From Bdellovibrionia bacterium (lineage in GTDB: Bacteria > Bdellovibrionota > Bdellovibrionia > Bdellovibrionales > UBA1609), in NCBI GenBank assembly GCA_030432925.1, contig JAUILT010000005.1, positions 1 through 58,006 on the forward strand: a DNA stretch of 58,006 nt, written 5' to 3'. Both the position numbers and the translations under genes were made by a program. The notes under the pieces are model-generated. The model ran no database searches and was not told the DNA's origin. It saw only the letters and a program-made list of their open reading frames with translations. Below are positions 1 to 58,006 of this stretch, in pieces (within the stretch, counting starts at the first letter, position 1; every line of letters begins with the position of its first letter).

Positions 1-726
1 CCTGAAGGGCTTCGAGGTGGACGTCACCCTATTTCGCTCATGACCAACGAGATTGTGGAGATTCTATCTCGCATTGGTTACTCTGTTCGAACAGGCCCCA
101 TGATTGAGTCTGATTGGTACAATTTTGAGGCCCTGAATATCCCGAAAAACCATCCGGCTCGAGATGAGCAGGACACCTTTTATATCGATGACGATCATGT
201 GTTGCGCACCCATACCAGTCCCATTCAGATCCGGACCATGCAAAATGAAAAACCGCCGCTGAGAATTCTGGCGCCAGGATCTGTGTTTCGCTGTGATAGT
301 GATATTTCCCACTCTCCCAACTTCCATCAGATTGAGGGACTACTCATTGATCACAATGTCTCCATGGCAGATCTGAAAGGAACCATCTCTTATTTTGCCA
401 AGGCCATTTTTGGCAGTAGCATCAAAGTGCGGTTTCGCCCCAGTTTTTTTCCTTTCACTGAGCCGTCTGCAGAAGCCGACTGTTCCTGCCCCATTTGCAA
501 AGGTAAGGGCTGCCGAATGTGCAAACACTCCGGCTGGATTGAAATCGGTGGTTGTGGCTTGGTGAACCCCAAAGTGCTTCGTCATGCGGGCCTTGATCCA
601 AATGAGTGGCAGGGGTTTGCCTTTGGTTTTGGTATTGAGCGAATGGCCATTATTAAATATGGCATCGAAGATATTCGTTTGTTCAGTGAAAACGACGTTA
701 GATTTTTGGGGCAGTTTGAATCATGA
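1..726 (+). CDS. pheS: Phenylalanine-tRNA ligase alpha subunit, 3' part
   Basis: Alpha subunit of the cytoplasmic (alpha-beta)2 enzyme that charges tRNA-Phe. The frame is open from base 1, so the N-terminal roughly 100 residues lie outside the window; an internal ATG at 40 is not the start because the upstream codons still read the family motif RGGRHPIS. Class II core motifs are visible: [18 protein letters not shown] (motif 2 region) and the motif 3 region [17 protein letters not shown] near the C-terminus. A Cys-rich insert ([14 protein letters not shown]) stands where many delta-proteobacterial PheS proteins have a similar cluster. The stop overlaps the pheT start by 4 bases, as expected for a coupled pheST operon. 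Confidence 0.97.
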
Positions 727-3161
727 AAATTTCATTAAAGTGGTTGAATGAGTATGTGGATATCAAGGATTACTTCTCCAAACCCCAGGAGTTGGCTGAC
801 CTCCTGACAAATAGTGGTCTTGAAGTGGACGCTGTGGCTAACCTGAGCGAGCAGTTTCAAAATATTGTTGTGGGTCAGGTGTCGGAGTTGGGTCAACACC
901 CGGATGCGGATAAGCTGACAGTTTGTCAGATCGATGCTGGTGAAGGTTTCTTGAGACAGATTATCTGTGGAGCCAAAAACCACAAGCAGGGTGACAAGGT
1001 GGTCGTAACTCTGCCAGGTGCGGTGTTGCCTGGAGATTTTAAAATCAAGGACTCTAAAATTCGTGGTGTGGAGTCCAAGGGTATGCTCGCTTCCGAAAGT
1101 GAGCTGGGACTCGCCGATGAGGCTGAGGGCATTATGATTCTGCCTGCTGATGCTCCTGTGGGAACTTCTTTTGCCGAGTACGCTGGGCTGGATGATGTGA
1201 TTCTTGAGATCTCTGTCACACCCAACCGGGCGGACTGTATGTCCCATGTGGGGCTGGCTCGGGAAGTGGCCTGTCTTTTGGGGCGCCCTTACGAGTTGCC
1301 TGTATCCGATTTTGAAGCCCAAGGTGCAGCGTCTTCAGAGCTGGTGACTTTGTCGTTGAACAACTCAGAGCTGTGCCCCCGATATGCTGGACGTGCCATT
1401 TTTGGTGTAAAAGTGGGGCCGTCGCCAACGTGGTTAAAATCTCGTCTGGAAGCTGTGGATATTAACTCCATTAATAATGTTGTAGATGTCACCAACTACG
1501 TGATGCTGGAGCTGGGACAGCCGTTGCATGCCTTTGATGCCGCTTTGATTGCTGGCAAAAAAATTATTATCGAAAATTCAAAAAAAGGTGAGATTTTCCA
1601 GACTCTGGATGGAACAGAGGTTGAACTGACTGGTGAAGAACTCACCATTCGGGATGGTGAAAGACCTGTAGCACTGGCCGGTGTGGTGGGTGGCCTAAAC
1701 TCTGGTGTGACCCCATCCACAACGGACGTGTTTCTTGAGTCAGCCTTTTTCACCAATGAAGGTGTGAGGCATACCTCTCGGCGGTTTGGTATTGAAACTG
1801 ACTCCGCCCAAAGGTTTTCTCGGGGTACAGATCCTGATGGCGTTTTGAAGGCCATGAACCGGGCAGTTCAATTGATTCAACAGGTGGCTGGTGGAAGTAT
1901 CTCTAAAGACTTCTACGATGAATACCCAAAACCGTTGAAGCATCCGCCTATTATGGTGGGTGTGGATTTTATTTCGCAAAAAATGGGCTATCCAGTGGAG
2001 GCACAGGATTTCTCTCAGTGGATGGTGCGCTTGGGGTGTCAGGTGAAAGAATTGGGAGGTGGAAAATTTGCAGTTCAACCTCCCGCCTTTCGTTGGGATC
2101 TGCTCGACGATGTAGACCTGGTCGAAGAGTATGGGCGTTTGAATGGCTATGACAAAATCCCTGAAGTGATGCCAGCTCTTCACAGTGAACCAGGGGTCGA
2201 CGCCACTGAATTCACGGCAGAGAATCGAGTGGCCCACCTTCTGGCTCGGGAGGGTTTTTTTCAAGCCGTCAATTATCGATTTTTATCCCGTCAGGTTCAG
2301 GATGATTTTCTTGGCAAGAAATCCCTTTTGAGCGCAGTAGGTTTGGCGCTTGTGGGTGAAACTGTCGCTTTGAGGAATCCTTTGAGTGAGGAGCTGGGGG
2401 TGATGCGTGAGAGTCTGCTTCCGGGGTTATTTCAGAATGTTCTTCACAACTATCGTCATGGTAAGGAGTGGGGGCGTTTGTTTGAAGTCGATCAGGTCTT
2501 TGGAAAGACATCTGAGGGCTATGCTCAGTCTTCAAGGCTGGGTCTGGTGGCCTGGGGACAAAGTCAGGGACTATGGAATGCTGATATTCAACGACCTGTG
2601 GTGTATGATCTTAAAGCGGCTTTGGAGAGAACCTGTGCCCGTCTTCAGATCAACAATGTGGACTGGAGAACCTTGAAGTCAGATCAGGTGCCGGAGTTTT
2701 TGCACCCCAAACAATGTTCGGGGATCTTTGTCGAAGGGCGTATGTTGGGTGTTATGGGAAGTCTACACCCACAGGTCTTAGAAACTCACAAAATCCGTCA
2801 TTCTGTGGCCGTGGGTGAGTTGGATCTGGGGGCATTGATGCGGGGGCAGCCTCGTATTTTAAAAGCCAAAAGCATTTCTAAATTTCCAGCTGTAGAAAGA
2901 GACCTGGCTGTGGTTCTGCCCGCAGACCTTGAAGCTTCCAAAGTTCAAAAGGAGATCCAAAAATCCGGAGCGCCTTTGGTCCAGAGTGTAAGGGTGTTTG
3001 ATGTTTTTGAAGGAGGAAACCTGAAAGAAGGGGAGAGAAGTGTGTCCTTTCGAATACTTTGCCAGAAAATGGATGGAACCCTCTCGGATGAAGAGTTGAA
3101 GGGGCTTCAAAGTAAAGTCATTGCGTCTTTAGAGAAGAAATTAAAGGTTGCCTTGCGTTAA
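723..3161 (+). CDS. pheT: Phenylalanine-tRNA ligase beta subunit
   Basis: Beta subunit of phenylalanyl-tRNA synthetase, 812 aa, the usual length. The start [14 protein letters not shown] is the canonical N-terminus. An OB-fold tRNA-binding region follows (about residues 40-150, with [13 protein letters not shown]), then B3/B4 editing and B5 domains ([32 protein letters not shown]), and a C-terminal FDX-ACB anticodon-binding domain ([14 protein letters not shown] ... VFDVFEG). Overlaps pheS by 4 bases and is probably translated with it. No unusual features. A 140-base gap to ihfA follows. Confidence 0.98.
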
Positions 3162-3301
3162 AAGTGGGTGAAAAGGTCAGGAAATGGGCTGGTTTTCAGG
3201 AGTGGGGGAACAAAATTATTGAAAGTTTTCAACAGCTTGGTAGCCTAAACAAGGAGAGGCGAGACGCTTAAAAGATAAGCAACCAGAAGGGGATACATAA
3301 G

Positions 3302-3634
3302 ATGGCAGGGCAGAATCTCGATAGATCCACAATGACAAAAGCGGACATCGTGGAAAAAGTTTACCAAAAGATTGGCTTTTCTAAAAAGGAAGCTTCAGAG
3401 CTTGTTGAGATGGTCTTTGGTCAGCTCAAAGATGTACTTTGCAGGGGAGATAAGGTAAAGATCTCAGGGTTTGGTAACTTTGTTGTTCGCGAAAAGAAAG
3501 AGCGCATTGGTCGGAACCCCCAAACTGGAGAGCAGATCAAAATCAGCGCTCGACGGGTTCTGACATTTCGTCCCAGTCAGGTTTTAAAGGCCATGCTTAA
3601 TGGTGAGGATATCACCGGCTTGAAAGACGATTGA
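3302..3634 (+). CDS. ihfA: Integration host factor alpha subunit (HU/IHF family)
   Basis: Small DNA-bending protein, 110 aa, of the HU/IHF family. The body TKADIVEKVYQKIGFSKKEA, the beta-arm FGNFVVREKKERIGRNPQTGE and the terminal KISARRVLTFRPSQVLK are typical of the alpha subunit. IHF bends DNA at recombination sites and sigma54 promoters, so it may also serve the neighbouring ICEs. The ATG at 3302 follows a purine-rich ribosome site (agaagggg); a second ATG at 3332 would give the shorter standard N-terminus (MTKADIVEK). The order pheT-ihfA-merR is common in proteobacteria. Confidence 0.95.
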   Translation: MAGQNLDRSTMTKADIVEKVYQKIGFSKKEASELVEMVFGQLKDVLCRGDKVKISGFGNFVVREKKERIGRNPQTGEQIKISARRVLTFRPSQVLKAMLNGEDITGLKDD

Positions 3635-3639
3635 ATCTG

Positions 3640-4107
3640 ATGAGTTCTATAGAAGAAGAGTTTGAACTAAAATCCAGCCCGAACCTGTATGCACCATCTG
3701 CGACAGTGCCGACCACAGTTCCTGTGGACAGAGAGTTGCAGGAGGATTTAAAATCCATCCCAGAGAAAATGGCTTTTAAAATTGGAGATGTGGCCGACCT
3801 TGTTAAGGTAAAACCTTATGTCTTAAGGTACTGGGAGACAGAGTTTGAGGTGCTTTCACCAAAAAAAAGTAAACAGGGTCAGCGTATGTATGAGCGTAAA
3901 GATGTAGAAACCCTGATGATGATTAAAAAACTTCTCTATAGAGACCGCTATTCCATTGAAGGTGCACGAGCCGCCTTAAAGAAATTCAAGAAAAATGGTC
4001 TCAAAATTGGCCAAGTGACCGAGGTGACAGAGACTGTGGAAGATGTCATTCAACAAATGAGTGATCTCATCGCTGAGATTCGAAGGGTCAAAAGCCTGTT
4101 GAGCTAA
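3640..4107 (+). CDS. MerR-family transcriptional regulator
   Basis: Regulator of about 155 aa with a MerR-type winged helix (KMAFKIGDVADLVKVKPYVLRYWETEF ... QRMYERKDVETLMMIKKLLYRDRYSIEGA, about residues 43-115) and a short C-terminal helix likely to dimerise (VEDVIQQMSDLIAEIRRVKSLL). The N-terminal 40 residues are acidic and low complexity. I prefer ATG 3640 to the TTG at 3631, which overlaps the ihfA stop. It has no metal-binding cysteines. It is the last core gene before tRNA-Pro, in the conserved pheT-ihfA-merR-tRNA order; target unknown. Confidence 0.9.
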   Translation: MSSIEEEFELKSSPNLYAPSATVPTTVPVDRELQEDLKSIPEKMAFKIGDVADLVKVKPYVLRYWETEFEVLSPKKSKQGQRMYERKDVETLMMIKKLLYRDRYSIEGARAALKKFKKNGLKIGQVTEVTETVEDVIQQMSDLIAEIRRVKSLLS

Positions 4108-4275
4108 AATCCGTAACATTGCTAAATATATAGGATTTTCTTGAATTACCAGCTTCACAAGGTCAAAGATCTGTAGTAGCTTCCTGGTCGTCCCATGTTT
4201 TTTGTGTTATCTCAGAAAGTGCGCAAAATATCTGAGGAGCACAATAGAAAAGGGGTATTGATCTATTTTTCAAGT

Positions 4276-4352
4276 CGGACCGTGGCGCAGCCTGGTAGCG
4301 CACCACCTTGGGGTGGTGGGGGTCGCTGGTTCAAATCCAGTCGGTCCGACCA
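4276..4352 (+). tRNA. tRNA-Pro (anticodon GGG)
   Basis: 77-nt cloverleaf read by eye. The acceptor arms CGGACCG (4276-4282) and CGGTCCG (4342-4348) are perfectly complementary, followed by discriminator A and an encoded CCA. The D-arm is GCGC...GCGC, the anticodon stem CCACC/GGTGG carries loop TTGGGGT with anticodon GGG, and the T-loop is GGTTCAAATCC. The 3' end serves as the attachment site of the two tandem ICEs; the gene stays intact because the att core restores the CCA end. Confidence 0.97.
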
Positions 4353-4356
4353 ATTT
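4346..4356 (+). other. attL core in the tRNA-Pro 3' end
   Basis: The 11-base segment CCGACCAATTT spans the tRNA 3' end and the first ICE bases. The same 11 bases recur at 31963-31973, just after the first integrase gene, and a version with one substitution (ccgaccatttt) occurs at 57570-57580 after the second. This is the pattern expected for tyrosine-integrase insertion in a tRNA 3' end. The exact crossover bases cannot be set by eye. Confidence 0.8.
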
Positions 4357-4362
4357 CCACAT

Positions 4363-4408
4363 CAAATAGTTAGCAAAAAAAGAAAAATTCAAAAGTTACA
4401 AATAGTTA
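4363..4408. repeat. Integrase arm-type repeats, left end of ICE1
   Basis: CAAATAGTTA occurs twice in direct orientation (4363-4372 and 4399-4408). The longer form CAAATAGTTAGCA (4363-4375) is found as an exact inverted copy at 31928-31940, just inside the right att core. A partial inverted copy (TAACTATTT) lies at 57538-57546 inside the far att site. Position and orientation suggest arm-type binding sites for the integrase. Confidence 0.55.
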
Positions 4409-4474
4409 AATTTACTGAGAGTCGAAATTCTGTTTGAAGGCAATGTCCTTCTACGCCCTTTAACGCCCGCTCAG

Positions 4475-4495
4475 TTCCCTTCCATTTCCCTGCCA
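4475..4495. repeat. Second terminal repeat of ICE1 (left copy)
   Basis: The stretch reading CCCTTCCATTTCCCTGCCA is repeated at 31904-31922 as TCCCTTCCATTCCCTGCCA, one T shorter in the middle, overlapping the end of the integrase gene. ICE2 has a different pair at its own ends based on CCCTGACT. These are probably element-specific recombinase or excisionase sites. Confidence 0.5.
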
Positions 4496-4547
4496 CCGCT
4501 GCCTCATAAAAGTGAACTTTCACCAAAGTTCGAAAAACCAAGATCCA

Positions 4548-4563
4548 GAGTGAACATTCACTC
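4548..4563. promoter_or_regulatory. Palindromic operator upstream of the ICE1 double-HTH gene
   Basis: GAGTGAA-CA-TTCACTC is a perfect 7-base-arm inverted repeat 45 bases before the start of the HTH gene at 4608. A related TGAAC/GTTCA element lies nearby at 4511. ICE2 has GTTCA-N7-TGAAC at the equivalent place. Probably autoregulatory; no promoter boxes are clear. Confidence 0.4.
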
Positions 4564-4607
4564 GGGTTCAAAATTCCATCTTTAATCCCACCACAGGAGG
4601 CAGGTTC

Positions 4608-5183
4608 ATGAATCACTACGGAGTCATTTTAAAAAAATTAAGAGAGCTGAATCAGCTCCAGCTAAAAGCCGCAGCCAAGCACATCGGCAGAAGTGCCGGT
4701 TGGCTGAGCGAAATCGAAAACAACCGAGGCAATGCCAGAATCTCACAAACCGAATTCGACAGAATCGTCAAAGCCTATGGAGGCGAAGCACAGAAAAGAC
4801 AATTTGGAGCCTGGGTTGCCAGAGCTGAAAAGCCTAAGGCCAAAGATGCGTCCAAAATTTGTTTCGATGGCAGTGTTCTAAAATTCTTGCGCCACAAAGC
4901 AGGACTCACAATGGCCGAGGTTGCCAAAACAACCAACTTATCTAAAACCTACCTCTCCTATCTGGAGAATGGCAAAAAGCCAGTCAACCAGGGGCTACGG
5001 GACCGTCTACTCAAAGTCTATGGCTATAGCCCGTCGAGTTTTAAGAACTTTACCACAAAAGATAAACGTTCGGCCAGCATTCCCACTCGATACAAGCTTC
5101 AAATCTTGCTGGGTAATCTCGGAGAACAACAGATTCAGGAAATCTTTATTTTTGCCAATCAACTTTCAAGACAGGAGAATTAA
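4608..5183 (+). CDS. Double XRE-type helix-turn-helix regulator (ICE1)
   Basis: 191-aa protein with two lambda-repressor-like HTH domains: about residues 5-60 (VILKKLRELNQLQLKAAAKHIGRSAGWLSEIEN) and 85-140 (LKFLRHKAGLTMAEVAKTTNLSKTYLSYLENGKKP). It ends with a conserved tail SPSSFKNFTTKDKR shared with its ICE2 counterpart at 32257. The ATG follows a strong ribosome site (caggaggcag). It is the first gene in the element and is probably a control or maintenance regulator. A palindrome at 4548 may be its operator. Which promoters it acts on cannot be told. Confidence 0.85.
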   Translation: MNHYGVILKKLRELNQLQLKAAAKHIGRSAGWLSEIENNRGNARISQTEFDRIVKAYGGEAQKRQFGAWVARAEKPKAKDASKICFDGSVLKFLRHKAGLTMAEVAKTTNLSKTYLSYLENGKKPVNQGLRDRLLKVYGYSPSSFKNFTTKDKRSASIPTRYKLQILLGNLGEQQIQEIFIFANQLSRQEN

Positions 5184-5185
5184 CA

Positions 5186-5371
5186 ATGAGAGAACTAATC
5201 AGCGCCATAATTATTGCAGTGTCACTAGCCGGTGGAGCTGTCGGCCTCAAAAGCCTTCACGATAATATCCAAAAGGCGGCTCTTGAAAAAGCAGCCCAAG
5301 GCTTACCTTCGCTTTCAGGATTGACCAGAGCTTTAAGAGAAGAAAAAAAGAAATTCAGAAAATCTGAATAA
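5186..5371 (+). CDS. Small membrane protein next to the HTH regulator (ICE1)
   Basis: 61-aa protein starting 2 bases after the regulator stop. It has one hydrophobic segment (ISAIIIAVSLAGGAVGL, about residues 5-21), then a basic, charged C-terminus rich in Lys and Arg. It has no recognised domain. ICE2 has a protein of similar size and layout in the same place (32833-32994), which supports a real gene and a functional link with the HTH protein. The last codons contain a palindrome matching the proposed response-regulator site of ICE1. Confidence 0.6.
   Translation: MRELISAIIIAVSLAGGAVGLKSLHDNIQKAALEKAAQGLPSLSGLTRALREEKKKFRKSE
5353..5369. promoter_or_regulatory. ATTCAGA-N3-TCTGAAT palindrome, copy near the left end
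   Basis: ATTCAGA-AAA-TCTGAAT, with the same arms as the palindrome at 12959-12975 and nearly those at 18687-18703. It overlaps the last codons and stop of the small membrane protein. It may be a third binding site of the ICE1 response regulator or a coincidence imposed by coding; I see no -24/-12 promoter just downstream. Confidence 0.4.
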
Positions 5372-5383
5372 TCCGAAAATTTT

Positions 5384-5414
5384 AGCCCCTATTACTCAGT
5401 GGTGGGGGCTTCTT
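5384..5414 (+). terminator. Possible hairpin after the regulator operon
   Basis: AGCCCC (5384-5389) pairs with GGGGCT (5405-5410) across a 15-base loop, followed by a short T-rich stretch. It is placed as a terminator after the two-gene operon but is weak. The following 140 bases hold only the tandem repeat at 5486. Confidence 0.3.
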
Positions 5415-5485
5415 TGACTGGGGGGCAAGATTCCCCCTCGCACTTACTGGTAAAGTCGACCTTTAATTTGACGAAAATTGGAGGG

Positions 5486-5534
5486 TTATACCGGACACAT
5501 AGTTTACACATTATACCGGAGACATCCTTTACAC
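5486..5534. repeat. Two 24-base direct repeats, 25-base period
   Basis: TTATACCGGA-N-ACAT-NN-TTTACAC occurs at 5486-5509 and again at 5511-5534, differing at three positions. The sequence resembles terminal repeats of some insertion sequences as I remember them, but no transposase is present. It could be an IS remnant or operators for the convergent XRE gene. The basis is the repeat alone. Confidence 0.5.
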
Positions 5535-5558
5535 TTTTCTCAAACTCCTGAAAATTAG

Positions 5559-5786
5559 CTAACCCTTCACAATTTTTTCTAAAGGCACATCTAGGGCTTT
5601 TGCGATTTTGATGAGTGTCCCCATTTTTACATCGCCTTGCCCCAGCTCAACCTTATTGACCGTCCGTCTTGCAACTCCTGCCTCGTACCATAGGTCATCT
5701 TGAGTTAGGCCCTTGGATTGACGAATTTTAGCAATCCGCTTTCCCATTTCAATTAAGTAATTCTGAATCTCTTTGTCTATGTCCAT
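5559..5786 (-). CDS. Small XRE-family repressor
   Basis: 75-aa single-domain HTH protein (MGKRIAKIRQSKGLTQDDLWYEAGVARRTVNKVELGQGDVKMGTLIKIAKALDVPL), typical of phage and ICE Cro/CI-like regulators. It is transcribed leftward, divergent from the small gene at 5857; the gap holds two copies of ATTAAAGTATG that could be its operators. There is no effector domain. Its target is probably the divergent gene and itself. Confidence 0.85.
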   Translation of the reverse strand: MDIDKEIQNYLIEMGKRIAKIRQSKGLTQDDLWYEAGVARRTVNKVELGQGDVKMGTLIKIAKALDVPLEKIVKG

Positions 5787-5797
5787 ACAATAGGGAT

Positions 5798-5852
5798 ATT
5801 AAAGTATGGTTAATCTATTGACAGCGCAGTAAAGTAGGTGCATTAAAGTATG
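5798..5852. promoter_or_regulatory. Divergent control region with two ATTAAAGTATG repeats
   Basis: ATTAAAGTATG occurs at 5798-5808 and 5842-5852 between the divergent XRE gene and the gene at 5857. A TTGACA box lies at 5818-5823, with an AT-rich -10 candidate inside the second repeat. The layout suits a repressor that covers both promoters. Confidence 0.5.
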
Positions 5853-5856
5853 TAAT

Positions 5857-6105
5857 ATGAAGGATTTGAAGGAAGAAACACTAAAAGAAGTTAGAGATAG
5901 GCTCTCAGATGTCAGCAGCTCTTTGAATGGTTTAGGAGGGTTATTCACTCTAGGGAGAACGGACCTCTTTTTAAAAGATGATGAGTTTTGGGGTGTAGGC
6001 GAACTTATAAAAGGTCTAGGAGCTGAGGTTTCAAGGATCGAAGACATTTTAAAGTGTGGAAATGAAGGCGGCAGAATCGTCGAAGGTTTGGATGACTCCA
6101 ATTAG
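5857..6105 (+). CDS. Small acidic hypothetical protein
   Basis: 82-aa soluble protein, charged and mostly helical (KDLKEETLKEVRDRLSDVSSSLNGLGGLFTLGRTDLF). I recognise no family. It is divergent from the XRE repressor at 5559 and probably under its control. It has no signal peptide or membrane segment. The broken XRE gene at 6119 follows 13 bases later. Confidence 0.5.
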   Translation: MKDLKEETLKEVRDRLSDVSSSLNGLGGLFTLGRTDLFLKDDEFWGVGELIKGLGAEVSRIEDILKCGNEGGRIVEGLDDSN

Positions 6106-6118
6106 AGTTAGGGGTCTC

Positions 6119-6358
6119 ATGAAAGAAATGAACTTGTTTTTAAAAGAAATGCGATTGAAGAGGGGTTTGAAGCAATGAGATGTGGCTCGGAGACTGGGTT
6201 ATGGTTCTCCCCAGTTTATATCCAACTGGGAAAGGGGAATTTCTGAGCCGCCTCTTCACAAATGGAGAGCGCTCGCTCAAATATATGGAATTTCAAAAAA
6301 TGAGTTAATAAAACGGCTGGTCGCAAGCTATCGGGAAAAGCTGCAAAAACACTTTTAA
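6119..6358 (+). pseudogene. XRE-family HTH gene broken by an in-frame TGA
   Basis: Reading from ATG 6119 gives MKEMNLFLKEMRLKRGLKQ, then TGA (6176-6178), then in the same frame DVARRLGYGSPQFISNWERG and a further 40 residues to a TAA at 6356. Joined, the two pieces make a complete XRE domain, with the stop falling at the start of helix 2. A single C-to-T change (CGA to TGA) would explain it. It is likely a recent pseudogene, unless the base is a sequencing error or the stop is read through. Confidence 0.7.
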
Positions 6359-6362
6359 AAAT

Positions 6363-6382
6363 AGAACGATCCATATCGTTCT
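6363..6382. terminator. Perfect hairpin after the XRE pseudogene
   Basis: AGAACGAT-CCAT-ATCGTTCT has 8-base arms and a 4-base loop, directly after the pseudogene stop. There is no clear T-run, so it may be a weak terminator or a binding site between convergent genes. Confidence 0.4.
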
Positions 6383-6465
6383 CTCGAAAACGATGGCAAA
6401 TAGATTTACCAATGCATTTCATGGGGTTATCCCATCAGCTGTCAAAGTACACACGACACTGTCAT

Positions 6466-6762
6466 CTATTTCAAATCTTTTTCAATCAACTCAGTGTCTA
6501 TAGCTTCAACTTCTGAATCTATCAATTCGGCAGCAGACATTAAGTTCTCTAATTGAGATCTTATTTCGTTCAGAGAGGTGCTAATTCTGTCGTCTCTCTT
6601 TAAAATATACTGAACTCCACCACAATTGATCTTAGTTCTGTCAGCACTGAATGAGCAAGTATCAATTGGGCACTGCTGAAATCTATGATTACAAGCAAAT
6701 ACATTCGCACTAATAAAAAGACTAGATATGAGGGCCGAAAAAACCAATAAATTTTTATACAT
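6466..6762 (-). CDS. Small secreted Cys-containing protein
   Basis: 98-aa protein starting at an internal ATG (6762) preceded by AAAGGAGC, a strong ribosome site; the upstream extension is not needed. The N-terminus YKNLLVFSALISSLFISANVFA is a clear signal peptide. The mature part begins with four cysteines (ACNHRFQQCPIDTCSF ... INCGG), likely two disulfides, and ends in a helical acidic tail. Family not recognised. It lies downstream of the sensory operon on the same strand, with a 320-base gap. Bases 6841-7084 show no gene. Confidence 0.65.
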   Translation of the reverse strand: MYKNLLVFSALISSLFISANVFACNHRFQQCPIDTCSFSADRTKINCGGVQYILKRDDRISTSLNEIRSQLENLMSAAELIDSEVEAIDTELIEKDLK

Positions 6763-7084
6763 AAAATGCTCCTTTAGCCACGAGTAGAGCAAAGTCCATG
6801 CCTTAAACACCAGTGTTCTTAAGTCAAAATAGCTGGACACAGGCGTATTTAAAGATTAACGAAAAGGGCCTTTACGGGGCCATTATCAATAGAATGATGT
6901 CAAAATTAGATTTTTAACTGTAATTTGTTTTACACCCTGACAAATATCGCCTGGATAATTTTTACTTGAGCAATGAGCTTCTTTTTCATACAGGCAAGAC
7001 TTTGGTTGAATCTCTCGGAAAGAATCCCAAAGAATCTGTAGCATGGGAGTCCCACACATTACCATTTCAGGACCGTCTAGCTAA

Positions 7085-8470
7085 TCAAGCCTCTTTCTTG
7101 AGCTTTGCAGCTTTAGACTGATTCAGCAAATACTGCAAATGAGAAGGGCTGACACCAAGCATTCGGGCCGCCTCTTTCTTGCTGCCGGCCTCTTCAATTG
7201 TGTCATGGATATAACTCATTTTTGCTTTGGCCTGTTTTTCGTCCCATTCTGACAGCTTTATACTTCCTGATTCGAGACCCGGCTTGTCCGTCGAAAACAA
7301 AGCAACATCTAGGTCTTCGGATTTGATAATTGGACCTGTCGCCTGAATCATGTGTCTCTCGATGACGCTCGACAATTCCCTCACATTTCCAGGCCAAGGA
7401 TATTGTCTCAAGACATCCAGGGCTCGCTTTTGGAAGTGGCAGTTGAGGTCATACTTTTTATTAAAATGCTGAGTGAAGTGAGCGGTCAGCAAATCAACGT
7501 CACCAAGTCTGTCTCTAAGCGGTGGTAGTTCAAGCTCGACCACTTTAATTCGATACATTAGGTCCTCACGGAATAGACCTTGCTCAACCAAATCTTCAAT
7601 TTTCTTGTGACTTGCACAGATGATTCTTACGTCAACTTTCTTGGAGATTCGCGACCCCAAAGGCTCAACGACTCTTTCTTGCAAAACACGAAGAAGTTTA
7701 GCCTGTACATCAATTGGTAAATCACCAATCTCATCCAAAAAGATCGTTCCTCTATCAGCCAGTACAAATTTTCCATCTTGCTCACTGACTGCTCCTGTAA
7801 AAGCCCCCTTTTTATGACCGAAAAGTGTAGATTCCAATAGATCCCTGGGGATTGCAGCACAGTTGATGGCTACAAACCGACCATTTCTCCTTGGGGAGTG
7901 TTCATGCAGTGCTTTGGCAACCAACTCTTTACCAGTGCCTGATTCCCCGTGAATCAAGACAGATACATCTCCAGCCTTTGCGAATCGCTCTATTTTAAAG
8001 CCCACCTTACCCATTGCCTCTGATTGACCAACCAGCTTGAATTTTTCAAGAAGTTTACGGTTTTCATTCTTATCCTTTGCTGGACGAACAGTTCTAAGAA
8101 CTTCGTCATAGCGATTGCAGTACATTCTGATTCGAGACAGCATCTCATCTGGGTCCTCACTTTTTTCAATGAAGTCCACCGCTCCGGCTCTGTAGCTTTG
8201 TTTTAATGCCTCTCGGCTCGTGTCGCATGAGAAGATTGCAACTTGTTGTAGTGGATTGATTTCTCGAATCATGCTCGCCAAAGTGTCGCCCGACATTTCA
8301 GGCATCTGAAAATCCAAAAGGGCTAGAGCATATTCCTCTTTTTTCACCATTGAGATAGCCTTGTCTGGCTCTGAAACCGCTGTCACCTCAAGACCGTTGG
8401 CTTCCAAAAAGCCCTTTGTCGCTTTGATATTCCTCAGATTGTCATCAACCATCAATATTTTATATTGCAT
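7085..8470 (-). CDS. NtrC-type sigma54-activating response regulator (ICE1)
   Basis: 461-aa response regulator. The receiver domain (KILMVDDNLRN, phospho-acceptor Asp near residue 53 in LALLDFQMPEMSG) is followed by an AAA+ sigma54-interaction domain with Walker A GESGTGKE, the sigma54 contact loop GAFTGA (about residue 222), Walker B FLDEIGDLP and the arginine-finger region. A Fis-type HTH at the C-terminus (GSKKEAARMLGVSPSHLQYLLNQ) binds DNA. ATG 8470 is chosen over an upstream Met because it aligns with the start of the receiver fold and follows a cggag site; it overlaps the kinase gene by 11 bases. It is the last gene of the YcaO operon, whose own promoter is of the sigma54 type. Confidence 0.93.
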   Translation of the reverse strand: MQYKILMVDDNLRNIKATKGFLEANGLEVTAVSEPDKAISMVKKEEYALALLDFQMPEMSGDTLASMIREINPLQQVAIFSCDTSREALKQSYRAGAVDFIEKSEDPDEMLSRIRMYCNRYDEVLRTVRPAKDKNENRKLLEKFKLVGQSEAMGKVGFKIERFAKAGDVSVLIHGESGTGKELVAKALHEHSPRRNGRFVAINCAAIPRDLLESTLFGHKKGAFTGAVSEQDGKFVLADRGTIFLDEIGDLPIDVQAKLLRVLQERVVEPLGSRISKKVDVRIICASHKKIEDLVEQGLFREDLMYRIKVVELELPPLRDRLGDVDLLTAHFTQHFNKKYDLNCHFQKRALDVLRQYPWPGNVRELSSVIERHMIQATGPIIKSEDLDVALFSTDKPGLESGSIKLSEWDEKQAKAKMSYIHDTIEEAGSKKEAARMLGVSPSHLQYLLNQSKAAKLKKEA

Positions 8471-9860
8471 AACTTTGCTCCGTAAATTCTGGTTTAATCT
8501 CGACAATTGGTAAGCGTATAGACACAGTGGTTCCCAAGCCAACCTCGCTTTTTACTTCAATCGTACCATCTCGCTGCTCTACTATATGTCTTACGATAAA
8601 GAGTCCAAGTCCCGTGCCAGTGGAAGATTTTGATGTGTAATCAGGTTCAAAGATTTTTTCTTGAATACTTTCAGGTATGCCCCCACCAGAATCTTTCACC
8701 CTCAAAACGGCAAAGCCTTGTTTCAGACTCAAATTAACCTCAATACTGGCTCCGATTTCTGAGGCGTCGGCAGAATTTTGCATTAGGTTTTGCAATATGC
8801 GACTGACCTCGGTGTCAGTGATGCGAGAAAATACTGTATCCGCGGTGGAGATATTTGGCCTCACCTTGATATTTTTGCTGGTTAATCTCGGGAGCTGAGC
8901 CAGTTTAGCCGTTTCGGATAAAACTGCATTGGTCAAATTCAGAGGCTCTGCATCCTCAGCAGAACTGTTGAGACTTTTTACTTGAGACGCGATGGCCGAA
9001 ACTTTAGCGACTGAATTCTTAATTTCTGCAATTAACCCTGAGCTATCTTCGCTTAGACTTTTCTTTTCAAGCGTCGCTAAAAATAGTTTTACCTGTGAGA
9101 TCGGCCCCAAAATATCGTGAGCGATACCCCGTAAAGTCAACAGCTTTGCCTTTTCTCCAGCTCTCAATTCAAAAGTTTCGATTTGCGCATTGAGCCCCTT
9201 GATAGCCTCCCTAAGCGGGGCTAACTCAGAAAATGGAGCGTTAGACAATTGTCCAACCTGTTTGGGGTTTTCTTTCAACCGAGTTGACCAAGACAACAGG
9301 TCTTCAGAAAGTTCAGTCAATGATTGCCTGGATATATTAGCCACTCCCATAAGCAGTGCAATATAACCAATGGAGAATATAAGAAAGACGATACAGACAT
9401 ACAGAAAATCAAACTGAATTTTCCGGTTAAGATAAAGATACCCAAATAGCTTGCCCCCATCTATATCGAAGTAAATGGGGAGAAATACCTTTGCATTTCC
9501 CAGAAACCCTTCAAAGCAGGTAATACCCACATCACTGCAAGGTTGAAATTGAGCAGCTTCCTCACCTGGCGATAGGTAGTATTTTGTTAGATCGGGATTG
9601 AGGATATTTACGCTCTCAGAATCACGCAGGCTTAAGACTCTTGCCATTTGCTTTTGAGCAGCCTTGACATTTCCATCTAAAATTCGAGACCTAAAAGCAC
9701 TGACCAGTGCATCCGCTGACTTTTCAAGGTCTGTACTCATTTTGTATTTTGCTAAAAAGAAAGTCACTGTCAGAGAAATCACAAAAATCAGTGCAAAGCC
9801 CAGTCCTGCCTGCCGGAATATTTGCTTTTCTAGGTGATCTTTCATAGAGCGAGGCTGCAT
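8460..9860 (-). CDS. Membrane sensor histidine kinase (ICE1)
   Basis: 466 aa. TM1 (about residues 16-37, GFALIFVISLTVTFFLA) and TM2 (about 152-178) flank a periplasmic sensor region of about 110 residues with two cysteines. The HisKA-like box is RGIAHDILGPISQVKLF (His about 248), and the HATPase_c domain has NLMQNSADAS (N box), VKDSGGGIPE (G1) and GTGLGLFIV (G2). There is no receiver of its own; the partner is the regulator encoded next. It overlaps the peptide-binding protein gene by 1-3 bases. I infer that its periplasmic domain is addressed by that binding protein, as LuxQ is by LuxP. Confidence 0.92.
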   Translation of the reverse strand: MQPRSMKDHLEKQIFRQAGLGFALIFVISLTVTFFLAKYKMSTDLEKSADALVSAFRSRILDGNVKAAQKQMARVLSLRDSESVNILNPDLTKYYLSPGEEAAQFQPCSDVGITCFEGFLGNAKVFLPIYFDIDGGKLFGYLYLNRKIQFDFLYVCIVFLIFSIGYIALLMGVANISRQSLTELSEDLLSWSTRLKENPKQVGQLSNAPFSELAPLREAIKGLNAQIETFELRAGEKAKLLTLRGIAHDILGPISQVKLFLATLEKKSLSEDSSGLIAEIKNSVAKVSAIASQVKSLNSSAEDAEPLNLTNAVLSETAKLAQLPRLTSKNIKVRPNISTADTVFSRITDTEVSRILQNLMQNSADASEIGASIEVNLSLKQGFAVLRVKDSGGGIPESIQEKIFEPDYTSKSSTGTGLGLFIVRHIVEQRDGTIEVKSEVGLGTTVSIRLPIVEIKPEFTEQSYAI

Positions 9861-11341
9861 TATTGAACAAACCTCACTTTAGAAAAAGAAACTGTTTCAT
9901 CGGTTGTCGGTACACCCGAAAGGTCAATTCCACCTTTAGCTACGACAAGAGATGAAAAGTGAAAAAGAGGCAATATCGTGCCTTTCGATGTCGCCTCTGA
10001 GAATAACGACCTATAAACTTTATTTCGTTCAGCTTGAGTTGGAAGACTTCGAGCCTCTGTATATCTTTTTGAAAAATTGCCGTCCTTTTGATCCGCATTT
10101 GGAATAATCGAGGGAGTAAGGCCAAAAAAGAAATTCATAGCCCCTTCCACATTCGGGTCATTTACTGGAAGAGCCCCCATTAGTAGATCGTAGCTGCCTT
10201 CAGATCGTTTTTGTTCAAACTGATCCATTGTGACAATTTCAAAAACAGGCTTTACTCCTGTGACTTTTTCGATAGCCAGACTCAAACCTTCTTGAAGTTG
10301 TTCAATGAGTTTGGTTTTGCCTGTCAATATTTTCAGCCTTTTGCCTCTCAAATTTGATTCTGCCGCCTGCGCATTCACCACACTAAATTCTTGGTCATAC
10401 AAAACATATCCAGATGGAAAAAACTGATTTGCCAGGGTGAACCCGCTAAGACCGGCCATCATTGCGTTTAGATCAAGTGCTTGTCTGAGAGTTTTCAGTA
10501 GAGCCAAACCATCGCTGTTAATTCTTTTGTGGCTTAGACTGAGGAACATCACTTTATCGAGATTGCGATTCCAGATTGAAAAGTCCTTGCTCTCCAACTC
10601 TTTTTTGATTGAACTTGGCAGCAGTGACGATGAACTCATCAAATTGGCCCAAGAGTTTGACTTCATTTCCAGAAGTGACTCCCCCTTGCCATTGGGCCTA
10701 CGAACAACTACGGCATTTGCCATGCCTTTCTCATTAAACTTCCAGTAGTTACTTTTACTAAGCTTAATTTCTTCTTCACTGGAGGAAGACAAGTGAAAGG
10801 CCCCTGAAGTTCTTTTTAAATTTATGGAGCCATCCTTCAAAACATCGACGATTCCATACATGGGCTCACTCAGTTTTCTAACCAATCCGGTTTCGGAAAT
10901 AGGTTGCTTGGAGATGAACACCACTGTTGAATCGTCAGGAGCCTCAATCTTCTCAACCAAGTCAAATAGTGATTTGAGGGCCGAGCCATGTTGATTTTTG
11001 GCTCTGTCAAAGCTTTTCAAGATCTGCTGAGAAGTTATCCTAGTGCCATCGGACCATTTGGCTTTTTCATCTATAGCAAAAACGAGCTTGTTTTGGTCTT
11101 TGATATCCCAACTCTTCGCCAGCCCTGAGATGATTTCTTTCTCGGGGTGCCAAACAACCAAAGGAGTTCCGAGCGCATAAGACAGATCCAGATCGACCAA
11201 AGTTCTGACTTTCTGTGGATCAAGCGGAAGTGCATATTGCATATATGTTCGAATGGTATTGGTAGATGTCTCCATCATGGCTTTTTCTCCATTGGCTAGG
11301 ACTGGCAAAATTAAAAACAAGCTGAGAACCAAAGTCTTCAC
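9860..11341 (-). CDS. Orphan peptide-binding protein, SBP family 5 (ICE1)
   Basis: Periplasmic solute-binding protein of the OppA/DppA type (about 493 aa). GTG 11341 gives a clean signal peptide KTLVLSLFLILPVLANG; a TTG at 11362 would add seven residues. Family features include PLVVWHPEKEIISGLAKSWDI, FAIDEKAKWSDGTRITSQQILKSFD and the late DPNVEGAMNFFFGLTPS segment. No lipobox. No ABC permease or ATPase gene is nearby, so it is unlikely to serve uptake by itself; sitting between a secreted peptide gene and a kinase gene, it is better explained as the ligand-binding part of a sensor. Confidence 0.9.
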   Translation of the reverse strand: MKTLVLSLFLILPVLANGEKAMMETSTNTIRTYMQYALPLDPQKVRTLVDLDLSYALGTPLVVWHPEKEIISGLAKSWDIKDQNKLVFAIDEKAKWSDGTRITSQQILKSFDRAKNQHGSALKSLFDLVEKIEAPDDSTVVFISKQPISETGLVRKLSEPMYGIVDVLKDGSINLKRTSGAFHLSSSSEEEIKLSKSNYWKFNEKGMANAVVVRRPNGKGESLLEMKSNSWANLMSSSSLLPSSIKKELESKDFSIWNRNLDKVMFLSLSHKRINSDGLALLKTLRQALDLNAMMAGLSGFTLANQFFPSGYVLYDQEFSVVNAQAAESNLRGKRLKILTGKTKLIEQLQEGLSLAIEKVTGVKPVFEIVTMDQFEQKRSEGSYDLLMGALPVNDPNVEGAMNFFFGLTPSIIPNADQKDGNFSKRYTEARSLPTQAERNKVYRSLFSEATSKGTILPLFHFSSLVVAKGGIDLSGVPTTDETVSFSKVRFVQ

Positions 11342-11346
11342 TGGGT

Positions 11347-11637
11347 TTAGTGGCCCCAGCAAGTTGGTTGAGTCACATCTTGAAGTTGGATCGCTTGTCG
11401 GTCTCTCACAACAAGTTCTCCTTTTTCATTTAAGCCCACAACTGACTGGTCCCAGTCAATTTTGACATATTGATCGAGCAACTCTAACCGTGGCTCAAGC
11501 TCAATACGCTTTTCTGCTGGCAGGTCTTCGTATGCAGTAAACTTTGCGGAAACCTCAGTACTTGCGACTGCGTTTGCACTTAGTCCAACCAAGGCCGCTG
11601 CAACGAGCTTTCCAAATGATTTTTTGTTGTCTTTCAT
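11347..11637 (-). CDS. Small exported peptide, candidate YcaO substrate (ICE1)
   Basis: 96 aa with a basic N-terminus and a Sec-like hydrophobic stretch (KKSFGKLVAAALVGLSANAVAS, about residues 5-26). A charged middle follows, and the C-terminal tail TQPTCWGH holds the only Cys. The family is not recognised. It starts 15 bases after the YcaO stop, with a strong ggaggggat ribosome site, and is followed within the same operon by the binding protein. Position and size suit a RiPP-type precursor matured by the YcaO enzyme; the modified residue could lie in the Cys-containing tail. The modification is inferred from context only. Confidence 0.65.
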   Translation of the reverse strand: MKDNKKSFGKLVAAALVGLSANAVASTEVSAKFTAYEDLPAEKRIELEPRLELLDQYVKIDWDQSVVGLNEKGELVVRDRQAIQLQDVTQPTCWGH

Positions 11638-11651
11638 AATAATCCCCTCCG

Positions 11652-12689
11652 TTATGAAATGATGTGTGGTTTAAAGTTAATCTGCGAATAAGTCATGGAG
11701 TCAGCAAAGCGGTTGCTTGCTTTCCCCGAATTCACAATTGCAATTTGGTCTGCCGGCCCCCAACTCAGTTCAAATTGATTTGGATGTTTAGCGAAGCCAA
11801 CTGAAAGTGGTTCGTTCATCACCTCTGTGAATTTAGAATCGTGTAAAACATTTTCAATAAAAAGCTCTACACGCTTATTCCAAAGATCCAAAGCTTGGTC
11901 CCAACTCACGGACTTACCGGCAAACATCCAACCTGGAAATGGCTCAATATAGGCATAGTAGACAGCATGAGCCCCTGGCTCTACTTTCGAATACTTGGTT
12001 CCCATCATCAATTTTTGACAGTCGTCCCAAAATGCTTTTCTTAGCGATAGATGAGCTGAACGGCAGCACTCGCCAATCGCGCTCTCGACGGATTCAAAGA
12101 GGTCAGGCTTTGCGGAATGACTGGAGATACCGAAATTTCCATCTTTAACAAAAAGACAAGTCAGTGATGGGCCAAGTCCTTGAGTGGAGAGCAGCAAAAT
12201 CAAATCGGAATACTCTGACTGAGAAAGTTCATCGTTCACCCAACTGCTGATTTTTTCGGGGAGAGTGTTGCTATCAATTTTTATAAATGGAGTGGATGTG
12301 TACCATTGGGCGAGAACTGCATCTCTTTCCGCAACTTCAAACACTGCTGCCATTTTTGATTGTTCTGATGTTGAGTGTGCAGCCCAACCATTGCTGGAAC
12401 GGGCTCCGGCAGATGGATTCTGCTCGGACCATGTTTTCATTGCCGCCCGCTCAAGCAACTCTGCAACGGCTTTAGTCATCGCAAGCTCCACGCTCTCGGC
12501 TTCGCCGCACGTTAGTATTTCTGTGCCTTTGAAACGCGCCTTCAAATTGATAATTTCGGGAAAGTAACGATAGCCGGCAGGACGGTGACCCTTAGATACT
12601 TCAACACTCTCAAGGTTAAATGGAAGTGAGTGCCACCACTCTTGGCTTTGACTTTGGTCATTTGAAAGTTGAGTCTCTGCGAAACTCAT
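11652..12689 (-). CDS. YcaO-domain protein (ICE1)
   Basis: 345 aa. The YcaO fold is recognised from AESVELAMTKAVAELLERAAMKTW, then SSNGWAAHST and the hallmark AAVFEVAERDAVLAQWY, which carry the conserved glutamates that bind ATP and Mg. YcaO enzymes phosphorylate a peptide backbone amide to make azolines, thioamides or amidines in RiPP precursors. There is no neighbouring E1-like/ThiF partner or TfuA, and the C-terminus lacks PxPxP, so it may be a stand-alone type. ATG 12689 (MSFAETQ) is preferred: the longer reading frame would begin upstream of the -24/-12 promoter at 12737. First gene of the sensory operon. Confidence 0.82.
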   Translation of the reverse strand: MSFAETQLSNDQSQSQEWWHSLPFNLESVEVSKGHRPAGYRYFPEIINLKARFKGTEILTCGEAESVELAMTKAVAELLERAAMKTWSEQNPSAGARSSNGWAAHSTSEQSKMAAVFEVAERDAVLAQWYTSTPFIKIDSNTLPEKISSWVNDELSQSEYSDLILLLSTQGLGPSLTCLFVKDGNFGISSHSAKPDLFESVESAIGECCRSAHLSLRKAFWDDCQKLMMGTKYSKVEPGAHAVYYAYIEPFPGWMFAGKSVSWDQALDLWNKRVELFIENVLHDSKFTEVMNEPLSVGFAKHPNQFELSWGPADQIAIVNSGKASNRFADSMTYSQINFKPHIIS

Positions 12690-12736
12690 AACGCTTACCC
12701 CCTTATCCCCCTGAAGCGTTGCTGCCCACCATATAG

Positions 12737-12751
12737 GCAATCGCCGTACCA
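12737..12751 (-). promoter_or_regulatory. Sigma54 (-24/-12) promoter of the ICE1 sensory operon
   Basis: On the minus strand the sequence reads TTTGGTACGGCGATTGCC. Against the consensus TGGCACG-N4-TTGC it differs at one base only (T for C), with the required GG-N10-GC spacing. Transcription would start near 12725, upstream of the YcaO start at 12689. The operon also encodes a GAFTGA-type activator, so positive autoregulation is likely. Confidence 0.75.
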
Positions 12752-12856
12752 AACATTGTTTGTGTAAAAATGACATGAAAAATCTTGTGAGGGAGAAATT
12801 ATCGAGGTTTCAGCCAACTCCACTTCTTACCGCAAGCTGCTGACTCGTCAAAAAAG

Positions 12857-12871
12857 TTCAGGGAATTTGAA
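12857..12871. promoter_or_regulatory. Weaker copy of the ICE1 activator palindrome
   Basis: TTCAG-GGAAT-TTGAA keeps the TTCA-N7-TGAA core and spacing of the better palindrome at 12959, about 135 bases upstream of the predicted transcription start. It is a possible second upstream activating site. Confidence 0.35.
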
Positions 12872-12958
12872 TTTTTATAATCAATCATTGTTTTTCCCGA
12901 CCTCAAAAATCATTAAAATGCTTGGGGTTCTAGCGGTTTATGAAAACAGAATCAAAAA

Positions 12959-12975
12959 ATTCAGACTTTCTGAAT
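12959..12975. promoter_or_regulatory. Upstream activating palindrome of the ICE1 sensory operon
   Basis: ATTCAGA-CTT-TCTGAAT, perfect 7-base arms, about 240 bases upstream of the sigma54 promoter at 12737-12751. Fourteen consecutive bases (AGACTTTCTGAATC) are repeated at 18691-18704, upstream of the transfer operon. The placement fits an enhancer for the NtrC-type regulator at 7085. It is also 70 bases before the gene at 13044. Confidence 0.65.
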
Positions 12976-13043
12976 CTCAAAGCATTTTGTTCAATCTGAT
13001 GCTATAACGGGTCTTATGTTGGATCTGAAGATTGGAGGACCCG

Positions 13044-13361
13044 TTGGAAACTGCTTGTTACCGAATAAAATTAAAACCAGGCTCACTTCCCAAGGTTGAA
13101 GAGTGGGCCTCTCGACTCAATAGTGAAAAGTCAGAAGTTGCCAAACTGCTGGTAAATGAAGGCGTGAGTATTGAGTCGGTATTTTTAGAAGACACCTCCG
13201 AAGGGCAGTTTTTGATATATTACCTACGCGCGAAAAGTCTCAAGGCCGCGCAGGAAGCTGTTGCTTTAAGTCAACATCCAATAGACGTCTATCATAGAGA
13301 GACCTTGACAGAAATCACAGAAGATTTTTCAGTTTTGAGATCTTTAGTGCAGTTCGAATAG
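13044..13361 (+). CDS. DUF6176-like small protein
   Basis: 105-aa soluble protein resembling DUF6176: RIKLKPGSLPKVEEWASRLN, EGVSIESVFLEDTSEGQFLIYYLRA, SQHPIDVYHRETL. The family fold looks like a ferredoxin-type alpha/beta domain of unknown function. The start is TTG 13044 after GGAGGA; an in-frame TTG at 13032 is less well placed because it lies inside that ribosome site. It is divergent from the YcaO operon and shares its upstream region with the palindromes at 12857 and 12959, so it might respond to the same regulator. Confidence 0.7.
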   Translation: METACYRIKLKPGSLPKVEEWASRLNSEKSEVAKLLVNEGVSIESVFLEDTSEGQFLIYYLRAKSLKAAQEAVALSQHPIDVYHRETLTEITEDFSVLRSLVQFE

Positions 13362-13724
13362 ACCTCCCATCGAAGAAGCCACATCGTTTTGAATAAATAA
13401 AGTGGCCTCGTTAACTCGTGCTATGAGGTTGAAACAGAAGCCAATTGACACGTTGAAAACGGGAGGCCATTAAAAAGCTTGGGAGATCGGTGACTCGACG
13501 GCGGTGGCCGGATAGACGGAGCAGAGAGGCAACGGACGTAGAGCGAGAGAGGCAAGCGGCAAAGAAGCGCAAATTTGGCACACCACTGTTTATCTACTGT
13601 ACGCAACTTTTTTTTGAGTGTGAATTTTGTTGAAGAAATCAAACATATCAATGCCTTACATTTGGGCTATCTTTGGCATTATGTTTGTATCATTTTAAGC
13701 AATACCAGGCGATGTAGAGGACGT
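13362..13724. other. Non-coding gap with a GC-rich purine segment
   Basis: No convincing gene in 363 bases. It contains a TTGACA box (about 13444) and an unusual GC-rich, purine-rich stretch (about 13480-13570) unlike the AT-rich cargo around it, then a run of eight T. It may hold the promoter or leader of the gene at 13725. Confidence 0.3.
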
Positions 13725-14601
13725 ATGAAAAACCTGAAGTTACTTTTCTTTCAAACAATGCTTATTTTTATTGAGGTCGAGGCACTGGGAGCCACTCAAT
13801 TAAAATGTTCCGATGTTTTAAATGTGGTTCGCAATGCTGAAATGCGAGAAATTAGCCTTTTTGATGCTGTCTATAGACCATTTGAAACAATAATGTCAGA
13901 TGATCTGGTGAACAGCGGCGTTGTCTTGATAATTTTGGATAGCCTCGAAGATTCAAAGCCAGAAAGAATGGCACCTCGGCAGTCTTTTTGGACCCTTGAA
14001 AACAGGTTCCCAGATGCACAAGTTGTAGAGCACTTAAAGGTATTATCATACCTATCGCTTGACATGAGACTCTCGCAAGAAGCCAATGATTTTAAAACAA
14101 CGATTATGCGTGGCTTATCCTATGATGAGCTTGAAGCCGTTTGGGCAGATAATTTCCAGCAAAATCACAACCCAAATACATTTGTTGAAGTGAATGGCAT
14201 TTTTGTAAAAGTCAGCGGTGTCGACAAGTTATTCTCTTTATATGATACAAGTGGAATGGAGACAAGACTTGAAAGAGATGTTACAGATGAAGGAGGAGAA
14301 TTTATTGCCAATTTAGTTTCAACATATGGAGAAGATAGAGTAGAGTATATTATTAATTCACACTCGCACCCCAACCGATTAAATATTACCCCCCCAAAAT
14401 GCTGAACAACTGGAAAATTACAGCGCTGGATTTATGGCTGCAGCATCCAGAGGGGATTACTTAAATCACAAGAACTTAATCAAAACCTATTATCCTACTG
14501 TTCCCAAAGAACGAATTATTGAAATTGCAGTTGCAATCGCACCAAATGGACAAATTATTCTTAGTGAGTACAGCGCAAATATTAATTGGGGAGGTATGTG
14601 A
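13725..14601 (+). pseudogene. Secreted JAMM-like protein, frameshifted in a run of seven C
   Basis: Starts at ATG 13725 after a gtagagga site and has a signal peptide (KLLFFQTMLIFIEVEALGA). It is similar along its length to the intact protein at 16083 (PRQSFWTLENRF, GLSYDELEAVWADNFQQ, NTFVEV). The frame ends at 14405 just after HSHPN because of a 7-C run (14389-14395). With one C fewer the frame continues to 14601 with AGFMAAASRGDY ... NGQIILSEYSANINW, matching the paralogue. HxHP with a later SxxD resembles the JAMM/MPN zinc-protease signature. It is either a pseudogene, a phase-variable gene or a sequencing error. Confidence 0.7.
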
Positions 14602-14889
14602 GTGAGCTTCAATATTGACCGGAGAAACATATAAGATAGCGAGTCACGTTTTTTTTTTACGGTTTTTTTAACTTACGCGCGTAAATTGTTACCAACCTCA
14701 AAAAATTGTCAATCTAATGACTAAATTTGAAAATCTCTTTTTAAGTATCAGATATATATTCGGAATTTGGGCAATTTTGAGCTCCGAATTTTTTAGTGTA
14801 TATGGCATGTTTCTTGGAGAGGACTTACATAGTAGAAATTTATGTTTAGAAGTAATTTTAAAATGAATTGATCGGAAGGTTAGGTTTGT
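14602..14889. other. AT-rich gap with a 12-base palindrome
   Basis: No gene seen. It has long T-runs (about 14649-14669) and a perfect palindrome TTACGCGCGTAA (14673-14684), which may be a regulator site for the gene pair that follows. Otherwise nothing. Confidence 0.3.
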
Positions 14890-16083
14890 ATGTTCTTTGC
14901 TAGAATTTGTTGGGGATTTATTTTAATCATTTCATTTGGGCTAACGCACCAAGTTCATGCTCAGTTTGGAGGTTGGGATTTTGGTACAAAGCCGGCCATC
15001 AAAGAGAGTTTATCTCAAGAGGATATTCAAAGATTGAACTCAATGAATATTTATGGGTTCTCTTTTGAATCTATGGATTCAAGCATGGCCTTCTACGAAG
15101 GAGCAGTAATAATATTAGAACTAGAAAGGCTTAAAAAGTATCGAGTTTGGGTTGGAAAAAAACATGAATTGAAAGAAAAATCCGTTTTAAAGTTTGTTGC
15201 ATTTAGAGCTGGTGGATTCCAGTTGATTCTAAATCAAGATCCCGAAGGTAATATTATAGAATCTATTGAATTTGGATTTCCTCCGAGATCAGTATTTCCA
15301 GATGCCCAACTTCCCCAATATAATAATTCTCAAAACAACTTTGCTCCAAACGTCGAATTAGTCAATGTTTTGCTCAACAAAGAAAATCTTGACTCGTTGG
15401 AGTCACAATTGAACTCTCTAGGTATTGGAATCAAAGACCTATTGGAGACAGGTTTGAATAGTGAGGAGATCTCACTGGCCACTGAGATACAACAGGCTGT
15501 CGAAGAGCCACAAAATAACGAGAGAAAATCTAAAATCGAAGCTGTGGCCAATAGAATTCAAACCAAAGTGGACTTTGAGGTTTTTAGCAGAACATTATCC
15601 AAATTGGTTTTAGATACGAATGACCCTCACTTGATGAGTGAATTGTATTTAGAACTCCTAACTCATTTTGCTCAAATTCTAGATGCCAAAAAATTAGATA
15701 TATCTGCAATTGAGGACAGTTCTTTGGTTGACGTTATTCATAGTATTCAAATGAAAATTCACAACTATGCCGTTACGGCAATCAATAATTTTTTAGATAT
15801 TCGAAATGACATTATTGCCAAAGGTTTTAACTTGCTCGTTGAGAATGTATTCATTGGGTATGATCCAAACAGAGTGGGGTCGAGTCTATTCGGCCCAAGT
15901 ATTGATCTTCTAGAGAGAAATAAAGTGGTGTTTCAAGACAAATACCTTTCAAGTAGACAGCGGACGGCAATGATAAATCTCTTAGTTAATGAAATAGAGG
16001 ATCCTAAATTGCCTAGAAGAAAGCCAAGTCTGTCATGCGGGGATTTACTAGTGGGTTCTATAGATGTGGATGGTAGTCAGTGA
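14890..16083 (+). CDS. Secreted protein of unknown function
   Basis: 397 aa, with signal peptide CWGFILIISFGLTHQVHAQ. I recognise no domain: an N-terminal beta-rich part with a repeated Tyr/Phe pattern, then a long helical region (about residues 155-350) ending in a basic segment. The last residues, SLSCGDLLVGSIDVDG, resemble the mature N-terminus of the next protein (MRCRDILNID) and of its paralogue (LKCSDVLNVV), a hint of an ancestral fusion or shared processing motif. The stop overlaps the next start (TGATG), so the two are co-translated and probably act together outside the cytoplasm. Confidence 0.7.
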   Translation: MFFARICWGFILIISFGLTHQVHAQFGGWDFGTKPAIKESLSQEDIQRLNSMNIYGFSFESMDSSMAFYEGAVIILELERLKKYRVWVGKKHELKEKSVLKFVAFRAGGFQLILNQDPEGNIIESIEFGFPPRSVFPDAQLPQYNNSQNNFAPNVELVNVLLNKENLDSLESQLNSLGIGIKDLLETGLNSEEISLATEIQQAVEEPQNNERKSKIEAVANRIQTKVDFEVFSRTLSKLVLDTNDPHLMSELYLELLTHFAQILDAKKLDISAIEDSSLVDVIHSIQMKIHNYAVTAINNFLDIRNDIIAKGFNLLVENVFIGYDPNRVGSSLFGPSIDLLERNKVVFQDKYLSSRQRTAMINLLVNEIEDPKLPRRKPSLSCGDLLVGSIDVDGSQ

Positions 16084-16976
16084 TGTATAGAGTTGCTCTT
16101 CTATCTATCTTCTGTATATTTTTTGAGTCTAGTTCATACGCTGTAGCTCAGTCTCCAATGCGATGCAGGGACATTCTAAATATAGATAAAAAAGCTGTTA
16201 CAGAAAATGTTACTATTTTTGAGGCAGTTTTTGATTCTTTTGAGAATATTAAGAGAAGAGACCTCGTTGACAATGGCAAGGTGCTAAGAGTTTTAGACCA
16301 GGTGGGGGATGAAAGACCTAAGTATTACGCTCCTCGACAGTCTTTTTGGACATTACAAAATCGTTTTTCTAACGAACAAATTATTCAACACATTCAAGCT
16401 TTGGCATATCTTTCTTATGACTCAAGGCTTACACAAGAATCAAATTGGTTTAAAACAAAGGTTTTGAAGGGCTTGTCCTACGAGCAATTAGAAGAAATTT
16501 GGGCAGATAGTTATCAACAATATTTTAACGCTAAAACTTTTGTGGAAGTAAATTTAGTTCTAGTCAAAGTAAAGGGTGTCGAAGAAATGTTCTCACTTTT
16601 TGGAACGAGCGGGAACTTTATATTTGTATCAGACGATGTCTCTAGGCAGGCCGGCCAATTTATCAAAGATTTGGTGAATAAATATGGCTCCGAACAGATT
16701 GAGTTTGTGGCAAACTTTCACACTCATCCTCATTTTTTTGAAAGCGAAGAAGATAATGGAAAATATAAAAGAGGATTCATGGCAGTCGCAACAGCCCCAG
16801 ACTTTCACTCCTACAAGATTACTCATTCTCGATATTTTAAATCGGTCTCTAGAGAAAAACATCTAGAGTTTGCTGTTGCATTTTCTGATAATAGTCAAAT
16901 TATTCTCAGTGAATATGGTTTTAACATCGATTGGGAGAGGTTTAATGCCCCAGATTTTGATGTTTGGAGTTGGTGA
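16083..16976 (+). CDS. Secreted JAMM/MPN-like protein
   Basis: 297 aa with signal peptide YRVALLSIFCIFFESSSYAVAQ. The C-terminal domain has FVANFHTHPH (about residue 215) followed by FMAVATAPDFHSY and a beta-strand IILSEYGFNIDW. HTHP plus T-x-x-D, with an upstream conserved glutamate (TFVEVN), resembles the EX(n)HS/THx(n)S/TxxD zinc site of JAMM isopeptidases, so a secreted or periplasmic protease is possible. This is motif-level evidence only. The start ATG 16083 overlaps the previous stop. A frameshifted paralogue lies at 13725. The function in the ICE is unknown (effector, exclusion factor or envelope processing). Confidence 0.6.
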   Translation: MYRVALLSIFCIFFESSSYAVAQSPMRCRDILNIDKKAVTENVTIFEAVFDSFENIKRRDLVDNGKVLRVLDQVGDERPKYYAPRQSFWTLQNRFSNEQIIQHIQALAYLSYDSRLTQESNWFKTKVLKGLSYEQLEEIWADSYQQYFNAKTFVEVNLVLVKVKGVEEMFSLFGTSGNFIFVSDDVSRQAGQFIKDLVNKYGSEQIEFVANFHTHPHFFESEEDNGKYKRGFMAVATAPDFHSYKITHSRYFKSVSREKHLEFAVAFSDNSQIILSEYGFNIDWERFNAPDFDVWSW

Positions 16977-17022
16977 GTTGCTCTTTGCAGGTCATAAAAG
17001 GCAAGGGCATTCAGATTTAGCT

Positions 17023-17979
17023 TCAGTCTATCAATTTAAATAGATCGACAAGGACAAGACTCACATGTTGCTTTGGAGAAGGTTCTGAGTCGACCAGATT
17101 CTTAAGGTCCACATAAAACTTTCTACTTAGTTCAAATACTTTTTGGTCAAGTTCGGTGTTAGATGAGAATGAAAGAAATGCAGCTTTGTGCTTTTCTTTA
17201 AGAGGAGAGTGAGTTTCTGAAAACGATTGGATTTCTTTGCGCAACAATCGACACAAATTTCTGCTGCTCATAGAGTTTACTGATCCGAAGTCGACATTTT
17301 TTTTAACCTTTTTATACAGCCCACCAGATCTAAAAAGTATTCCAGACTCTTCTAGAGTTTTTAAACTTTTCTCCACCTCCATTCTGCTGATCTCTAGTCG
17401 ATCAGAAATGAATTGAATACCTCCATTATTTTGTTTGTAGTACCCATCTAACTCAAGGCACTGCGATATTAAAAAAAGAGAAAGGTTCTGAGAGGAAATT
17501 TTTGAGTATTCACTTTCAGATTTAAAAAGTAAGGCTAAATGGTTTTGTTCGTCTATAGGTAAAAAACATCGTATAAATCGCAGCACTCTTCCGTAAACTA
17601 TATCGATGAAAAATAAAAAATCTGAGAACTTCAACTTTGATGATCCAGTAATCAACCGATAGAACTTCTGCTTTGGATACTGAGTTTCTATAACCTCGAC
17701 AGAGGACCGATCAAATAGCTTTAAGACCTCAGTTTGCTCTGGGTAGGAGGAAGATTTAAGATGAATAGATTTTTCTAAGGCTTTTCCGATATCGAAGTTA
17801 AAATGTTTGCAAATACAAACGAAATCTTGCCAGTAGAGACTGCGGGTTCCCTTTTCCCAGCGATTGACAACGTTGAAGTTGGCACCTAAGACGTGGCTGA
17901 ACTGGGCCTGAGTATTTGATCCACGAAGCTGGCGAATAATGGCTTGCACAGCTAATTGGTAGTGATTCGATTGGCTCAT
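17023..17979 (-). CDS. TIGR02147/DUF4423-type regulator
   Basis: 318 aa. An N-terminal XRE-like HTH (IIRQLRGSNTQAQFSHVLGANFNVVNRWEKGTRSLYWQDF, about residues 14-55) is followed by a winged-helix-like middle (LDGYYKQNNGGIQFISDRLEISRMEVEKSLKTLEESGILF) and a C-terminal domain ending LVLVDLFKLID, as in the TIGR02147 family, which is abundant in Bdellovibrionota and Fibrobacteres. It is convergent with the secreted-protein operon. Its target is unknown. Confidence 0.7.
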   Translation of the reverse strand: MSQSNHYQLAVQAIIRQLRGSNTQAQFSHVLGANFNVVNRWEKGTRSLYWQDFVCICKHFNFDIGKALEKSIHLKSSSYPEQTEVLKLFDRSSVEVIETQYPKQKFYRLITGSSKLKFSDFLFFIDIVYGRVLRFIRCFLPIDEQNHLALLFKSESEYSKISSQNLSLFLISQCLELDGYYKQNNGGIQFISDRLEISRMEVEKSLKTLEESGILFRSGGLYKKVKKNVDFGSVNSMSSRNLCRLLRKEIQSFSETHSPLKEKHKAAFLSFSSNTELDQKVFELSRKFYVDLKNLVDSEPSPKQHVSLVLVDLFKLID

Positions 17980-18185
17980 ATTGACAGTTTAAATCATCTC
18001 CAAAAATAAATGTAACAAATAGTTCATAGAGGATGTCTTTCCGACAGCTTTCTAAATATGACTTTTTAAAAGTCAATTTCAGTAATTTACAAAAAAAGCC
18101 AGACTTCTGCCCAGATAAGAAGTTGACAAGAGGCCATCAGAAAATTACTTGAAAAACACAAATACATTTCTGATGGAGGAATACG

Positions 18186-18557
18186 ATGAAATTTTTGGCT
18201 TATTTATTTTTGATTGGTTTAGTTCCAGTTTCCGCAGCAGCTAACGACTTTTGGATGCTCGCAAAAAAGTGTGAACTAGAGAGTGAGAACTATGATATTC
18301 AAAAGATTCATATATCAATTTATAGCTCTCGTCTTGATAGAATTTCTCAGGATATACAGCTTGTTTATTACTACCCTGAAGTAGGTGGAGAGGATTTTTC
18401 ATTTATGAGTCTCTTCCGTGCCGAAGAAGATGGTATTTACCAAGGGAAATTGACTAATATTGATTTTTTAGTTGATGCGGATTTAGATATCTTTAACGGC
18501 TCTCTAAATTTTTTCGAAAATGGAGAACTTGTGGAATTTAAAGGTACTTGTTACTAG
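18186..18557 (+). CDS. Small secreted protein
   Basis: 123 aa with signal peptide KFLAYLFLIGLVPVSAAA. The mature part is acidic with alternating beta-type pattern and two cysteines (KKCELES ... KGTCY) likely to pair. Family not recognised. The start follows gatggaggaatacg, a good ribosome site. It is followed by a hairpin at 18582. Confidence 0.65.
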   Translation: MKFLAYLFLIGLVPVSAAANDFWMLAKKCELESENYDIQKIHISIYSSRLDRISQDIQLVYYYPEVGGEDFSFMSLFRAEEDGIYQGKLTNIDFLVDADLDIFNGSLNFFENGELVEFKGTCY

Positions 18558-18581
18558 GTTTTAATTCTTTTGCTTATAGAG

Positions 18582-18609
18582 TCTTCGAGTAGCGCAGCTA
18601 CTTCGAAGA
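18582..18609 (+). terminator. Hairpin terminator after the gene at 18186
   Basis: TCTTCGAGTAGC pairs with GCTACTTCGAAGA across a 3-base loop with a single bulged base, then an AT-rich tail with short T-runs. It separates the cargo from the transfer-operon control region. Confidence 0.6.
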
Positions 18610-18686
18610 TTCTATACTTTACTTTTTGAGAAGAAGTGTTCTTTAGCTTCTTGTCCCAATTTCAGGGACAACACCAAAGTGGCATG

Positions 18687-18703
18687 ATTTAGACTTTCTG
18701 AAT
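18687..18703. promoter_or_regulatory. Activator palindrome upstream of the ICE1 transfer operon
   Basis: ATTTAGA-CTT-TCTGAAT, one base from the perfect palindrome at 12959-12975, 240 bases upstream of the first transfer gene (18943). The shared core and spacing suggest that the same response regulator binds here and couples the peptide sensor to conjugation. Confidence 0.6.
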
Positions 18704-18870
18704 CGCCGAAAATTCCTAAAATTTCTCATAAGTCATTAATATCCGATTTGATTTCTAGATTTAATTGGGCAATGGTTTTAAATTCCTTAACTACTTTTTT
18801 GGTTAATAAACCTAAAAGCTTTCGAATTTCTCCATTGAAATTAAACTCTTGCCTAGACTTAACCAGTTTT

Positions 18871-18884
18871 TGGCATTGCTTGCA
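18871..18884 (+). promoter_or_regulatory. Imperfect -24/-12-like sequence before the ICE1 transfer operon
   Basis: TTGGCATTGCTTGCA carries both TGGCA and TTGCA elements but with GG-N8-GC instead of the required GG-N10-GC, so it is not a proper sigma54 promoter by rule. It is recorded because it lies downstream of the palindrome at 18687 and 60 bases before the first transfer gene. The remainder of 18558-18942 shows no gene. Confidence 0.2.
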
Positions 18885-18942
18885 ATTTATAAAGGGGGAA
18901 GGCGGCTAATGAAAGCAGTCTTCGATGCAAGGAGTGTAAGAG

Positions 18943-19164
18943 ATGTCTAGTTATCAATCGAAGTGTCCTCGTTGCCATAGCCATGCCTACGAGAACTTCT
19001 CAAGTCACAGTTATTGTCCAGACTGTTTGTATTCACCAGAATTGGACACCCACTTTCAAAAATCAAAGGGAATACCCATCAGAGAGGCTGAATCATACAT
19101 AAAGCCCGCCGAAGTGCATTCGGTTCCCAAAAAATCAAAGAAATCATCAGAAGAGGCTTCGTGA
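18943..19164 (+). CDS. Zinc-ribbon protein, first gene of the ICE1 transfer operon
   Basis: 73 aa. Two cysteine pairs (KCPRCHSH and YCPDCLYS) form a zinc ribbon in the first 30 residues; the rest is polar and Lys-rich (KKSKKSSEEAS). The ribosome site aaggagtg precedes ATG. ICE2 has a zinc-ribbon gene of the same size at the same place (44940). It may be a nucleic-acid-binding control protein for transfer; unproven. Confidence 0.75.
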   Translation: MSSYQSKCPRCHSHAYENFSSHSYCPDCLYSPELDTHFQKSKGIPIREAESYIKPAEVHSVPKKSKKSSEEAS

Positions 19165-19172
19165 GGTTCAAG

Positions 19173-19310
19173 ATGTTGAAACAAAGGGTTGGGAATTGGT
19201 GGGCAAAAATCTCTCAGAATTGGTGGGAAGCTGGAGAAATTCACAAACGAATCGAAGAACGACGGGTCGAGGACTTAAAAAAATACAATCAATGGGGGCA
19301 ATGGAAATGA
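19173..19310 (+). CDS. 45-aa Trp-rich small protein
   Basis: ATG 19173 opens MLKQRVGNWWAKISQNWWEA and continues, charged and helical, to TGA 19308-19310. The stop overlaps the next start in an ATGA arrangement, and the gene begins 8 bases after the previous stop, so it sits tightly in the operon. In ICE2 a 60-aa charged protein holds the same slot (45151). No known family. Confidence 0.55.
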   Translation: MLKQRVGNWWAKISQNWWEAGEIHKRIEERRVEDLKKYNQWGQWK

Positions 19311-19528
19311 AATTTGAAACTGAAGGAAAGTTACAAAGAAATGAGTTGGGTCGTTGGGAAGTGTTGGATGTGCAGCTGTGCTCAGGTAGCCCAGTTGACA
19401 TTCTCATAGACGGTCACTGGATCAGTGGGGTGATTGAGCATTGGCAGGGGGATTATTACTGGTTTTCCAGATACGACGGAATTCCTGTCATTTTGTCTTC
19501 GAGCATTGTTGCTCGCATACCCCAATAA
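19307..19528 (+). CDS. DUF5348-like small protein
   Basis: 73 aa. GRWEVLDVQLCSGSPVDILIDG, HWISGVIEHWQGDYYWF and IPVILSSSIVARIP recall DUF5348, short beta-rich proteins found in conjugative elements. The start at 19307 overlaps the previous stop (ATGA); longer in-frame starts would run over the preceding gene. No counterpart is seen in ICE2. Confidence 0.6.
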   Translation: MKFETEGKLQRNELGRWEVLDVQLCSGSPVDILIDGHWISGVIEHWQGDYYWFSRYDGIPVILSSSIVARIPQ

Positions 19529-19614
19529 AATCAAGGAGCTTCAAACAAAACATAGAGCAAAAATAAGTGGCGGGCGTGCAGGTTTCATTTTTTCAATCAA
19601 CAGGAGTATATATT

Positions 19615-19962
19615 TTGACTGAACAAGCTATTTCATTGAAGGACAGGACGGAAACATTAAATTTATTCTGGCTTTGCGAACATGCCGGAAAGAAATACCC
19701 AGCAGGAGTTGCATTTTACAACCAAGAGCAGGGAGACTTCAGACTAAAGGTGGATCTACTGCCAGAAGATAAAGTTTTATTTCTAAAAGCGGTGTCTTCC
19801 AGTGGAGATGTCACTCACTTTAGAGTTGAGTCAGCGGTGAGAAAATCTGGCAGGATCACTCACCGAGCAGAAGTTGGAACTGGCTATCTCAGAGACGGTG
19901 ACCCCTCTATATATATGGATCTTGGACCATTCTCTCGAACTCTAGTTTTGGAACAAGAATGA
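19615..19962 (+). CDS. Conserved protein before VirB2 (ICE1)
   Basis: About 115 aa. TTG 19615 is chosen because AGGAG lies 8 bases upstream and because the ICE2 homologue (45333) starts at the equivalent point; the GTG at 19567 lacks a ribosome site. Shared features with ICE2: LFWLCEHAGK / LWWHCPQTQN, AGVAFYNQEQGDFRL / AGVAYYEEGDGDYRL and a terminal APFSKLLV/GPFSRTLV. It is soluble with no signal peptide. Function unknown; conserved position suggests a cytoplasmic control or assembly role in transfer. Confidence 0.7.
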   Translation: MTEQAISLKDRTETLNLFWLCEHAGKKYPAGVAFYNQEQGDFRLKVDLLPEDKVLFLKAVSSSGDVTHFRVESAVRKSGRITHRAEVGTGYLRDGDPSIYMDLGPFSRTLVLEQE

Positions 19963-20267
19963 GCAGAATAAAGGCATATAGCCCGCTGCTGGTTTTTGTT
20001 GTTGGTTGTTTATTTTTGATGCTGGTTCCTGAGCTTTCTGTTGCCTTTCCTGGAGGGGCTCTTGAAAGTAAAGTGAATGGAGTTACCAATGGTCTGATTA
20101 ATTTTCTGCTACCCGCAGCAAGTGTTATCGGTCTTGTTTACGCAGCAATATTGGCGGCTACAGGAGATGCCTCGGCCAAGTCTCGGATGGTACTTATCGC
20201 GATTTGTAGCATTGTTGGGATGCTTGCCCCTCTTATCATTGGTTGGCTACAGGGAATGGTGAATTGA
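19959..20267 (+). CDS. virB2: VirB2-like pilin (ICE1)
   Basis: 102 aa. A cleavable leader (LLVFVVGCLFLMLVPELSVAF) precedes a short loop and two hydrophobic segments (FLLPAASVIGLVYAAILAATG and MVLIAICSIVGMLAPLIIGW), the classical VirB2/TrbC pilin topology. It overlaps neighbours by 4 and 1 bases. The mature protein would be about 72 residues, as in conjugative pilins. Its homologue is at 45701. Confidence 0.85.
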   Translation: MSRIKAYSPLLVFVVGCLFLMLVPELSVAFPGGALESKVNGVTNGLINFLLPAASVIGLVYAAILAATGDASAKSRMVLIAICSIVGMLAPLIIGWLQGMVN

Positions 20268-20545
20268 TGCTAGAGACTTCAACAATTTACCGAAATCTCG
20301 ATGCAAAATTTAAGATTGGAGGCGTGGACGCCTCTGATCTTCTTTCTGTTTTGATACTGGCCGCTGTGATGAATCTTTTTGTGGGTCAGTTTTCTTTTGG
20401 ACCCATTTTCATTTTTGGTCTACCAGCGATGCTCTTTTGTGCTCTTTATTTTGGCAAGAAAGGCAAGCCCGAAGGGTATCTTCAGCAAGTTATTAAATTC
20501 TACATTTCATTGGGAGAACTTCATGCTGGTGGTGAAGGTCAATGA
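20267..20545 (+). CDS. virB3: VirB3-like inner-membrane protein (ICE1)
   Basis: 92 aa starting at ATG 20267, which overlaps the VirB2 stop. Two hydrophobic stretches (LLSVLILAAVMNLFVGQF, FIFGLPAMLFCALYF) and a KKGKPEGYLQQ segment match VirB3/TraL proteins. It lies directly before VirB4, as in most type IV systems. Confidence 0.85.
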   Translation: MLETSTIYRNLDAKFKIGGVDASDLLSVLILAAVMNLFVGQFSFGPIFIFGLPAMLFCALYFGKKGKPEGYLQQVIKFYISLGELHAGGEGQ

Positions 20546-22959
20546 AGAAATCAATCATTGCTGGGAAACTTCCATTTTTTAAGTTTGAAGATCACACGAT
20601 GGTCTATACCGATGGATCTTTAGGTGTTGGCTTTAATTTGGGTGGGTTTGATGCTCACTGCGCATCAGTGGATGCCATCAACCCATTTTGTCAGAAAATT
20701 GAGAGTCTAATTGTTGGTCTGGGGCCGAATTTGCGATTGCAAGTATTTTACAAACTTTCTGGGGAGGCCGACGAAGTTGTTGGTGAACATCTTAAGGCAT
20801 CAGAAAAATGTGAAAGTTCCTATCAGCCGATCAGGAAAGCCAGGGGCAAGTTTTTGAAGAAGAAGATTGAGGAGGGTGAGTTTTTCGTGCCTCAAATCTA
20901 TTTTTTTCTTCGAAGCGAACCGCTTAAGTTTAAGAAGAGCAAACTTTTTGAAAAGAAATCGCAATCGGTGGTCTTTCCAGAAAAAGAGTTCGAGCTTCAC
21001 AAGGAGAAGTTTTATACGCTGGTTGCCCAAGTGGAAGAAGCTTTGAGGTCATGTGGGCTGGGTCCAAATAGACTACTAAAGTCTGACTGGTTTGACCTAT
21101 GTTTTTCCCACCTCAATTTTGATCGTTCAGAAAACGTGGGCACTGCCACCTTGAGAGACGACAGAGATCCACTCTCACCCAGCCTTGGTGAGCAGCTGGG
21201 ATTGACAAACATCAGCGTGTTTAAACAACATCTAGAAATAGGAGATTTAAAGTTTCGCTGCATTAGTATGGGTTTACTCCCCGAGGGGGAAACCCAAAGC
21301 TCAATGATTGAAAGCCTATTGGGTTTGCCTTTTCATTTCTGGCTATCTCAAAGCATTAAAACTCTCGACCAAAAAACTCAGATTGAAAAATTGGAGTTGA
21401 TGAGACGAGTTGCCAATTCAATGGTATCTGGAAGCCAAAATGTTTCTGACATTGAGAGTGAGTCAAAACTGTCGAGTCTCGAAGATTTATTACGAGACCT
21501 TATGAATGGCTCAGAGAAACTGGTTTCGTCTGATATGACGATCACAATTTGGGGAAAATCTATTGAAGAGTTAGAACTAAAGACCGAGGAAGTTTTGCGA
21601 GCGTTTCGCTCGATGGGGCAAGCGGAAGGGTTGGTCGAGACATTTGCATTGGAAGATGCTTTCTTTAAAAGTATGCCTTCAGTTTGCGAAGGCTTTCGGC
21701 ACAAAAAGATGAAGTCGAGCAATTGTGCTCACCTAATGCCACTATTCTCGTCATGGATGGGAAGCAAAAGGCCGGTGGTCATGCTTTCTAACCGTGAGGG
21801 AGCACCGTTTTCAATTGACCCATTTGCTAAAGAGCTGCCCAACTGGAATGGCCTCATATTCGGAGGATCTGGGGCTGGCAAATCTTTTAGTATTTCTCAA
21901 TTGATGCTGCATTTCTGCGGGCAAGATCCAAAGCCTAAAATCGTCTGGATAGATAACGGTGCCTCCAGCGAGAAGCTGGTTGAAGTCATGGACGGAGAGT
22001 TTCTTGATCTTCACCTAAAATCTGGTGTGTGCCTCAATATGTTTGATCTTGAGCACGGCGAAACAAAACCCTCATCGGCGAAGATTAAACTCATACTCGG
22101 TTGTCTTGAATTGGTTTTAAAAGATGAGGACAAGCCAGGACTCCCTAAGCGAGACAAAGGCCTTTTAGAAGAAGCCATTTTTGATTGCTACGAGTCCGTC
22201 AAAGAGCGAGTGCCAAGGTTGTCGGATTTAAAGAGTATCTTGTCGGATCATCCCGTTTCTGAGATGAAAAAGTATGCAGATATTTTATACTCATGGACGG
22301 GCGACACGGCTTACGGGCGAATGCTTGATGGTGAAACAAATGTAAAACTCAGCAAGGATCTGGTGTCGATTGAGGTCAAGGGTTTGGAGAACTACCGCGA
22401 ACTCAAAGACATTCTTTTGCTGTTATTGACTTCACACATTAAGGATGAGGCAGCAAGCGATCTGTCTCGGCCTTATTTATTGATTTGTGATGAAGCCCAA
22501 AGGTTGTTTAAAGGCTCAGCGATGGGTCGTGAGTTTGCCATTGATTGTTTTAGGGTTTTCCGAAAGTACAACGCAGGGATCTGGTGCATTAGTCAAAACT
22601 ATAAAGATTTTTTGTCGGACCCAGACCTAGCGGATTCACTTATGCCCAACACGACCTTTCTGTTCATTCTAAGGCAGCGAAAAATCTCCTGGGAAGAATT
22701 TAAAACAACATTTGACTTCAACGATGCACAAGTGGAAGCGGTCAAAAGCCTCGACATTGTGAAGGGAAAGTATTCCGAGTTTTTCTTGCTTCAAGATGAG
22801 GACCAGGCAGTAGTGAGACTTGAGCCAGAGCCCTTGAGCTACTGGATCTGTACGACTGATGGGGCTGACAAATCAAAGGTATCGGCTTTAAGAGAGAAAG
22901 ACCCTTCTCGTCCCTTGATTGATATTTTGTCGGAGTTATCCAAAGGAGGGTTCAATTAA
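20542..22959 (+). CDS. virB4: VirB4/TraC-family T4SS ATPase (ICE1)
   Basis: 805 aa, the usual length. The N-terminal domain associates with the inner-membrane complex; the C-terminal ATPase has Walker A GGSGAGKSFS (about residue 442), Walker B YLLICDEAQRLF (about 645) and the conserved block KYADILYSWTGDTAYGRMLDG. It powers pilus biogenesis and substrate transfer. The gene is intact here, in contrast to ICE2, where the homologue is split. It overlaps VirB3 by 4 bases and the proposed VirB5 start by 5. Confidence 0.93.
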   Translation: MKKSIIAGKLPFFKFEDHTMVYTDGSLGVGFNLGGFDAHCASVDAINPFCQKIESLIVGLGPNLRLQVFYKLSGEADEVVGEHLKASEKCESSYQPIRKARGKFLKKKIEEGEFFVPQIYFFLRSEPLKFKKSKLFEKKSQSVVFPEKEFELHKEKFYTLVAQVEEALRSCGLGPNRLLKSDWFDLCFSHLNFDRSENVGTATLRDDRDPLSPSLGEQLGLTNISVFKQHLEIGDLKFRCISMGLLPEGETQSSMIESLLGLPFHFWLSQSIKTLDQKTQIEKLELMRRVANSMVSGSQNVSDIESESKLSSLEDLLRDLMNGSEKLVSSDMTITIWGKSIEELELKTEEVLRAFRSMGQAEGLVETFALEDAFFKSMPSVCEGFRHKKMKSSNCAHLMPLFSSWMGSKRPVVMLSNREGAPFSIDPFAKELPNWNGLIFGGSGAGKSFSISQLMLHFCGQDPKPKIVWIDNGASSEKLVEVMDGEFLDLHLKSGVCLNMFDLEHGETKPSSAKIKLILGCLELVLKDEDKPGLPKRDKGLLEEAIFDCYESVKERVPRLSDLKSILSDHPVSEMKKYADILYSWTGDTAYGRMLDGETNVKLSKDLVSIEVKGLENYRELKDILLLLLTSHIKDEAASDLSRPYLLICDEAQRLFKGSAMGREFAIDCFRVFRKYNAGIWCISQNYKDFLSDPDLADSLMPNTTFLFILRQRKISWEEFKTTFDFNDAQVEAVKSLDIVKGKYSEFFLLQDEDQAVVRLEPEPLSYWICTTDGADKSKVSALREKDPSRPLIDILSELSKGGFN

Positions 22960-23659
22960 CCAGCTTAAAAAAGTCAGTGTGATAAGTCTGCTTTGCATGG
23001 CATTGGTCATGCCGGTGAAGTCCCAGGCTTTTTTTACCGATGGTTCCGGTTGGGCTGCGGTTGGCTACTTAGTCAAAATTCTAGAAGAGAATTACAGAAG
23101 GTACTTGCAGCTCAAACATATGATGGACACAGCGAGCGGTCATTATGATTACATCAGAGCTTTGAATAAGGGCTTAGAGAATTCAATAGGTCTCTTGGAG
23201 TCACTGCCCGTCAAAGATGATGAGGTTCTGGGAAGGCTAAAATCATTTAGACAGGCCGTAGGTCATATCGAAAATCTGTACGGGAAAATCCCGAAGAGTC
23301 CAGAAGAGGCTCTTCATAGACTTCATGATGAATCGGTGGCCGAGAGCCTCAGAATGGCAAATGCGTTTAAGGATTTTTCAGAAAGCCAGGAGAAAAACTC
23401 CCAAAAAATGAGTGTGCAAGCCAGGAGAGCATCTCCGAAGGGTGCCGCTCGTATGCAGGTACAAAGCAATGCGGAGATATTGAGAAGTCTCTCGCAGTTG
23501 ATTCGCTTGAATACCCAAATGCTTAAGCTTCAAAGTGAGCAATTGGCTATTACCAATAAGGCGGCCAAGGACAACGTGAGCCGTTATCAGAAGGTCTCAA
23601 CAGATTTGGGAAGAGGGTTTTCAAATTTTGAGCCGGAAATGGGGTTTATACGATTTTAA
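22955..23659 (+). CDS. virB5: VirB5-like protein with a probable AUU start (ICE1)
   Basis: About 234 aa. A signal peptide (VSVISLLCMALVMPVKSQA) is followed by a long helical region (residues 45-225), as in VirB5/TrbJ minor pilus proteins; it matches the ICE2 protein at 48765 (GLLESLPV, ASPKGAARMQ / MSPKGAVRSN, LKLQSE). No ATG, GTG or TTG stands at the right distance. A strong aaaggaggg (22942-22950) precedes ATT at 22955, giving INQLKKVSVIS. A TTG at 22919 would add 12 residues of polar sequence before the signal peptide and lies deep inside virB4. I therefore call ATT. Confidence 0.8.
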   Translation: MNQLKKVSVISLLCMALVMPVKSQAFFTDGSGWAAVGYLVKILEENYRRYLQLKHMMDTASGHYDYIRALNKGLENSIGLLESLPVKDDEVLGRLKSFRQAVGHIENLYGKIPKSPEEALHRLHDESVAESLRMANAFKDFSESQEKNSQKMSVQARRASPKGAARMQVQSNAEILRSLSQLIRLNTQMLKLQSEQLAITNKAAKDNVSRYQKVSTDLGRGFSNFEPEMGFIRF

Positions 23660-24619
23660 ATGTTTAACTATTTATCTGGTGTCGGTGCAGAACTTCATTT
23701 GCAGATGGTCAGTGTGTTTTGGGTGCTATTAATTCCATTCTTAGCATTCTTGATGGTATTGGAAATTTTAAAAGAAGAAGATCCAAACATTAAAGGTCTT
23801 CTCAGGCGAGTGGTCATCTCCATCATATTGCTACTTAGCTTTGATTGGACGATTGATGCTATTGCCACAATTGGCGATGCCGTAACTGAAAGAATTGATG
23901 GGCTTCAACGGCTTTCCGATGTTTTAGCGAATCTGGGGCCAAATTATTCAGGAAAAGACAGTTGGTTCAATGTACGAGAGACAATTTTGTATGTCTTCAG
24001 CATAGTGGCTTACCTTATTGCCTACTTAGGCTTTTTTGTAGCAACGGCATTGACCCACTTTGTATGGACAATTCTATATGTTGCAGCCCCAGTAATGATT
24101 CTCATGTACCTGAGTCCATCTACGGCTCACGTTACAAAAAGCCTCTATAAAGGTCTTGTGCAGGTGGTGATTTGGAAAGTGCTCTGGAGTCTCCTTGCAA
24201 TTTTGCTACTAAAACTAGCAATTCAGCCGGAGGTTTCTGGAATGGAGGACTACATCATGTCGCTGGTCGTGAATCTTTGCATTGGGTTTTCAATGTTGTT
24301 TATCCCGATTGCCACAAGATCACTTGTGTCTGATGGAATGAGTTCGGTTGCAGGAACTCTAGCTGCGGTTCCCACAATTGCAGCCGGTGGTGCTGTCAAG
24401 ATGGCAGCTACGAGGTACGGTGGCAAAGCACTAAAAGCTGCGCAGTTTGCAGCCAAGCCCGCCACCAACCCAATTGCAGGACGAGTAGAAATGTTGAAAA
24501 ACCGAGTTAAGCCTCGGTTCGAACGGTTAAAGAAGAATTATGGCTCCATTGGACTTCCTGAAGAAGTCAGAAAGAAAAGAGCCAGTAAAATCAATAGGAG
24601 AAATAGAATTAAGAGATGA
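23660..24619 (+). CDS. virB6: VirB6-like polytopic membrane protein (ICE1)
   Basis: 319 aa. About six hydrophobic segments (VFWVLLIPFLAFLMVLEIL, VVISIILLLSF, IVAYLIAYLGFFVATALTHFVWTILYV, LWSLLAILLLKLAI, LVVNLCIGFSMLFIPIA) and a positively charged C-terminus, as in VirB6/TrbL/TraG-N channel proteins. It starts directly after the VirB5 stop. The ICE2 homologue is at 49457. Confidence 0.85.
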   Translation: MFNYLSGVGAELHLQMVSVFWVLLIPFLAFLMVLEILKEEDPNIKGLLRRVVISIILLLSFDWTIDAIATIGDAVTERIDGLQRLSDVLANLGPNYSGKDSWFNVRETILYVFSIVAYLIAYLGFFVATALTHFVWTILYVAAPVMILMYLSPSTAHVTKSLYKGLVQVVIWKVLWSLLAILLLKLAIQPEVSGMEDYIMSLVVNLCIGFSMLFIPIATRSLVSDGMSSVAGTLAAVPTIAAGGAVKMAATRYGGKALKAAQFAAKPATNPIAGRVEMLKNRVKPRFERLKKNYGSIGLPEEVRKKRASKINRRNRIKR

Positions 24620-25212
24620 ATAACGAATCAAAGAATACGGTGCCAAATATTTGGCTTGCGCAGGAAAATACTATTCGAGTTTATAAGTTGATCGCTATAG
24701 GACTAAGCATTCTTTCAGTTGTGCTGATGTCCACTGTGGTGGTGATGAGCTTTAGTGATCCAGTCGTTGTTAGTGAAACCTCTGAACAGTTGAAGTTTTA
24801 CCCGAGCAAAAAAGCTCCTGCGACGATTGGAGAGAAAGAAATCAAGAGTTTTAGCGAGGAGTTTTTGCGGCGGTTCTATGTCTGGTCAAGCTTCGATCCA
24901 GAGGCTCTAAAAATCGAGATCTCTCCTTTGACTGAGGAGAACTTAGTAAAAAAAGCTGTGGCTGCCCAGTTAAAAAAATATGGGTCGAAGGACTTTGCTG
25001 GTAAGAAAATCGCACAGGCGATTACATTTGTGAGAGTCAATGTGTTTGAGGACCGAGTTGAGTGTCTGTTTGATAGAGTTTTAAAAATTGATGGTCTACC
25101 TCTAGTGATTCCAACCACCATGACGCTATCTTTGCTGAAGGGTAAGGCAAACCGACTGAACCCTATGGGTGTTTATGTTGTTGGAATCAACGAGAGTGAG
25201 GGAATCAATTAG
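24616..25212 (+). CDS. virB8: VirB8/TraE-like protein (ICE1)
   Basis: 198 aa with one N-terminal TM (about residues 24-46, LIAIGLSILSVVLMSTVVVMSF), then a periplasmic alpha/beta domain (LKFYPSKK ... SFSEEFLRRFYVWSSFDPEAL ... VNVFEDRVECLFDRVLKIDGLPL). Length and topology fit TraE/VirB8 assembly factors. Overlaps virB6 by 4 bases. The ICE2 counterpart is at 50458. Confidence 0.8.
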   Translation: MNNESKNTVPNIWLAQENTIRVYKLIAIGLSILSVVLMSTVVVMSFSDPVVVSETSEQLKFYPSKKAPATIGEKEIKSFSEEFLRRFYVWSSFDPEALKIEISPLTEENLVKKAVAAQLKKYGSKDFAGKKIAQAITFVRVNVFEDRVECLFDRVLKIDGLPLVIPTTMTLSLLKGKANRLNPMGVYVVGINESEGIN

Positions 25213-25213
25213 A

Positions 25214-25951
25214 ATGTTAATGCTGTTGATGTGCATGACTCTGATGTGCCCAAATCTTATGGCTGGGCCACCAGGGGAAAAAAGGACAATTCTCACATCT
25301 GGAGAAAAAGTTTATACCATTAAGTATCAACTGGGACAAAGTACAGTGTTGTACTTTGGTGAACAGCCTCAAACTGTGATCTGCGGGAATAAGAACTACT
25401 TCAATATTGAAAAGATCAAGGGAGGGATTACGATTCAGCCTCTATCGAATATTTCAACTAATCTGACCGTTTTATCTGGCGGCAGAAGATATTTGTTTTA
25501 TCTGACACCTTCTGGCCGGAGAAAATCTGACGGTTTTGTTGAAGTGAGATGGGTTCCAAAGGCTGCGACCAAGCCAGTGAGATCAAAAGTGGAAGTGGAC
25601 CAATCTTACAAGGTCAATGAGATTGGCTCTCACTTAAAATTGAGCCCTAGCCTAGAGTTTTCGGTGCTGAATGAAAAGTGGCTGGACAATGATGGTAGAC
25701 AAATTTTTGAGCTGAGGTTGAAGAATTCGAGCCGTGCTAGAATCTCAACTGGTAGCATTGAGGTTATCGCCGCTTCAAAAGGCAAACCGATTAAAAAACA
25801 AGTGCTCGTCTGGGAAATGCAAAAGCTTTCAAAAGGTCAAGTGACGATGGGGAGACTTATTGTGACTGAAAAGGTCAATGGCCCCATGAGAATTTTAGTT
25901 GGGTTTAAAGGTAAAACAACAGAGCTTGTGATTGGGAGAAAGTATCGCTAG
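25214..25951 (+). CDS. virB9: VirB9/TraK-like secretin-associated protein (ICE1)
   Basis: About 245 aa. ATG 25214 sits one base after the previous stop and gives a signal peptide (LMLLMCMTLMCPNLMA). The N-terminal half shows the family patterns VYTIKYQLGQSTVLYFGEQ and ISTNLTVLSGGRRYLFYL; the C-terminal half is beta-rich. It would form the outer-membrane core complex with VirB10 and the lipoprotein. The ICE2 homologue is at 51048. Confidence 0.8.
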   Translation: MLMLLMCMTLMCPNLMAGPPGEKRTILTSGEKVYTIKYQLGQSTVLYFGEQPQTVICGNKNYFNIEKIKGGITIQPLSNISTNLTVLSGGRRYLFYLTPSGRRKSDGFVEVRWVPKAATKPVRSKVEVDQSYKVNEIGSHLKLSPSLEFSVLNEKWLDNDGRQIFELRLKNSSRARISTGSIEVIAASKGKPIKKQVLVWEMQKLSKGQVTMGRLIVTEKVNGPMRILVGFKGKTTELVIGRKYR

Positions 25952-26861
25952 CTGGAAAGCGCGGGCAAGCAGGGTATTTCTAGTTGAGAGTGGTGGGAAA
26001 AAAATATTGGTTGCAAAGAAGGTCGGCATTTATCTGGCCGGCCTTTTTCTTTTGGCTACAGCAATCCTGGCTTGGCTTGGTCCAACAGAGGACATAACTC
26101 ACTACTCGCAGTCCCACGGAACTGTCGAGGATAGTGACAGCAATAGAGAAGGTTCTAGTGCAACGGATGATGTGGCAAATCTGTTTGGGCAAGGAGAGGC
26201 CAAAAGGAAAAGAGATGCAGAAAATCAACGAAGAGCAAATAGTAAGAAGAAAAGTAGCATCAAGTATTTTACATCACAGTTGATTGGTTCTGACGCAGAG
26301 AAAGCAAAGACTATGCTATCTGGCTCGAAGCTTCTTGGCGTCCTTTTGAACCCAATCGACACTAGGGCTGACAGCCCTGTGAGGGCAAAAGTCATCCGAG
26401 ATGCAGCCAGCGGAGGTCTGATGATTGAAAAAGGCTCGGTTCTTGTTGGTCGCTTTTCTTATTCAGGTTCTGGAGATCGGGTTCGAATTGATTTCGACCG
26501 AGTTGTTTCCTCATCAGGAAAGGCCAAAAAAATAAGTGCCCAAGCTCTCGATGCGTCAAGTTTCACCGCAGGAATCACAGGTGAAGCTTTTTCAGAAGAA
26601 GGTATCAAAATAGCAAGTCAGCTTGGCCTTTCCATGTTTTCTGGCATGGCCGACGTTCTCACAGAGAAGGAGTCACTTGGTTTCGCACAAGGCTCTATTC
26701 AGGCAAAACCCACTATGAAGAACGCTCTCTTACAGGGGCTATCGGGTGCAGCAAGGGATCAATCTCAAAGAACAGCTAGAGATATCGAATCACTTAAGGA
26801 GTATGTTCTGGTGGAAAAAGGCAAGGAACTCATCATCGAACTAACGGAGGACTACAAATAG
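25944..26861 (+). CDS. virB10: VirB10/TraB-like core-complex protein, start uncertain (ICE1)
   Basis: About 305 aa. A cytoplasmic basic N-terminus and one TM (VGIYLAGLFLLATAILAWLG) are followed by a variable linker and the conserved beta-barrel domain (VLLNPIDTRADSPVRAKVI, MIEKGSVLVGRFSYSGSGDRV, then QAKPTMKNALLQG and a terminal KGKELIIELTEDYK). No ATG is available. ATC 25944 stands 5 bases after GGGAG; TTG 25932 is the alternative but has no ribosome site. The ICE2 homologue starts at a normal ATG overlapping virB9. Confidence 0.8.
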   Translation: MASWKARASRVFLVESGGKKILVAKKVGIYLAGLFLLATAILAWLGPTEDITHYSQSHGTVEDSDSNREGSSATDDVANLFGQGEAKRKRDAENQRRANSKKKSSIKYFTSQLIGSDAEKAKTMLSGSKLLGVLLNPIDTRADSPVRAKVIRDAASGGLMIEKGSVLVGRFSYSGSGDRVRIDFDRVVSSSGKAKKISAQALDASSFTAGITGEAFSEEGIKIASQLGLSMFSGMADVLTEKESLGFAQGSIQAKPTMKNALLQGLSGAARDQSQRTARDIESLKEYVLVEKGKELIIELTEDYK

Positions 26862-28387
26862 AAAACAATAACAATGCTGGAAACAACAAATTTTTGAATA
26901 TCATTGGAGATGCTTTCACATTTATTGTGCAATTCTCATTTGGGGTGGTGTGGAGAGGCCTTTGTCGAAGCTGTACATGGAAGCGCAAATATGTCGTTAG
27001 ATGGACTGTCTATCTGACTTGGCTCATCGTGGTGACTCTGGGTCCAGCCTGGAGTCTCGGCTATATAATTTGGTCGATCTTCTCATGGATTAAGATGGAA
27101 GGAGTTGGTATCTGGGTTGCCGAATCGGTGCATGAATCGGCCTTGGTGAGCCTACTATTTCTGCCGCCGTTTCTTTTATGGTTGGGAGCTAGAGGCTACA
27201 AAGACTGGAGCCTTGTCAGAAAATATGACTCAGCCATCAAACACTTAGGGCTTAAAACGCCCACTGGTATCAAGCCGACGGTATTGAAAGTGATTGAACT
27301 TGAAAACCACAGAAAGCGAGTGATTGTTCAGGCTGTTGGAATTGATGTGAAGTCCTTTAGAGACAAAAAGGGATCAATTGATTCGAGCTTCAATACAATT
27401 GTGCAAGATATCTCGGTGTCAAAGGGCAACCGTCAAAATGTTGAGATTTTAATTTCAGACAAAGAGCTGCCATCCCTTGTCACATTTGAAAGTCGCAAGA
27501 ACAGATTGAAGAAACCGTATTCGTTTTTAGTTGGTGAGAGTTTTGACAATTTCATCGTTGCCAATCTATGCGATATTCATCATCTGCTTGTTGCTGGAAC
27601 AACTGGTGGGGGTAAAAGTTATTTCTTTAAACAAGCGATAACGGGACTTCTGAAGTCATCACAGCATATTCAAGTTTATCTTATTGACCTCAAAAAAGGT
27701 GTTGAGACAAGACCATTTCGTGATCTTCAGAATGTGCGAGTTGCTAAAGATGAACCATCTGCCATCACCTACCTCCAAGCCGTTGTGGATGAAATGAATC
27801 GACGCTTTGATTTTCTTGAAGAGAAAGGCTTCAACGAGATTGATCCGGCGAGAGATGGTTTTGACAGGATTGTGGTGGCAGTAGATGAGGCCTCCAATCT
27901 TTTCACTCTTTCTAAAAGTTCAAAAGAAGTGAAGGATCGTTCAATTTTGGCCCGTGAGTTGACAGACAAGATTGCCAAACTTGGGAGAGCTGCGGCCATA
28001 CATTTGATTTTGGCAACCCAAAAAGTTGTCAAAGATACTATTGACACACGAGTTCAGACAAACATCAACGCGAAAGTCTGCTTTAAGGTCAACAGCATCC
28101 CTAGCTCAACCACAGTGCTTGGAAACAAGAATGCTTTTGAACTTCCGAGTACAAAAGGCCGAGCCATTTGGTCTTATGGAACAACAGAGCTGATTGTGCA
28201 GGTCCCAAGACTGAATCCAGATGAGTTAAATGCCGAGATCGAGTTGCTGAAGAAGAAGTTCAACACTCCGAACTCTCCAGTCAAGATGCCAATGCTTTCC
28301 GTTGGGGTTCAGAAGAAAAAGAAGAATCCCAATGTGCAGATAAATGACCAGGACATTGAAGAAGTAGACGTTGAGGAAAGCAAGTGA
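26858..28387 (+). CDS. FtsK/TraD-like coupling ATPase with a probable AUA start (ICE1)
   Basis: About 509 aa. N-terminal membrane part (WTVYLTWLIVVTLGPAWSLGYIIW and ALVSLLFLPPFLLWLG), then a FtsK/HerA-type motor: Walker A LVAGTTGGGKSYF (about residue 245), Walker B RIVVAVDEASNLF and sensor LILATQKV. It likely delivers DNA to the VirB channel. The frame is open upstream of TTG 26894. CGGAGG lies 8 bases before ATA 26858, which overlaps the virB10 stop (aaATAGaa), and alignment with ICE2 (start 52780) favours this longer N-terminus. TTG 26894 has no ribosome site. Confidence 0.85.
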   Translation: MENNNNAGNNKFLNIIGDAFTFIVQFSFGVVWRGLCRSCTWKRKYVVRWTVYLTWLIVVTLGPAWSLGYIIWSIFSWIKMEGVGIWVAESVHESALVSLLFLPPFLLWLGARGYKDWSLVRKYDSAIKHLGLKTPTGIKPTVLKVIELENHRKRVIVQAVGIDVKSFRDKKGSIDSSFNTIVQDISVSKGNRQNVEILISDKELPSLVTFESRKNRLKKPYSFLVGESFDNFIVANLCDIHHLLVAGTTGGGKSYFFKQAITGLLKSSQHIQVYLIDLKKGVETRPFRDLQNVRVAKDEPSAITYLQAVVDEMNRRFDFLEEKGFNEIDPARDGFDRIVVAVDEASNLFTLSKSSKEVKDRSILARELTDKIAKLGRAAAIHLILATQKVVKDTIDTRVQTNINAKVCFKVNSIPSSTTVLGNKNAFELPSTKGRAIWSYGTTELIVQVPRLNPDELNAEIELLKKKFNTPNSPVKMPMLSVGVQKKKKNPNVQINDQDIEEVDVEESK

Positions 28388-29127
28388 TGGGTATTGCGAT
28401 ACAAAGCAGGGATCGAAAGGTTTTGAAATTTGTATTCAGTTACCGTGTTGTCACTTTTGAGCAGATAAGCAGAAAGTTTTTTGCAAAAAGCCATTTTACA
28501 ATTGCCTCAAGAAGGGTCAGGAAGATGGTTGAAGAAAGATTACTTAAGCAGATTCCTTCACACAAAGATGGAAGACTTATTAAGTGTCTAGGTATCACTG
28601 AAAAAGGATTAAAACTTGTTTGTGAGGACTGGGAATTTGAGATCGACAACCCCTACTTTAAGAGTGAGTCTCCAATCCATGATTTTCACTTGGCGGAGCT
28701 TGGAACAAGGTTTGAGTCGTTGACTCTCTTTGAACATTTTTACCCAGAGAATCTACTACAATCCTCGACAGCTTTTCAAGGCGATCCAATGTTTCGTGAC
28801 TTGGTTCGTTTAAATTCTGACGCGGTTCTATTGCTAAAAGATCAAAATGGCGATCAGCTTGTGTATGCCGTTGAGTACGAGGCGAGCAAGAAATCTCCAA
28901 GCCGCTACGTTGACAAGCTTGGGAGCTACTATCAAGTCGGAAGTATTGATGGCCTCCTATATATCTGCTCATCACAAATGATCGCGGATGCGGTTGCACG
29001 AGCAGACAAACAAATTTGCAAACAAGACGAGTCATTTGTGTATTTGACCACAGAGGAAGATGCACTCAAACCATCCAAGAAGTTGATCTTCAGAGGGACT
29101 AAAGGTGGAGGAATAAGATTATATTAA
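28387..29127 (+). CDS. Replication-relaxation family protein (ICE1)
   Basis: 246 aa resembling PF13814. N-terminal winged-helix (DRKVLKFVFSYRVVTFEQISRKFF ... RRVRKMVEERLL), then HDFHLAELGTRFESL and RLNSDAVLLLKDQNG ... YAVEYEASKKSPSRYVDKLGSYYQ, a pattern recalling a nuclease-like fold with D...E-x-E residues. Some members of this family are reported plasmid relaxases in Bacillus; no classical MOB relaxase is present here, so this is the best relaxase candidate. Starts in a TGATG overlap with the coupling gene and is followed by an inverted-repeat region. Confidence 0.65.
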   Translation: MGIAIQSRDRKVLKFVFSYRVVTFEQISRKFFAKSHFTIASRRVRKMVEERLLKQIPSHKDGRLIKCLGITEKGLKLVCEDWEFEIDNPYFKSESPIHDFHLAELGTRFESLTLFEHFYPENLLQSSTAFQGDPMFRDLVRLNSDAVLLLKDQNGDQLVYAVEYEASKKSPSRYVDKLGSYYQVGSIDGLLYICSSQMIADAVARADKQICKQDESFVYLTTEEDALKPSKKLIFRGTKGGGIRLY

Positions 29128-29141
29128 GCAAGTTTGGGGGG

Positions 29142-29189
29142 TGCCTACAGCTAGGCAAGTACCTGCCTTTTAGGTGCCTATTGGTAGGC
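29142..29189. other. Candidate oriT: twin inverted repeats (ICE1)
   Basis: TGCCTA-CAGC-TAGGCA (29142-29157) and GCCTA-TTGG-TAGGC (29176-29189) are two hairpins sharing the same arms, with a further GCCT in between. They lie in the only gap of the transfer operon, just after the putative relaxase gene. ICE2 has a different inverted repeat at the same place. Confidence 0.4.
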
Positions 29190-29363
29190 GAGCAAAAAGC
29201 TGTCAAGGGATTGAAATCATTGAAATTGAGATGTTTGAGAATTGACGGGGTCATAGGATTTAAAGTTTTGATGGAATGTTTGGAGTTGAGGCGATGGGTT
29301 GACGAGCTGGCGAAGGAATTTGGAGGAACAAGTGAGTTACGAATAATAAATAAGGAGACGACT

Positions 29364-29774
29364 ATTAGAATAAAAATTATTGCCGGATTGATTTTGTGTG
29401 CGCTGCTGAGTGGGTGTTCAACATTAAAAGAGTCTTTGATTCTTGGAGCTGGTTCAGGTGTTGCAATAGGTGCAATAGCCGGTGCTCAGGCTCCTGGTGA
29501 TAGAGGTGAGAATTCTATAAAAGGAGCGGTACTTGGTGGAGTAGCTCTGGGACTTACCAGCTACATCATCCACAACAGCCTCACGAAAAGAGATGAGAAA
29601 ACTCGGCGAGAGACCTTGATGAATCTGCAGCATTACGATGTTCTAGGCTTCGAGGGTATCTCAAATAAAAAGAATGGCTACAAGAATGAGAACTGCTTTT
29701 CCACAGAAAGAGTGGACGGAAAGCTTGTTTCGATTCCTTGCAGCTTGGCCGGTGAAGGAGTGAATGGGCAGTGA
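29364..29774 (+). CDS. Glycine-zipper lipoprotein with a probable AUU start (ICE1)
   Basis: 136 aa. Signal sequence RIKIIAGLILCALLSGC ends in a lipobox (LLSGC), so the protein is an outer-membrane lipoprotein, possibly the VirB7/TraV part of the core complex. A glycine-zipper segment follows (GAGSGVAIGAIAGA ... GAVLGGVALGL). No ATG/GTG/TTG gives a proper signal peptide: AAGGAG at 29352-29357 stands 6 bases before ATT 29364. An ATG at 29272 would place 30 polar residues ahead of the signal sequence. The ICE2 homologue has the same arrangement (55203). Confidence 0.75.
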   Translation: MRIKIIAGLILCALLSGCSTLKESLILGAGSGVAIGAIAGAQAPGDRGENSIKGAVLGGVALGLTSYIIHNSLTKRDEKTRRETLMNLQHYDVLGFEGISNKKNGYKNENCFSTERVDGKLVSIPCSLAGEGVNGQ

Positions 29775-30154
29775 GTCCTCGCGGCTCACTTGATGGAAAT
29801 AAAAAACAAATTCTGCGTGTGGCCCTCGATGAGAGAGCCACACGTTGCTACTTCTCGATGGTCGAAAAGCTCCGAGGACAAAACGCATTTTTAAAAATTC
29901 ATCCCTCACACTTTGTCAGCTTTCTGGTCACAGATTTTTTCGAGACCTATTTTGAAAAAGATATTGATGTGCTTGTGGCCCAGTTTTTTGACTCGCAGGG
30001 CTATCATGATAAGCAAATGAAGCTAGCCGGTCAGGGTGAGTTTGAGCGAGTTATCTCGGACACCCTTGCTCATATCAAGCAAGTAAAGTCTAAGGCTCGA
30101 AAGAAACCCACGAAGAAGAAGGCTGCCAGAAATGAGACGGACTCTCTATCGTGA
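29771..30154 (+). CDS. Basic accessory protein (ICE1)
   Basis: 127 aa starting at GTG overlapping the lipoprotein stop. A helical N-terminal part (RVALDERATRCYFSMVEKLRGQ ... HFVSFLVTDFFETYFEKDI) and a Lys-rich C-terminus (KSKARKKPTKKKAARN) suggest a DNA-binding protein. ICE2 has a counterpart of like size and layout (55676, PSKVVSKVLVNFCDKYFQREI). It could be a relaxosome accessory; no family is recognised. Confidence 0.6.
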   Translation: MSPRGSLDGNKKQILRVALDERATRCYFSMVEKLRGQNAFLKIHPSHFVSFLVTDFFETYFEKDIDVLVAQFFDSQGYHDKQMKLAGQGEFERVISDTLAHIKQVKSKARKKPTKKKAARNETDSLS

Positions 30155-30189
30155 AGCATTACAGCCGAGCGAGGGAGACAAGAGATTTC

Positions 30190-30213
30190 TTGACCAGTGT
30201 AAAATACTACACT
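30190..30213 (+). promoter_or_regulatory. Promoter with operator AGTGTA-N6-TACACT
   Basis: A TTGACC box (30190-30195) is followed immediately by the inverted repeat AGTGTA-AAATAC-TACACT (30196-30213), with the -10 region overlapping its right arm. It precedes the XRE gene at 30227 by 14 bases: a typical autorepressor layout. Confidence 0.5.
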
Positions 30214-30226
30214 AAAGTTATTTTTG

Positions 30227-30481
30227 ATGGACAGATACGACGACAATCAAGAGTTTCTGATGGCGAACAATTTGAAGATGAGGCTCTTGAGCGAGATCAA
30301 ATCCGTCATGAAAAAAGAAGAAATCAGTCAGGCCGAAGTCGCCAGACGCATTGGAGCCAAACGCTACAACATCAACAAGGTGATGCAGAAAAAGCTTCCG
30401 GTGACTCTGGACTTCTTGTTAAAGATGGCCGAGGGCTTGGGGCTCGATGTGCAGATGAAGGTAAAAAGGCGAAAAGCTTAA
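30227..30481 (+). CDS. Antitoxin-like XRE-family HTH protein
   Basis: 84 aa from ATG 30227. The domain KMRLLSEIKSVMKKEEISQAEVARRIGAKRYNINKVMQKKLPVTLDFLLKMAEGLGLDVQMKVKR is of the HigA/HTH-antitoxin type, but no toxin gene is adjacent. A palindrome just upstream suggests autoregulation. It lies directly before the recombination genes and may control excision. It has no close counterpart in ICE2. Confidence 0.7.
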   Translation: MDRYDDNQEFLMANNLKMRLLSEIKSVMKKEEISQAEVARRIGAKRYNINKVMQKKLPVTLDFLLKMAEGLGLDVQMKVKRRKA

Positions 30482-30553
30482 ACTCATCTGCAAGTGCTCA
30501 ATGTCTAAAGACCGGAGCTTAGGCAGATTTCTTCTAATAGAGATGTTGATTTG

Positions 30554-30751
30554 ATGGCTCCTATTGAGCCAGTGCTCTTTGACAATTTCATATGGTTAGA
30601 CACGAATGAGGCAGCGGTGTACCTCAGAACCTCTCCGAAACAGATTCGGAGCTGGATCTATCAGGGAAAAATCAGGGCCTACAGGCTTTTGGGGCGAAGT
30701 TATCGTTTTAGAAAGCAGGATCTCGACTCCTTAATGAAAGGAGTCAGATGA
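30554..30751 (+). CDS. xis: Excisionase-type MerR/HTH_17 protein (ICE1)
   Basis: 65 aa. LDTNEAAVYLRTSPKQIRSWIYQGKIRAYRLLGRSYRFRKQDLDSLM is a compact winged HTH of the excisionase family, which bends att DNA and sets recombination direction. It overlaps the integrase start by 4 bases. The ICE2 homologue is at 56153. Confidence 0.85.
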   Translation: MAPIEPVLFDNFIWLDTNEAAVYLRTSPKQIRSWIYQGKIRAYRLLGRSYRFRKQDLDSLMKGVR

Positions 30752-31902
30752 TGGCAATTTCTACCTACAAGGTTGAAGTTAAACCTGGCGTTACCAAAAC
30801 ATTCTTCTTGGTTCAGGCCGAGGGAATCAACAGGTACACCGGAAAACGCGTGCAAAAAAAACGCAGAGGAATTACGTCAAGAGTAAAAGCGGAACGGGTT
30901 TATAGAGAACTCTGGAATCTCTGCTTAGAAGAACACCCGATGGGAAATCCCATCTCAAGTTTTGGTGAATTGAGGGAGTGCTACTTTAACGATGTTGAAA
31001 TGAACACAAGAACTGAGCTTAACTTAGGTGGCTTCAGTCCGAAGGTCATCTCGACAAAGAAAAGTCGCTTTGTGCATCTTGGTTCATGGGACCAACTGCA
31101 CTTGGATCTATTCACTGAATACTTTGTCACTCAGGAGCTGGATAGGCTCGAAGCTGGCGGCATTGTTAGCCGCAGTCTTTCAGCCAGCATCCAAAAGGAA
31201 GTGAAGTGTTTGTTCAACTATGCAGTGAAAAGAGGTTTTCTAAAAGTAAACCCAATCGCGAACTTGAAGAAGCGAAAGGTTCCAAAAAGAAAGAAAGTAG
31301 CTTTGACCCATGAAGAGTCCAATCTCTTACTGAGAGAGGCTAGGATTCAAGGTCATCCCTACTTTTTTATTTGGCTCCTGTCGCTGACACTAGGGTTGAG
31401 GCGAAGTGAACTCGCAGGAATGAAGTGGCTTGATATAGATTTTGAACATCGGCTAATTCATCTAAGGCGGCAAATGCAGCCCAAAGAGGGGTTAGTTGAG
31501 AAGCTCAAAAACAATGAGGAAAGAACGGTGGCGATTCCCGCTTCTGTGATTTCCACCATGAAGGAGTATCAGCTCAAGTCCAAAAGTGAGTTTGTTATTG
31601 ATATCGACTGCAAGAAGTGGATCGGTGGCAACCAATCTCAGGTATTGAGAGAGTTTTGCCGCAAGATCGGCATTAAAGAAGTCACCCACCATCAGCTTCG
31701 AGCAACATATATCACCCTTTCACTGGTTGACGGAATTCCCCTTGGCATCGTCAAGGAGAGCGTAGGTCACGCGAAATTGAGTACGACTGACGAATACTTC
31801 AGATCATCTGGAATTGAGATGCGAGGTAAAACGGACAGTCTGAGTATCAATGTACCGCAGGAAATGGAAGCAGCGGTCACAAAGCTTAGAAAAGTGAAGT
31901 GA
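30748..31902 (+). CDS. int: Tyrosine site-specific integrase (ICE1)
   Basis: 384 aa. N-terminal arm-binding part with KRVQKKRRGITSRVKAE, a core-binding SAM-like domain and the catalytic domain with Arg in LGLRRSEL (about 217), HHQLRAT (His/Arg about 314-317), VGHAKLS (His about 340) and nucleophile Tyr in DEYFRSS (about 349). It should integrate ICE1 into the tRNA-Pro 3' end. The right att core begins 60 bases after its stop. Confidence 0.93.
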   Translation: MMAISTYKVEVKPGVTKTFFLVQAEGINRYTGKRVQKKRRGITSRVKAERVYRELWNLCLEEHPMGNPISSFGELRECYFNDVEMNTRTELNLGGFSPKVISTKKSRFVHLGSWDQLHLDLFTEYFVTQELDRLEAGGIVSRSLSASIQKEVKCLFNYAVKRGFLKVNPIANLKKRKVPKRKKVALTHEESNLLLREARIQGHPYFFIWLLSLTLGLRRSELAGMKWLDIDFEHRLIHLRRQMQPKEGLVEKLKNNEERTVAIPASVISTMKEYQLKSKSEFVIDIDCKKWIGGNQSQVLREFCRKIGIKEVTHHQLRATYITLSLVDGIPLGIVKESVGHAKLSTTDEYFRSSGIEMRGKTDSLSINVPQEMEAAVTKLRKVK

Positions 31903-31903
31903 A

Positions 31904-31973
31904 TCCCTTCCATTCCCTGCCAGGAAGTGCTAACTATTTGAAATTACTGGGGGTCGGTAGTCCCGACCAATTT
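31904..31973. other. ICE1/ICE2 junction: middle att site with arm repeats
   Basis: Contains the right copy of the ICE1 terminal repeat (31904-31922), the inverted arm repeat TGCTAACTATTTG (31928-31940) and the att core CCGACCAATTT (31963-31973). The core is preceded by GGTCGGTAGTCCCGACC, which can fold back on itself. This is both the right end of ICE1 and the left end of ICE2. The following 280 bases to 32256 contain no gene. Confidence 0.7.
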
Positions 31974-32091
31974 TCGCAAGTAGTTTCTCAAAAAATCCTA
32001 AAAAATTAAAAATTCTAAGTATTTAAAATCATTCAAGGCGTTCAAGCCGATCTTCTTAAACATAAGTAGTCATAAGTCAGCATAATTTAAT

Positions 32092-32113
32092 TTCCCTGAC
32101 TTTTCCCTGACTT
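32092..32113. repeat. ICE2 terminal repeats, left copy
   Basis: TTCCCTGACTT occurs twice in tandem (32092-32102, 32103-32113). The right end of ICE2 has the pair CCCTGACTTTCCCTGACTTT (57513-57532). The repeat differs from the ICE1 pair, which would keep the two recombinases apart. Confidence 0.55.
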
Positions 32114-32143
32114 CTCAACTTCATTCCAGAAAATTTTCCCCTT

Positions 32144-32160
32144 GTTCATTATTCGTGAAC
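32144..32160. promoter_or_regulatory. GTTCA-N7-TGAAC operator upstream of the ICE2 HTH gene
   Basis: GTTCA-TTATTCG-TGAAC, with further GTTCA copies at about 32183-32212. It lies 97 bases before the HTH start and corresponds to the TGAA/TTCA palindrome of ICE1 at 4548. Confidence 0.35.
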
Positions 32161-32256
32161 GAGAGGTCAATTTTCCCCGCCTGTTCAGTTCAAGTTTTCC
32201 CACAAGTTCAAATCCCAAATTAAAAACCAATAACCACGGTGCAAAGGAGCATCACC

Positions 32257-32817
32257 ATGAATAACTACGGAGTCATTTTAATGAACATAATGAAACGAAA
32301 TGCGCTCGGCTATCGAGAAGTTTCTAAGAAGATTGGGCGAAGCCTCGGCTGGCTCAATAGCGTTGCATCTGGGAGGCGAGAGCTTTCTCAGGAGGAGTTC
32401 CACGAAATTCTTAAGCACCTCAATATTAAGAACGATCCCAAGAGATTTGCCTCTTGGGTCGCAACTTCACAACGGCTAACCCAAAATCGGGTCACATCAC
32501 TAGATGGGGCCATTCTTAAATTTTTGAGGCAAAAAAAGGGATTGAAGCTGGAGCAAGTCGCCTTAAAAACCAATGTTTCCGTCAGCTATCTATCAAAGCT
32601 GGAAAATGGACAAAAATCTGTTTCAAAATCCATGAGGAATGGGCTGCTGAGTCACTACGGCTACAGTCCATCGAGTTTTAAGAATTTTAGCTCCAAGGAC
32701 AAGAGGGCAGAAAGTGTTCCCGTCCAGTTCAAACTCAACATTTTGCTTCAGCAAATGACCCAAAAACAGGTCACTCAACTTTTCCAATACGCCAACCAAA
32801 TCATTCAAGAAAACTAA
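32257..32817 (+). CDS. Double XRE-type HTH regulator (ICE2)
   Basis: 186 aa, homologous over its length to the ICE1 protein at 4608 (NNYGVIL, a second HTH LKFLRQKKGLKLEQVALKTNVSVSYLSKLENGQK and the tail SPSSFKNFSSKDKR). ATG 32257 follows aaaggagc; the GTG at 32239 lies upstream of that site. HTH1 is about residues 5-60, HTH2 about 82-140. First gene of ICE2. Confidence 0.85.
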   Translation: MNNYGVILMNIMKRNALGYREVSKKIGRSLGWLNSVASGRRELSQEEFHEILKHLNIKNDPKRFASWVATSQRLTQNRVTSLDGAILKFLRQKKGLKLEQVALKTNVSVSYLSKLENGQKSVSKSMRNGLLSHYGYSPSSFKNFSSKDKRAESVPVQFKLNILLQQMTQKQVTQLFQYANQIIQEN

Positions 32818-32832
32818 CAAAAGGAGAATTCT

Positions 32833-32994
32833 ATGCGTTTTTTAATCGACTTAATTATAGCTGCGACTTTCTGGTCATTCACCACCTATTCGGCAGTGGA
32901 AGTTTACCAGTTTTTTCGAGAGGCATCGTTTAAGCAAGTCTCTCGCGGCCTCAATTCAACAACTACTTTCACCGAGAAACTGATCCAAGATTAA
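32833..32994 (+). CDS. 53-aa membrane protein next to the HTH regulator (ICE2)
   Basis: ATG 32833 after aaggagaat, ending at TAA 32992-32994. One hydrophobic segment (FLIDLIIAATFWSFTTYSAV) is followed by a short polar tail. It matches in place and topology, though weakly in sequence, the ICE1 protein at 5186, which supports both being genes. A strong terminator follows. Confidence 0.6.
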   Translation: MRFLIDLIIAATFWSFTTYSAVEVYQFFREASFKQVSRGLNSTTTFTEKLIQD

Positions 32995-32997
32995 ATA

Positions 32998-33033
32998 AAA
33001 AAGGCTGATCCAGTTTTGGGTCAGCCTTTTTTG
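32998..33033 (+). terminator. Rho-independent terminator of the ICE2 regulator operon
   Basis: AAAAAGGCTGA pairs with TCAGCCTTTTT, followed by T. The inner part, GATCC-AGTTTT-GGGTC (33007-33022), has the arms and spacing of the ICE2 activator palindrome (GACCC-N6-GGGTC) with one change; this may be chance or a second function. Confidence 0.8.
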
Positions 33034-33135
33034 TCAGAGAGAAGCCAACATTGTTATTTTTTTTGGCTTGGAAGGTTTTTCTGCCAGCCTTAAACTCAAT
33101 TTAATATGCGGCTACTTCATTTCATCGCTTTTGAG

Positions 33136-33723
33136 TTATTCGCCTTCAATTTTTTCACAATCGACAGTAATTTCATGTTCGGGAACTTCAAGTCGAAGTT
33201 TATCAGCTCCCCAAGTCTCTTCTTTTACTTCAACTTTCACGATACTCGCATCAATAATCTCAGCTTTTTTAAAGCTTGTACCCGCCACGGATACATATTC
33301 ATAATCGGCTTCGATCGCCCATACGGTAGTGAAAGGCTCGCTTGAAATAGAGCCTTGCTCTGTAGAAAAGTGGAATGAAATAGCACTAAAACTATCACCA
33401 GTTACTGGCGTTAGTTCTTTTTTGGCTAACTCAGAAGTCGATGAGCCTGGTCCGACATTTACGACCACAGCAGAGTATTTTTCAGTGTATGAGTATCGAA
33501 AGGACTCACCATCAAACTGACATAAATATGAAAACTCAATATTTTCGTCTGGTCCGACTGTGTGTACATATTCCTGTTCTTGTGTTTTACCTGATTTTGA
33601 GCCAGCCAAAGATTCACTGCCGTCTCCTGTCGCGGGTGGGGCCGAGGAATCTGATTTATCAGAATCAGAGCATCCAGCTAAGGTGAGAACAAGCGAGATA
33701 AGCGCGATAGAGATCATTTTCAT
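33136..33723 (-). CDS. Lipoprotein of unknown function
   Basis: 195 aa. Signal sequence KMISIALISLVLTLAGC with lipobox LAGC, a Ser/Gly/Asp-rich linker (about residues 19-50), then a beta-rich domain with two cysteines (YLCQFDGESFRYSY ... ITVDCEKIEG). Family not recognised. It is convergent with the regulator operon. It may be an exclusion or envelope protein of ICE2. Confidence 0.7.
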   Translation of the reverse strand: MKMISIALISLVLTLAGCSDSDKSDSSAPPATGDGSESLAGSKSGKTQEQEYVHTVGPDENIEFSYLCQFDGESFRYSYTEKYSAVVVNVGPGSSTSELAKKELTPVTGDSFSAISFHFSTEQGSISSEPFTTVWAIEADYEYVSVAGTSFKKAEIIDASIVKVEVKEETWGADKLRLEVPEHEITVDCEKIEGE

Positions 33724-33917
33724 GGTATCAAAACTCCGTAGAATGATTTGATTGAAAGTCTATCATATTATGCTTTTGGGCAATGTTTTTTGGTCTGCAC
33801 AATGTAAAAAGTAAAAGATTTGCCAACTTTGTTTACACTGCCAGTTTTTGTACCACCATATATCATAATTCATCCTAAATGCCTGTAAATAATGATTTAT
33901 TAGGAATAAAATTCTCT

Positions 33918-34643
33918 TCACCTTGGGAATTCGTGGTAATATTTGTCTGCGACCTCTTGGTTTTTTCCGTCTAAAAACTGCTTGGTAATTTGGGGACTCC
34001 TTAAGAGATACCAGTCCCCAAAGTGGTCGAACTTTCTGCAAGAAGTAAAAATCTTGGCTTTAAAGATGGTTTTAAAAGGTTTACCTTTTTTCTTCCCTAA
34101 TTCCTTGAGCCGATAGGCGAAATCTAAGTCTTCCCCAGTTAAGATAGATTCGTCAAATCCACCCAGTTGAACGAAGTCCGTTTTGCGAAGCCAAAACAAC
34201 CCAGCGGAAATCCAATTCCGAGCTAACATCAGTGCTATAATAATCCCTGAAAAAATAATCCCAATAGACAACCTCTCGGGTTGAACAGCTACTCCTCCAC
34301 CAATTGTATTGTTCTCGTCAAGGTTCTTTACAATTTCATCCAGCATATTCTCAGACATCCAACTATCTGCATCTATTGTTGCGATAAACTCTCCACGAGC
34401 TTTCGAGACCGCTCGATTTCGCACTTTTGCGATAGACTTTTCGTCTTCTCGGACAACTACTGCTCCATATTTGAGAGCTATTTCTTCAGTCTTATCAGTA
34501 CACCGATTTAGACAAACTATGATTTCAACTTCTATATCTGCATAATTGGCAGCAGAGATTACCGATTGCAAGCATCGCTCAATAAATTTTTCCTCATTGT
34601 GGGCAGGAATGCATACTGAGATTTTTGGAATGGTGTTTCTCAT
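33918..34643 (-). CDS. Family 2 glycosyltransferase
   Basis: 241 aa from ATG 34643, which begins directly before the GT-A fold (ISVCIPAHNEEKFIERCLQSV). Nucleotide-sugar binding is indicated by VCLNRCTDKTEEIA, the DxD motif in FIATIDADSWM and the acceptor-side GGFDESILTGEDLDFAYRL (ED motif). A hydrophobic stretch (IGIIFSGIIIALMLA) may touch the membrane. It probably adds sugar to an envelope polymer. Cargo gene of ICE2 with no partner genes nearby. Confidence 0.85.
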   Translation of the reverse strand: MRNTIPKISVCIPAHNEEKFIERCLQSVISAANYADIEVEIIVCLNRCTDKTEEIALKYGAVVVREDEKSIAKVRNRAVSKARGEFIATIDADSWMSENMLDEIVKNLDENNTIGGGVAVQPERLSIGIIFSGIIIALMLARNWISAGLFWLRKTDFVQLGGFDESILTGEDLDFAYRLKELGKKKGKPFKTIFKAKIFTSCRKFDHFGDWYLLRSPQITKQFLDGKNQEVADKYYHEFPR

Positions 34644-34713
34644 GAGCAATAAGTTACTATAAAAATCAAAGATTGTAATTAAATGAGCATTTCGAAAATG
34701 ATTCTCGTGCTTT

Positions 34714-35097
34714 TTAGCCCCAAAAAATCCCTGTTGGGTCATCGTCAACTTCATCAATCAAATCTTCAAAACGGGAGGATGGGGACAGTCCTTGGTACTT
34801 GTGCCATTTTTGGTTTCTATCGCAACAATAGAGGTTCCAATTCAAGCTCTCGTCATCAAATCTAAACTGAGCAACCTTCATGTGGGTCCACTCCGCTGTG
34901 GGATCATTCCAAACCGGGCGGTCCTCAAAAAGAGTTACAAAGTTACCACGGCTCTCGTAAGACAACCGTACTTGATCCCTTACATGAGCGGGAACCTTTT
35001 CTTCACAGTATAGTGTCAAAACTGAATCCACTTTTTTCTTCTGAATTTCCGAGAGTGCCAAAATAATCCCTTGTGATATTTGTTCGGGCTCCAACAA
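34714..35097 (-). CDS. DUF3024 family protein
   Basis: 127 aa. VRLSYESRGNFVTLFEDRPVWNDP, VAQFRFDDESLNWNLYCCDRNQKWHKY and the terminal DDDPTGIFWG match DUF3024, small soluble proteins of unknown function common in mobile regions. The start is TTG 35097 after aaaggaaggg. It is divergent from the sensory operon of ICE2. Confidence 0.8.
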   Translation of the reverse strand: MLEPEQISQGIILALSEIQKKKVDSVLTLYCEEKVPAHVRDQVRLSYESRGNFVTLFEDRPVWNDPTAEWTHMKVAQFRFDDESLNWNLYCCDRNQKWHKYQGLSPSSRFEDLIDEVDDDPTGIFWG

Positions 35098-35247
35098 TAG
35101 CCCCTTCCTTTGATTTTCTCAATAACGGCTGAGATCGAAATGAAGGCCACTGTAAACAAATCTTGTCTGTATTCTTTACCAAATGAGTGTGAAAATGCCA
35201 CGGTCTCTTGCTGCTCTGGTTCCATTTTAGTACCACTTTAGCAAGCC

Positions 35248-35263
35248 GACCCAAGTGCGGGTC
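35248..35263. promoter_or_regulatory. ICE2 activator palindrome 1
   Basis: GACCC-N6-GGGTC (GACCCAAGTGCGGGTC), about 240 bases upstream of the predicted start of the sensory operon. The same 16-base architecture recurs at 35293 and 35395. Confidence 0.7.
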
Positions 35264-35292
35264 AGCTACTTTTAAGGGGTTACACCATAATC

Positions 35293-35308
35293 GACCCGAA
35301 GCTGGGTC
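35293..35308. promoter_or_regulatory. ICE2 activator palindrome 2
   Basis: GACCCGAAGCTGGGTC, the same arms and 6-base spacer, 45 bases after the first copy (about four helical turns), so both would face the same side of the DNA. Confidence 0.7.
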
Positions 35309-35394
35309 ATTGGAAATCCAACTGGCGAAATCAGAATTAGTTTTTTGATTTCAACAACATGAAAGTCTCTCCATCGACAAACCCCCAAGGGGAT

Positions 35395-35410
35395 GACCCA
35401 TTCTTGGGTC
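35395..35410. promoter_or_regulatory. ICE2 activator palindrome 3
   Basis: GACCCATTCTTGGGTC, embedded in longer perfect arms GATGACCCA/TGGGTCATC (35392-35413). It lies about 90 bases upstream of the predicted transcription start, a usual distance for a sigma54 enhancer. Confidence 0.75.
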
Positions 35411-35461
35411 ATCAAGTGGGAGCAAATAGGGGTAAGAGTCCATTATTTTTGAGTACAGCAC

Positions 35462-35476
35462 TGGCACACCCCATGC
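35462..35476 (+). promoter_or_regulatory. Sigma54 (-24/-12) promoter of the ICE2 sensory operon
   Basis: TGGCACACCCCATGCT has the full TGGCAC element, GG-N10-GC spacing and TGC at -12. Transcription would start near 35488, 51 bases before the regulator start. Three activator palindromes lie upstream. Confidence 0.75.
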
Positions 35477-35538
35477 TCTATCCGAATCCCGTGTGGGAAC
35501 TTCGGATTCCACGCGCACAAAGAGGAGGGACCAGTACA

Positions 35539-36957
35539 ATGAACTATCGAATTTTAATTGCTGATGACAAACAGCAAGTGCTCGACAACTTCAGGGAAAA
35601 ACTCACCAACCATCTTGATATAGAGCCCATCTTTACAAGTGAGGCCACCGATGTCATTCGCCTAATTCAAGAGGACCCACTGGAATATGCGGTGGTCGTC
35701 GTTGACTACCACTTTGAAGGGCAAAGCCTCAATGGTGCTCAGATCGCCGAAGAAATTTTAAAAATAAATCCAAAACTCATTGTGCTTGTTTGCACGGGGG
35801 ACATGACACGCGAGGCTCCAATCTCATGCCTTAAAGCTGGGATCAGTGATTTCATTCAAAAAGATGAGCCCATTGACAACATCATCGAGAAAATCAGATT
35901 CAACTGCAAAAAGTTTGATGAGCTGGCGAGAGTCGTGACCAAAAACACCAATAGAACCAAAAGGCAAATGGAGAACAGTTCCATCATCAATAAAATTGGA
36001 ATGATTGGCTGGTCAGATTCCATGGCAAAAATTGCTAGTCAAATTTTAAGCTTGAGTGAAAATGGCGGTGATAAGTCCACAGTCTTAATCCGAGGTGAAT
36101 CTGGAACTGGTAAAGAGCTTCTAGCTAAAGCCATTCACGATACCTCATCCAGAAAGGGAAAACCTTTTATAAGCCTTAACTGTGCGGCCATTCCTTCTGG
36201 TTTATTGGAATCAGAACTGTTCGGCCACGAAAAGGGAGCCTTCACTGGTGCCGATAAGAAAAGGCTTGGTAAATTTCAAGCGGCCACCGGCGGCACTATT
36301 TTTCTTGATGAGATTGGAGAAATGCACAAGGATCTACAGGCAAAACTTCTCCGTGTTCTTCAGGAAAAAACCATTGAGCCTGTTGGCTCTCACAAGGCTC
36401 TGTCTATTGATGTTCGAGTCGTGGCTGCGACTCATGTTGATTTAGAAAGTAAAATTAAAACCAAGCAGTTCCGTGAGGATTTATTCTACCGCCTGAATCA
36501 AATTCCAATTTTTGTTCCGGCATTGAGGGATCGACCAGATGACATTAATCCGCTGGTGAATCACTTCATGGAAAAACACCCCGTTGGAAAAAAGAAAAAG
36601 ATGATGTTCAAAACTCTGCAATACTTGCGAGCCTATGATTGGGCTGGAAACATAAGAGACCTTGAAAATACAATTAACCGCTTATTGATTATGACTCCAG
36701 AAGATGAGATTCGGCCAGAAAACTTAGAAGCACGAATTTTTAATGCTTCAAGAAGAGCAGCCGACACTTATCCTCAATTCAAAGAATCGCTAAAAAAAGA
36801 GATGGAAGAAAAAGAAAGGGATTTCTTGGTTTCAAAAATCAGAAGGTTTCCTTCAATTCGAGCTGCCGCCGAAGCTCTTGCTATTCCCAATACGTCTTTG
36901 CAGAGAAAGCTCAATGAGTGGGGCTATGATTCTGAAGGCGAAAGGGCTGCTCTATGA
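35539..36957 (+). CDS. NtrC-type sigma54-activating response regulator (ICE2)
   Basis: 472 aa. Receiver (RILIADDKQQ, Asp about 54 in VVVVDYHFEG), AAA+ domain with Walker A GESGTGKELL, GAFTGA (about residue 232), Walker B FLDEIGEMH, and a Fis-type C-terminal HTH (SIRAAAEALAIPNTSLQRKLNEWG). ATG 35539 follows agaggaggga. It is the first gene of its operon, whereas its ICE1 counterpart is the last. The C-terminal HTH differs from that of ICE1, in line with the different palindromes of the two elements. Confidence 0.93.
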   Translation: MNYRILIADDKQQVLDNFREKLTNHLDIEPIFTSEATDVIRLIQEDPLEYAVVVVDYHFEGQSLNGAQIAEEILKINPKLIVLVCTGDMTREAPISCLKAGISDFIQKDEPIDNIIEKIRFNCKKFDELARVVTKNTNRTKRQMENSSIINKIGMIGWSDSMAKIASQILSLSENGGDKSTVLIRGESGTGKELLAKAIHDTSSRKGKPFISLNCAAIPSGLLESELFGHEKGAFTGADKKRLGKFQAATGGTIFLDEIGEMHKDLQAKLLRVLQEKTIEPVGSHKALSIDVRVVAATHVDLESKIKTKQFREDLFYRLNQIPIFVPALRDRPDDINPLVNHFMEKHPVGKKKKMMFKTLQYLRAYDWAGNIRDLENTINRLLIMTPEDEIRPENLEARIFNASRRAADTYPQFKESLKKEMEEKERDFLVSKIRRFPSIRAAAEALAIPNTSLQRKLNEWGYDSEGERAAL

Positions 36958-38033
36958 GTTTGCTCCAAAGAATTGAGGATTTTATTGCCCCCAAAGCCAT
37001 CAAATATATTGGCGGTCAGGAACACATGGCGATTCAACTTGATATTACCAACGCCTGTAATTTGAGATGTGCTCACTGCTACCATTCTCATCACAAAAAT
37101 AGTGGTGCTCTTGATTTAAATGGCTGGTTTGAGGTTCTGGATCAATATGAGCGGTTTTTAAACAAGTTGAAATTAAAGCCCAGCATTGTTCTTTGCGGAG
37201 GCGAGCCGACGATTAGTCCATACCTCCATCCAATTCTTAAGAGGTTGAATGAGAAATGGGGCAACCCACCCATTTCTATTCTCACCAATGGAACAAAGTT
37301 GACGGACAAGCTACTCAAGGCTCTTGAGCCCTATAACATTGTTTTTCAAGTGTCACTCGATAGCCCCGATGCCAAAAGACACGATGCCGTCCGGGGTGAG
37401 GGTAATTTTGAAAAAGCGATTCAAGGCGCAAGGCTTGCGTCTAAGTATGGAATCAAAACAGATATTCTAGCCGTTTTATCTCAAAAGACCTCAGAGTGGC
37501 TTCCTGAGTTTTTCGATATGGCAAAATCAAATGACTTTGCCGCTATGAACTTTACTCGATTCATACCTCAAGGCTACGGCGAAGAGTACAAAAATAGTGG
37601 TCAAGATGACTCACTCTATGGAAATGAGCTTAGAGATGCACTGATTGAGGTTGTGGCCCTATCAAAAAAGTATGGAATCAAAACTCATAGCGACCTGCCA
37701 CTCTTTCACTTGATTGACCCCGCACTGGGACAAAATGGAAAGTTTGGCTTTCAGGGGCTTGTCGTGGATTACAAAGGCAATCTTAAGGTTTCCAGTCGTG
37801 CCAATTATGTGCTCGGAAATATTCTTGAGCAAGGCTTACAAAACTTATTTTTTAACCACCCTTTAATGAAGGACCTCCGTTCTGGAAATATCAAAGGGTG
37901 CGGTGATTGTATTTATTATTCTCGTTGCGGTGGCGATCGAAATATCAGCTACGCCACAACGGGCAGTTTTTTAGAAAAAGACAAAGGATGCTGGATTGAA
38001 CCAGCTCAAATTAAAGAGGGGAAGATAGCATGA
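36954..38033 (+). CDS. Radical SAM/SPASM-like peptide-modifying enzyme (ICE2)
   Basis: 359 aa. CNLRCAHC (Cys about 35, 39, 42) binds the SAM-cleaving 4Fe-4S cluster; CGGEPTISPYLHP and SILTNGTKL follow as in the family. A SPASM-type C-terminus carries GCGDCIYYSRCGGDR (about 315-326) and a last GCW (about 346), for auxiliary clusters. Enzymes of this type make Cys-derived or C-C crosslinks in RiPP precursors (PqqE, MftC, sactisynthases). It overlaps the regulator by 4 bases and the small peptide gene by 4 bases, so the peptide is the likely substrate. Confidence 0.88.
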   Translation: MSLLQRIEDFIAPKAIKYIGGQEHMAIQLDITNACNLRCAHCYHSHHKNSGALDLNGWFEVLDQYERFLNKLKLKPSIVLCGGEPTISPYLHPILKRLNEKWGNPPISILTNGTKLTDKLLKALEPYNIVFQVSLDSPDAKRHDAVRGEGNFEKAIQGARLASKYGIKTDILAVLSQKTSEWLPEFFDMAKSNDFAAMNFTRFIPQGYGEEYKNSGQDDSLYGNELRDALIEVVALSKKYGIKTHSDLPLFHLIDPALGQNGKFGFQGLVVDYKGNLKVSSRANYVLGNILEQGLQNLFFNHPLMKDLRSGNIKGCGDCIYYSRCGGDRNISYATTGSFLEKDKGCWIEPAQIKEGKIA

Positions 38034-38386
38034 AAAAATCAAGACGAAGTATTTTAGGAATTTTGTCACTGTTGCCGTTTAGCTCAGTTGCATTCGCGCA
38101 AGAGTTCAATTGTATGACTGGATCAAGTCATCTTTACAGCAATACTGGTGGAAATGATCCTGACTATGAAGGAGAAATGCTGAGAAGGCTCAATGAGGGA
38201 ACACTTGGCCCAAAATATTATGACTTTTTAGATCGGCACCAAGTTCCAAGTTACGAGTCCCTAGAAACTCAAGAGTATTCAAGACATAGAGGGCGACTGA
38301 CAAAAGAGTTCATCAGTGATATTTACTCAGGTGGCGGAGTGGCAGCAATGTCATCTGGAGCACTTAGTGGGATTCCACCGCAATAA
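38030..38386 (+). CDS. Small exported peptide with Tat-like leader, candidate rSAM substrate (ICE2)
   Basis: 118 aa. KKSRRSILGILSLLPFSSVAFAQ is a signal peptide with a twin-arginine motif (SRRSIL), suggesting export of a peptide already modified in the cytoplasm. The mature part has one Cys (EFNCMTG), several Tyr (KYYDF, DIYSGGG) and a Gly/Ser/Ala-rich tail (GGGVAAMSSGALSGIPPQ). Start overlaps the radical SAM gene by 4 bases. No known precursor family is recognised. It holds the same slot as the small peptide of ICE1 (11347), directly before the SBP gene. Confidence 0.65.
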   Translation: MKKSRRSILGILSLLPFSSVAFAQEFNCMTGSSHLYSNTGGNDPDYEGEMLRRLNEGTLGPKYYDFLDRHQVPSYESLETQEYSRHRGRLTKEFISDIYSGGGVAAMSSGALSGIPPQ

Positions 38387-38400
38387 TAGGAGCAATTCTA

Positions 38401-39927
38401 ATGAAGAAACTTTTAACTGTATCCCTTGTGATCGTATTTATTAGCACCTTTGGTTATTTTGTTTTGAACCAGAAAGGCAAAAAAGACATGACGTTGAATG
38501 TAGCGTACCCCGGACAATGGAACGATCTTGTTCCCACTCTTCAGCATACGGCCTATGCCGATGCGTTGATGCACAACCAGTTTGAGCCGCTTGTTGTTCT
38601 CGGTAGCAATGGGACAGTGCAACCCATGGCTGCAAAGTCATGGACTGTGAGTGAAGATAAAAAAGTGTTCACCTTTGACATTGACACCAGCCGTAAGTTT
38701 TCAAACGGAGATGGTCTTACCGCCCAGCATTTCAAAGATTCTTGGGAATACAGTTTAAAAGTGGATGCCAAGTCAGCCAATAATAGTCTGCTTGATGTTC
38801 TCTACAAAGTGGAAGGTTACGAAAAGGGCGTGATTTCGATTTCGGGGCTTGAGGTGGTCGATGATAAGACTTTTCGGATTACGTTTAAAAGACCATTCCG
38901 AATGGCTCTCAGTCACCTTGGAGGAACAAGACTTTCGGCCTTCATCATAAAGGATGAAAAGTTTCTGGGCACTGGCCCCTATGTCATCAACGAGGTCAGC
39001 AAAAAAGAGCTGAACTTGACTACAAATGAGTTCAGCCAAGAAACAATTCCTTACAAAAAAGTGAATGTGAAAGTCATGGATAAAGATGAATCCAAAGAAG
39101 CTCTTAAATCCGGCAAAATTGATCTTTATGCCTTTGCTGAAGTGGGACAGGTGGAGTCTTGTGATGACGATTATATGAACTGTGTTTCAGGATCAGAAAA
39201 TAGGCACATGGCTTTGATTCTTAACGGAAAAAAAGGAAGACTTCTCAGTAATCCAAAATACCGGAAGGCCTTTCAATACCTTTTCTTTGAAGGGATCTCC
39301 CTTAGTGAAATTCCTGAGAAAGATCGTGTAAAAAGCCAAATTGATCCACAAATTTTTCTACCCCTTCAGGCTGGCCACTTACCAGAAGATGAGGTGAAGA
39401 CTATTATTAATGATGGCAAACAATATGTGGACGAGTTTATAGAGGCTACCAAAAAGCAGCCACTCTTTCTAGCCCACACTGAAGGGACAAAGTGGTATCG
39501 AGCTTTCCTAAAAAAACGCGGGATTCAACTTTCAGAGAAATCTAAGGAAGTTCCGGGCCCGGAATTAATGAATATGTATTATAAAACTAACGAACCTGAC
39601 GTACTCCCTATTTACTTAAGTGTTTTTAGTGGTGATCCAGACGGAATTTATCACGCTTTAGGTAAAAATGGCGCTATCAGCTCGCCTATGCTTGAGAGAA
39701 AGCTCGTTAATGACCTTCTCGAAGAGGGACGCAAAATTTTGGACTTTGATAAGCTTGATGGACACTACAAAAAAGTTTCCAGAGCTGTTCTCGAAGAGGT
39801 CCCATTCATCCACTTTGGATTTCTTAAGGAAATGGTCATCCTTAGAAAAGATAAGGTGCAAGTGGGCACAAACTATATGAGCCGTGAAACAGGTCGGTTT
39901 ACAGGCTACAGCCCCGTGGGTGGATAA
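38401..39927 (+). CDS. Orphan peptide-binding protein, SBP family 5 (ICE2)
   Basis: 508 aa, OppA/DppA type: DALMHNQFEPLVVLGSNGTV, PMAAKSWTVSEDKKVFTFDI, KFSNGDGLTAQHFKDSWEY and FLGTGPYVINEV. The N-terminal hydrophobic segment (LLTVSLVIVFISTFGYFVL) lacks a clear cleavage site and may anchor it in the inner membrane facing the periplasm. No permease genes are nearby. It ends at the kinase start (1-base overlap), supporting a direct sensor role as in ICE1. Confidence 0.9.
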   Translation: MKKLLTVSLVIVFISTFGYFVLNQKGKKDMTLNVAYPGQWNDLVPTLQHTAYADALMHNQFEPLVVLGSNGTVQPMAAKSWTVSEDKKVFTFDIDTSRKFSNGDGLTAQHFKDSWEYSLKVDAKSANNSLLDVLYKVEGYEKGVISISGLEVVDDKTFRITFKRPFRMALSHLGGTRLSAFIIKDEKFLGTGPYVINEVSKKELNLTTNEFSQETIPYKKVNVKVMDKDESKEALKSGKIDLYAFAEVGQVESCDDDYMNCVSGSENRHMALILNGKKGRLLSNPKYRKAFQYLFFEGISLSEIPEKDRVKSQIDPQIFLPLQAGHLPEDEVKTIINDGKQYVDEFIEATKKQPLFLAHTEGTKWYRAFLKKRGIQLSEKSKEVPGPELMNMYYKTNEPDVLPIYLSVFSGDPDGIYHALGKNGAISSPMLERKLVNDLLEEGRKILDFDKLDGHYKKVSRAVLEEVPFIHFGFLKEMVILRKDKVQVGTNYMSRETGRFTGYSPVGG

Positions 39928-41603
39928 TGTCTAAATCGACTCTTAGCCAATGGTTTTTTAAAAATACAAAGCTACCACTTCTCTTAATCGGGACGGCAGT
40001 GGCTTTAGTCCAAGTTGGCTTTATTTTCTATATCCACAATAAAACCAAAGACGATCAAAAAAGCGCCATTGAAAGTCTGGTTGCTACGATTGCAAATATT
40101 GGGATCGAGCAACGAAACCGCCCACTCCTTGAATCATCGTTTCAATTGGCAATTGATGAGTTGGGCGTAAAATCCATGCTCGTTTGTGAGGGCCAGAGGA
40201 AAGTCTTTTTTCAGCCTATGGGCTTTGGGAGCTGCCCAGTACCACCTCAAGCTAGTCCCTTTGAGTCGGTTATTTCCATTACTCCGTCAGGGTTCAAGAA
40301 TTATCGTCTTTATTTCTATGTAAAACGCTTTCAAGTGGGACCATCACTGATATGGCTTAACATTATCATTCTTGGCTTACTCGGTATTGTATTTCACCTG
40401 ATTTTCCGAATTCAAAGAAAGCTGGCTGAAGATGTGCTCAACCCACTTGAGGATAACTTGTCAGGTGATGAAGAGTTAAAAATTAAGGAACTCAATACCA
40501 TTAAATTAAAATTTGAGGAATATCGCCAATCAAAGGAAAAACAAGCTGTTGCGGGAGCGATTGTCGAGCACAATCTAAGTATTGGTCACAACATTAAATC
40601 CATCCGGCAGACTCTCGATGTGATTATGTCTGGTGAGTTTACCTGTGACCGTCAAAAAAGACGGATAGAAGACCTTTCAAAAAATATAAAAGCCATCATG
40701 GTGAAAATTGCTGATCAAATTCCTGACACGGATAAGGTAAAGCTCATTACCTCTGATGAGACCTTTTTTGACTACCTTCAAAAAGAGAACGAGAAGAAAA
40801 CCAAAGTTAATGTGGTCAACGTATTTGAAATTGCAGTAGAGCAAAAAAATGTTGAGCTGCAAAAGTCAAAAAATAAGCCTAAAATCAAGCTTCGATATAA
40901 CAATAAACTTAAAAACAAATTTCTTGAAGTCGTTGGACCAGAGCTGCGAGACATTCTCTCAAATATGATGAATAACTCCATAGAGGCTGGAGCTAGTAAA
41001 ATTGATATTCAACTCTCAAGACAAGAGAATGATTTAAAGGTCACGATCAAAGACAATGGCTCTGGAATCCCAGAGAAAATCAAAAGCCAAATATTTGATC
41101 GAGGATTCACCAATGGAAAAGAAGGTGGCACAGGATATGGGCTTTACCATGCCCACAAATTTATTGAATCTTGGGGTGGTTCTTTTACTTTGTCCAATGA
41201 AGCCAATGGTGCCACTGAATTTGAAATCCGACTTCCTCTTTGGACTTTACCCAATCTGGGGATTGAAGCTGCTGAAACAGTGGTGGTTTTAGATGATGAT
41301 GAAAAAGTTCATGATTCATGGAAGTCCAAGCTATCCAGAATAAACCCGGCGGCAAGTCTCCTTTCTTTTACCTCACAGAGGCAGTTATCGGAGTGGTTTG
41401 ACACTTGCGATGATTTCAGCGGCCACCTGTTCTTTTTCGATAGTGACCTTGGAGCTGATAGTTCAGACTCAGGAGAAGCCCTTATAGAGAGCTTTGGAAT
41501 TGGTAATATGGCCCATCTTGTGACCAATAACTACAACAGCCCCATTTTAACCAAATGGTGCGCTGAGAGGGGTATTTCGGTGCTTCCAAAGATGACTGTT
41601 TAA
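39927..41603 (+). CDS. Hybrid sensor histidine kinase with C-terminal receiver-like domain (ICE2)
   Basis: 558 aa. TM1 (LPLLLIGTAVALVQVGFIFYI) and TM2 (LIWLNIIILGLLGIVFHLI) bracket a periplasmic region of about 100 residues with two cysteines. Phospho-acceptor region SIGHNIKSIRQTLDVIM (His about 220), HATPase motifs NMMNNSIEAG, IKDNGSGIPE, GGTGYGLYHAHK. The last 110 residues look like a receiver (VVVLDDDEKVHDSW, Asp in FFFDSDLG, Lys in LPKM). ICE1's kinase lacks this part. Last gene of the sensory operon. Confidence 0.9.
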   Translation: MSKSTLSQWFFKNTKLPLLLIGTAVALVQVGFIFYIHNKTKDDQKSAIESLVATIANIGIEQRNRPLLESSFQLAIDELGVKSMLVCEGQRKVFFQPMGFGSCPVPPQASPFESVISITPSGFKNYRLYFYVKRFQVGPSLIWLNIIILGLLGIVFHLIFRIQRKLAEDVLNPLEDNLSGDEELKIKELNTIKLKFEEYRQSKEKQAVAGAIVEHNLSIGHNIKSIRQTLDVIMSGEFTCDRQKRRIEDLSKNIKAIMVKIADQIPDTDKVKLITSDETFFDYLQKENEKKTKVNVVNVFEIAVEQKNVELQKSKNKPKIKLRYNNKLKNKFLEVVGPELRDILSNMMNNSIEAGASKIDIQLSRQENDLKVTIKDNGSGIPEKIKSQIFDRGFTNGKEGGTGYGLYHAHKFIESWGGSFTLSNEANGATEFEIRLPLWTLPNLGIEAAETVVVLDDDEKVHDSWKSKLSRINPAASLLSFTSQRQLSEWFDTCDDFSGHLFFFDSDLGADSSDSGEALIESFGIGNMAHLVTNNYNSPILTKWCAERGISVLPKMTV

Positions 41604-41855
41604 CTGTATGAGTAAATAATCCAGTAAAAACAAATGTTTATGGGTGGTAACGGTTTCTTGATTCTAGTCTTCATTATTCATATGGAGAATGCGCAATAAT
41701 TGTCAGAGGTGTATTTTTATTTGCCAAACACATGCAGCAGTTTTGAATTTAGGAGGAACAATTCAAACTTTTGTTGATCCAAAGCTAAAATATTGATTGT
41801 AGAAAAGCTGGCTTATGTATTGCATATATTTGAAATTATTATTGGAGAACCACAA
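41604..41855. other. AT-rich gap before the secreted-protein pair
   Basis: No gene or clear hairpin recognised in 252 bases; it probably holds the promoter for the gene at 41856. No GACCC-N6-GGGTC palindrome is seen here. Confidence 0.3.
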
Positions 41856-43253
41856 ATGAAGCAGTCAAAGATTCGTTATTTTATTTTGCCCATACTTTTT
41901 TTGAACTTAGCCACAGGCGACTATTCGTCTGCAAATGTTGGAAAGGGAGCAAGGGTAATTCTAGAGGAAGTTACGAATTTAGCTAAGGCTTTGAGCTCGG
42001 CAACTGGGAAAAGAAGTGATGCAATCAAATTGCGCACGGTCGGCAAAGAGTTCTACGAAACTGCCTTTAAGGCTCGATTTAATGTTTCAGGTGCCGGATC
42101 TGGCCATATGATGAAGGGTTACGTGCTCAAAGGAGTTAAAATTCTTGAAGAATCGGGGCATGACATATTAAAGGTGAAAGAGGCCATAAGGGCTTCGCTT
42201 CGATCCGAAAATTATGTTCTAGGTAAAGAATCAGAAAAGTATCTCGAAGCAGTAACTGATTTTAGAAGTCTAGAGAGATTTCGAGATAAATTATTTCATG
42301 AATCTCGTTTTCTTAAAGGTGATGGTAGCACCCCTAAGACTTGGCAAATATCAGAGTATGTTTCGACTTTGTATGGTTGCAAAAAATGTACTCGCTCTAT
42401 GATTTCATTTTTTGACGAATCTGCTGATTTGACGGCTGACAATATTCGAGGTGCCGCAGCTTCTATAGTTAGAAAATTTATGAGACAAGTACGCAAGGAG
42501 GACAGAGGAGACGTGATCCATCTTCGTGATTTTGCTAAGGACTTCGCAAATACTCTTGCTGGTAAAATTGGAAGTGCTAAATATTCAGTAGAGGTTTACT
42601 CTGAAGCAGTAAGAAGCCTTCGATTTATCGCTGCCGGTTTAAAAGGATTTGGTGATGGAGCTGAAAAGGCGTTTCTTGAATTAGCTGACGATATAAATGA
42701 TTTAGGTCAAGCTGTTGCAAAAAGTGAAGGCAAAGTTGTGGATAACTTTACAACGACGCCACTACTTGTACCTTCGTTAACAAAAAATGGGAAAAGAGTA
42801 GAACACAGCTTCTCTGGGATAGAAGGAGTTTATCAAATCGATCAATTAGGAATAAACTCAAATTGGGTCGATTCTTTTGAAGATATAGTAAAAAACTCAT
42901 TTGATCGAAATACATTGGCGGCAGCTACAAAAGAACTCAGAAGGTCCGGGCAAACTTTGAGGGACTTTGGATTGTTTGCTCCGAAATATGATAAGCTTGG
43001 TGGTGAAAGAATTATAAAAGTTTTTGAAGAAGCTATAAATGAGTATGGTGCGACGGACGAAGTGATAGTTGAGTTCTTCTCTTGGATGACAAGAAACAGC
43101 ACGCGATTCTCTATAGCATCAGATGATATTGCAGAAACGATATCTGATATTCTCAAAAGCAAAGATTTGTACCACCTACTAGACAGCCCACAACTAGAAA
43201 AGGTTTTTGATGAGAATCCCGAGATATGGAAAGCTCTTGAAGAACTTTTTTAA
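41856..43253 (+). CDS. Large secreted protein of unknown function (ICE2)
   Basis: 465 aa from ATG 41856, preceded by attggagaacc. Signal peptide KIRYFILPILFLNLATGDYSSA. The mature protein is mostly alpha-helical and charged, with many short amphipathic helices (residues 40-460) and one CKKC pair (about residue 178). No family recognised. It overlaps the next gene by 44 bases and sits in the cargo position used in ICE1 by the JAMM-like proteins. Confidence 0.65.
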   Translation: MKQSKIRYFILPILFLNLATGDYSSANVGKGARVILEEVTNLAKALSSATGKRSDAIKLRTVGKEFYETAFKARFNVSGAGSGHMMKGYVLKGVKILEESGHDILKVKEAIRASLRSENYVLGKESEKYLEAVTDFRSLERFRDKLFHESRFLKGDGSTPKTWQISEYVSTLYGCKKCTRSMISFFDESADLTADNIRGAAASIVRKFMRQVRKEDRGDVIHLRDFAKDFANTLAGKIGSAKYSVEVYSEAVRSLRFIAAGLKGFGDGAEKAFLELADDINDLGQAVAKSEGKVVDNFTTTPLLVPSLTKNGKRVEHSFSGIEGVYQIDQLGINSNWVDSFEDIVKNSFDRNTLAAATKELRRSGQTLRDFGLFAPKYDKLGGERIIKVFEEAINEYGATDEVIVEFFSWMTRNSTRFSIASDDIAETISDILKSKDLYHLLDSPQLEKVFDENPEIWKALEELF

Positions 43254-44721
43254 TTTTCTCATTTCAGTGATCAAACCTTTCTCGGTGGGACTACCACTGG
43301 TGATTGTATTATCTGCTTCTTCAATTTCTGCAATGGCAAACGAAGAAGTAATTTCTCCAAATTTAGACGATACTTTAGTCTCAACTGAGCATCAGGTGAG
43401 TCGAGCAATGGTACAACTCGTACGAAACGAGTTTAGAATGGCTATCCATATTACTGAGAGGCTCATTGCGTGTTTCAAAAATGATAGTCAATGGCTTTTA
43501 GAAAACTATCAGGACTTCAAAGATAAAGAAAGTTTATGTGAGGGGCGAGTCAATTCAATTCGGGAAAAAGTAAAAAAAAGACTTAGCCTTATGAGAATCT
43601 ACCTAGCACTTTCCTTGAGAAGTAAGCCAGTTTTGATGACATCAGTTTTTTCAAAAACAGAACCGTATCAGTATCCTTTGGACCCCAGAAATAATCAACT
43701 TCTTGAATTACAAGCTAGAGAAATGCCGGAGTTGGTGAATAGTTTATACCCATGGATTGTCCATTCATACTCTAATGTCGAATTAGAGCCTTTGAATCGA
43801 AGTGAAGTCGCTCATGGAATTGAAATATTAAACAACGATTTGCAATGGGTGCTTTCTAAATATGGTTCAAATCCTCCTAGTATTGACGCAACTTGCTTTA
43901 TTCCTGATAAAAGCTTTCCGGTCTCTAGGACTATACCAGAACATAGACAGGGACAACTTGCACCAATAAAAGCTGTTGAGTTTACCGGCGATGGTATAGG
44001 TGTTGGTGAACGGGACTGTTATTATAGATTGTATCTTGCAATGATCTTCGGAAGTGATTTTTCAGGTATTTCTTGGTACCGAGAAATTGAAGGGTTTCCA
44101 CTTCTTGCGTATATCAGTTCTGATACTCCAAATGACAAAGCAATTATTGATGGTCTTGAGAAAAGATTATCACTCACAGTAAAAGCGAAGAGCAAATTTG
44201 AGGAAAAATACTATACGGTAGCGGAAAATGGGATAGATTTGCAAATCATATCCAATTTGGAACTGTCAGACGTAGCTGAGACATTTGTCTATGAAGACCT
44301 TTCCGAGAGATTAGCTGAACGAGACGAAGAATATCGACTTTTAGTTGATAAGGGAAGGAAGCTCTTTAAAAAACAAACGTTAGTTAGGACTGCTATCACT
44401 GTTGGTGCTGTAATAGGTGCAACTATAGCGTGCGAAAAATTCATTGTGGGGAAACTAATCAAAGGGCTTTGTAAAATGCCTTTTGGTCTTGGGTTTAATG
44501 CGTATATGGCCACTAAGGATGAGGGCCGATTGAGAGACGCTGTAGATGACATGCTCATGAGCCCGGATGGAATGAGAGTTTTAAACCATATGGATTCTAT
44601 CAGTGATTATGAGTTTTCTCGGAACCTTTCCCTATTGTTTCTTCCCGTTGGTACTGGTCTTGTAGACGTTGCTCAGGGGCTTAAACCAACGTTTTCCAGT
44701 ATTTTTAAGCAACTCAGATAA
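43210..44721 (+). CDS. Exported protein with C-terminal hydrophobic hairpin (ICE2)
   Basis: About 503 aa. ATG 43210 gives a long N-terminus with a hydrophobic export segment (PLVIVLSASSISAMA, about residues 30-45). A helical region and a Cys-containing middle domain follow (IDATCFIPDKSFP, GERDCYYRLYLAMIFG). Near the C-terminus a hydrophobic stretch (RTAITVGAVIGATIACEKFIVGKLI) could insert in a membrane, followed by FLPVGTGLVDVAQG. No known family. Co-translated with the gene before it. Possible roles: envelope effector or exclusion protein. Confidence 0.6.
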   Translation: MRIPRYGKLLKNFFNFLISVIKPFSVGLPLVIVLSASSISAMANEEVISPNLDDTLVSTEHQVSRAMVQLVRNEFRMAIHITERLIACFKNDSQWLLENYQDFKDKESLCEGRVNSIREKVKKRLSLMRIYLALSLRSKPVLMTSVFSKTEPYQYPLDPRNNQLLELQAREMPELVNSLYPWIVHSYSNVELEPLNRSEVAHGIEILNNDLQWVLSKYGSNPPSIDATCFIPDKSFPVSRTIPEHRQGQLAPIKAVEFTGDGIGVGERDCYYRLYLAMIFGSDFSGISWYREIEGFPLLAYISSDTPNDKAIIDGLEKRLSLTVKAKSKFEEKYYTVAENGIDLQIISNLELSDVAETFVYEDLSERLAERDEEYRLLVDKGRKLFKKQTLVRTAITVGAVIGATIACEKFIVGKLIKGLCKMPFGLGFNAYMATKDEGRLRDAVDDMLMSPDGMRVLNHMDSISDYEFSRNLSLLFLPVGTGLVDVAQGLKPTFSSIFKQLR

Positions 44722-44723
44722 TC

Positions 44724-44811
44724 GAACCAAAAATGGTTCGCCCCTATTCCCCTTAATTTCTATCTCGCACGAAATCTTTAATTTTTTCGGGTCACGACCC
44801 ATTCATGGTTC
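44724..44811. promoter_or_regulatory. Two ICE2 activator palindromes upstream of the transfer operon
   Basis: GAACC-AAAAAT-GGTTC (44724-44739) and GACCC-ATTCAT-GGTTC (44796-44811) keep the 5-6-5 architecture of the palindromes at 35248, 35293 and 35395; the second combines one GACCC arm with one GGTTC arm. They lie 130-200 bases before the first transfer gene. They link the ICE2 sensor to conjugation in the same way as in ICE1. Confidence 0.65.
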
Positions 44812-44856
44812 ACACCTATAAAATTTTTATTCAATTATTCTAGTTACTTACCAAGT

Positions 44857-44871
44857 TGGCACTCCTGGTCC
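44857..44871 (+). promoter_or_regulatory. Degenerate -24/-12 promoter of the ICE2 transfer operon
   Basis: TTGGCACTCCTGGTCC has a perfect TGGCAC -24 element, but the -12 dinucleotide at the right spacing is CC instead of GC. It lies 46 bases downstream of the second palindrome and 83 bases before the first transfer gene. Confidence 0.4.
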
Positions 44872-44939
44872 TTTCTTCGCTTTAAGTAACCCTGAAGGCA
44901 ATCACGCTTTCCACAAAAGCAAAGGGAGGTTTTTAAACC

Positions 44940-45158
44940 GTGAGAGTGTTTACGTTAAAAAATTGTTTGCGTTGCTGTGAGCGTACCTTGGAACGATGTG
45001 GTCGTTCCTATCGGTGCCGTTCCTGCGGGTTTATTGAAAAAGAAAAAGTAAAGGCTTCGGAATCTGTGGATTCATTCCAAGACCGAATCGAAAAGACGCT
45101 TGATCTTGTTGAAATTTTTGATTTCGGAAAAGGACTACCAGTCAGAGGCCATGAATAA
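44940..45158 (+). CDS. Zinc-ribbon protein, first gene of the ICE2 transfer operon
   Basis: 72 aa from GTG 44940 after aaagggaggt. Cysteine pairs NCLRCCERT and RCRSCGFIEK form a zinc ribbon; the C-terminal half is acidic and helical. Same slot and size as the ICE1 gene at 18943, though the sequence is different. Overlaps the next gene by 8 bases. Confidence 0.7.
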   Translation: MRVFTLKNCLRCCERTLERCGRSYRCRSCGFIEKEKVKASESVDSFQDRIEKTLDLVEIFDFGKGLPVRGHE

Positions 45159-45333
45159 GTCGAAGAAGAATAGGGATATTGAAGAGGAGAATGAAGAAAT
45201 GTGTGAACTAGAGCAAATACGCCAAAAGTGCGAAATGCAAAAAAAGCAGACCGCTTATGAAAAAAGGATTCGTAAGCAGGTCAAAGCAAAACTTGGAAAA
45301 CTTAAAAACCAATATCGAGGAGATATAAATTAA
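45151..45333 (+). CDS. Small charged coiled protein
   Basis: 60 aa from ATG 45151, inside the end of the preceding gene. Highly charged, probably a single helix (DIEEENEEMCELEQIRQKC ... KRIRKQVKAKLGKLKNQY). It occupies the place of the 45-aa protein of ICE1 and shares no clear sequence with it. It overlaps the next start by one base. Confidence 0.5.
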   Translation: MNKSKKNRDIEEENEEMCELEQIRQKCEMQKKQTAYEKRIRKQVKAKLGKLKNQYRGDIN

Positions 45334-45701
45334 TGAATTACCAAAGCAATGAATTAAATCAAAGAGAACATTTTCATCTATGGTGGCACTGCCCGCAAAC
45401 TCAAAACCGAGACATGGCGGGAGTGGCCTACTACGAAGAGGGAGATGGTGATTACCGCCTCATCCTCAATTTTTTTCCTGATAACGTCTACTACCTTAAG
45501 TGCATCGGGGCCGATAGTGACCAGTGTCACTACCGCCTGATTGCAGTCAAACCTAGAGGTGGCAAAGGCAGTCGCTTTTATCAGGGTGATGGAATCTTAA
45601 ACAACAAAGCCAATGAAATCGTCATTCAAGCCGCTCCATTTTCAAAGCTGCTCGTGATGAGTCTCAATGGCATTAAACAAAATAGGGAGAACCGAAACTA
45701 A
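45333..45701 (+). CDS. Conserved protein before VirB2 (ICE2)
   Basis: 122 aa, homologous to the ICE1 protein at 19615 (LWWHCPQTQN, AGVAYYEEGDGDYRL, terminal APFSKLLV). The ribosome site gaggagat precedes ATG 45333. No signal peptide. Conservation in both ICEs marks it as part of the transfer machinery or its control. Confidence 0.7.
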   Translation: MNYQSNELNQREHFHLWWHCPQTQNRDMAGVAYYEEGDGDYRLILNFFPDNVYYLKCIGADSDQCHYRLIAVKPRGGKGSRFYQGDGILNNKANEIVIQAAPFSKLLVMSLNGIKQNRENRN

Positions 45702-46003
45702 TGAAGAAGAATCAAGCATACATATTGTTGGGAATTTTTGCTGTTATTTGTGTTGTCTGTCCAGAAGTGGTTTTTGCTGGAGTCGTCAAATCTGGCTTTG
45801 AGAATAAAATGGCTAACTTACAAAATAAGTTTTCCACCTTCATCTTACCTGTGATGAGTGTGTTGGGGCTTGTGATAGCCGCCATTCTTGCTGCCACTGG
45901 AAACGAAAATGCCAAATCTAAAATTTGGTTTTGTCTTATCGGGAGCGGAGTGGGTTTCCTCGCGCCGTACATTATTGGCTGGATGCAAGGAATCTTGAAC
46001 TAA
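45701..46003 (+). CDS. virB2: VirB2-like pilin (ICE2)
   Basis: 100 aa with leader (YILLGIFAVICVVCPEVVFAG) and two hydrophobic helices (STFILPVMSVLGLVIAAILAATG, WFCLIGSGVGFLAPYIIGW). It aligns end to end with the ICE1 pilin, including AAILAATG and IIGW.QG. Confidence 0.85.
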   Translation: MKKNQAYILLGIFAVICVVCPEVVFAGVVKSGFENKMANLQNKFSTFILPVMSVLGLVIAAILAATGNENAKSKIWFCLIGSGVGFLAPYIIGWMQGILN

Positions 46004-46320
46004 TGGGTCTTGATCGGTCAGTAGTTCATAGAAACTTGGACTCCAAAGTCAAAATCGCAGGGATGGAACTTTTCGACATCATCACCGTGGGGGCATTTGC
46101 CTCCACGATGAACCTCATCTTTGGACAAACCAATATGGCAGGGATCATGGTGTTTGGGCTTCCCGCCCTTTTAGCCTTTGTCATTTATTTAGGAAAGAAA
46201 GGAAAGCCAGAGAGGTATTTACAAGACCTTATCCGGTTTTCTGTATTTCCGGGGGTCTTTTGCGTCGGTGAAGAATTGAGCAATGAAACAAGGAGGCGGC
46301 AAGTTGTCGTTAAGTCCTAA
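46003..46320 (+). CDS. virB3: VirB3-like protein (ICE2)
   Basis: 105 aa from ATG 46003, overlapping the pilin stop by one base. VVHRNLDSKVKIAGMELFDI aligns with ICE1 TIYRNLDAKFKIGGVDASDL; two hydrophobic stretches and KKGKPERYLQDLIRF follow. It runs about 13 residues longer than the ICE1 protein at the C-terminus, over the start of VirB4. Confidence 0.85.
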   Translation: MGLDRSVVHRNLDSKVKIAGMELFDIITVGAFASTMNLIFGQTNMAGIMVFGLPALLAFVIYLGKKGKPERYLQDLIRFSVFPGVFCVGEELSNETRRRQVVVKS

Positions 46321-47701
46321 TAGCATCGGTGATTTTTTAAATTTGTGGCATTTCTTTGATGACCATCTCGTCTTTGGCGATGGTTCCATTGGATGCGGTT
46401 TTCGTCTTCAGGGAAAAGATATTTCTTGTGCAACCGAGGAAGAGGTCAATCAGTTCACAAGAAAACTTGAAAACCTTATCACCAGTCTTGATGAGGGACT
46501 GTCTTTACAGTTTTTCTACAAGCTGACATCCAATGTGGAAAACACGATTGAATCCCATAAAATCTTGTCTCAGAGCTGTCCACTTGACAACTATGATTTG
46601 ATTTTGTCTGCCAGAGAAAATCATTTACGAGATAAGATGGGGCGAGGTCATTTCTTTAGACCTGAAATCTATCTGTTTCTTCGTGGGCAAAAGTTTTCAT
46701 TCAAAAAAAAGGGGCTTTTTCAAAATGAAAAAGAGTTCACCCAGATTCAAGAAAGTGAATTTAAAACTCATTTGGAAAACTTTGAGAGATCCATCAGCCA
46801 ATTGGAGTCATCCCTTCGAGATTGTAATCTATTGGGGGATCGACTTTCAAAAGATGAGTGGTTCGGCCTTTTGTACGAGCACTTCAACTTATCGCGCTCT
46901 GAAAAGCACGACCCACCGGCTTTAAAGGGGCCAAAGGTCTTTTCTCCAAGCTCACTGTTATCTCAATTGTTACTGAGTGATGTTTCTTTGGGAAAAAAGC
47001 AGATTGAAATTGGTGATTGTAAGTTTCGCACCATTTCGCTTAAGACATTGCCCGATGAGACTCATGCAGGACTTATCAATGGGCTTTTAGGCTTGTCGTT
47101 TCACTGTTGGATTTCTCAGGTCGTTAGAATTTGTGACCAGTCCAAGGAATATTCATCTTTGCAACTGAAGCGGCGGGTGGCTCATTCCATGGCCAGTGGT
47201 CAGAGTAATGTGAGTGACCTAGAGAGTGAGTCTAAGCTTGGGCAAATCGAGGGGCTTTTATCAGAGCTGATTGAGAGTTCTGAGAAAATTGTGGAATCCG
47301 ATCTAAGCGTTGTTGTCTGGGGTAAAACCGATGTGGAACTTGAAGAAAAATGTGATGAAGTTCTAAGGACTTTTAAAAAGCTCAACCACTCTGAAGGACT
47401 CGTTGAGACCTTTGCCACGTTTGATGCTTTTATCAAAGTGACCCCCGGAGTGTGTGGGATGAATCGTCCTAAAAAAATGAAGTCGTCAAACTTTTCACAC
47501 TTGGTCCCAAGTTTTTCCTATTGGATGGGGAACAAAAAACCAGCTTGTCTTTTACCCAATCGTGACAATGTTCTCGTCTCAGTGGACCCTTTTTCGCCGG
47601 AGCTACCCAACTGGAATGGGTTTATTATTGGATCGAGCGGATCGGGGAAATCCTTCAGTATTAACCAATTGATTTTGATGTTCATAGGGGATCAGACATG
47701 A
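46304..47701 (+). CDS. virB4: VirB4 N-terminal part including Walker A (ICE2, split gene)
   Basis: About 465 aa. I choose TTG 46304 because AAGGAGG lies 7 bases upstream and the spacing to VFGDGSIG then resembles ICE1; ATG 46283 is the alternative. It matches ICE1 VirB4 throughout (VAHSMASGQSNVSDLESESKL, ELPNWNGFIIGSSGSGKSFSINQL) but stops at TGA 47699-47701, some 15 residues after Walker A. The rest is encoded by the overlapping frame at 47698. Confidence 0.85.
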   Translation: MSLSPNSIGDFLNLWHFFDDHLVFGDGSIGCGFRLQGKDISCATEEEVNQFTRKLENLITSLDEGLSLQFFYKLTSNVENTIESHKILSQSCPLDNYDLILSARENHLRDKMGRGHFFRPEIYLFLRGQKFSFKKKGLFQNEKEFTQIQESEFKTHLENFERSISQLESSLRDCNLLGDRLSKDEWFGLLYEHFNLSRSEKHDPPALKGPKVFSPSSLLSQLLLSDVSLGKKQIEIGDCKFRTISLKTLPDETHAGLINGLLGLSFHCWISQVVRICDQSKEYSSLQLKRRVAHSMASGQSNVSDLESESKLGQIEGLLSELIESSEKIVESDLSVVVWGKTDVELEEKCDEVLRTFKKLNHSEGLVETFATFDAFIKVTPGVCGMNRPKKMKSSNFSHLVPSFSYWMGNKKPACLLPNRDNVLVSVDPFSPELPNWNGFIIGSSGSGKSFSINQLILMFIGDQT

Positions 47702-48768
47702 GTGCTCATTCCCAAGGATTTTCAAAATCAAAAGTGGTTTGGATTGACAACGGAGCCTCGTCAAAGGGGCTTGTTGACTCTCTTGGCGGACAGTTCATTG
47801 ACCTCGCCCTTGATAGCGGTCTTGTTCTCAATGCTTTTCAACTGGATTCTGGTGAAACCCAAGTGTCACCGACCAAAAAGAAGCTTCTTCTGGGAGTTAT
47901 TGAATCCATTTGCAAAGAGGATGATTCAAAAGGGCTTCCAAAGAGGGAAAAAGCCCTTTTAGAGCAAGCCATTGCGGACACCTACGATCAAAAGAAGGGT
48001 CAGTCACCGACCATGAGCGATTTTAGGAAGGTTTTGGAAAATCACCGTCTTGAAGAGATGAGAAAGTATGCCGACATTTTGTATTCATGGACTGGAGACA
48101 CGGCTTATGGAAGGCTTCTTGATGGGCAAACCAACATTGAACTTTCAAAGTCTCTGGTTTCCATTGAAGTTAAGGGTCTTGATGTTTACCCTGACTTGCA
48201 GCGTGTTCTATTACTGATTCTCACTGAATACATAATGAATGAGGCATCAAAGAACCCCAGTCAGCGGTATTTGTTAATTGTTGATGAGATTTGGAAGGTG
48301 CTGCAAAACGACAGTGCTGCCCAGTTCATTATTGAGTGCTACCGTACAATGCGCAAATTTTACGGGGGCATTTGGGGAATCTCCCAATCCATCAAAGATT
48401 TTATGTTCGACCCGGAAATTGCTGCGGCCATTATGCAGAATACTCCCAGTCGAATCATTTTAAAGCAGCGTGGTGTTGATTGGGAGGAGTTTCAAAATAT
48501 TTTATCTCTGAATGATACTGAGATTGAAGCGGTCAAGTCTCTTCGCTCAGAAAAAGGACGTTTTTCGGAGCACCTATTTATTCAGGATGAGAACAAGGCC
48601 ATTTTAAAAATTGAGCCAGATCCACTTTCTTATTGGATCTGTACCACCGATCCAAAAGACAAAGCGGTCATTAACGAATTTAAAGAAAAATATCCACACC
48701 TCAATCATTTGCAGGTTTTGGAGAAAATTACCCAGTTTCAAAAAATAAAGGAGGAGAAACCTAAGTGA
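47698..48768 (+). CDS. virB4: VirB4 C-terminal part including Walker B (ICE2, split gene)
   Basis: 356 aa starting at an ATGA overlap with the first half. After about 12 unmatched residues it aligns with ICE1 VirB4 from KVVWIDNGASS onward: MRKYADILYSWTGDTAYGRLLDGQ, Walker B YLLIVDEIWKVL (about residue 190), and PDPLSYWICTT near the end. Either the protein works as two chains made by translational coupling or a small insertion has broken the gene. No other residue loss is apparent. Confidence 0.85.
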   Translation: MSAHSQGFSKSKVVWIDNGASSKGLVDSLGGQFIDLALDSGLVLNAFQLDSGETQVSPTKKKLLLGVIESICKEDDSKGLPKREKALLEQAIADTYDQKKGQSPTMSDFRKVLENHRLEEMRKYADILYSWTGDTAYGRLLDGQTNIELSKSLVSIEVKGLDVYPDLQRVLLLILTEYIMNEASKNPSQRYLLIVDEIWKVLQNDSAAQFIIECYRTMRKFYGGIWGISQSIKDFMFDPEIAAAIMQNTPSRIILKQRGVDWEEFQNILSLNDTEIEAVKSLRSEKGRFSEHLFIQDENKAILKIEPDPLSYWICTTDPKDKAVINEFKEKYPHLNHLQVLEKITQFQKIKEEKPK

Positions 48769-49457
48769 AGATTCTAATAACCCCATTGTGTGCCATTACA
48801 ATTGCCTTAAGTCCCGTCAAGAGTCACGCCATGTTCGGTGCCGACGCTGCGGCGATGATACCTTACCTAATTAAGATTATTACTCAGGCAATCAAGCAAT
48901 ATAAGCAGATGAAAATAATTTATAACAATGCAAAACATCATAAGGAAATGTTTAAGCAACTCAATGACGGTCTGTCGGAAGCCATTGGTCTTTTAGAAAG
49001 CCTTCCCATTGAGGATGAGAATATTTTAGGTCATTTGCAATCATTCAAGAAAGCCATGAACGAAATTGAAATGCTCTATGGTGAGGTGCCAAAAGGCAAA
49101 GAGGAGATGCTTTTAAAGCTCCACGATCAAACTGTGGCTGAAAGTATCAAAATTGCCAATTCGCTCAAGGTGTATGCAAAGTCCCAAGAGGCCAATTCTA
49201 ACCGAGTGGCTAGGAATGCTGGGAGGATGAGCCCCAAGGGAGCTGTTAGAAGCAACCTTGAAACTAATGCAGCGATCTTGCACACCCTTAACCAGTTATT
49301 AAAAGTAAATGGGCAAATTTTAAAACTCCAGAGTGAAACTTTGGCAATGAATAATAAGTCAGCTAAAGAGTCCAATTTTCACTTTCAAAAAGTCACCAAA
49401 GACCTTGGCAGTAGCTTTAAGGGATTTGAAGCAACATTTGGGACACCGACGTTTTAA
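48765..49457 (+). CDS. virB5: VirB5-like protein (ICE2)
   Basis: 230 aa from GTG 48765, 4-base overlap with VirB4, after aaggaggag. Signal peptide (KILITPLCAITIALSPVKSHA), then long helices with KQYKQMKIIYNNAKHH and SPKGAVRSNLETNAAI. In ICE1 the homologous gene has ATT in the equivalent place. Confidence 0.82.
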   Translation: MKILITPLCAITIALSPVKSHAMFGADAAAMIPYLIKIITQAIKQYKQMKIIYNNAKHHKEMFKQLNDGLSEAIGLLESLPIEDENILGHLQSFKKAMNEIEMLYGEVPKGKEEMLLKLHDQTVAESIKIANSLKVYAKSQEANSNRVARNAGRMSPKGAVRSNLETNAAILHTLNQLLKVNGQILKLQSETLAMNNKSAKESNFHFQKVTKDLGSSFKGFEATFGTPTF

Positions 49458-50461
49458 TGTACGATTGGCTACCGGAAGTTTGCAGAGAATTAAGAGGAAA
49501 CCTAATCAACATCTATTGGTTGTCGATTGTTCCTTTAACCCTCTTGTTGATTATTTTTGAATTTTTTAAATTGCCAGAACGACAGCCCGATGCACTAAAG
49601 GTCATAAAGCGAGCAGCAATTTCCATGATTCTCCTTATCAGTTTTGATGAGGTGATCCACACCATTGCAATGGTCGGTGATGGAATAGTTGAAGCGATCA
49701 GTCCAAAGCCCCATATAAATCAGGTATTAGATGAGGCGTGGGCTCATATTCAGACCATTGAGCTGAGTTGGCATAAGTTTAAAGAAACAATCATTTGGAT
49801 CTTTAGTCTACTGGCATTTATTTTTGCCTATCTTGGCGCTTTCTTAGCTGATGCGATGGTGCATTTCTGCTGGGCGATCCTCTTTGTTCTCTCACCGCTG
49901 ATGATTTTGGCTTATATACCAGAAGGGACAGCTAAAATTGCAACGGGTCTGTACCGAAGTCTTTGCACCGTTATGGCGTGGAAAGTGCTTTGGTGTGTGC
50001 TCGGCGTGATTTTGTTGAAGTTCACAGTCAATGCACCGATTGCCGATGGCAACGACTACAATGCCATTCTTCTGATTGTCATCAATCTCTTTATTGGCAT
50101 CAGTATGTTGCTTGTTCCCATTGCAACAAAAGCCTTTTTATCTGCTGACTTTGCTGCCTTCTCTGGAGGACTTGCCGCTGTTCCAGCCATTGCTTCTCAG
50201 AAAATCATAATGAAGCAGCTTAAAAAAGCAGGAAAGTTTTCAGCCGATAGAGGCAAGAAGATGGCAAGCCAAGGGTTCCGCTCTAGTGGCCGCGCTCTTA
50301 AAGATTTTGGACGTTTCGCTAGTGAAAAGCACCAGAATTTTAAGAATACGAGGGGTGCCACAAATTCGCCAAGCCAAAGGTTCCAAGAAAAACCTTATGA
50401 GAGGGGCTATAGAACCTCTTTTCAAAATAATAGTCAAAACAAGGGAGAAAAACATAAATGA
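49457..50461 (+). CDS. virB6: VirB6-like polytopic membrane protein (ICE2)
   Basis: 334 aa with the same hydrophobic pattern as ICE1 VirB6 (IYWLSIVPLTLLLIIFEFF, IFSLLAFIFAYLGAFLADAMVHFCWAILFVLSPLMILAYIPEGTA) and a basic, polar C-terminus (SFQNNSQNKGEKHK). Starts one base before the end of the VirB5 stop. Confidence 0.85.
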   Translation: MYDWLPEVCRELRGNLINIYWLSIVPLTLLLIIFEFFKLPERQPDALKVIKRAAISMILLISFDEVIHTIAMVGDGIVEAISPKPHINQVLDEAWAHIQTIELSWHKFKETIIWIFSLLAFIFAYLGAFLADAMVHFCWAILFVLSPLMILAYIPEGTAKIATGLYRSLCTVMAWKVLWCVLGVILLKFTVNAPIADGNDYNAILLIVINLFIGISMLLVPIATKAFLSADFAAFSGGLAAVPAIASQKIIMKQLKKAGKFSADRGKKMASQGFRSSGRALKDFGRFASEKHQNFKNTRGATNSPSQRFQEKPYERGYRTSFQNNSQNKGEKHK

Positions 50462-51051
50462 TTAAGATTCAATCTAAGCGATTAGAGCCAGTCAATCAAT
50501 GGGTGAAAATTAACCTTTTGATGAAACACTTACGGCTCGTGATTTTTGGTCTATTAATTTCAAATTTTATTCTTATGGGTGTTTGTATTTACTTGTTGAA
50601 CAAGGACACACTCGTCGTTGCTCTCACCGAATCCGATCAACTCTACTTTGTAGGAAAAAGGCAAAGCGTTGAACTTGGTGAGGCTGATGTTGAAGAGACT
50701 GCCAAAAGGTTCGTCCGAGAGCGGTATCAGTGGAAAAGCTATAGTGTGGAGTCCCTTGTTCGCAATGTTTCACCTTTTGTCACCTACGGCCTTTTAAAAA
50801 AGATGACCCAGCAATTTGAAAAATCAAAGGAGTTTGTAGAGAAAAACGCCATCTCCCAAGATGTTGTCATTCAAGCTGTGAATCTTAAAGACGATCACAT
50901 TGAGGTTAAAATAGACCGCGTGGTTTCAGTCGGGAAAAAAGTCAAAGCCGTCCAACCTCTTGAAGTCCATTTGGAGATTATTAAGGACACACCTAACAAG
51001 TGGAACCTTAAAGGGCTCTATGTCAACGCCATCACGGAGTTTAATCAATGA
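50458..51051 (+). CDS. virB8: VirB8/TraE-like protein (ICE2)
   Basis: 197 aa with one TM (LVIFGLLISNFILMGVCIYLL) and a periplasmic domain (LYFVGKRQ ... TAKRFVRERYQWKSYSVESL ... VNLKDDHIEVKIDRVVSVGKK). It aligns in layout with the ICE1 protein at 24616. It overlaps neighbours by 4 bases. Confidence 0.8.
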   Translation: MIKIQSKRLEPVNQWVKINLLMKHLRLVIFGLLISNFILMGVCIYLLNKDTLVVALTESDQLYFVGKRQSVELGEADVEETAKRFVRERYQWKSYSVESLVRNVSPFVTYGLLKKMTQQFEKSKEFVEKNAISQDVVIQAVNLKDDHIEVKIDRVVSVGKKVKAVQPLEVHLEIIKDTPNKWNLKGLYVNAITEFNQ

Positions 51052-51761
51052 TTAGATTTTTCACTTGTTTAATTTTATGTCTTTTTTGTCAGGTTTCTTT
51101 AGGGAAAGTCAGAACCATTGAAATGGATGCTGATGGAATGAAAACTATCACTCTTGCTATGGGACGCTCCACTGTATTGCAGTTTGCCGACACCCCAAAA
51201 AAGATCGTTAGTGGAAATTCCAACTATTTTAATATCGAGTTTACTGGGAATGATGTAACCATCCAGCCTCTTTCTCCAGTCTCCAGTAACTTGTTTATTT
51301 ATAGTGGGCATCGACGTTTTGGATTTCTTTTAAAAGTCTGCCGCTGCAACACTTACGATGATCTGGTCAAAGTCTATTGGAAATACCCTAAAAAGCAAGT
51401 TGCAAAAAAGAAGGTCAAGAAAAGTCAATTTCCAAAACTTTCTTTTAAAGCTGGAAAATCTGAGGTGTATGTCTCCAATGTCTTTTATCACAAATTTAAT
51501 GATGTCTATGTGGTGGATGGAAGCTTTGTTTTGCCAAAAGGCGACAAAGCTCCCAAGGCCAAAGATTTTTGGGTCACTCGCTCCGGCAAAAAGCTCACCG
51601 TTTTAGACGTGGTTTTTTCTGATGAGTCGAAGTTCAAAAAATACCAGAACATTAAGTTCCGGGTATTTTTAAAACTTGTCCGTCCTGTGGACTTCACCTT
51701 GAGAACCAAGATCGGAAAACAAGAGGGCAAAGCCATTATCAGAAAGAGGTGGTATCAATGA
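51048..51761 (+). CDS. virB9: VirB9/TraK-like protein (ICE2)
   Basis: 237 aa with signal peptide (IRFFTCLILCLFCQVSLG). KTITLAMGRSTVLQFADTPKKIVSGNSNYFNIEF and VSSNLFIYSGHRRFGFLLK match the ICE1 protein (VICGNKNYFNIEK, ISTNLTVLSGGRRYLFYL). It is a member of the outer core complex. Confidence 0.8.
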   Translation: MIRFFTCLILCLFCQVSLGKVRTIEMDADGMKTITLAMGRSTVLQFADTPKKIVSGNSNYFNIEFTGNDVTIQPLSPVSSNLFIYSGHRRFGFLLKVCRCNTYDDLVKVYWKYPKKQVAKKKVKKSQFPKLSFKAGKSEVYVSNVFYHKFNDVYVVDGSFVLPKGDKAPKAKDFWVTRSGKKLTVLDVVFSDESKFKKYQNIKFRVFLKLVRPVDFTLRTKIGKQEGKAIIRKRWYQ

Positions 51762-52780
51762 AAATTCAAATAAAAAAATGGTTTTCATTGGTTAAAAAGG
51801 CTCCATCTCAGTTGAGGGCTTGGCTTAAAGGCTTGGTGGAAAAAGTAAGGTCTCCATTCGTTAAAAGGTTTCCAGATAAGGAGACTTGGAATCTTGGAGC
51901 CATACTTATTTGGGGTGCAGCCACATTTTTAAGTGTTGTTTTCGTTAGTAGCTTGTTTTTTTCACCTGAAGATTCCGGTAGCAGCATTACCACTGTCTAT
52001 TCAGCTAAAGCTGAAGACCAAGGCAGTGATGTGGAAGGTCTTAGCGAATCAGATGGTGAGGCTTCAGCTCATGTGAAAGGCATTTCCAAAGGGCGGGGCC
52101 ATCGTCTTTCTGGGGATGATCCCGCACCGAGGAAAGGAAAAGGAGCTTCCATTAAATATAAGGGAACCCAAGTCTTGGTACGAGCCAGCTCTCAAGGAGA
52201 CCGCGCCCTTCCAACGGGGACCAACTTTGTTGGAAAGCTTCTCTCACAAATTGACACCCGTCACTCTGATAAATTTGTGAGAGTTCTTTTGCCCTTTGGT
52301 GGAAAATTCAGGGACCGAGTCGGTATTCCAAAGAATACCGTTCTTTTGGGCTCGGTCAGCTATTCTGGTCGAGGCAAAAGGGTTTTCTTGAACCTCCACA
52401 CCGGAGTTCTGCCCGACGGGAGCGAGATTAAAATTGAGGCCACCGCCATGGACTCAAAAGACTTCTCGCCCGGTCTTATAGGTAGCTATCACAGTGCATT
52501 TGGTAGCAGGGCTGGAGCCACACTTGGCTTCTCATTTGCTGCTGGTGCCAGTGATGTGTTGCAGGAAAGGGAAGCTCTCGGTCAGGGCTTTAACCAAACC
52601 GTTACCAAAAAAGCCACTATGAAAAATGCTGTTCTCAACGGCATCTCTGAGTTTTCAAAGACAGAAGGAGCATTTCAACTAGAAGAGGCTCGCAATGAGG
52701 GAGCCTACGTCACACTCAATCAGGGTAAAGAGGTCATCGTTACCCTCACTAAAACTTTTAAAAATGGAGAATCAAATTAA
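51758..52780 (+). CDS. virB10: VirB10/TraB-like protein (ICE2)
   Basis: 340 aa from ATG 51758, 4-base overlap with VirB9. Basic cytoplasmic N-terminus, TM (LGAILIWGAATFLSVVFVSSLFF), linker, and conserved domain (GKLLSQIDTRHSDKFVRVLLP, PKNTVLLGSVSYSGRGKRVFL, KKATMKNAVLNGISEF, a terminal QGKEVIVTLTKTF). Confidence 0.85.
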   Translation: MKIQIKKWFSLVKKAPSQLRAWLKGLVEKVRSPFVKRFPDKETWNLGAILIWGAATFLSVVFVSSLFFSPEDSGSSITTVYSAKAEDQGSDVEGLSESDGEASAHVKGISKGRGHRLSGDDPAPRKGKGASIKYKGTQVLVRASSQGDRALPTGTNFVGKLLSQIDTRHSDKFVRVLLPFGGKFRDRVGIPKNTVLLGSVSYSGRGKRVFLNLHTGVLPDGSEIKIEATAMDSKDFSPGLIGSYHSAFGSRAGATLGFSFAAGASDVLQEREALGQGFNQTVTKKATMKNAVLNGISEFSKTEGAFQLEEARNEGAYVTLNQGKEVIVTLTKTFKNGESN

Positions 52781-54279
52781 TGAGTAAGAAATCAAATGGT
52801 ATTGATCCAAAAGATATTGTTATTGGAATCGTGAACCTTTTCAAAGGTGCAATAAGTTACACTTACTATGCAGGGAAGGAATCAAAATACCTCTCTCGCG
52901 CTGGAAAAGTGAACCTGTTGTTGTTTTTTGCAATAGCGGTGGTCTGGTCTATTAAAAACACCCATTTTTGGACATTGCACTATTTTTGGCCCGACATTTT
53001 CACCCAACAGTTTGTAAGAAACGTCGGCATGATGTCGTGGTTTGCGCAATTCCTTCCGTTGGGGGTTCTGTTCTTTGCGATTACTGTCTATATATTAGGA
53101 AATCGCAGTATCAGTAAAATTGAAGGAATCAATAGTGGTTTCAAACGAGCTGGGATTAAAAATGCAATTGGCAAACACCCCTTTGTCAAAGAGCTAACCA
53201 ATTTAACCCCGTTTCGGCAAAAGCTTCTTATTGATACCGAGGGCGTTCCCGCAGAAGAGTTTGAAAGCAAGAGAAATTACATTCGCTCCTGTGTGAACTC
53301 ACAGGTGGAGGCCATTGTTGAACAAGATGAGCCCAAGTTCATTGAGTTGTTCTTAACAAAGAAACTCCTGCCAAAGAAAATTGCTTACGCCAATGTATCT
53401 GGGAAAGCATCAAAGGCCGGGGACTTTGTTGTTGGTCAGTCGTATGGCCGAGTTGTGACTCAAAACCTTTTCGACCTTCCGCACATGCTGGTGGCTGGAA
53501 CCACGGGTATGGGGAAATCCTACTTTCTTCGCCAGATGGTCCTCAACCTTCTTGAAAACACACCAAATCTTCAGGTTTTCGCTATTGATCTAAAGGAAGG
53601 TATCACCATGCGGCCATTCAAGGATCTTCCCAATGTGAAAGTCGTCAAAGAGATTTCTGAAGCTTCAGAAGTCCTTGAAAAGATCAGGGCTGAAATGAAG
53701 GAACGTTTCAAGGTGTTGGAAAAAGAAGGAGCCGAACTCATTGATCCTGTAAAGCACAAAAGAGATCCCATCTTGGTTGTGATTGATGAGTGCTCACTTC
53801 TTTATAACCCATCGAAGGTTTCAGAAATCGGCAAGAAAGCAGCTCAAAAGGCCATTGAGATCACCGACGAGATCGCCAAATTGTCACGAGCCGCCTGTAT
53901 TCATTTGGTGCTTGGTACTCAGAAGATCACCAAAGAAACGGTCAGCACCCACATTCAGGAGAACATTGAGGGGCGAATCTGTTTCAAGGTCACTTCTGTC
54001 CAAGGCTCGGCAATGGTTGTTGGAACTAAGATTGCCCGTGATCTGCCAAAAATTAAAGGCCGAGCCATTGCCAAGTTTGGTGTGGATGTCGATGAGGTCC
54101 AGACCCCTTTTATTGATAAGGATGAAATCAAAACCAAGATAAGTGCTATTGGAAAACGGTTTGAGGGAAAAAAGAAGCCTCACCAGCAGCCACTTATTTC
54201 GGATATTTCTTATCAAGAAAAATCAGATAAGGGAGATGTTGCCGACTCTTCAAGGCCGAAAGTGGGGCCATCAACGTGA
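52780..54279 (+). CDS. FtsK/TraD-like coupling ATPase (ICE2)
   Basis: 499 aa. Two membrane segments (VNLLLFFAIAVVWSI, FAQFLPLGVLFFAITVYIL), then Walker A LVAGTTGMGKSYF (about residue 237), DLKEGITMRPFKDLPNVKVV, Walker B ILVVIDECSLLY and LVLGTQKITKETV. Homologous to the ICE1 protein at 26858; its ATG start supports the longer ICE1 N-terminus. It overlaps the VirB10 stop by one base. Confidence 0.88.
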   Translation: MSKKSNGIDPKDIVIGIVNLFKGAISYTYYAGKESKYLSRAGKVNLLLFFAIAVVWSIKNTHFWTLHYFWPDIFTQQFVRNVGMMSWFAQFLPLGVLFFAITVYILGNRSISKIEGINSGFKRAGIKNAIGKHPFVKELTNLTPFRQKLLIDTEGVPAEEFESKRNYIRSCVNSQVEAIVEQDEPKFIELFLTKKLLPKKIAYANVSGKASKAGDFVVGQSYGRVVTQNLFDLPHMLVAGTTGMGKSYFLRQMVLNLLENTPNLQVFAIDLKEGITMRPFKDLPNVKVVKEISEASEVLEKIRAEMKERFKVLEKEGAELIDPVKHKRDPILVVIDECSLLYNPSKVSEIGKKAAQKAIEITDEIAKLSRAACIHLVLGTQKITKETVSTHIQENIEGRICFKVTSVQGSAMVVGTKIARDLPKIKGRAIAKFGVDVDEVQTPFIDKDEIKTKISAIGKRFEGKKKPHQQPLISDISYQEKSDKGDVADSSRPKVGPST

Positions 54280-55037
54280 GTCAAAAACCCCATCGGTTTA
54301 CTTTAATGAATCGGGATATAAGGCTCTTGAGGTACTTGTTTGCGACCAAGGGAGCTACTGAACGACAGATTCATCGAGATATTTTTGGCAAAGTTACGGG
54401 CCAAGTTGTTAGAAAACGTATTGGGATATTAAAGAATCAAGGATTGATTGATAGCGGTTCTGTGTCTCTAGCAAGGCCCACTTCTGTGTACTTTACTTCG
54501 AGAAAGGCTCTACGCTCGCGAACCATCTACGATTTCGACCTTCTACGGATGGAGGCTCGCTCTAGTAATCCCACCCATGAGTTGTCACTAGGCGATATTC
54601 GCCATAAGTGTTCGAGCCTAGCAGGCCTTGAGCATTACCTGACCGAAAATGAACTTCAATCAGAGCTTTGGGGAGGAAAGGAATATAGATACAAAGACTT
54701 TTTGAGACTGAACAGTGATGGGTTTATGAGAATCAAGCTAGGGAAAAATACGTTCTCTGGAGCAATCGAATACGAACAATCCGAAAAGGGAAAAAGCCAA
54801 TATGAAGCTTTGTTTTCCGAATATTACCTTTCTCCCGATATTTCTTTTGTTTTTTATATTACTGGCAGCCAGAAAATTTTGGAATCCATTTTACGCCACG
54901 ATAAAAATGTAAGAGAAAACCGAAAAGCTATTATTTTCGGATCGACGTTGGATAATTTTCTTAATTCTAATGAGTTTATTTCTTTAGAGAGTTCATCAGA
55001 AAGAATTTTGGAGCTTCCATTGCTGGAGAAAAGTTGA
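54276..55037 (+). CDS. Replication-relaxation family protein (ICE2)
   Basis: 253 aa from GTG 54276, 4-base overlap. Winged helix (RDIRLLRYLFATKGATERQIHRDIF), then THELSLGDIRHKCSSL and RLNSDGFMRIKLGKNTFSGAIEYEQSEKGKSQYEALFSEYY, matching the ICE1 protein (RLNSDAVLLL, YEASKKS). Candidate relaxase or relaxosome protein; followed by an inverted repeat. Confidence 0.62.
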   Translation: MSQKPHRFTLMNRDIRLLRYLFATKGATERQIHRDIFGKVTGQVVRKRIGILKNQGLIDSGSVSLARPTSVYFTSRKALRSRTIYDFDLLRMEARSSNPTHELSLGDIRHKCSSLAGLEHYLTENELQSELWGGKEYRYKDFLRLNSDGFMRIKLGKNTFSGAIEYEQSEKGKSQYEALFSEYYLSPDISFVFYITGSQKILESILRHDKNVRENRKAIIFGSTLDNFLNSNEFISLESSSERILELPLLEKS

Positions 55038-55058
55038 TGGATTCTTTGAGTCTTAGGG

Positions 55059-55100
55059 TATTGCAAAAGCTGTTGCGTAAGCTATTGCAAGTTGCAATAG
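55059..55100. other. Candidate oriT: TATTGCAA repeats and palindrome (ICE2)
   Basis: TATTGCAA occurs at 55059-55066 and 55083-55090; the second belongs to the perfect palindrome CTATTGCAA-G-TTGCAATAG (55082-55100). It lies in the same gap after the relaxase candidate as the ICE1 inverted repeats at 29142. Confidence 0.4.
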
Positions 55101-55202
55101 GCAAAGTTCGCAAAGAAAGATGGAAGCTGTTGAATTTATTCGTATTTGATATTTAGGAACATTTTTATAACTGAATACAATATACCTATAAGGAGGTACA
55201 AG

Positions 55203-55679
55203 ATTAGAAGTATTACGAGAACCATATTGTGTGTCATTATTTTGGGAAGTTTAGGGTGTGCAAGTGTTGAGAGATCAACATTCTTGGGGGCAGGGACAGG
55301 TGCAGCTATGGGAGCAGCTACAGCATCAGCAATGGCCAACAAAGATCATGGACAAGTAACTTTGAGGGGCGCTGGTATTGGTGCTTTAGTGGGAGGTATC
55401 ACAGGATATATTCTGCACAGGGTGATTGATAAAAAAGAGAGCCAAGTTCGCAAGGAAACTCTTTTCAATCTGGAATCCCATGGAATATCCACAGGCTTTG
55501 GCGGTATTGATCTGAAAAAGTTTGATACCTTTGTGTCGTCACCACAGGTGCGTGAAGATTATATCGAGACTCACACTGTTGATGATGGCCGAAAACTTAT
55601 TCAAGGACACAAGACTTGGACGATCATCGGGAATCCACAGTTCAACATTGGTAGCCCAAAGAGAAGAAAGAAACGATGA
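55203..55679 (+). CDS. Glycine-zipper lipoprotein with a probable AUU start (ICE2)
   Basis: 158 aa. Signal sequence RSITRTILCVIILGSLGC with lipobox GSLGC; glycine-zipper segment GAGTGAAMGAATASAMA ... GAGIGALVGGITGYIL. A near-perfect TAAGGAGGT (55189-55197) stands 5 bases before ATT 55203; the upstream in-frame starts would add a polar N-terminus before the signal sequence and lack a ribosome site. The ICE1 homologue at 29364 has the same ATT in the same relation. Probable VirB7-type outer-membrane lipoprotein. Confidence 0.75.
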   Translation: MRSITRTILCVIILGSLGCASVERSTFLGAGTGAAMGAATASAMANKDHGQVTLRGAGIGALVGGITGYILHRVIDKKESQVRKETLFNLESHGISTGFGGIDLKKFDTFVSSPQVREDYIETHTVDDGRKLIQGHKTWTIIGNPQFNIGSPKRRKKR

Positions 55680-56041
55680 GAAAATCAACCAAGTCTGGGC
55701 GATTGTATTTGGATGATCTGGGAATTGAGAAGTTAAACGAAATGATGGAAGTCCTCGCTAGTGAGGACTCCCATCTTGATCTTTCCCCGTCAAAAGTAGT
55801 CAGTAAAGTTTTGGTCAACTTTTGTGACAAATATTTTCAGCGAGAAATTAAGGGACTAAGGTCGGCGCTTTTTGACAAGAAGAGTTATCTGATTTGGGCC
55901 AAGAAAAAGGCAAAGACACCAGAGGAGTATATAGAGCTTGTTGCTAAAATCTATGACCCCGCTTCTAAGAAGAGAACTAAACCCTCTTTAAAGCCAAAAT
56001 TAGAGGCTCAAAAAGCCCTAGATGAAGGGGTGCAGGGATGA
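55676..56041 (+). CDS. Basic accessory protein (ICE2)
   Basis: 121 aa, ATG overlapping the lipoprotein stop. RLYLDDLGIEKLNEMMEVLAS ... LSPSKVVSKVLVNFCDKYFQREI and a Lys-rich C-terminal part resemble in layout the ICE1 protein at 29771 (HPSHFVSFLVTDFFETYFEKDI). Possibly DNA binding. The 110 bases after it hold no visible gene; ICE1 has an XRE gene there. Confidence 0.6.
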   Translation: MRKSTKSGRLYLDDLGIEKLNEMMEVLASEDSHLDLSPSKVVSKVLVNFCDKYFQREIKGLRSALFDKKSYLIWAKKKAKTPEEYIELVAKIYDPASKKRTKPSLKPKLEAQKALDEGVQG

Positions 56042-56152
56042 CTTTGAAATCCTTTAAAAGTCTTTACTGTATTGCTTTTTACTCGACTGGATGGGGTCAA
56101 TTTTTATTGATTCCATGCCGATCCAACTTTATATTTATAAGTGAGCTTACCG

Positions 56153-56377
56153 ATGGGTAAGCACTCTCCAAATGGGGATGGGCTCTTTGAAATTTTGTGG
56201 TTAGACTCGAATGAAGCAGCAAGATATTTGAGAACTTGCCCGCAACAAATTCGGAATTGGGTTTATCAAAAGAAACTCAAGGCCTATAAGTTGTTTGGCA
56301 AGAAAAAACTTTTGTTTAAGAAATCTGACTTGGATGCCTTACTCAAACCGATTGGAGGTGAGTATGGCAATTCATAG
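56153..56377 (+). CDS. xis: Excisionase-type HTH_17 protein (ICE2)
   Basis: 74 aa. LDSNEAARYLRTCPQQIRNWVYQKKLKAYKLFGKKKLLFKKSDLDALL aligns with ICE1 Xis. ATG 56153 has aagtgag 8 bases upstream; GTG 56141 is a less likely start. The 3' end overlaps int by 14 bases. Confidence 0.82.
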   Translation: MGKHSPNGDGLFEILWLDSNEAARYLRTCPQQIRNWVYQKKLKAYKLFGKKKLLFKKSDLDALLKPIGGEYGNS

Positions 56378-57509
56378 AGATTCAAATAAAGACCCTTCTG
56401 GAAAAGTGACGTACACCTATAAAGTGAATGTCGAAGCAATCAATTTGCTTACGGGCCGAAGAGTTCAAAAACAAAAGAGCAATATCTCGTCACTTCCAAT
56501 GGCGAAAAAAATTGAACGAGAACTTTGGAATATATGTAGAAATGGATCACCAAACGATGTCACAAAAAGTTGGGCGAGGTTACTCCAAGCCTATTTTAAT
56601 GACATCGAATCAAAAGTAAGGACTGATGAAAATCCTTACGGGTGGAGTCCTCATCATATTAGAACAACGAAGGGACGTTTTAATCATATTCATCATTGGA
56701 ATGGTTTTAGGGTTAGTAAGATAACAATCAAGTTCGTTGAAAATGAAATGGACGAGCTTGAAAGGAAAGGTGTTTCTCGGCAATTAGCCTCTAAGATTCA
56801 GTCAGCGATTAAGGCTGTCTTTTCTTTTGCTCTTGAATCTGGATTCTTAAAATACAATCCATTGGAAAAGATGAAAAAAAGGAAAGTGCCTGAAAAGCGA
56901 AAGAAAGCATTGAATCATACGGAGGCTCAAACACTGTTGTTTGAGGCCAAAAAGAGAAATCATCCTTTTTATGACGTTTGGTTGCTGGCCCTTGTTTTTG
57001 GCTTAAGAAGAAGCGAGATTGATGGACTCCATTGGTCAGACTTCGATTTTGAAAGTGGTTTGCTAACTGTTGAGCGACAATTTATCCCTGGAGAAGGCTA
57101 TGTTTTTAATCCCAAGGATAAAGAAGAGCGTGTAGTGCCGATCCCAGATTTTGCACTGCCTCATTTGCAAAGGATGAGGTTAAAATCTGAGGGTAAAAAG
57201 GTGATTGCATTAGACGACAAACGGTGGACCGGAGGACATCAAGCCAAGGCGACCCGCGATTTTTGCTGTGAAATTGGTATCAAAGAGGTGACATTCCATC
57301 AGCTCAGGGCAACTTACATCACTCTGGCTCTGGTGGACAATATCCCCCTTGGTATCGTTAAAGAAGCTGTCGGGCACTCAAATTTGACGACCTTGAACCG
57401 TTATTTCAGGTCATCAGGCGTTGATATGCGTGGACAGATGGACGGATTGAAGTTAAAAATACCGTCTGAAGAGGATGGAAAGGTCATAGATTTAAAGGTG
57501 GCAGATTGA
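56364..57509 (+). CDS. int: Tyrosine site-specific integrase (ICE2)
   Basis: 381 aa from ATG 56364 after ggaggtgag. Catalytic residues: Arg in FGLRRSEI (about 213), HQLRAT (about 311-314), VGHSNLT (His about 336), Tyr in NRYFRSSG (about 347). Related throughout to ICE1 integrase (RRVQKQKSNISS, LKKRKVP-type linker, DNIPLGIVKEAVGH), as expected for two elements using the same tRNA target. The far att core follows after 60 bases. Confidence 0.93.
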   Translation: MAIHRDSNKDPSGKVTYTYKVNVEAINLLTGRRVQKQKSNISSLPMAKKIERELWNICRNGSPNDVTKSWARLLQAYFNDIESKVRTDENPYGWSPHHIRTTKGRFNHIHHWNGFRVSKITIKFVENEMDELERKGVSRQLASKIQSAIKAVFSFALESGFLKYNPLEKMKKRKVPEKRKKALNHTEAQTLLFEAKKRNHPFYDVWLLALVFGLRRSEIDGLHWSDFDFESGLLTVERQFIPGEGYVFNPKDKEERVVPIPDFALPHLQRMRLKSEGKKVIALDDKRWTGGHQAKATRDFCCEIGIKEVTFHQLRATYITLALVDNIPLGIVKEAVGHSNLTTLNRYFRSSGVDMRGQMDGLKLKIPSEEDGKVIDLKVAD

Positions 57510-58006
57510 GCACCCTGACTTTCCCTGACTTTGAGTGTAACTATTTAACATTACTGGTGGGGTTTCGGCCCGACCATTTTGAACAACATGAGAACACCGA
57601 CCGCCAGCAACCCAAGGGTTGCTGGCTTTTTTTTGCCCTGAATTCATTTCGTGGCGGTTGCCGAAAATCTCCAACGTAATTTTATCAGGCTCCAGTAAAA
57701 TTCGCTTAATTGTCTTTTGCAAAATTTGAGTTTTCTCGTTCTGAGGAAGCTCATCAAAGTTCTTCCGAAACACCTTCAACATTTCAAAAACATCAGACAG
57801 ATCCAAGGCCTTCTGCTTTTGGGTCTCAACTTCGTTCTTCAGATTTTCAATTTCACCTTCTACGGCCTTTAACTCCTTGGCCTCTTTTTCCACTTTTTTC
57901 AGCAACAACTTTCTAACCGTATCAGATTCAGCTTCACCCACCGCGTCGAGAGCGTTATTCTGGCTGATCTCTAGCTTTCTCCTTAGCTGCTCTTTTTTTC
58001 TCAATA
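57492..58006 (-). CDS. Large serine recombinase, C-terminal part
   Basis: Open from the window edge, about 170 residues seen. A coiled coil (RKLEISQNNALD ... VEKEAKELKAVEGEIENLKNEVETQKQ) and FEMLKVFRKNFDELPQNEKTQILQKTIKRILLEPDKITLEIFGN resemble the C-terminal domain of large serine recombinases. The frame then runs through the terminator, over the att core and stops inside the ICE2 integrase gene, so the last 25 or so codons come from ICE2. The native C-terminus may have been replaced by the ICE insertion, or translation of this tail may be irrelevant to function. It suggests a third element to the right. Confidence 0.75.
   Translation of the reverse strand, partial: LRKKEQLRRKLEISQNNALDAVGEAESDTVRKLLLKKVEKEAKELKAVEGEIENLKNEVETQKQKALDLSDVFEMLKVFRKNFDELPQNEKTQILQKTIKRILLEPDKITLEIFGNRHEMNSGQKKASNPWVAGGRCSHVVQNGRAETPPVMLNSYTQSQGKSGCSICHL
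57513..57580. other. attR of the tandem array with ICE2 terminal repeats
   Basis: Contains CCCTGACTTTCCCTGACTTT (57513-57532), the arm-type remnant TAACTATTT (57538-57546) and the core CCGACCATTTT (57570-57580), which differs from the other two cores by one base. The flank to the right of the core is not ICE sequence. Confidence 0.65.
57603..57634 (+). terminator. Rho-independent terminator right of attR
   Basis: GCCAGCAACCC-AA-GGGTTGCTGGC followed by eight T: a perfect 11-base stem. Before the ICEs arrived it may have terminated tRNA-Pro transcription; now it stands 27 bases beyond the att core. Confidence 0.9.

Follow-up and report, generated by a model that had tools for sequence, protein, structure and literature searches.

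Probable AUU, AUA and AUC start codons recur in the transfer operons of Bdellovibrionota conjugative elements

Near-cognate start codons are commonly regarded as a curiosity of one or two chromosomal genes. The infC gene starts with AUU, AUC or AUA and is autoregulated through IF3, while E. coli pcnB and orfB of IS911, which is also a mobile element, start with AUU. A 58,006-nt contig of a Bdellovibrionia bacterium (the window, one of 172 contigs of the host genome G000) raises the question of whether several genes of one transfer operon can begin in this way and, if so, why. A sequence-only reading of the window had proposed AUU, AUC or AUA (hereafter AUN) starts for four such genes, and we find all four codons at the positions it gave (Table 1).

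The window carries two integrative elements, ICE1 and ICE2, with homologous transfer operons. Pfam matches in these operons include TraG P-loop/CagE (VirB4), TrbI (VirB10), FtsK_SpoIIIE (the coupling ATPase, called VirD4) and Replic_Relax, together with TrbL (VirB6) and CagX (VirB9), which score under Pfam's own cut-off. Homologues of VirB4, VirB6, VirB9 and VirB10 are found with a translocation ATPase in one operon, the composition of a VirB/VirD4-type operon. The VirB5-like protein is named from its position and signal peptide and gave no match in the Pfam search; the lipoprotein is similar to the glycine-zipper N-terminus of YiaD-type lipoproteins.

Table 1. Coordinates of the elements, putative start codons and Shine-Dalgarno (SD) sequences in the window
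Element	Feature	Position	Strand	Remark
ICE1	Integrative element with transfer operon	~19.5-30.2 kb		
ICE1	VirB5 SD (AAAGGAGGG)	22942..22950	+	within virB4 3' end; 7-nt match AAGGAGG, spacing 5
ICE1	VirB5-like gene, ATT start	22955..23659	+	ATTAA overlap with virB4 stop TAA; AUN at equivalent site in 15 relatives
ICE1	VirB10 weak SD (GGAG)	25935..25938	+	spacing 4
ICE1	VirB10 gene, probable ATC start	25944..26861	+	adjoins virB9 stop (ATCGCTAG); alternative TTG 25932
ICE1	Coupling ATPase SD (GGAGG)	26845..26849	+	spacing 7
ICE1	Coupling ATPase (FtsK/SpoIIIE type), ATA start	26858..28387	+	ATAG overlap with virB10 stop TAG; equivalent in L064 is ATGA
ICE1	Lipoprotein SD (TAAGGAG)	29351..29357	+	spacing 5
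ICE1	Glycine-zipper lipoprotein, ATT start	29364..29774	+	upstream gene not overlapped
ICE2	Integrative element with transfer operon	~45.3-56.0 kb		
ICE2	VirB5, GTG start with SD AAGGAGG	48765..49457	+	comparison: weak but canonical
ICE2	Coupling ATPase, ATG start	52780..54279	+	comparison
ICE2	Lipoprotein SD (TAAGGAGGT)	55189..55197	+	
ICE2	Lipoprotein homologue, ATT start	55203..55679	+	38% identical to ICE1 lipoprotein

The strong SD claimed for each of the four ICE1 genes is found at VirB5, the coupling ATPase and the lipoprotein, but not at VirB10, where the match is limited to the four bases of GGAG. For the first three genes we also agree that no credible ATG, GTG or TTG stands at the right place. 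The alternatives for VirB5 (TTG 22919 and GTG 22979) and the sole one for the ATPase (TTG 26894) are without an SD. Ahead of the lipoprotein there are upstream TTGs, of which the distant TTG 29181 has a 5-nt SD match, and a canonical codon does exist near the position of 29272 cited earlier; it is an in-frame ATG at 29271. A start at this ATG would place 31 residues ahead of the lipoprotein signal, and such a start is excluded in four relatives (L061, L062, L064 and L084) by stops 6-10 codons upstream of the lipoprotein start. A leader peptide overlapping the ICE1 lipoprotein start was considered and rejected, because a stop interrupts its frame 4 codons upstream. From sequence comparison we regard the AUN starts of VirB5, the coupling ATPase and the lipoprotein as real with high confidence. 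VirB10, already the least certain of the four calls, remains weaker than the others given its 4-nt SD and the possible start at TTG 25932, itself without an SD; here we lean slightly towards the ATC.

To what extent are these codons shared with related elements? A coupling ATPase search of 197 related genomes yielded 60 loci, and profile searches with VirB5 and the lipoprotein in the order (141 genomes) and the phylum (369 genomes) added 20 more; start codons were compared in around 40 related operons of the phylum. Viral contigs and plasmids yielded no relatives. The automatic start caller misplaced VirB10 and VirD4, whose N-termini are poorly conserved, and gene junctions were taken instead. 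In the family near ICE1 and ICE2, AUN starts are found at VirB5 in 16 of 36 called members, at the lipoprotein in 14 of 35 and at the coupling ATPase in four (ICE1, L061, L062 and L303). VirB10 has them in about 16 members, several with a weak SD of just 4 nt. Start calls in general draw partly on SD strength. The check proposed in the earlier reading, inspection of homologous elements for AUN codons at the same sites, finds them at all four genes among relatives and at the lipoprotein in ICE2, and the clustering within one type of transfer operon recurs, in up to four genes.

ICE2 adds a case absent from the sequence-only reading: its lipoprotein has TAAGGAGGT followed by ATT 55203, with no supported alternative start. 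Its ATPase starts with ATG and its VirB5 with GTG, unlike the ATA and ATT of ICE1. The lipoprotein has ATT in both elements of the window despite 38% protein identity, and ATT or ATA in 12 relatives. Many relatives have ATG, GTG or TTG at the equivalent sites, which shows that these genes can do without the weak codon.

Several relatives leave little room for another start. In L064, a stop lies 9 codons upstream of the lipoprotein start and the next canonical codon lies past the lipobox, while in L070 and L294 ATG, GTG and TTG are all absent near the VirB5 start; in these three cases there are zero canonical codons from the upstream stop to the signal peptide body. The ICE1 ATPase start, GGAGGACTACAA-ATA-GAA, aligns with GGAGGACTACAA-ATG-AGC in L064, such that the 12-nt leader is identical and the codon differs. 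At VirB10, L061, L062 and L064 have an ATT overlapping the virB9 stop. Isolated AUN-like starts were also seen at virB8 of L294 (ATA after AAGGAG) and at virB9 of L063 (ATT overlapping a TAA stop).

We then compared these frequencies with background. Picking the single best SD position blind to the codon proved unfit because the second in-frame codon after the SD was often taken, and it was replaced by a window test covering spacings of 3-10 after the SD. Where the SD had at least 6 bases and no canonical codon stood at these spacings, the family had an AUN codon more often than chance would give, in 14 of the 18 windows at VirB5 and 13 of the 14 at the lipoprotein; background AUN is about 7% per codon, or roughly 15-20% per window. 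Because the sequences share ancestry, these counts do not stand for independent cases and show conservation rather than many separate events. Codons beside strong SDs numbered 10/3/0 for ATT/ATA/ATC in the ICE-family loci (expected 2.0/0.5/1.1). We found no AUN excess in the chromosomal genes sampled from G000 and a second genome, G113, where the counts were 1/0/1 in both (443 genes, expected 2.0/0.5/0.8, and 379 genes, expected 0.6/0/1.7, respectively). This control, which is noisy, drew on 40 G000 contigs and 400 kb from G113, about 820 genes, called with a home-made gene finder. More distant T4SS loci had zero AUN starts at VirB5, VirB10, VirD4 and the lipoprotein. SDs of at least 6 bases are common ahead of VirB5 and the lipoprotein, whereas VirB6, VirB8, VirB9 and the relaxation protein seldom have them.

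The host provides a positive control. In its infC gene (contig C3, locus L001, near 1217), AAGGAG is followed by an ATC start, and AUN starts behind an SD are seen in 26 of the 30 infC genes examined in the host genome and relatives; the method therefore detects known AUN starts. The host encodes IF3, its infC is built in the way that IF3 autoregulation requires, and its 16S 3' end carries a normal anti-SD (CACCTCCTTT). As in infC, the AUN codons of ICE1 lie at a conserved start position, and VirB5, the ATPase and the lipoprotein share the strong SD at proper spacing (VirB10 has its 4-nt match only). infC differs in being one housekeeping gene of the chromosome that takes part in a feedback loop, whereas the genes described here are several mobile-element transfer genes, none of them encoding IF3.

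A second feature concerns the gene junctions. Where VirB5, VirB10 or the ATPase has an AUN start, that codon shares one or two bases with the stop of the preceding gene (ATAA, ATAG, ATTAA or ATTAG) in 25 of 34 cases overall (12/16, 10/15 and 3/3, respectively). These overlaps stand in place of the ATGA of relatives, the start and the stop switching identity jointly. Canonical VirB10 starts also overlap the stop, as ATGA, GTGA or TTGA, in 13 of 20, so the overlap is conserved though start and stop vary. In ICE1, the geometry of reinitiation (an overlap of 1-4 nt with an intragenic SD) is found at VirB5 (ATTAA) and VirD4 (ATAG); the stop at VirB10 lies 5 nt downstream and the lipoprotein start has no overlap. 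According to the available parts of two sources (PMC12548453, PMC6728339), NTGA is the usual termination-reinitiation motif. The junctions here resemble those ATGA pairs in overlap geometry and in the SD inside the upstream gene, but those parts do not describe ATAA, ATAG, ATTAA or ATTAG overlaps with an AUN start. Avoidance of TGA as the cause of ATAA and ATAG was rejected, given the ATGA overlaps elsewhere in the same operons (VirB8). This arrangement suggests that coupled reinitiation is part of the cause at VirB5, VirB10 and VirD4. It is not the whole explanation, because none of 12 lipoprotein AUN starts has an overlapping upstream gene.

What, then, could keep these codons in place? The codon positions, their SDs, their conservation, the overlaps and the lack of credible alternatives are observed; from them we infer initiation at AUN, attenuation, IF3 control and reinitiation. 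The explanation that we consider best, and likely, combines near-cognate starts behind strong SDs with IF3 proofreading and, at three junctions, reinitiation. VirB5, VirB10, the coupling ATPase and the lipoprotein would begin at AUU, AUA or AUC, read by initiator fMet-tRNA. The strong SD would place the 30S subunit and IF3 would proofread the weak codon-anticodon pair, so that each mRNA would yield little protein, in amounts that change with the supply of IF3 as they do for infC. Where the start overlaps the stop, as it usually does at VirB5, VirB10 and the ATPase, the SD could retain the ribosome after termination and let it reinitiate in place; coupling of this kind can tolerate a non-AUG codon. 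The damping and the link to IF3 suggested in the earlier reading fit with the strong SDs and with a host infC of like design.

By analogy, the four proteins may be held at a low, IF3-sensitive level, since the same design attenuates expression in Staphylococcus aureus and IF3 represses sigR in Streptomyces. The available part of the S. aureus report (PMC13009471) gives about 10% of AUG expression for AUU/AUA starts with an extended SD, and up to 30% for ccpN in rich medium. The genes concerned, cvfC1 (AUU), ccpN (AUA) and citZ (AUA), combine a near-cognate start with an extended SD as here, and those of cvfC1 and ccpN are conserved in staphylococci; they are single chromosomal genes with measured attenuation, and that part of the report describes neither a stop overlap nor an operon-wide pattern. 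Streptomyces sigR likewise has a rare start codon, an extended ribosome binding site (AGGAGGTG) and repression by IF3, but its codon is GTC and it encodes a chromosomal sigma factor (PMC5472188). The view that AUN starts are known mainly from infC and pcnB needs to be widened by these later precedents.

A wider version, which we put forward tentatively and consider rather doubtful, is that the transfer genes form an IF3-governed translational regulon. Their yield would be set jointly by the host IF3-to-ribosome ratio, and the element would read the translational state of its host, limiting or releasing assembly of the secretion machine, while reinitiating ribosomes would take the overlapping AUN codons as legitimate starts.

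An alternative that we judge unlikely accepts the codons as real and attributes them to coupling and not to damping. If the junctions are fixed as 1-2-base overlaps, an upstream TAA or TAG leaves only ATA or ATT for the overlapping start, which would be accepted with little loss by a ribosome that reinitiates. The frequency of overlap given above agrees with this, as does the joint switch between ATGA and ATAG/ATAA/ATTAA; moreover, one study cited in the available part of a review (PMC12548453) found coupling reduced by IF3 overexpression. Coupling by itself leaves the lipoprotein starts aside, as it does the VirB5 AUN starts of L070, L294 and L296, which are without overlap, and the VirB8 junctions show that TGA is not avoided in these operons.

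Neutral drift, in which the identity of the start codon hardly matters behind a strong SD and AUG and AUN exchange without regulatory meaning, would account for the mixture of AUN, GTG, TTG and ATG within the family. We consider it improbable. On a VirB5 tree built without the N-terminus, with start labels assigned by hand from junction listings, the AUN label requires 4 changes compared to about 12 for shuffled labels. ATT, ATA and ATC interchange inside AUN clades and, in those of ICE1 and ICE2, do not revert to ATG; VirB6, VirB8 and VirB9 have canonical starts and no strong SDs, and the sampled chromosomal genes have no excess. Finally, it is very improbable that the AUN codons are internal and that the canonical codons present in ICE1 (TTG 22919, TTG 25932, TTG 26894, and ATG 29271 or the TTGs) are the real starts, since these have no well-placed strong SD apart from the 5-nt match at the distant lipoprotein TTG, are not conserved, are missing altogether in several relatives and would harm the signal peptides.

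On the favoured explanation of near-cognate initiation under IF3 proofreading, what is new is that near-cognate starts are used by several genes together, are carried on mobile elements and are conserved; at VirB5, the ATPase and the lipoprotein these starts are very probably real. pcnB and IS911 orfB are single genes outside any transfer operon; here, AUN starts recur in up to four genes per operon and in many diverged elements of one phylum. The arrangement predicts that IF3, the start-codon proofreading factor of the host, limits the transfer machinery. If confirmed, this would give a host factor a translational route to cap conjugation, and AUN stop/start overlaps would join the known coupling motifs. 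It would also reveal a systematic error in gene calling, as tools restricted to ATG, GTG and TTG truncate, extend or miss these genes.

A further unusual start concerns VirB5 of two elements in genome G255 (L304 and L305). No ATG, GTG, TTG or AUN start with an SD was found there, and AAGGAGGTTAAC-TTT-AAA/AGA stands ahead of the signal peptide. A UUU start is possible; this combination of TTT and SD may be coincidental, because this SD falls within an apparent methyltransferase-like ORF upstream.

The VirB4 of ICE2 (46283-48768) consists of two ORFs with an ATGA overlap just past the Walker A motif. As relatives L082 and L084 are split alike, we take it to be a natural split ATPase and not an assembly error. 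On another contig (C10, locus L073) the host genome carries a third member of this family, a partial one, whose lipoprotein starts with ATG. The stretch that separates the relaxation-protein gene from the lipoprotein contains direct and inverted repeats, at 29140-29192 in ICE1 and 55052-55106 in ICE2; they are candidates for an oriT or a regulatory site.

Follow-up and report, generated by a model that had tools for sequence, protein, structure and literature searches.

A conserved cassette of radical SAM enzyme, secreted peptide, SBP and kinase on a Bdellovibrionia ICE: a candidate self-inducing signalling circuit

The second of two tandem ICEs (ICE2) of a Bdellovibrionia bacterium carries a cassette encoding a sigma54-activating response regulator, a radical SAM (rSAM) enzyme, a small secreted peptide, an SBP and a sensor kinase. 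This arrangement is real, conserved and unusual, and finding this gene order again in other families and in another phylum excludes that it arose by chance. The window analysed, 58,006 nucleotides in length, corresponds to contig C97 of genome G000 (3.04 Mb), which among named genomes is closest to Bdellovibrionales MAGs. We propose that the cassette may form an element-borne, self-inducing signalling circuit, a proposal that we consider reasonably probable.

The ICE2 cassette and its relatives

Open reading frames and domain matches placed all five genes of the predicted ICE2 operon where they were expected (Table 1), on one strand, with adjacent genes overlapping or at most 15 bp apart. Only its beginning had to be corrected, as position 35462, previously given as the start, holds a -24/-12 promoter and no start codon, and the regulator begins at 35539. 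The kinase, the receiver-AAA+ activator and the -24/-12 target promoter together constitute a sigma54-dependent two-component system.

Table 1. Features of the window (coordinates in nucleotides of the window)
Feature	Position	Strand	Domains or remarks
ICE1 counterpart cassette	7085..12776	-	PF02624, PF00496, PF02518, PF00158
ICE1 regulator	7085-8542	-	
ICE1 kinase	8460-9860	-	
ICE1 SBP	9860-11362	-	
ICE1 peptide	11347-11637	-	
ICE1 YcaO	11652-12776	-	
Three inverted repeats, TG[AT]CCC-N6-GGG[AT]CA type; proposed regulator sites	35247-35264, 35292-35309, 35394-35411 (span 35247..35412)	.	spacing same in relatives
Sigma54-type -24/-12 promoter TGGCACACCCCATGCT	35462..35477	+	28.5 of 30, p=0.003
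Response regulator with sigma54-activating AAA+ domain	35539..36957	+	PF00072 (Response_reg), PF00158 (Sigma54_activat), GAFTGA motif
Radical SAM enzyme, partial SPASM-type C-terminus	36954..38033	+	PF04055; invariant CX3CX2C, C316/C319/C325/C346
Secreted precursor peptide, 118 aa	38030..38386	+	signal-like N-terminus; no family above cut-off
SBP_bac_5 protein, N-terminal membrane helix; proposed receptor	38401..39927	+	PF00496, 117.5 bits
Sensor kinase, C-terminal receiver-like stretch	39927..41603	+	PF02518 (HATPase_c)
Inverted repeat and TTGGCAC block before conjugation operon; possible second regulator target	44795..44872	+	kept in two related ICEs
ICE2 type IV secretion (conjugation) operon	44940..55037	+	TraC, P-loop_TraG, TrbI, FtsK-type domains

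A search with the rSAM enzyme of 141 genomes of the order and 84,980 species genomes revealed the order enzyme, small secreted peptide, SBP and kinase in about 22 rSAM loci, distributed between Bdellovibrionota and Elusimicrobia. The regulator is the first gene in the Bdellovibrionales cassettes; the Elusimicrobia loci (L096-L100 and L105) share the same core, mostly without an adjacent regulator, and encode peptides of 54-63 residues. The core order was also found in L103/L173, L102/L175, L106/L168, L176, L177 and L179. As predicted, the enzyme and peptide genes travel together: every intact locus read has both, and an intact rSAM enzyme gene devoid of a small peptide gene, named beforehand as the observation that would count against the pairing, was found in none of the loci read. 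Not considered intact were loci at contig ends (L044, L107) or containing Ns (L043), decayed remnants (L087/L088) and a transposase-broken copy. The latter is a second rSAM cassette of the same genome (L032, contig C142), 86% identical to that of ICE2; over 2.7 kb it is identical to L033 (G091:C5), from a different MAG, implying either a shared element or mis-binning. Neither was counted as intact, because a transposase gene stands in place of the peptide tail and of most of the SBP. Among 72,556 plasmid records the rSAM enzyme had no match.

The cassette of ICE1 encodes a YcaO protein that retains the typical ATP-site residues (the E, R, N-G and ERD motifs). Its order, YcaO, peptide, SBP, kinase and regulator, recurs in about 18 further loci, of which some are truncated by contig ends (about 19 in all). 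A second, divergent YcaO lineage of about 8 loci (L204-L211) shows the order peptide, SBP, YcaO and kinase; the peptide assignment is unsure in L204 and L208. As the rSAM cassettes (about 22 loci) span two phyla and the YcaO cassettes number about 27 loci, the prediction of a general system type was supported.

The original prediction also proposed that the chemistry had been swapped between the two ICEs and the sensing chain kept, and this was not supported. In a tree of 55 SBPs the rSAM-linked proteins (support 100/100) and the YcaO-linked proteins (100/99) form two separate clades, joined to each other as against ordinary SBPs (91/86), which implies that the enzyme class changed once and early, and no later replacement of the enzyme only is seen. 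This tree was made without long branches; a first, larger quick tree that included them did not resolve the grouping. Gene order and kinase architecture differ between the two cassette types, and the ICE1 and ICE2 backbones are collinear and carry their different cassettes in opposite orientation, so that it is the whole cassette that differs. Enzyme, peptide, SBP, kinase and regulator thus appear to have diverged together. When a profile of both SBP types was run against 369 genomes of the phylum, matches at E<=1e-38 were nearly all in cassettes, and other SBPs appeared from about 3e-29; no enzyme was found near two of the new loci that it identified (L174 and L180).

It is quite possible, though we somewhat doubt it, that the rSAM and YcaO cassettes are instead independent, convergent assemblies with no single ancestral sensing chain, as suggested by their different gene orders, kinase types and peptide families, and by SBP clades that lie far apart and are held together by the 91/86 node. 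However, the sensor regions of the two kinase types are related (profile comparison, E 2e-5, probability 76%), and both cassette types occupy the same ICE backbone and are preceded by sigma54 promoters, which is easier to reconcile with a common origin.

Enzyme, peptide tail and putative receptor

The radical SAM core of the ICE2 enzyme is clear (PF04055, 87 bits), with C35/C39/C42 as its CX3CX2C motif. The predicted SPASM domain was confirmed in part. One auxiliary-cluster cysteine set, CX2CX5C...C (C316/C319/C325/C346), is retained and, like the core cysteines, is invariant in 11 homologues; however, the usual SPASM site of another cluster cysteine is Ser-Ser in these enzymes and the SPASM model scores 16.3 bits, under its cut-off of 21.5, so that the enzyme lacks a SPASM domain with two auxiliary cluster sites. 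None of the curated rSAM maturase families of NCBIfam was matched at cut-off (the best, TIGR04053, reached 114 bits versus a cut-off of 395), and the proteins of solved structure closest to it in sequence are SkfB and anSME.

As in a RiPP locus, the small precursor gene adjoins that of the enzyme, and this arrangement is conserved across loci. The rSAM-linked peptide constitutes a conserved family in 10 intact Bdellovibrionales cassettes, and those of Bdellovibrionota begin with a signal-like N-terminus, continue into a middle part in which a Tyr-Tyr pair is conserved, and end in a short tail, e.g. SGA[IL]SIG. Its dN/dS of about 0.09-0.15, with dS near saturation, indicates purifying selection. 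An AlphaFold2 model of the 118-aa peptide, of modest confidence (pLDDT 68), shows a signal helix, helices at residues 46-104 and a disordered tail, and has no relative in the PDB; we propose the tail from about residue 105 as the substrate region. The peptide families of ICE1 and ICE2 are unrelated, as had been predicted, since a profile comparison aligned their signal peptides only.

The composition of the tails follows the class of the enzyme. YcaO-linked tails are Ser/Thr-Cys-rich, whereas rSAM-linked tails mostly have no Cys: at least one was present in the last 26 residues of 16 of the 23 YcaO-linked peptides and of 2 of the 21 rSAM-linked ones (p=6e-5, a value that ignores kinship). The divergent lineage L204-L211 also has tails rich in Gly, Cys and Ser, such as GCGSSVGNGCFAN (L207) and VNCSSSVGGGC (L206). 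That the tails vary with the enzyme class in this way favours an action of the enzyme on the peptide, and the best indirect evidence that it would act on the tail is that residues used by YcaO enzymes occur in two YcaO-linked peptide families without recognizable similarity to each other. As rSAM-type tails generally have no Cys, sactipeptide-type thioethers are less likely.

The SBP has the SBP_bac_5 fold, as judged by PF00496 and by an AlphaFold2 model (pLDDT 82) whose PDB matches include the peptide- or opine-binding proteins AgaA, MppA, DppA and OppA; its profile also matches PrgZ, an enterococcal pheromone-binding protein. No permease or ATPase gene was found inside the cassettes read, and a single BPD_transp_1 gene lies near L066. 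In the simplest reading, which draws on the analogy of LuxP-LuxQ, the SBP would be a receptor beside the kinase. The kinase shows two N-terminal hydrophobic helices, read from its sequence, and a C-terminal receiver-like stretch that was recognized by eye and has no Pfam match.

Promoters, repeats and the conjugative elements

A near-consensus -24/-12 promoter directly precedes the first gene in 11/11 Bdellovibrionales rSAM cassettes (each p<=0.003 versus shuffles) and is present before most YcaO cassettes; its absence from the Elusimicrobia rSAM cassettes, most of which also have no regulator gene beside them, speaks against the proposed circuit. Most Bdellovibrionales rSAM cassettes additionally carry two or three TG[AT]CCC-N6-GGG[AT]CA repeats at fixed distances: in eight of the 11 (the window, L032, L034-L036 and L039-L041) the nearest repeat lies 66-68 bp from the -24 element and the remaining ones mostly at 130-250 bp, L037/L038 have distal repeats only, and L042 has none. 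The exact form GACCC-N6-GGGTC occurs three times upstream of the ICE2 cassette and nowhere else in the window; chance alone would give 0.55 promoter-repeat pairs per 58 kb at the less strict threshold that was applied. Phased repeats together with a -24/-12 promoter before the cassette lead us to predict autoinduction, and this layout is the one expected if the sigma54 activator drives its own operon. We discarded a near-repeat at 33006, which sits in a terminator-like hairpin, and the exact copies of the operator repeat in other parts of the host genome (contigs C16, C54 and C113), which revealed no convincing regulon.

The two ICEs lie in tandem behind a tRNA-Pro gene (window 4276-57509), and share homologous conjugation genes, an HTH gene and an integrase in collinear order, with identities of 25-51% (HTH 44%, TraC/VirB4 47-51%, integrase 46%). 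No repeat of the tRNA-Pro region that might delimit the ICEs was seen in the window. The predicted location of these modules in ICEs was confirmed by the type IV secretion and integrase genes present in the window and close to most of the cassettes whose flanks were long enough; the rSAM pair L037/L038 had no type IV secretion gene nearby among those tested.

It is plausible that the cassette regulator controls the conjugation genes of its ICE. Operons leading to TraD have candidate promoters with repeats upstream in L036 (26.0 of 30; repeats at 80 and 135 bp), L040 (27.0; 145 bp) and L199 (28.5; 88 bp), those of L036 and L040 being located after the kinase gene; a promoter after the kinase gene of L039 (27.0) has no repeat. 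A point against this control is that the -12 part before the type IV secretion operon is atypical in ICE2 and its two relatives.

Several other features of these elements were observed. TraC/VirB4 of ICE2 is split into two ORFs (46283-48768), as it is in the relatives L202 and L203, and is a single ORF in ICE1 (20542-22959). Between cassette and type IV secretion operon, ICE2 encodes proteins of 465 and 504 aa with no Pfam match (41856-44721), the first behind a promoter-like site at 41809 (26.5 of 30). ICE1 encodes two proteins similar to each other (13575-14405 and 16080-16976), with a conserved end containing HSHP/HTHP; by eye, they are possibly metal-dependent peptidase-like. A small exported family of the GVYxxCxKWTT.. 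type is found downstream of the kinase in L034 (3170-3607), L039 (13423-13935) and L040 (12612-13043), in the last two behind candidate sigma54 promoters.

A possible signalling circuit and its place among known systems

In the circuit that we propose, the radical SAM enzyme would modify the peptide in the cytoplasm before export, probably in its short disordered C-terminal tail, and the signal peptide would then export the modified product. The SBP, acting as a receptor and not as part of a transporter, would catch the exported tail, whole or in part, in the periplasm and pass the signal to the hybrid kinase, which would phosphorylate the sigma54 activator. This activator would bind the phased inverted repeats and fire its own -24/-12 promoter, a positive feedback, and probably also the conjugation genes of the same ICE. 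The YcaO cassettes would be a parallel version whose peptide tails carry azoline-type chemistry. Two points go against this proposal: few RiPPs combine Sec export of the precursor with an enzyme in the cytoplasm, and the cassette holds no protease or outer-membrane exporter gene.

Other roles for the same genes were considered. The circuit might sense the state of its own envelope or secretion, with no role between cells, as producer and receptor share one periplasm and no dedicated outer-membrane release is encoded; we regard this as unlikely, although the variable tails and the linkage to elements, which would suit a private signal between carriers, are indirect arguments. Alternatively, the peptide might serve the SBP-kinase sensor as an accessory protein, with the enzyme acting on another substrate or on a small molecule sensed by the SBP. 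In agreement with this, the peptide is larger than many precursors and its middle part is structured, and the ligands of OppA-type proteins include non-peptides such as opines; nevertheless, the gene of the enzyme always lies next to that of the peptide, the tails differ in composition with the enzyme class, and the Elusimicrobia peptides are short, making such a role improbable. We also find it distinctly unlikely that the product is a secreted antimicrobial or effector peptide, with the SBP, kinase and regulator as its self-inducing control and signalling secondary to killing or competition between elements. The RiPP-type enzyme-precursor pair and the self-inducing layout would fit it, and many RiPP enzymes serve antimicrobials (PMC13361665), but the cassettes read contain no immunity or export gene and the receptor and regulator are the only conserved partners.

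Extending the signalling proposal further, the cassettes may represent a widespread Gram-negative class in which a modified-peptide autoinducer of a mobile element works with a periplasmic receptor, a kinase and a sigma54 activator, and in which a private signal controls conjugation; we advance this tentatively, as a reading on the doubtful side of an even balance. Under it, one and the same function would be served by enzyme classes that are unrelated (radical SAM, YcaO) and by peptides that are likewise unrelated. The proposal makes concrete predictions on substrate, receptor, operator and target promoter, and predatory and uncultured lineages offer many unstudied enzyme-precursor pairs.

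We found no description of the enzyme-peptide-SBP-kinase combination in the open-access literature; should our proposal be true, the cassette would embody a kind of peptide signalling not yet described from Gram-negative bacteria. It is chiefly in Gram-positive bacteria that conjugation controlled by pheromones and autoinduction by modified peptides are known. Nisin, a modified peptide, likewise switches on its own operon by way of a two-component system (NisK/NisR); however, it has lanthipeptide chemistry, an OmpR-type regulator and a dedicated exporter and immunity, and no SBP receptor. In LuxP-LuxQ a periplasmic binding protein also acts with a hybrid kinase, but the ligand is AI-2, the SBP belongs to another fold family and no peptide is involved.

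Conjugation is controlled by pheromones in PrgZ/cCF10 of pCF10 and RapI-PhrI of ICEBs1, which share with the cassette a mobile element, a secreted peptide and an effect on transfer and, in pCF10, an OppA-type binding protein (PMC6540685). In contrast to the proposed cassette, these systems are Gram-positive, their peptides are not modified by an element-encoded RiPP enzyme, and the peptide is imported to a cytoplasmic regulator instead of being read by a kinase (PMC6540685). The Rgg/SHP-controlled RaS-RiPPs of streptococci similarly tie radical SAM peptide chemistry to quorum sensing, but there the unmodified SHP is the signal and the RiPP the output, with no SBP-kinase chain and no ICE module (PMC13361665). 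Bufferins, MNIO-modified RiPPs, resemble the cassette peptides as Gram-negative RiPP precursors with Sec signal peptides, and differ in their enzyme superfamily, their metal-binding role and the lack of a sensor chain (PMC12452194). Radical SAM or YcaO chemistry coupled to an SBP-kinase receptor in a conserved cassette on Gram-negative ICEs would, if true, give mobile elements a new means of sensing themselves.
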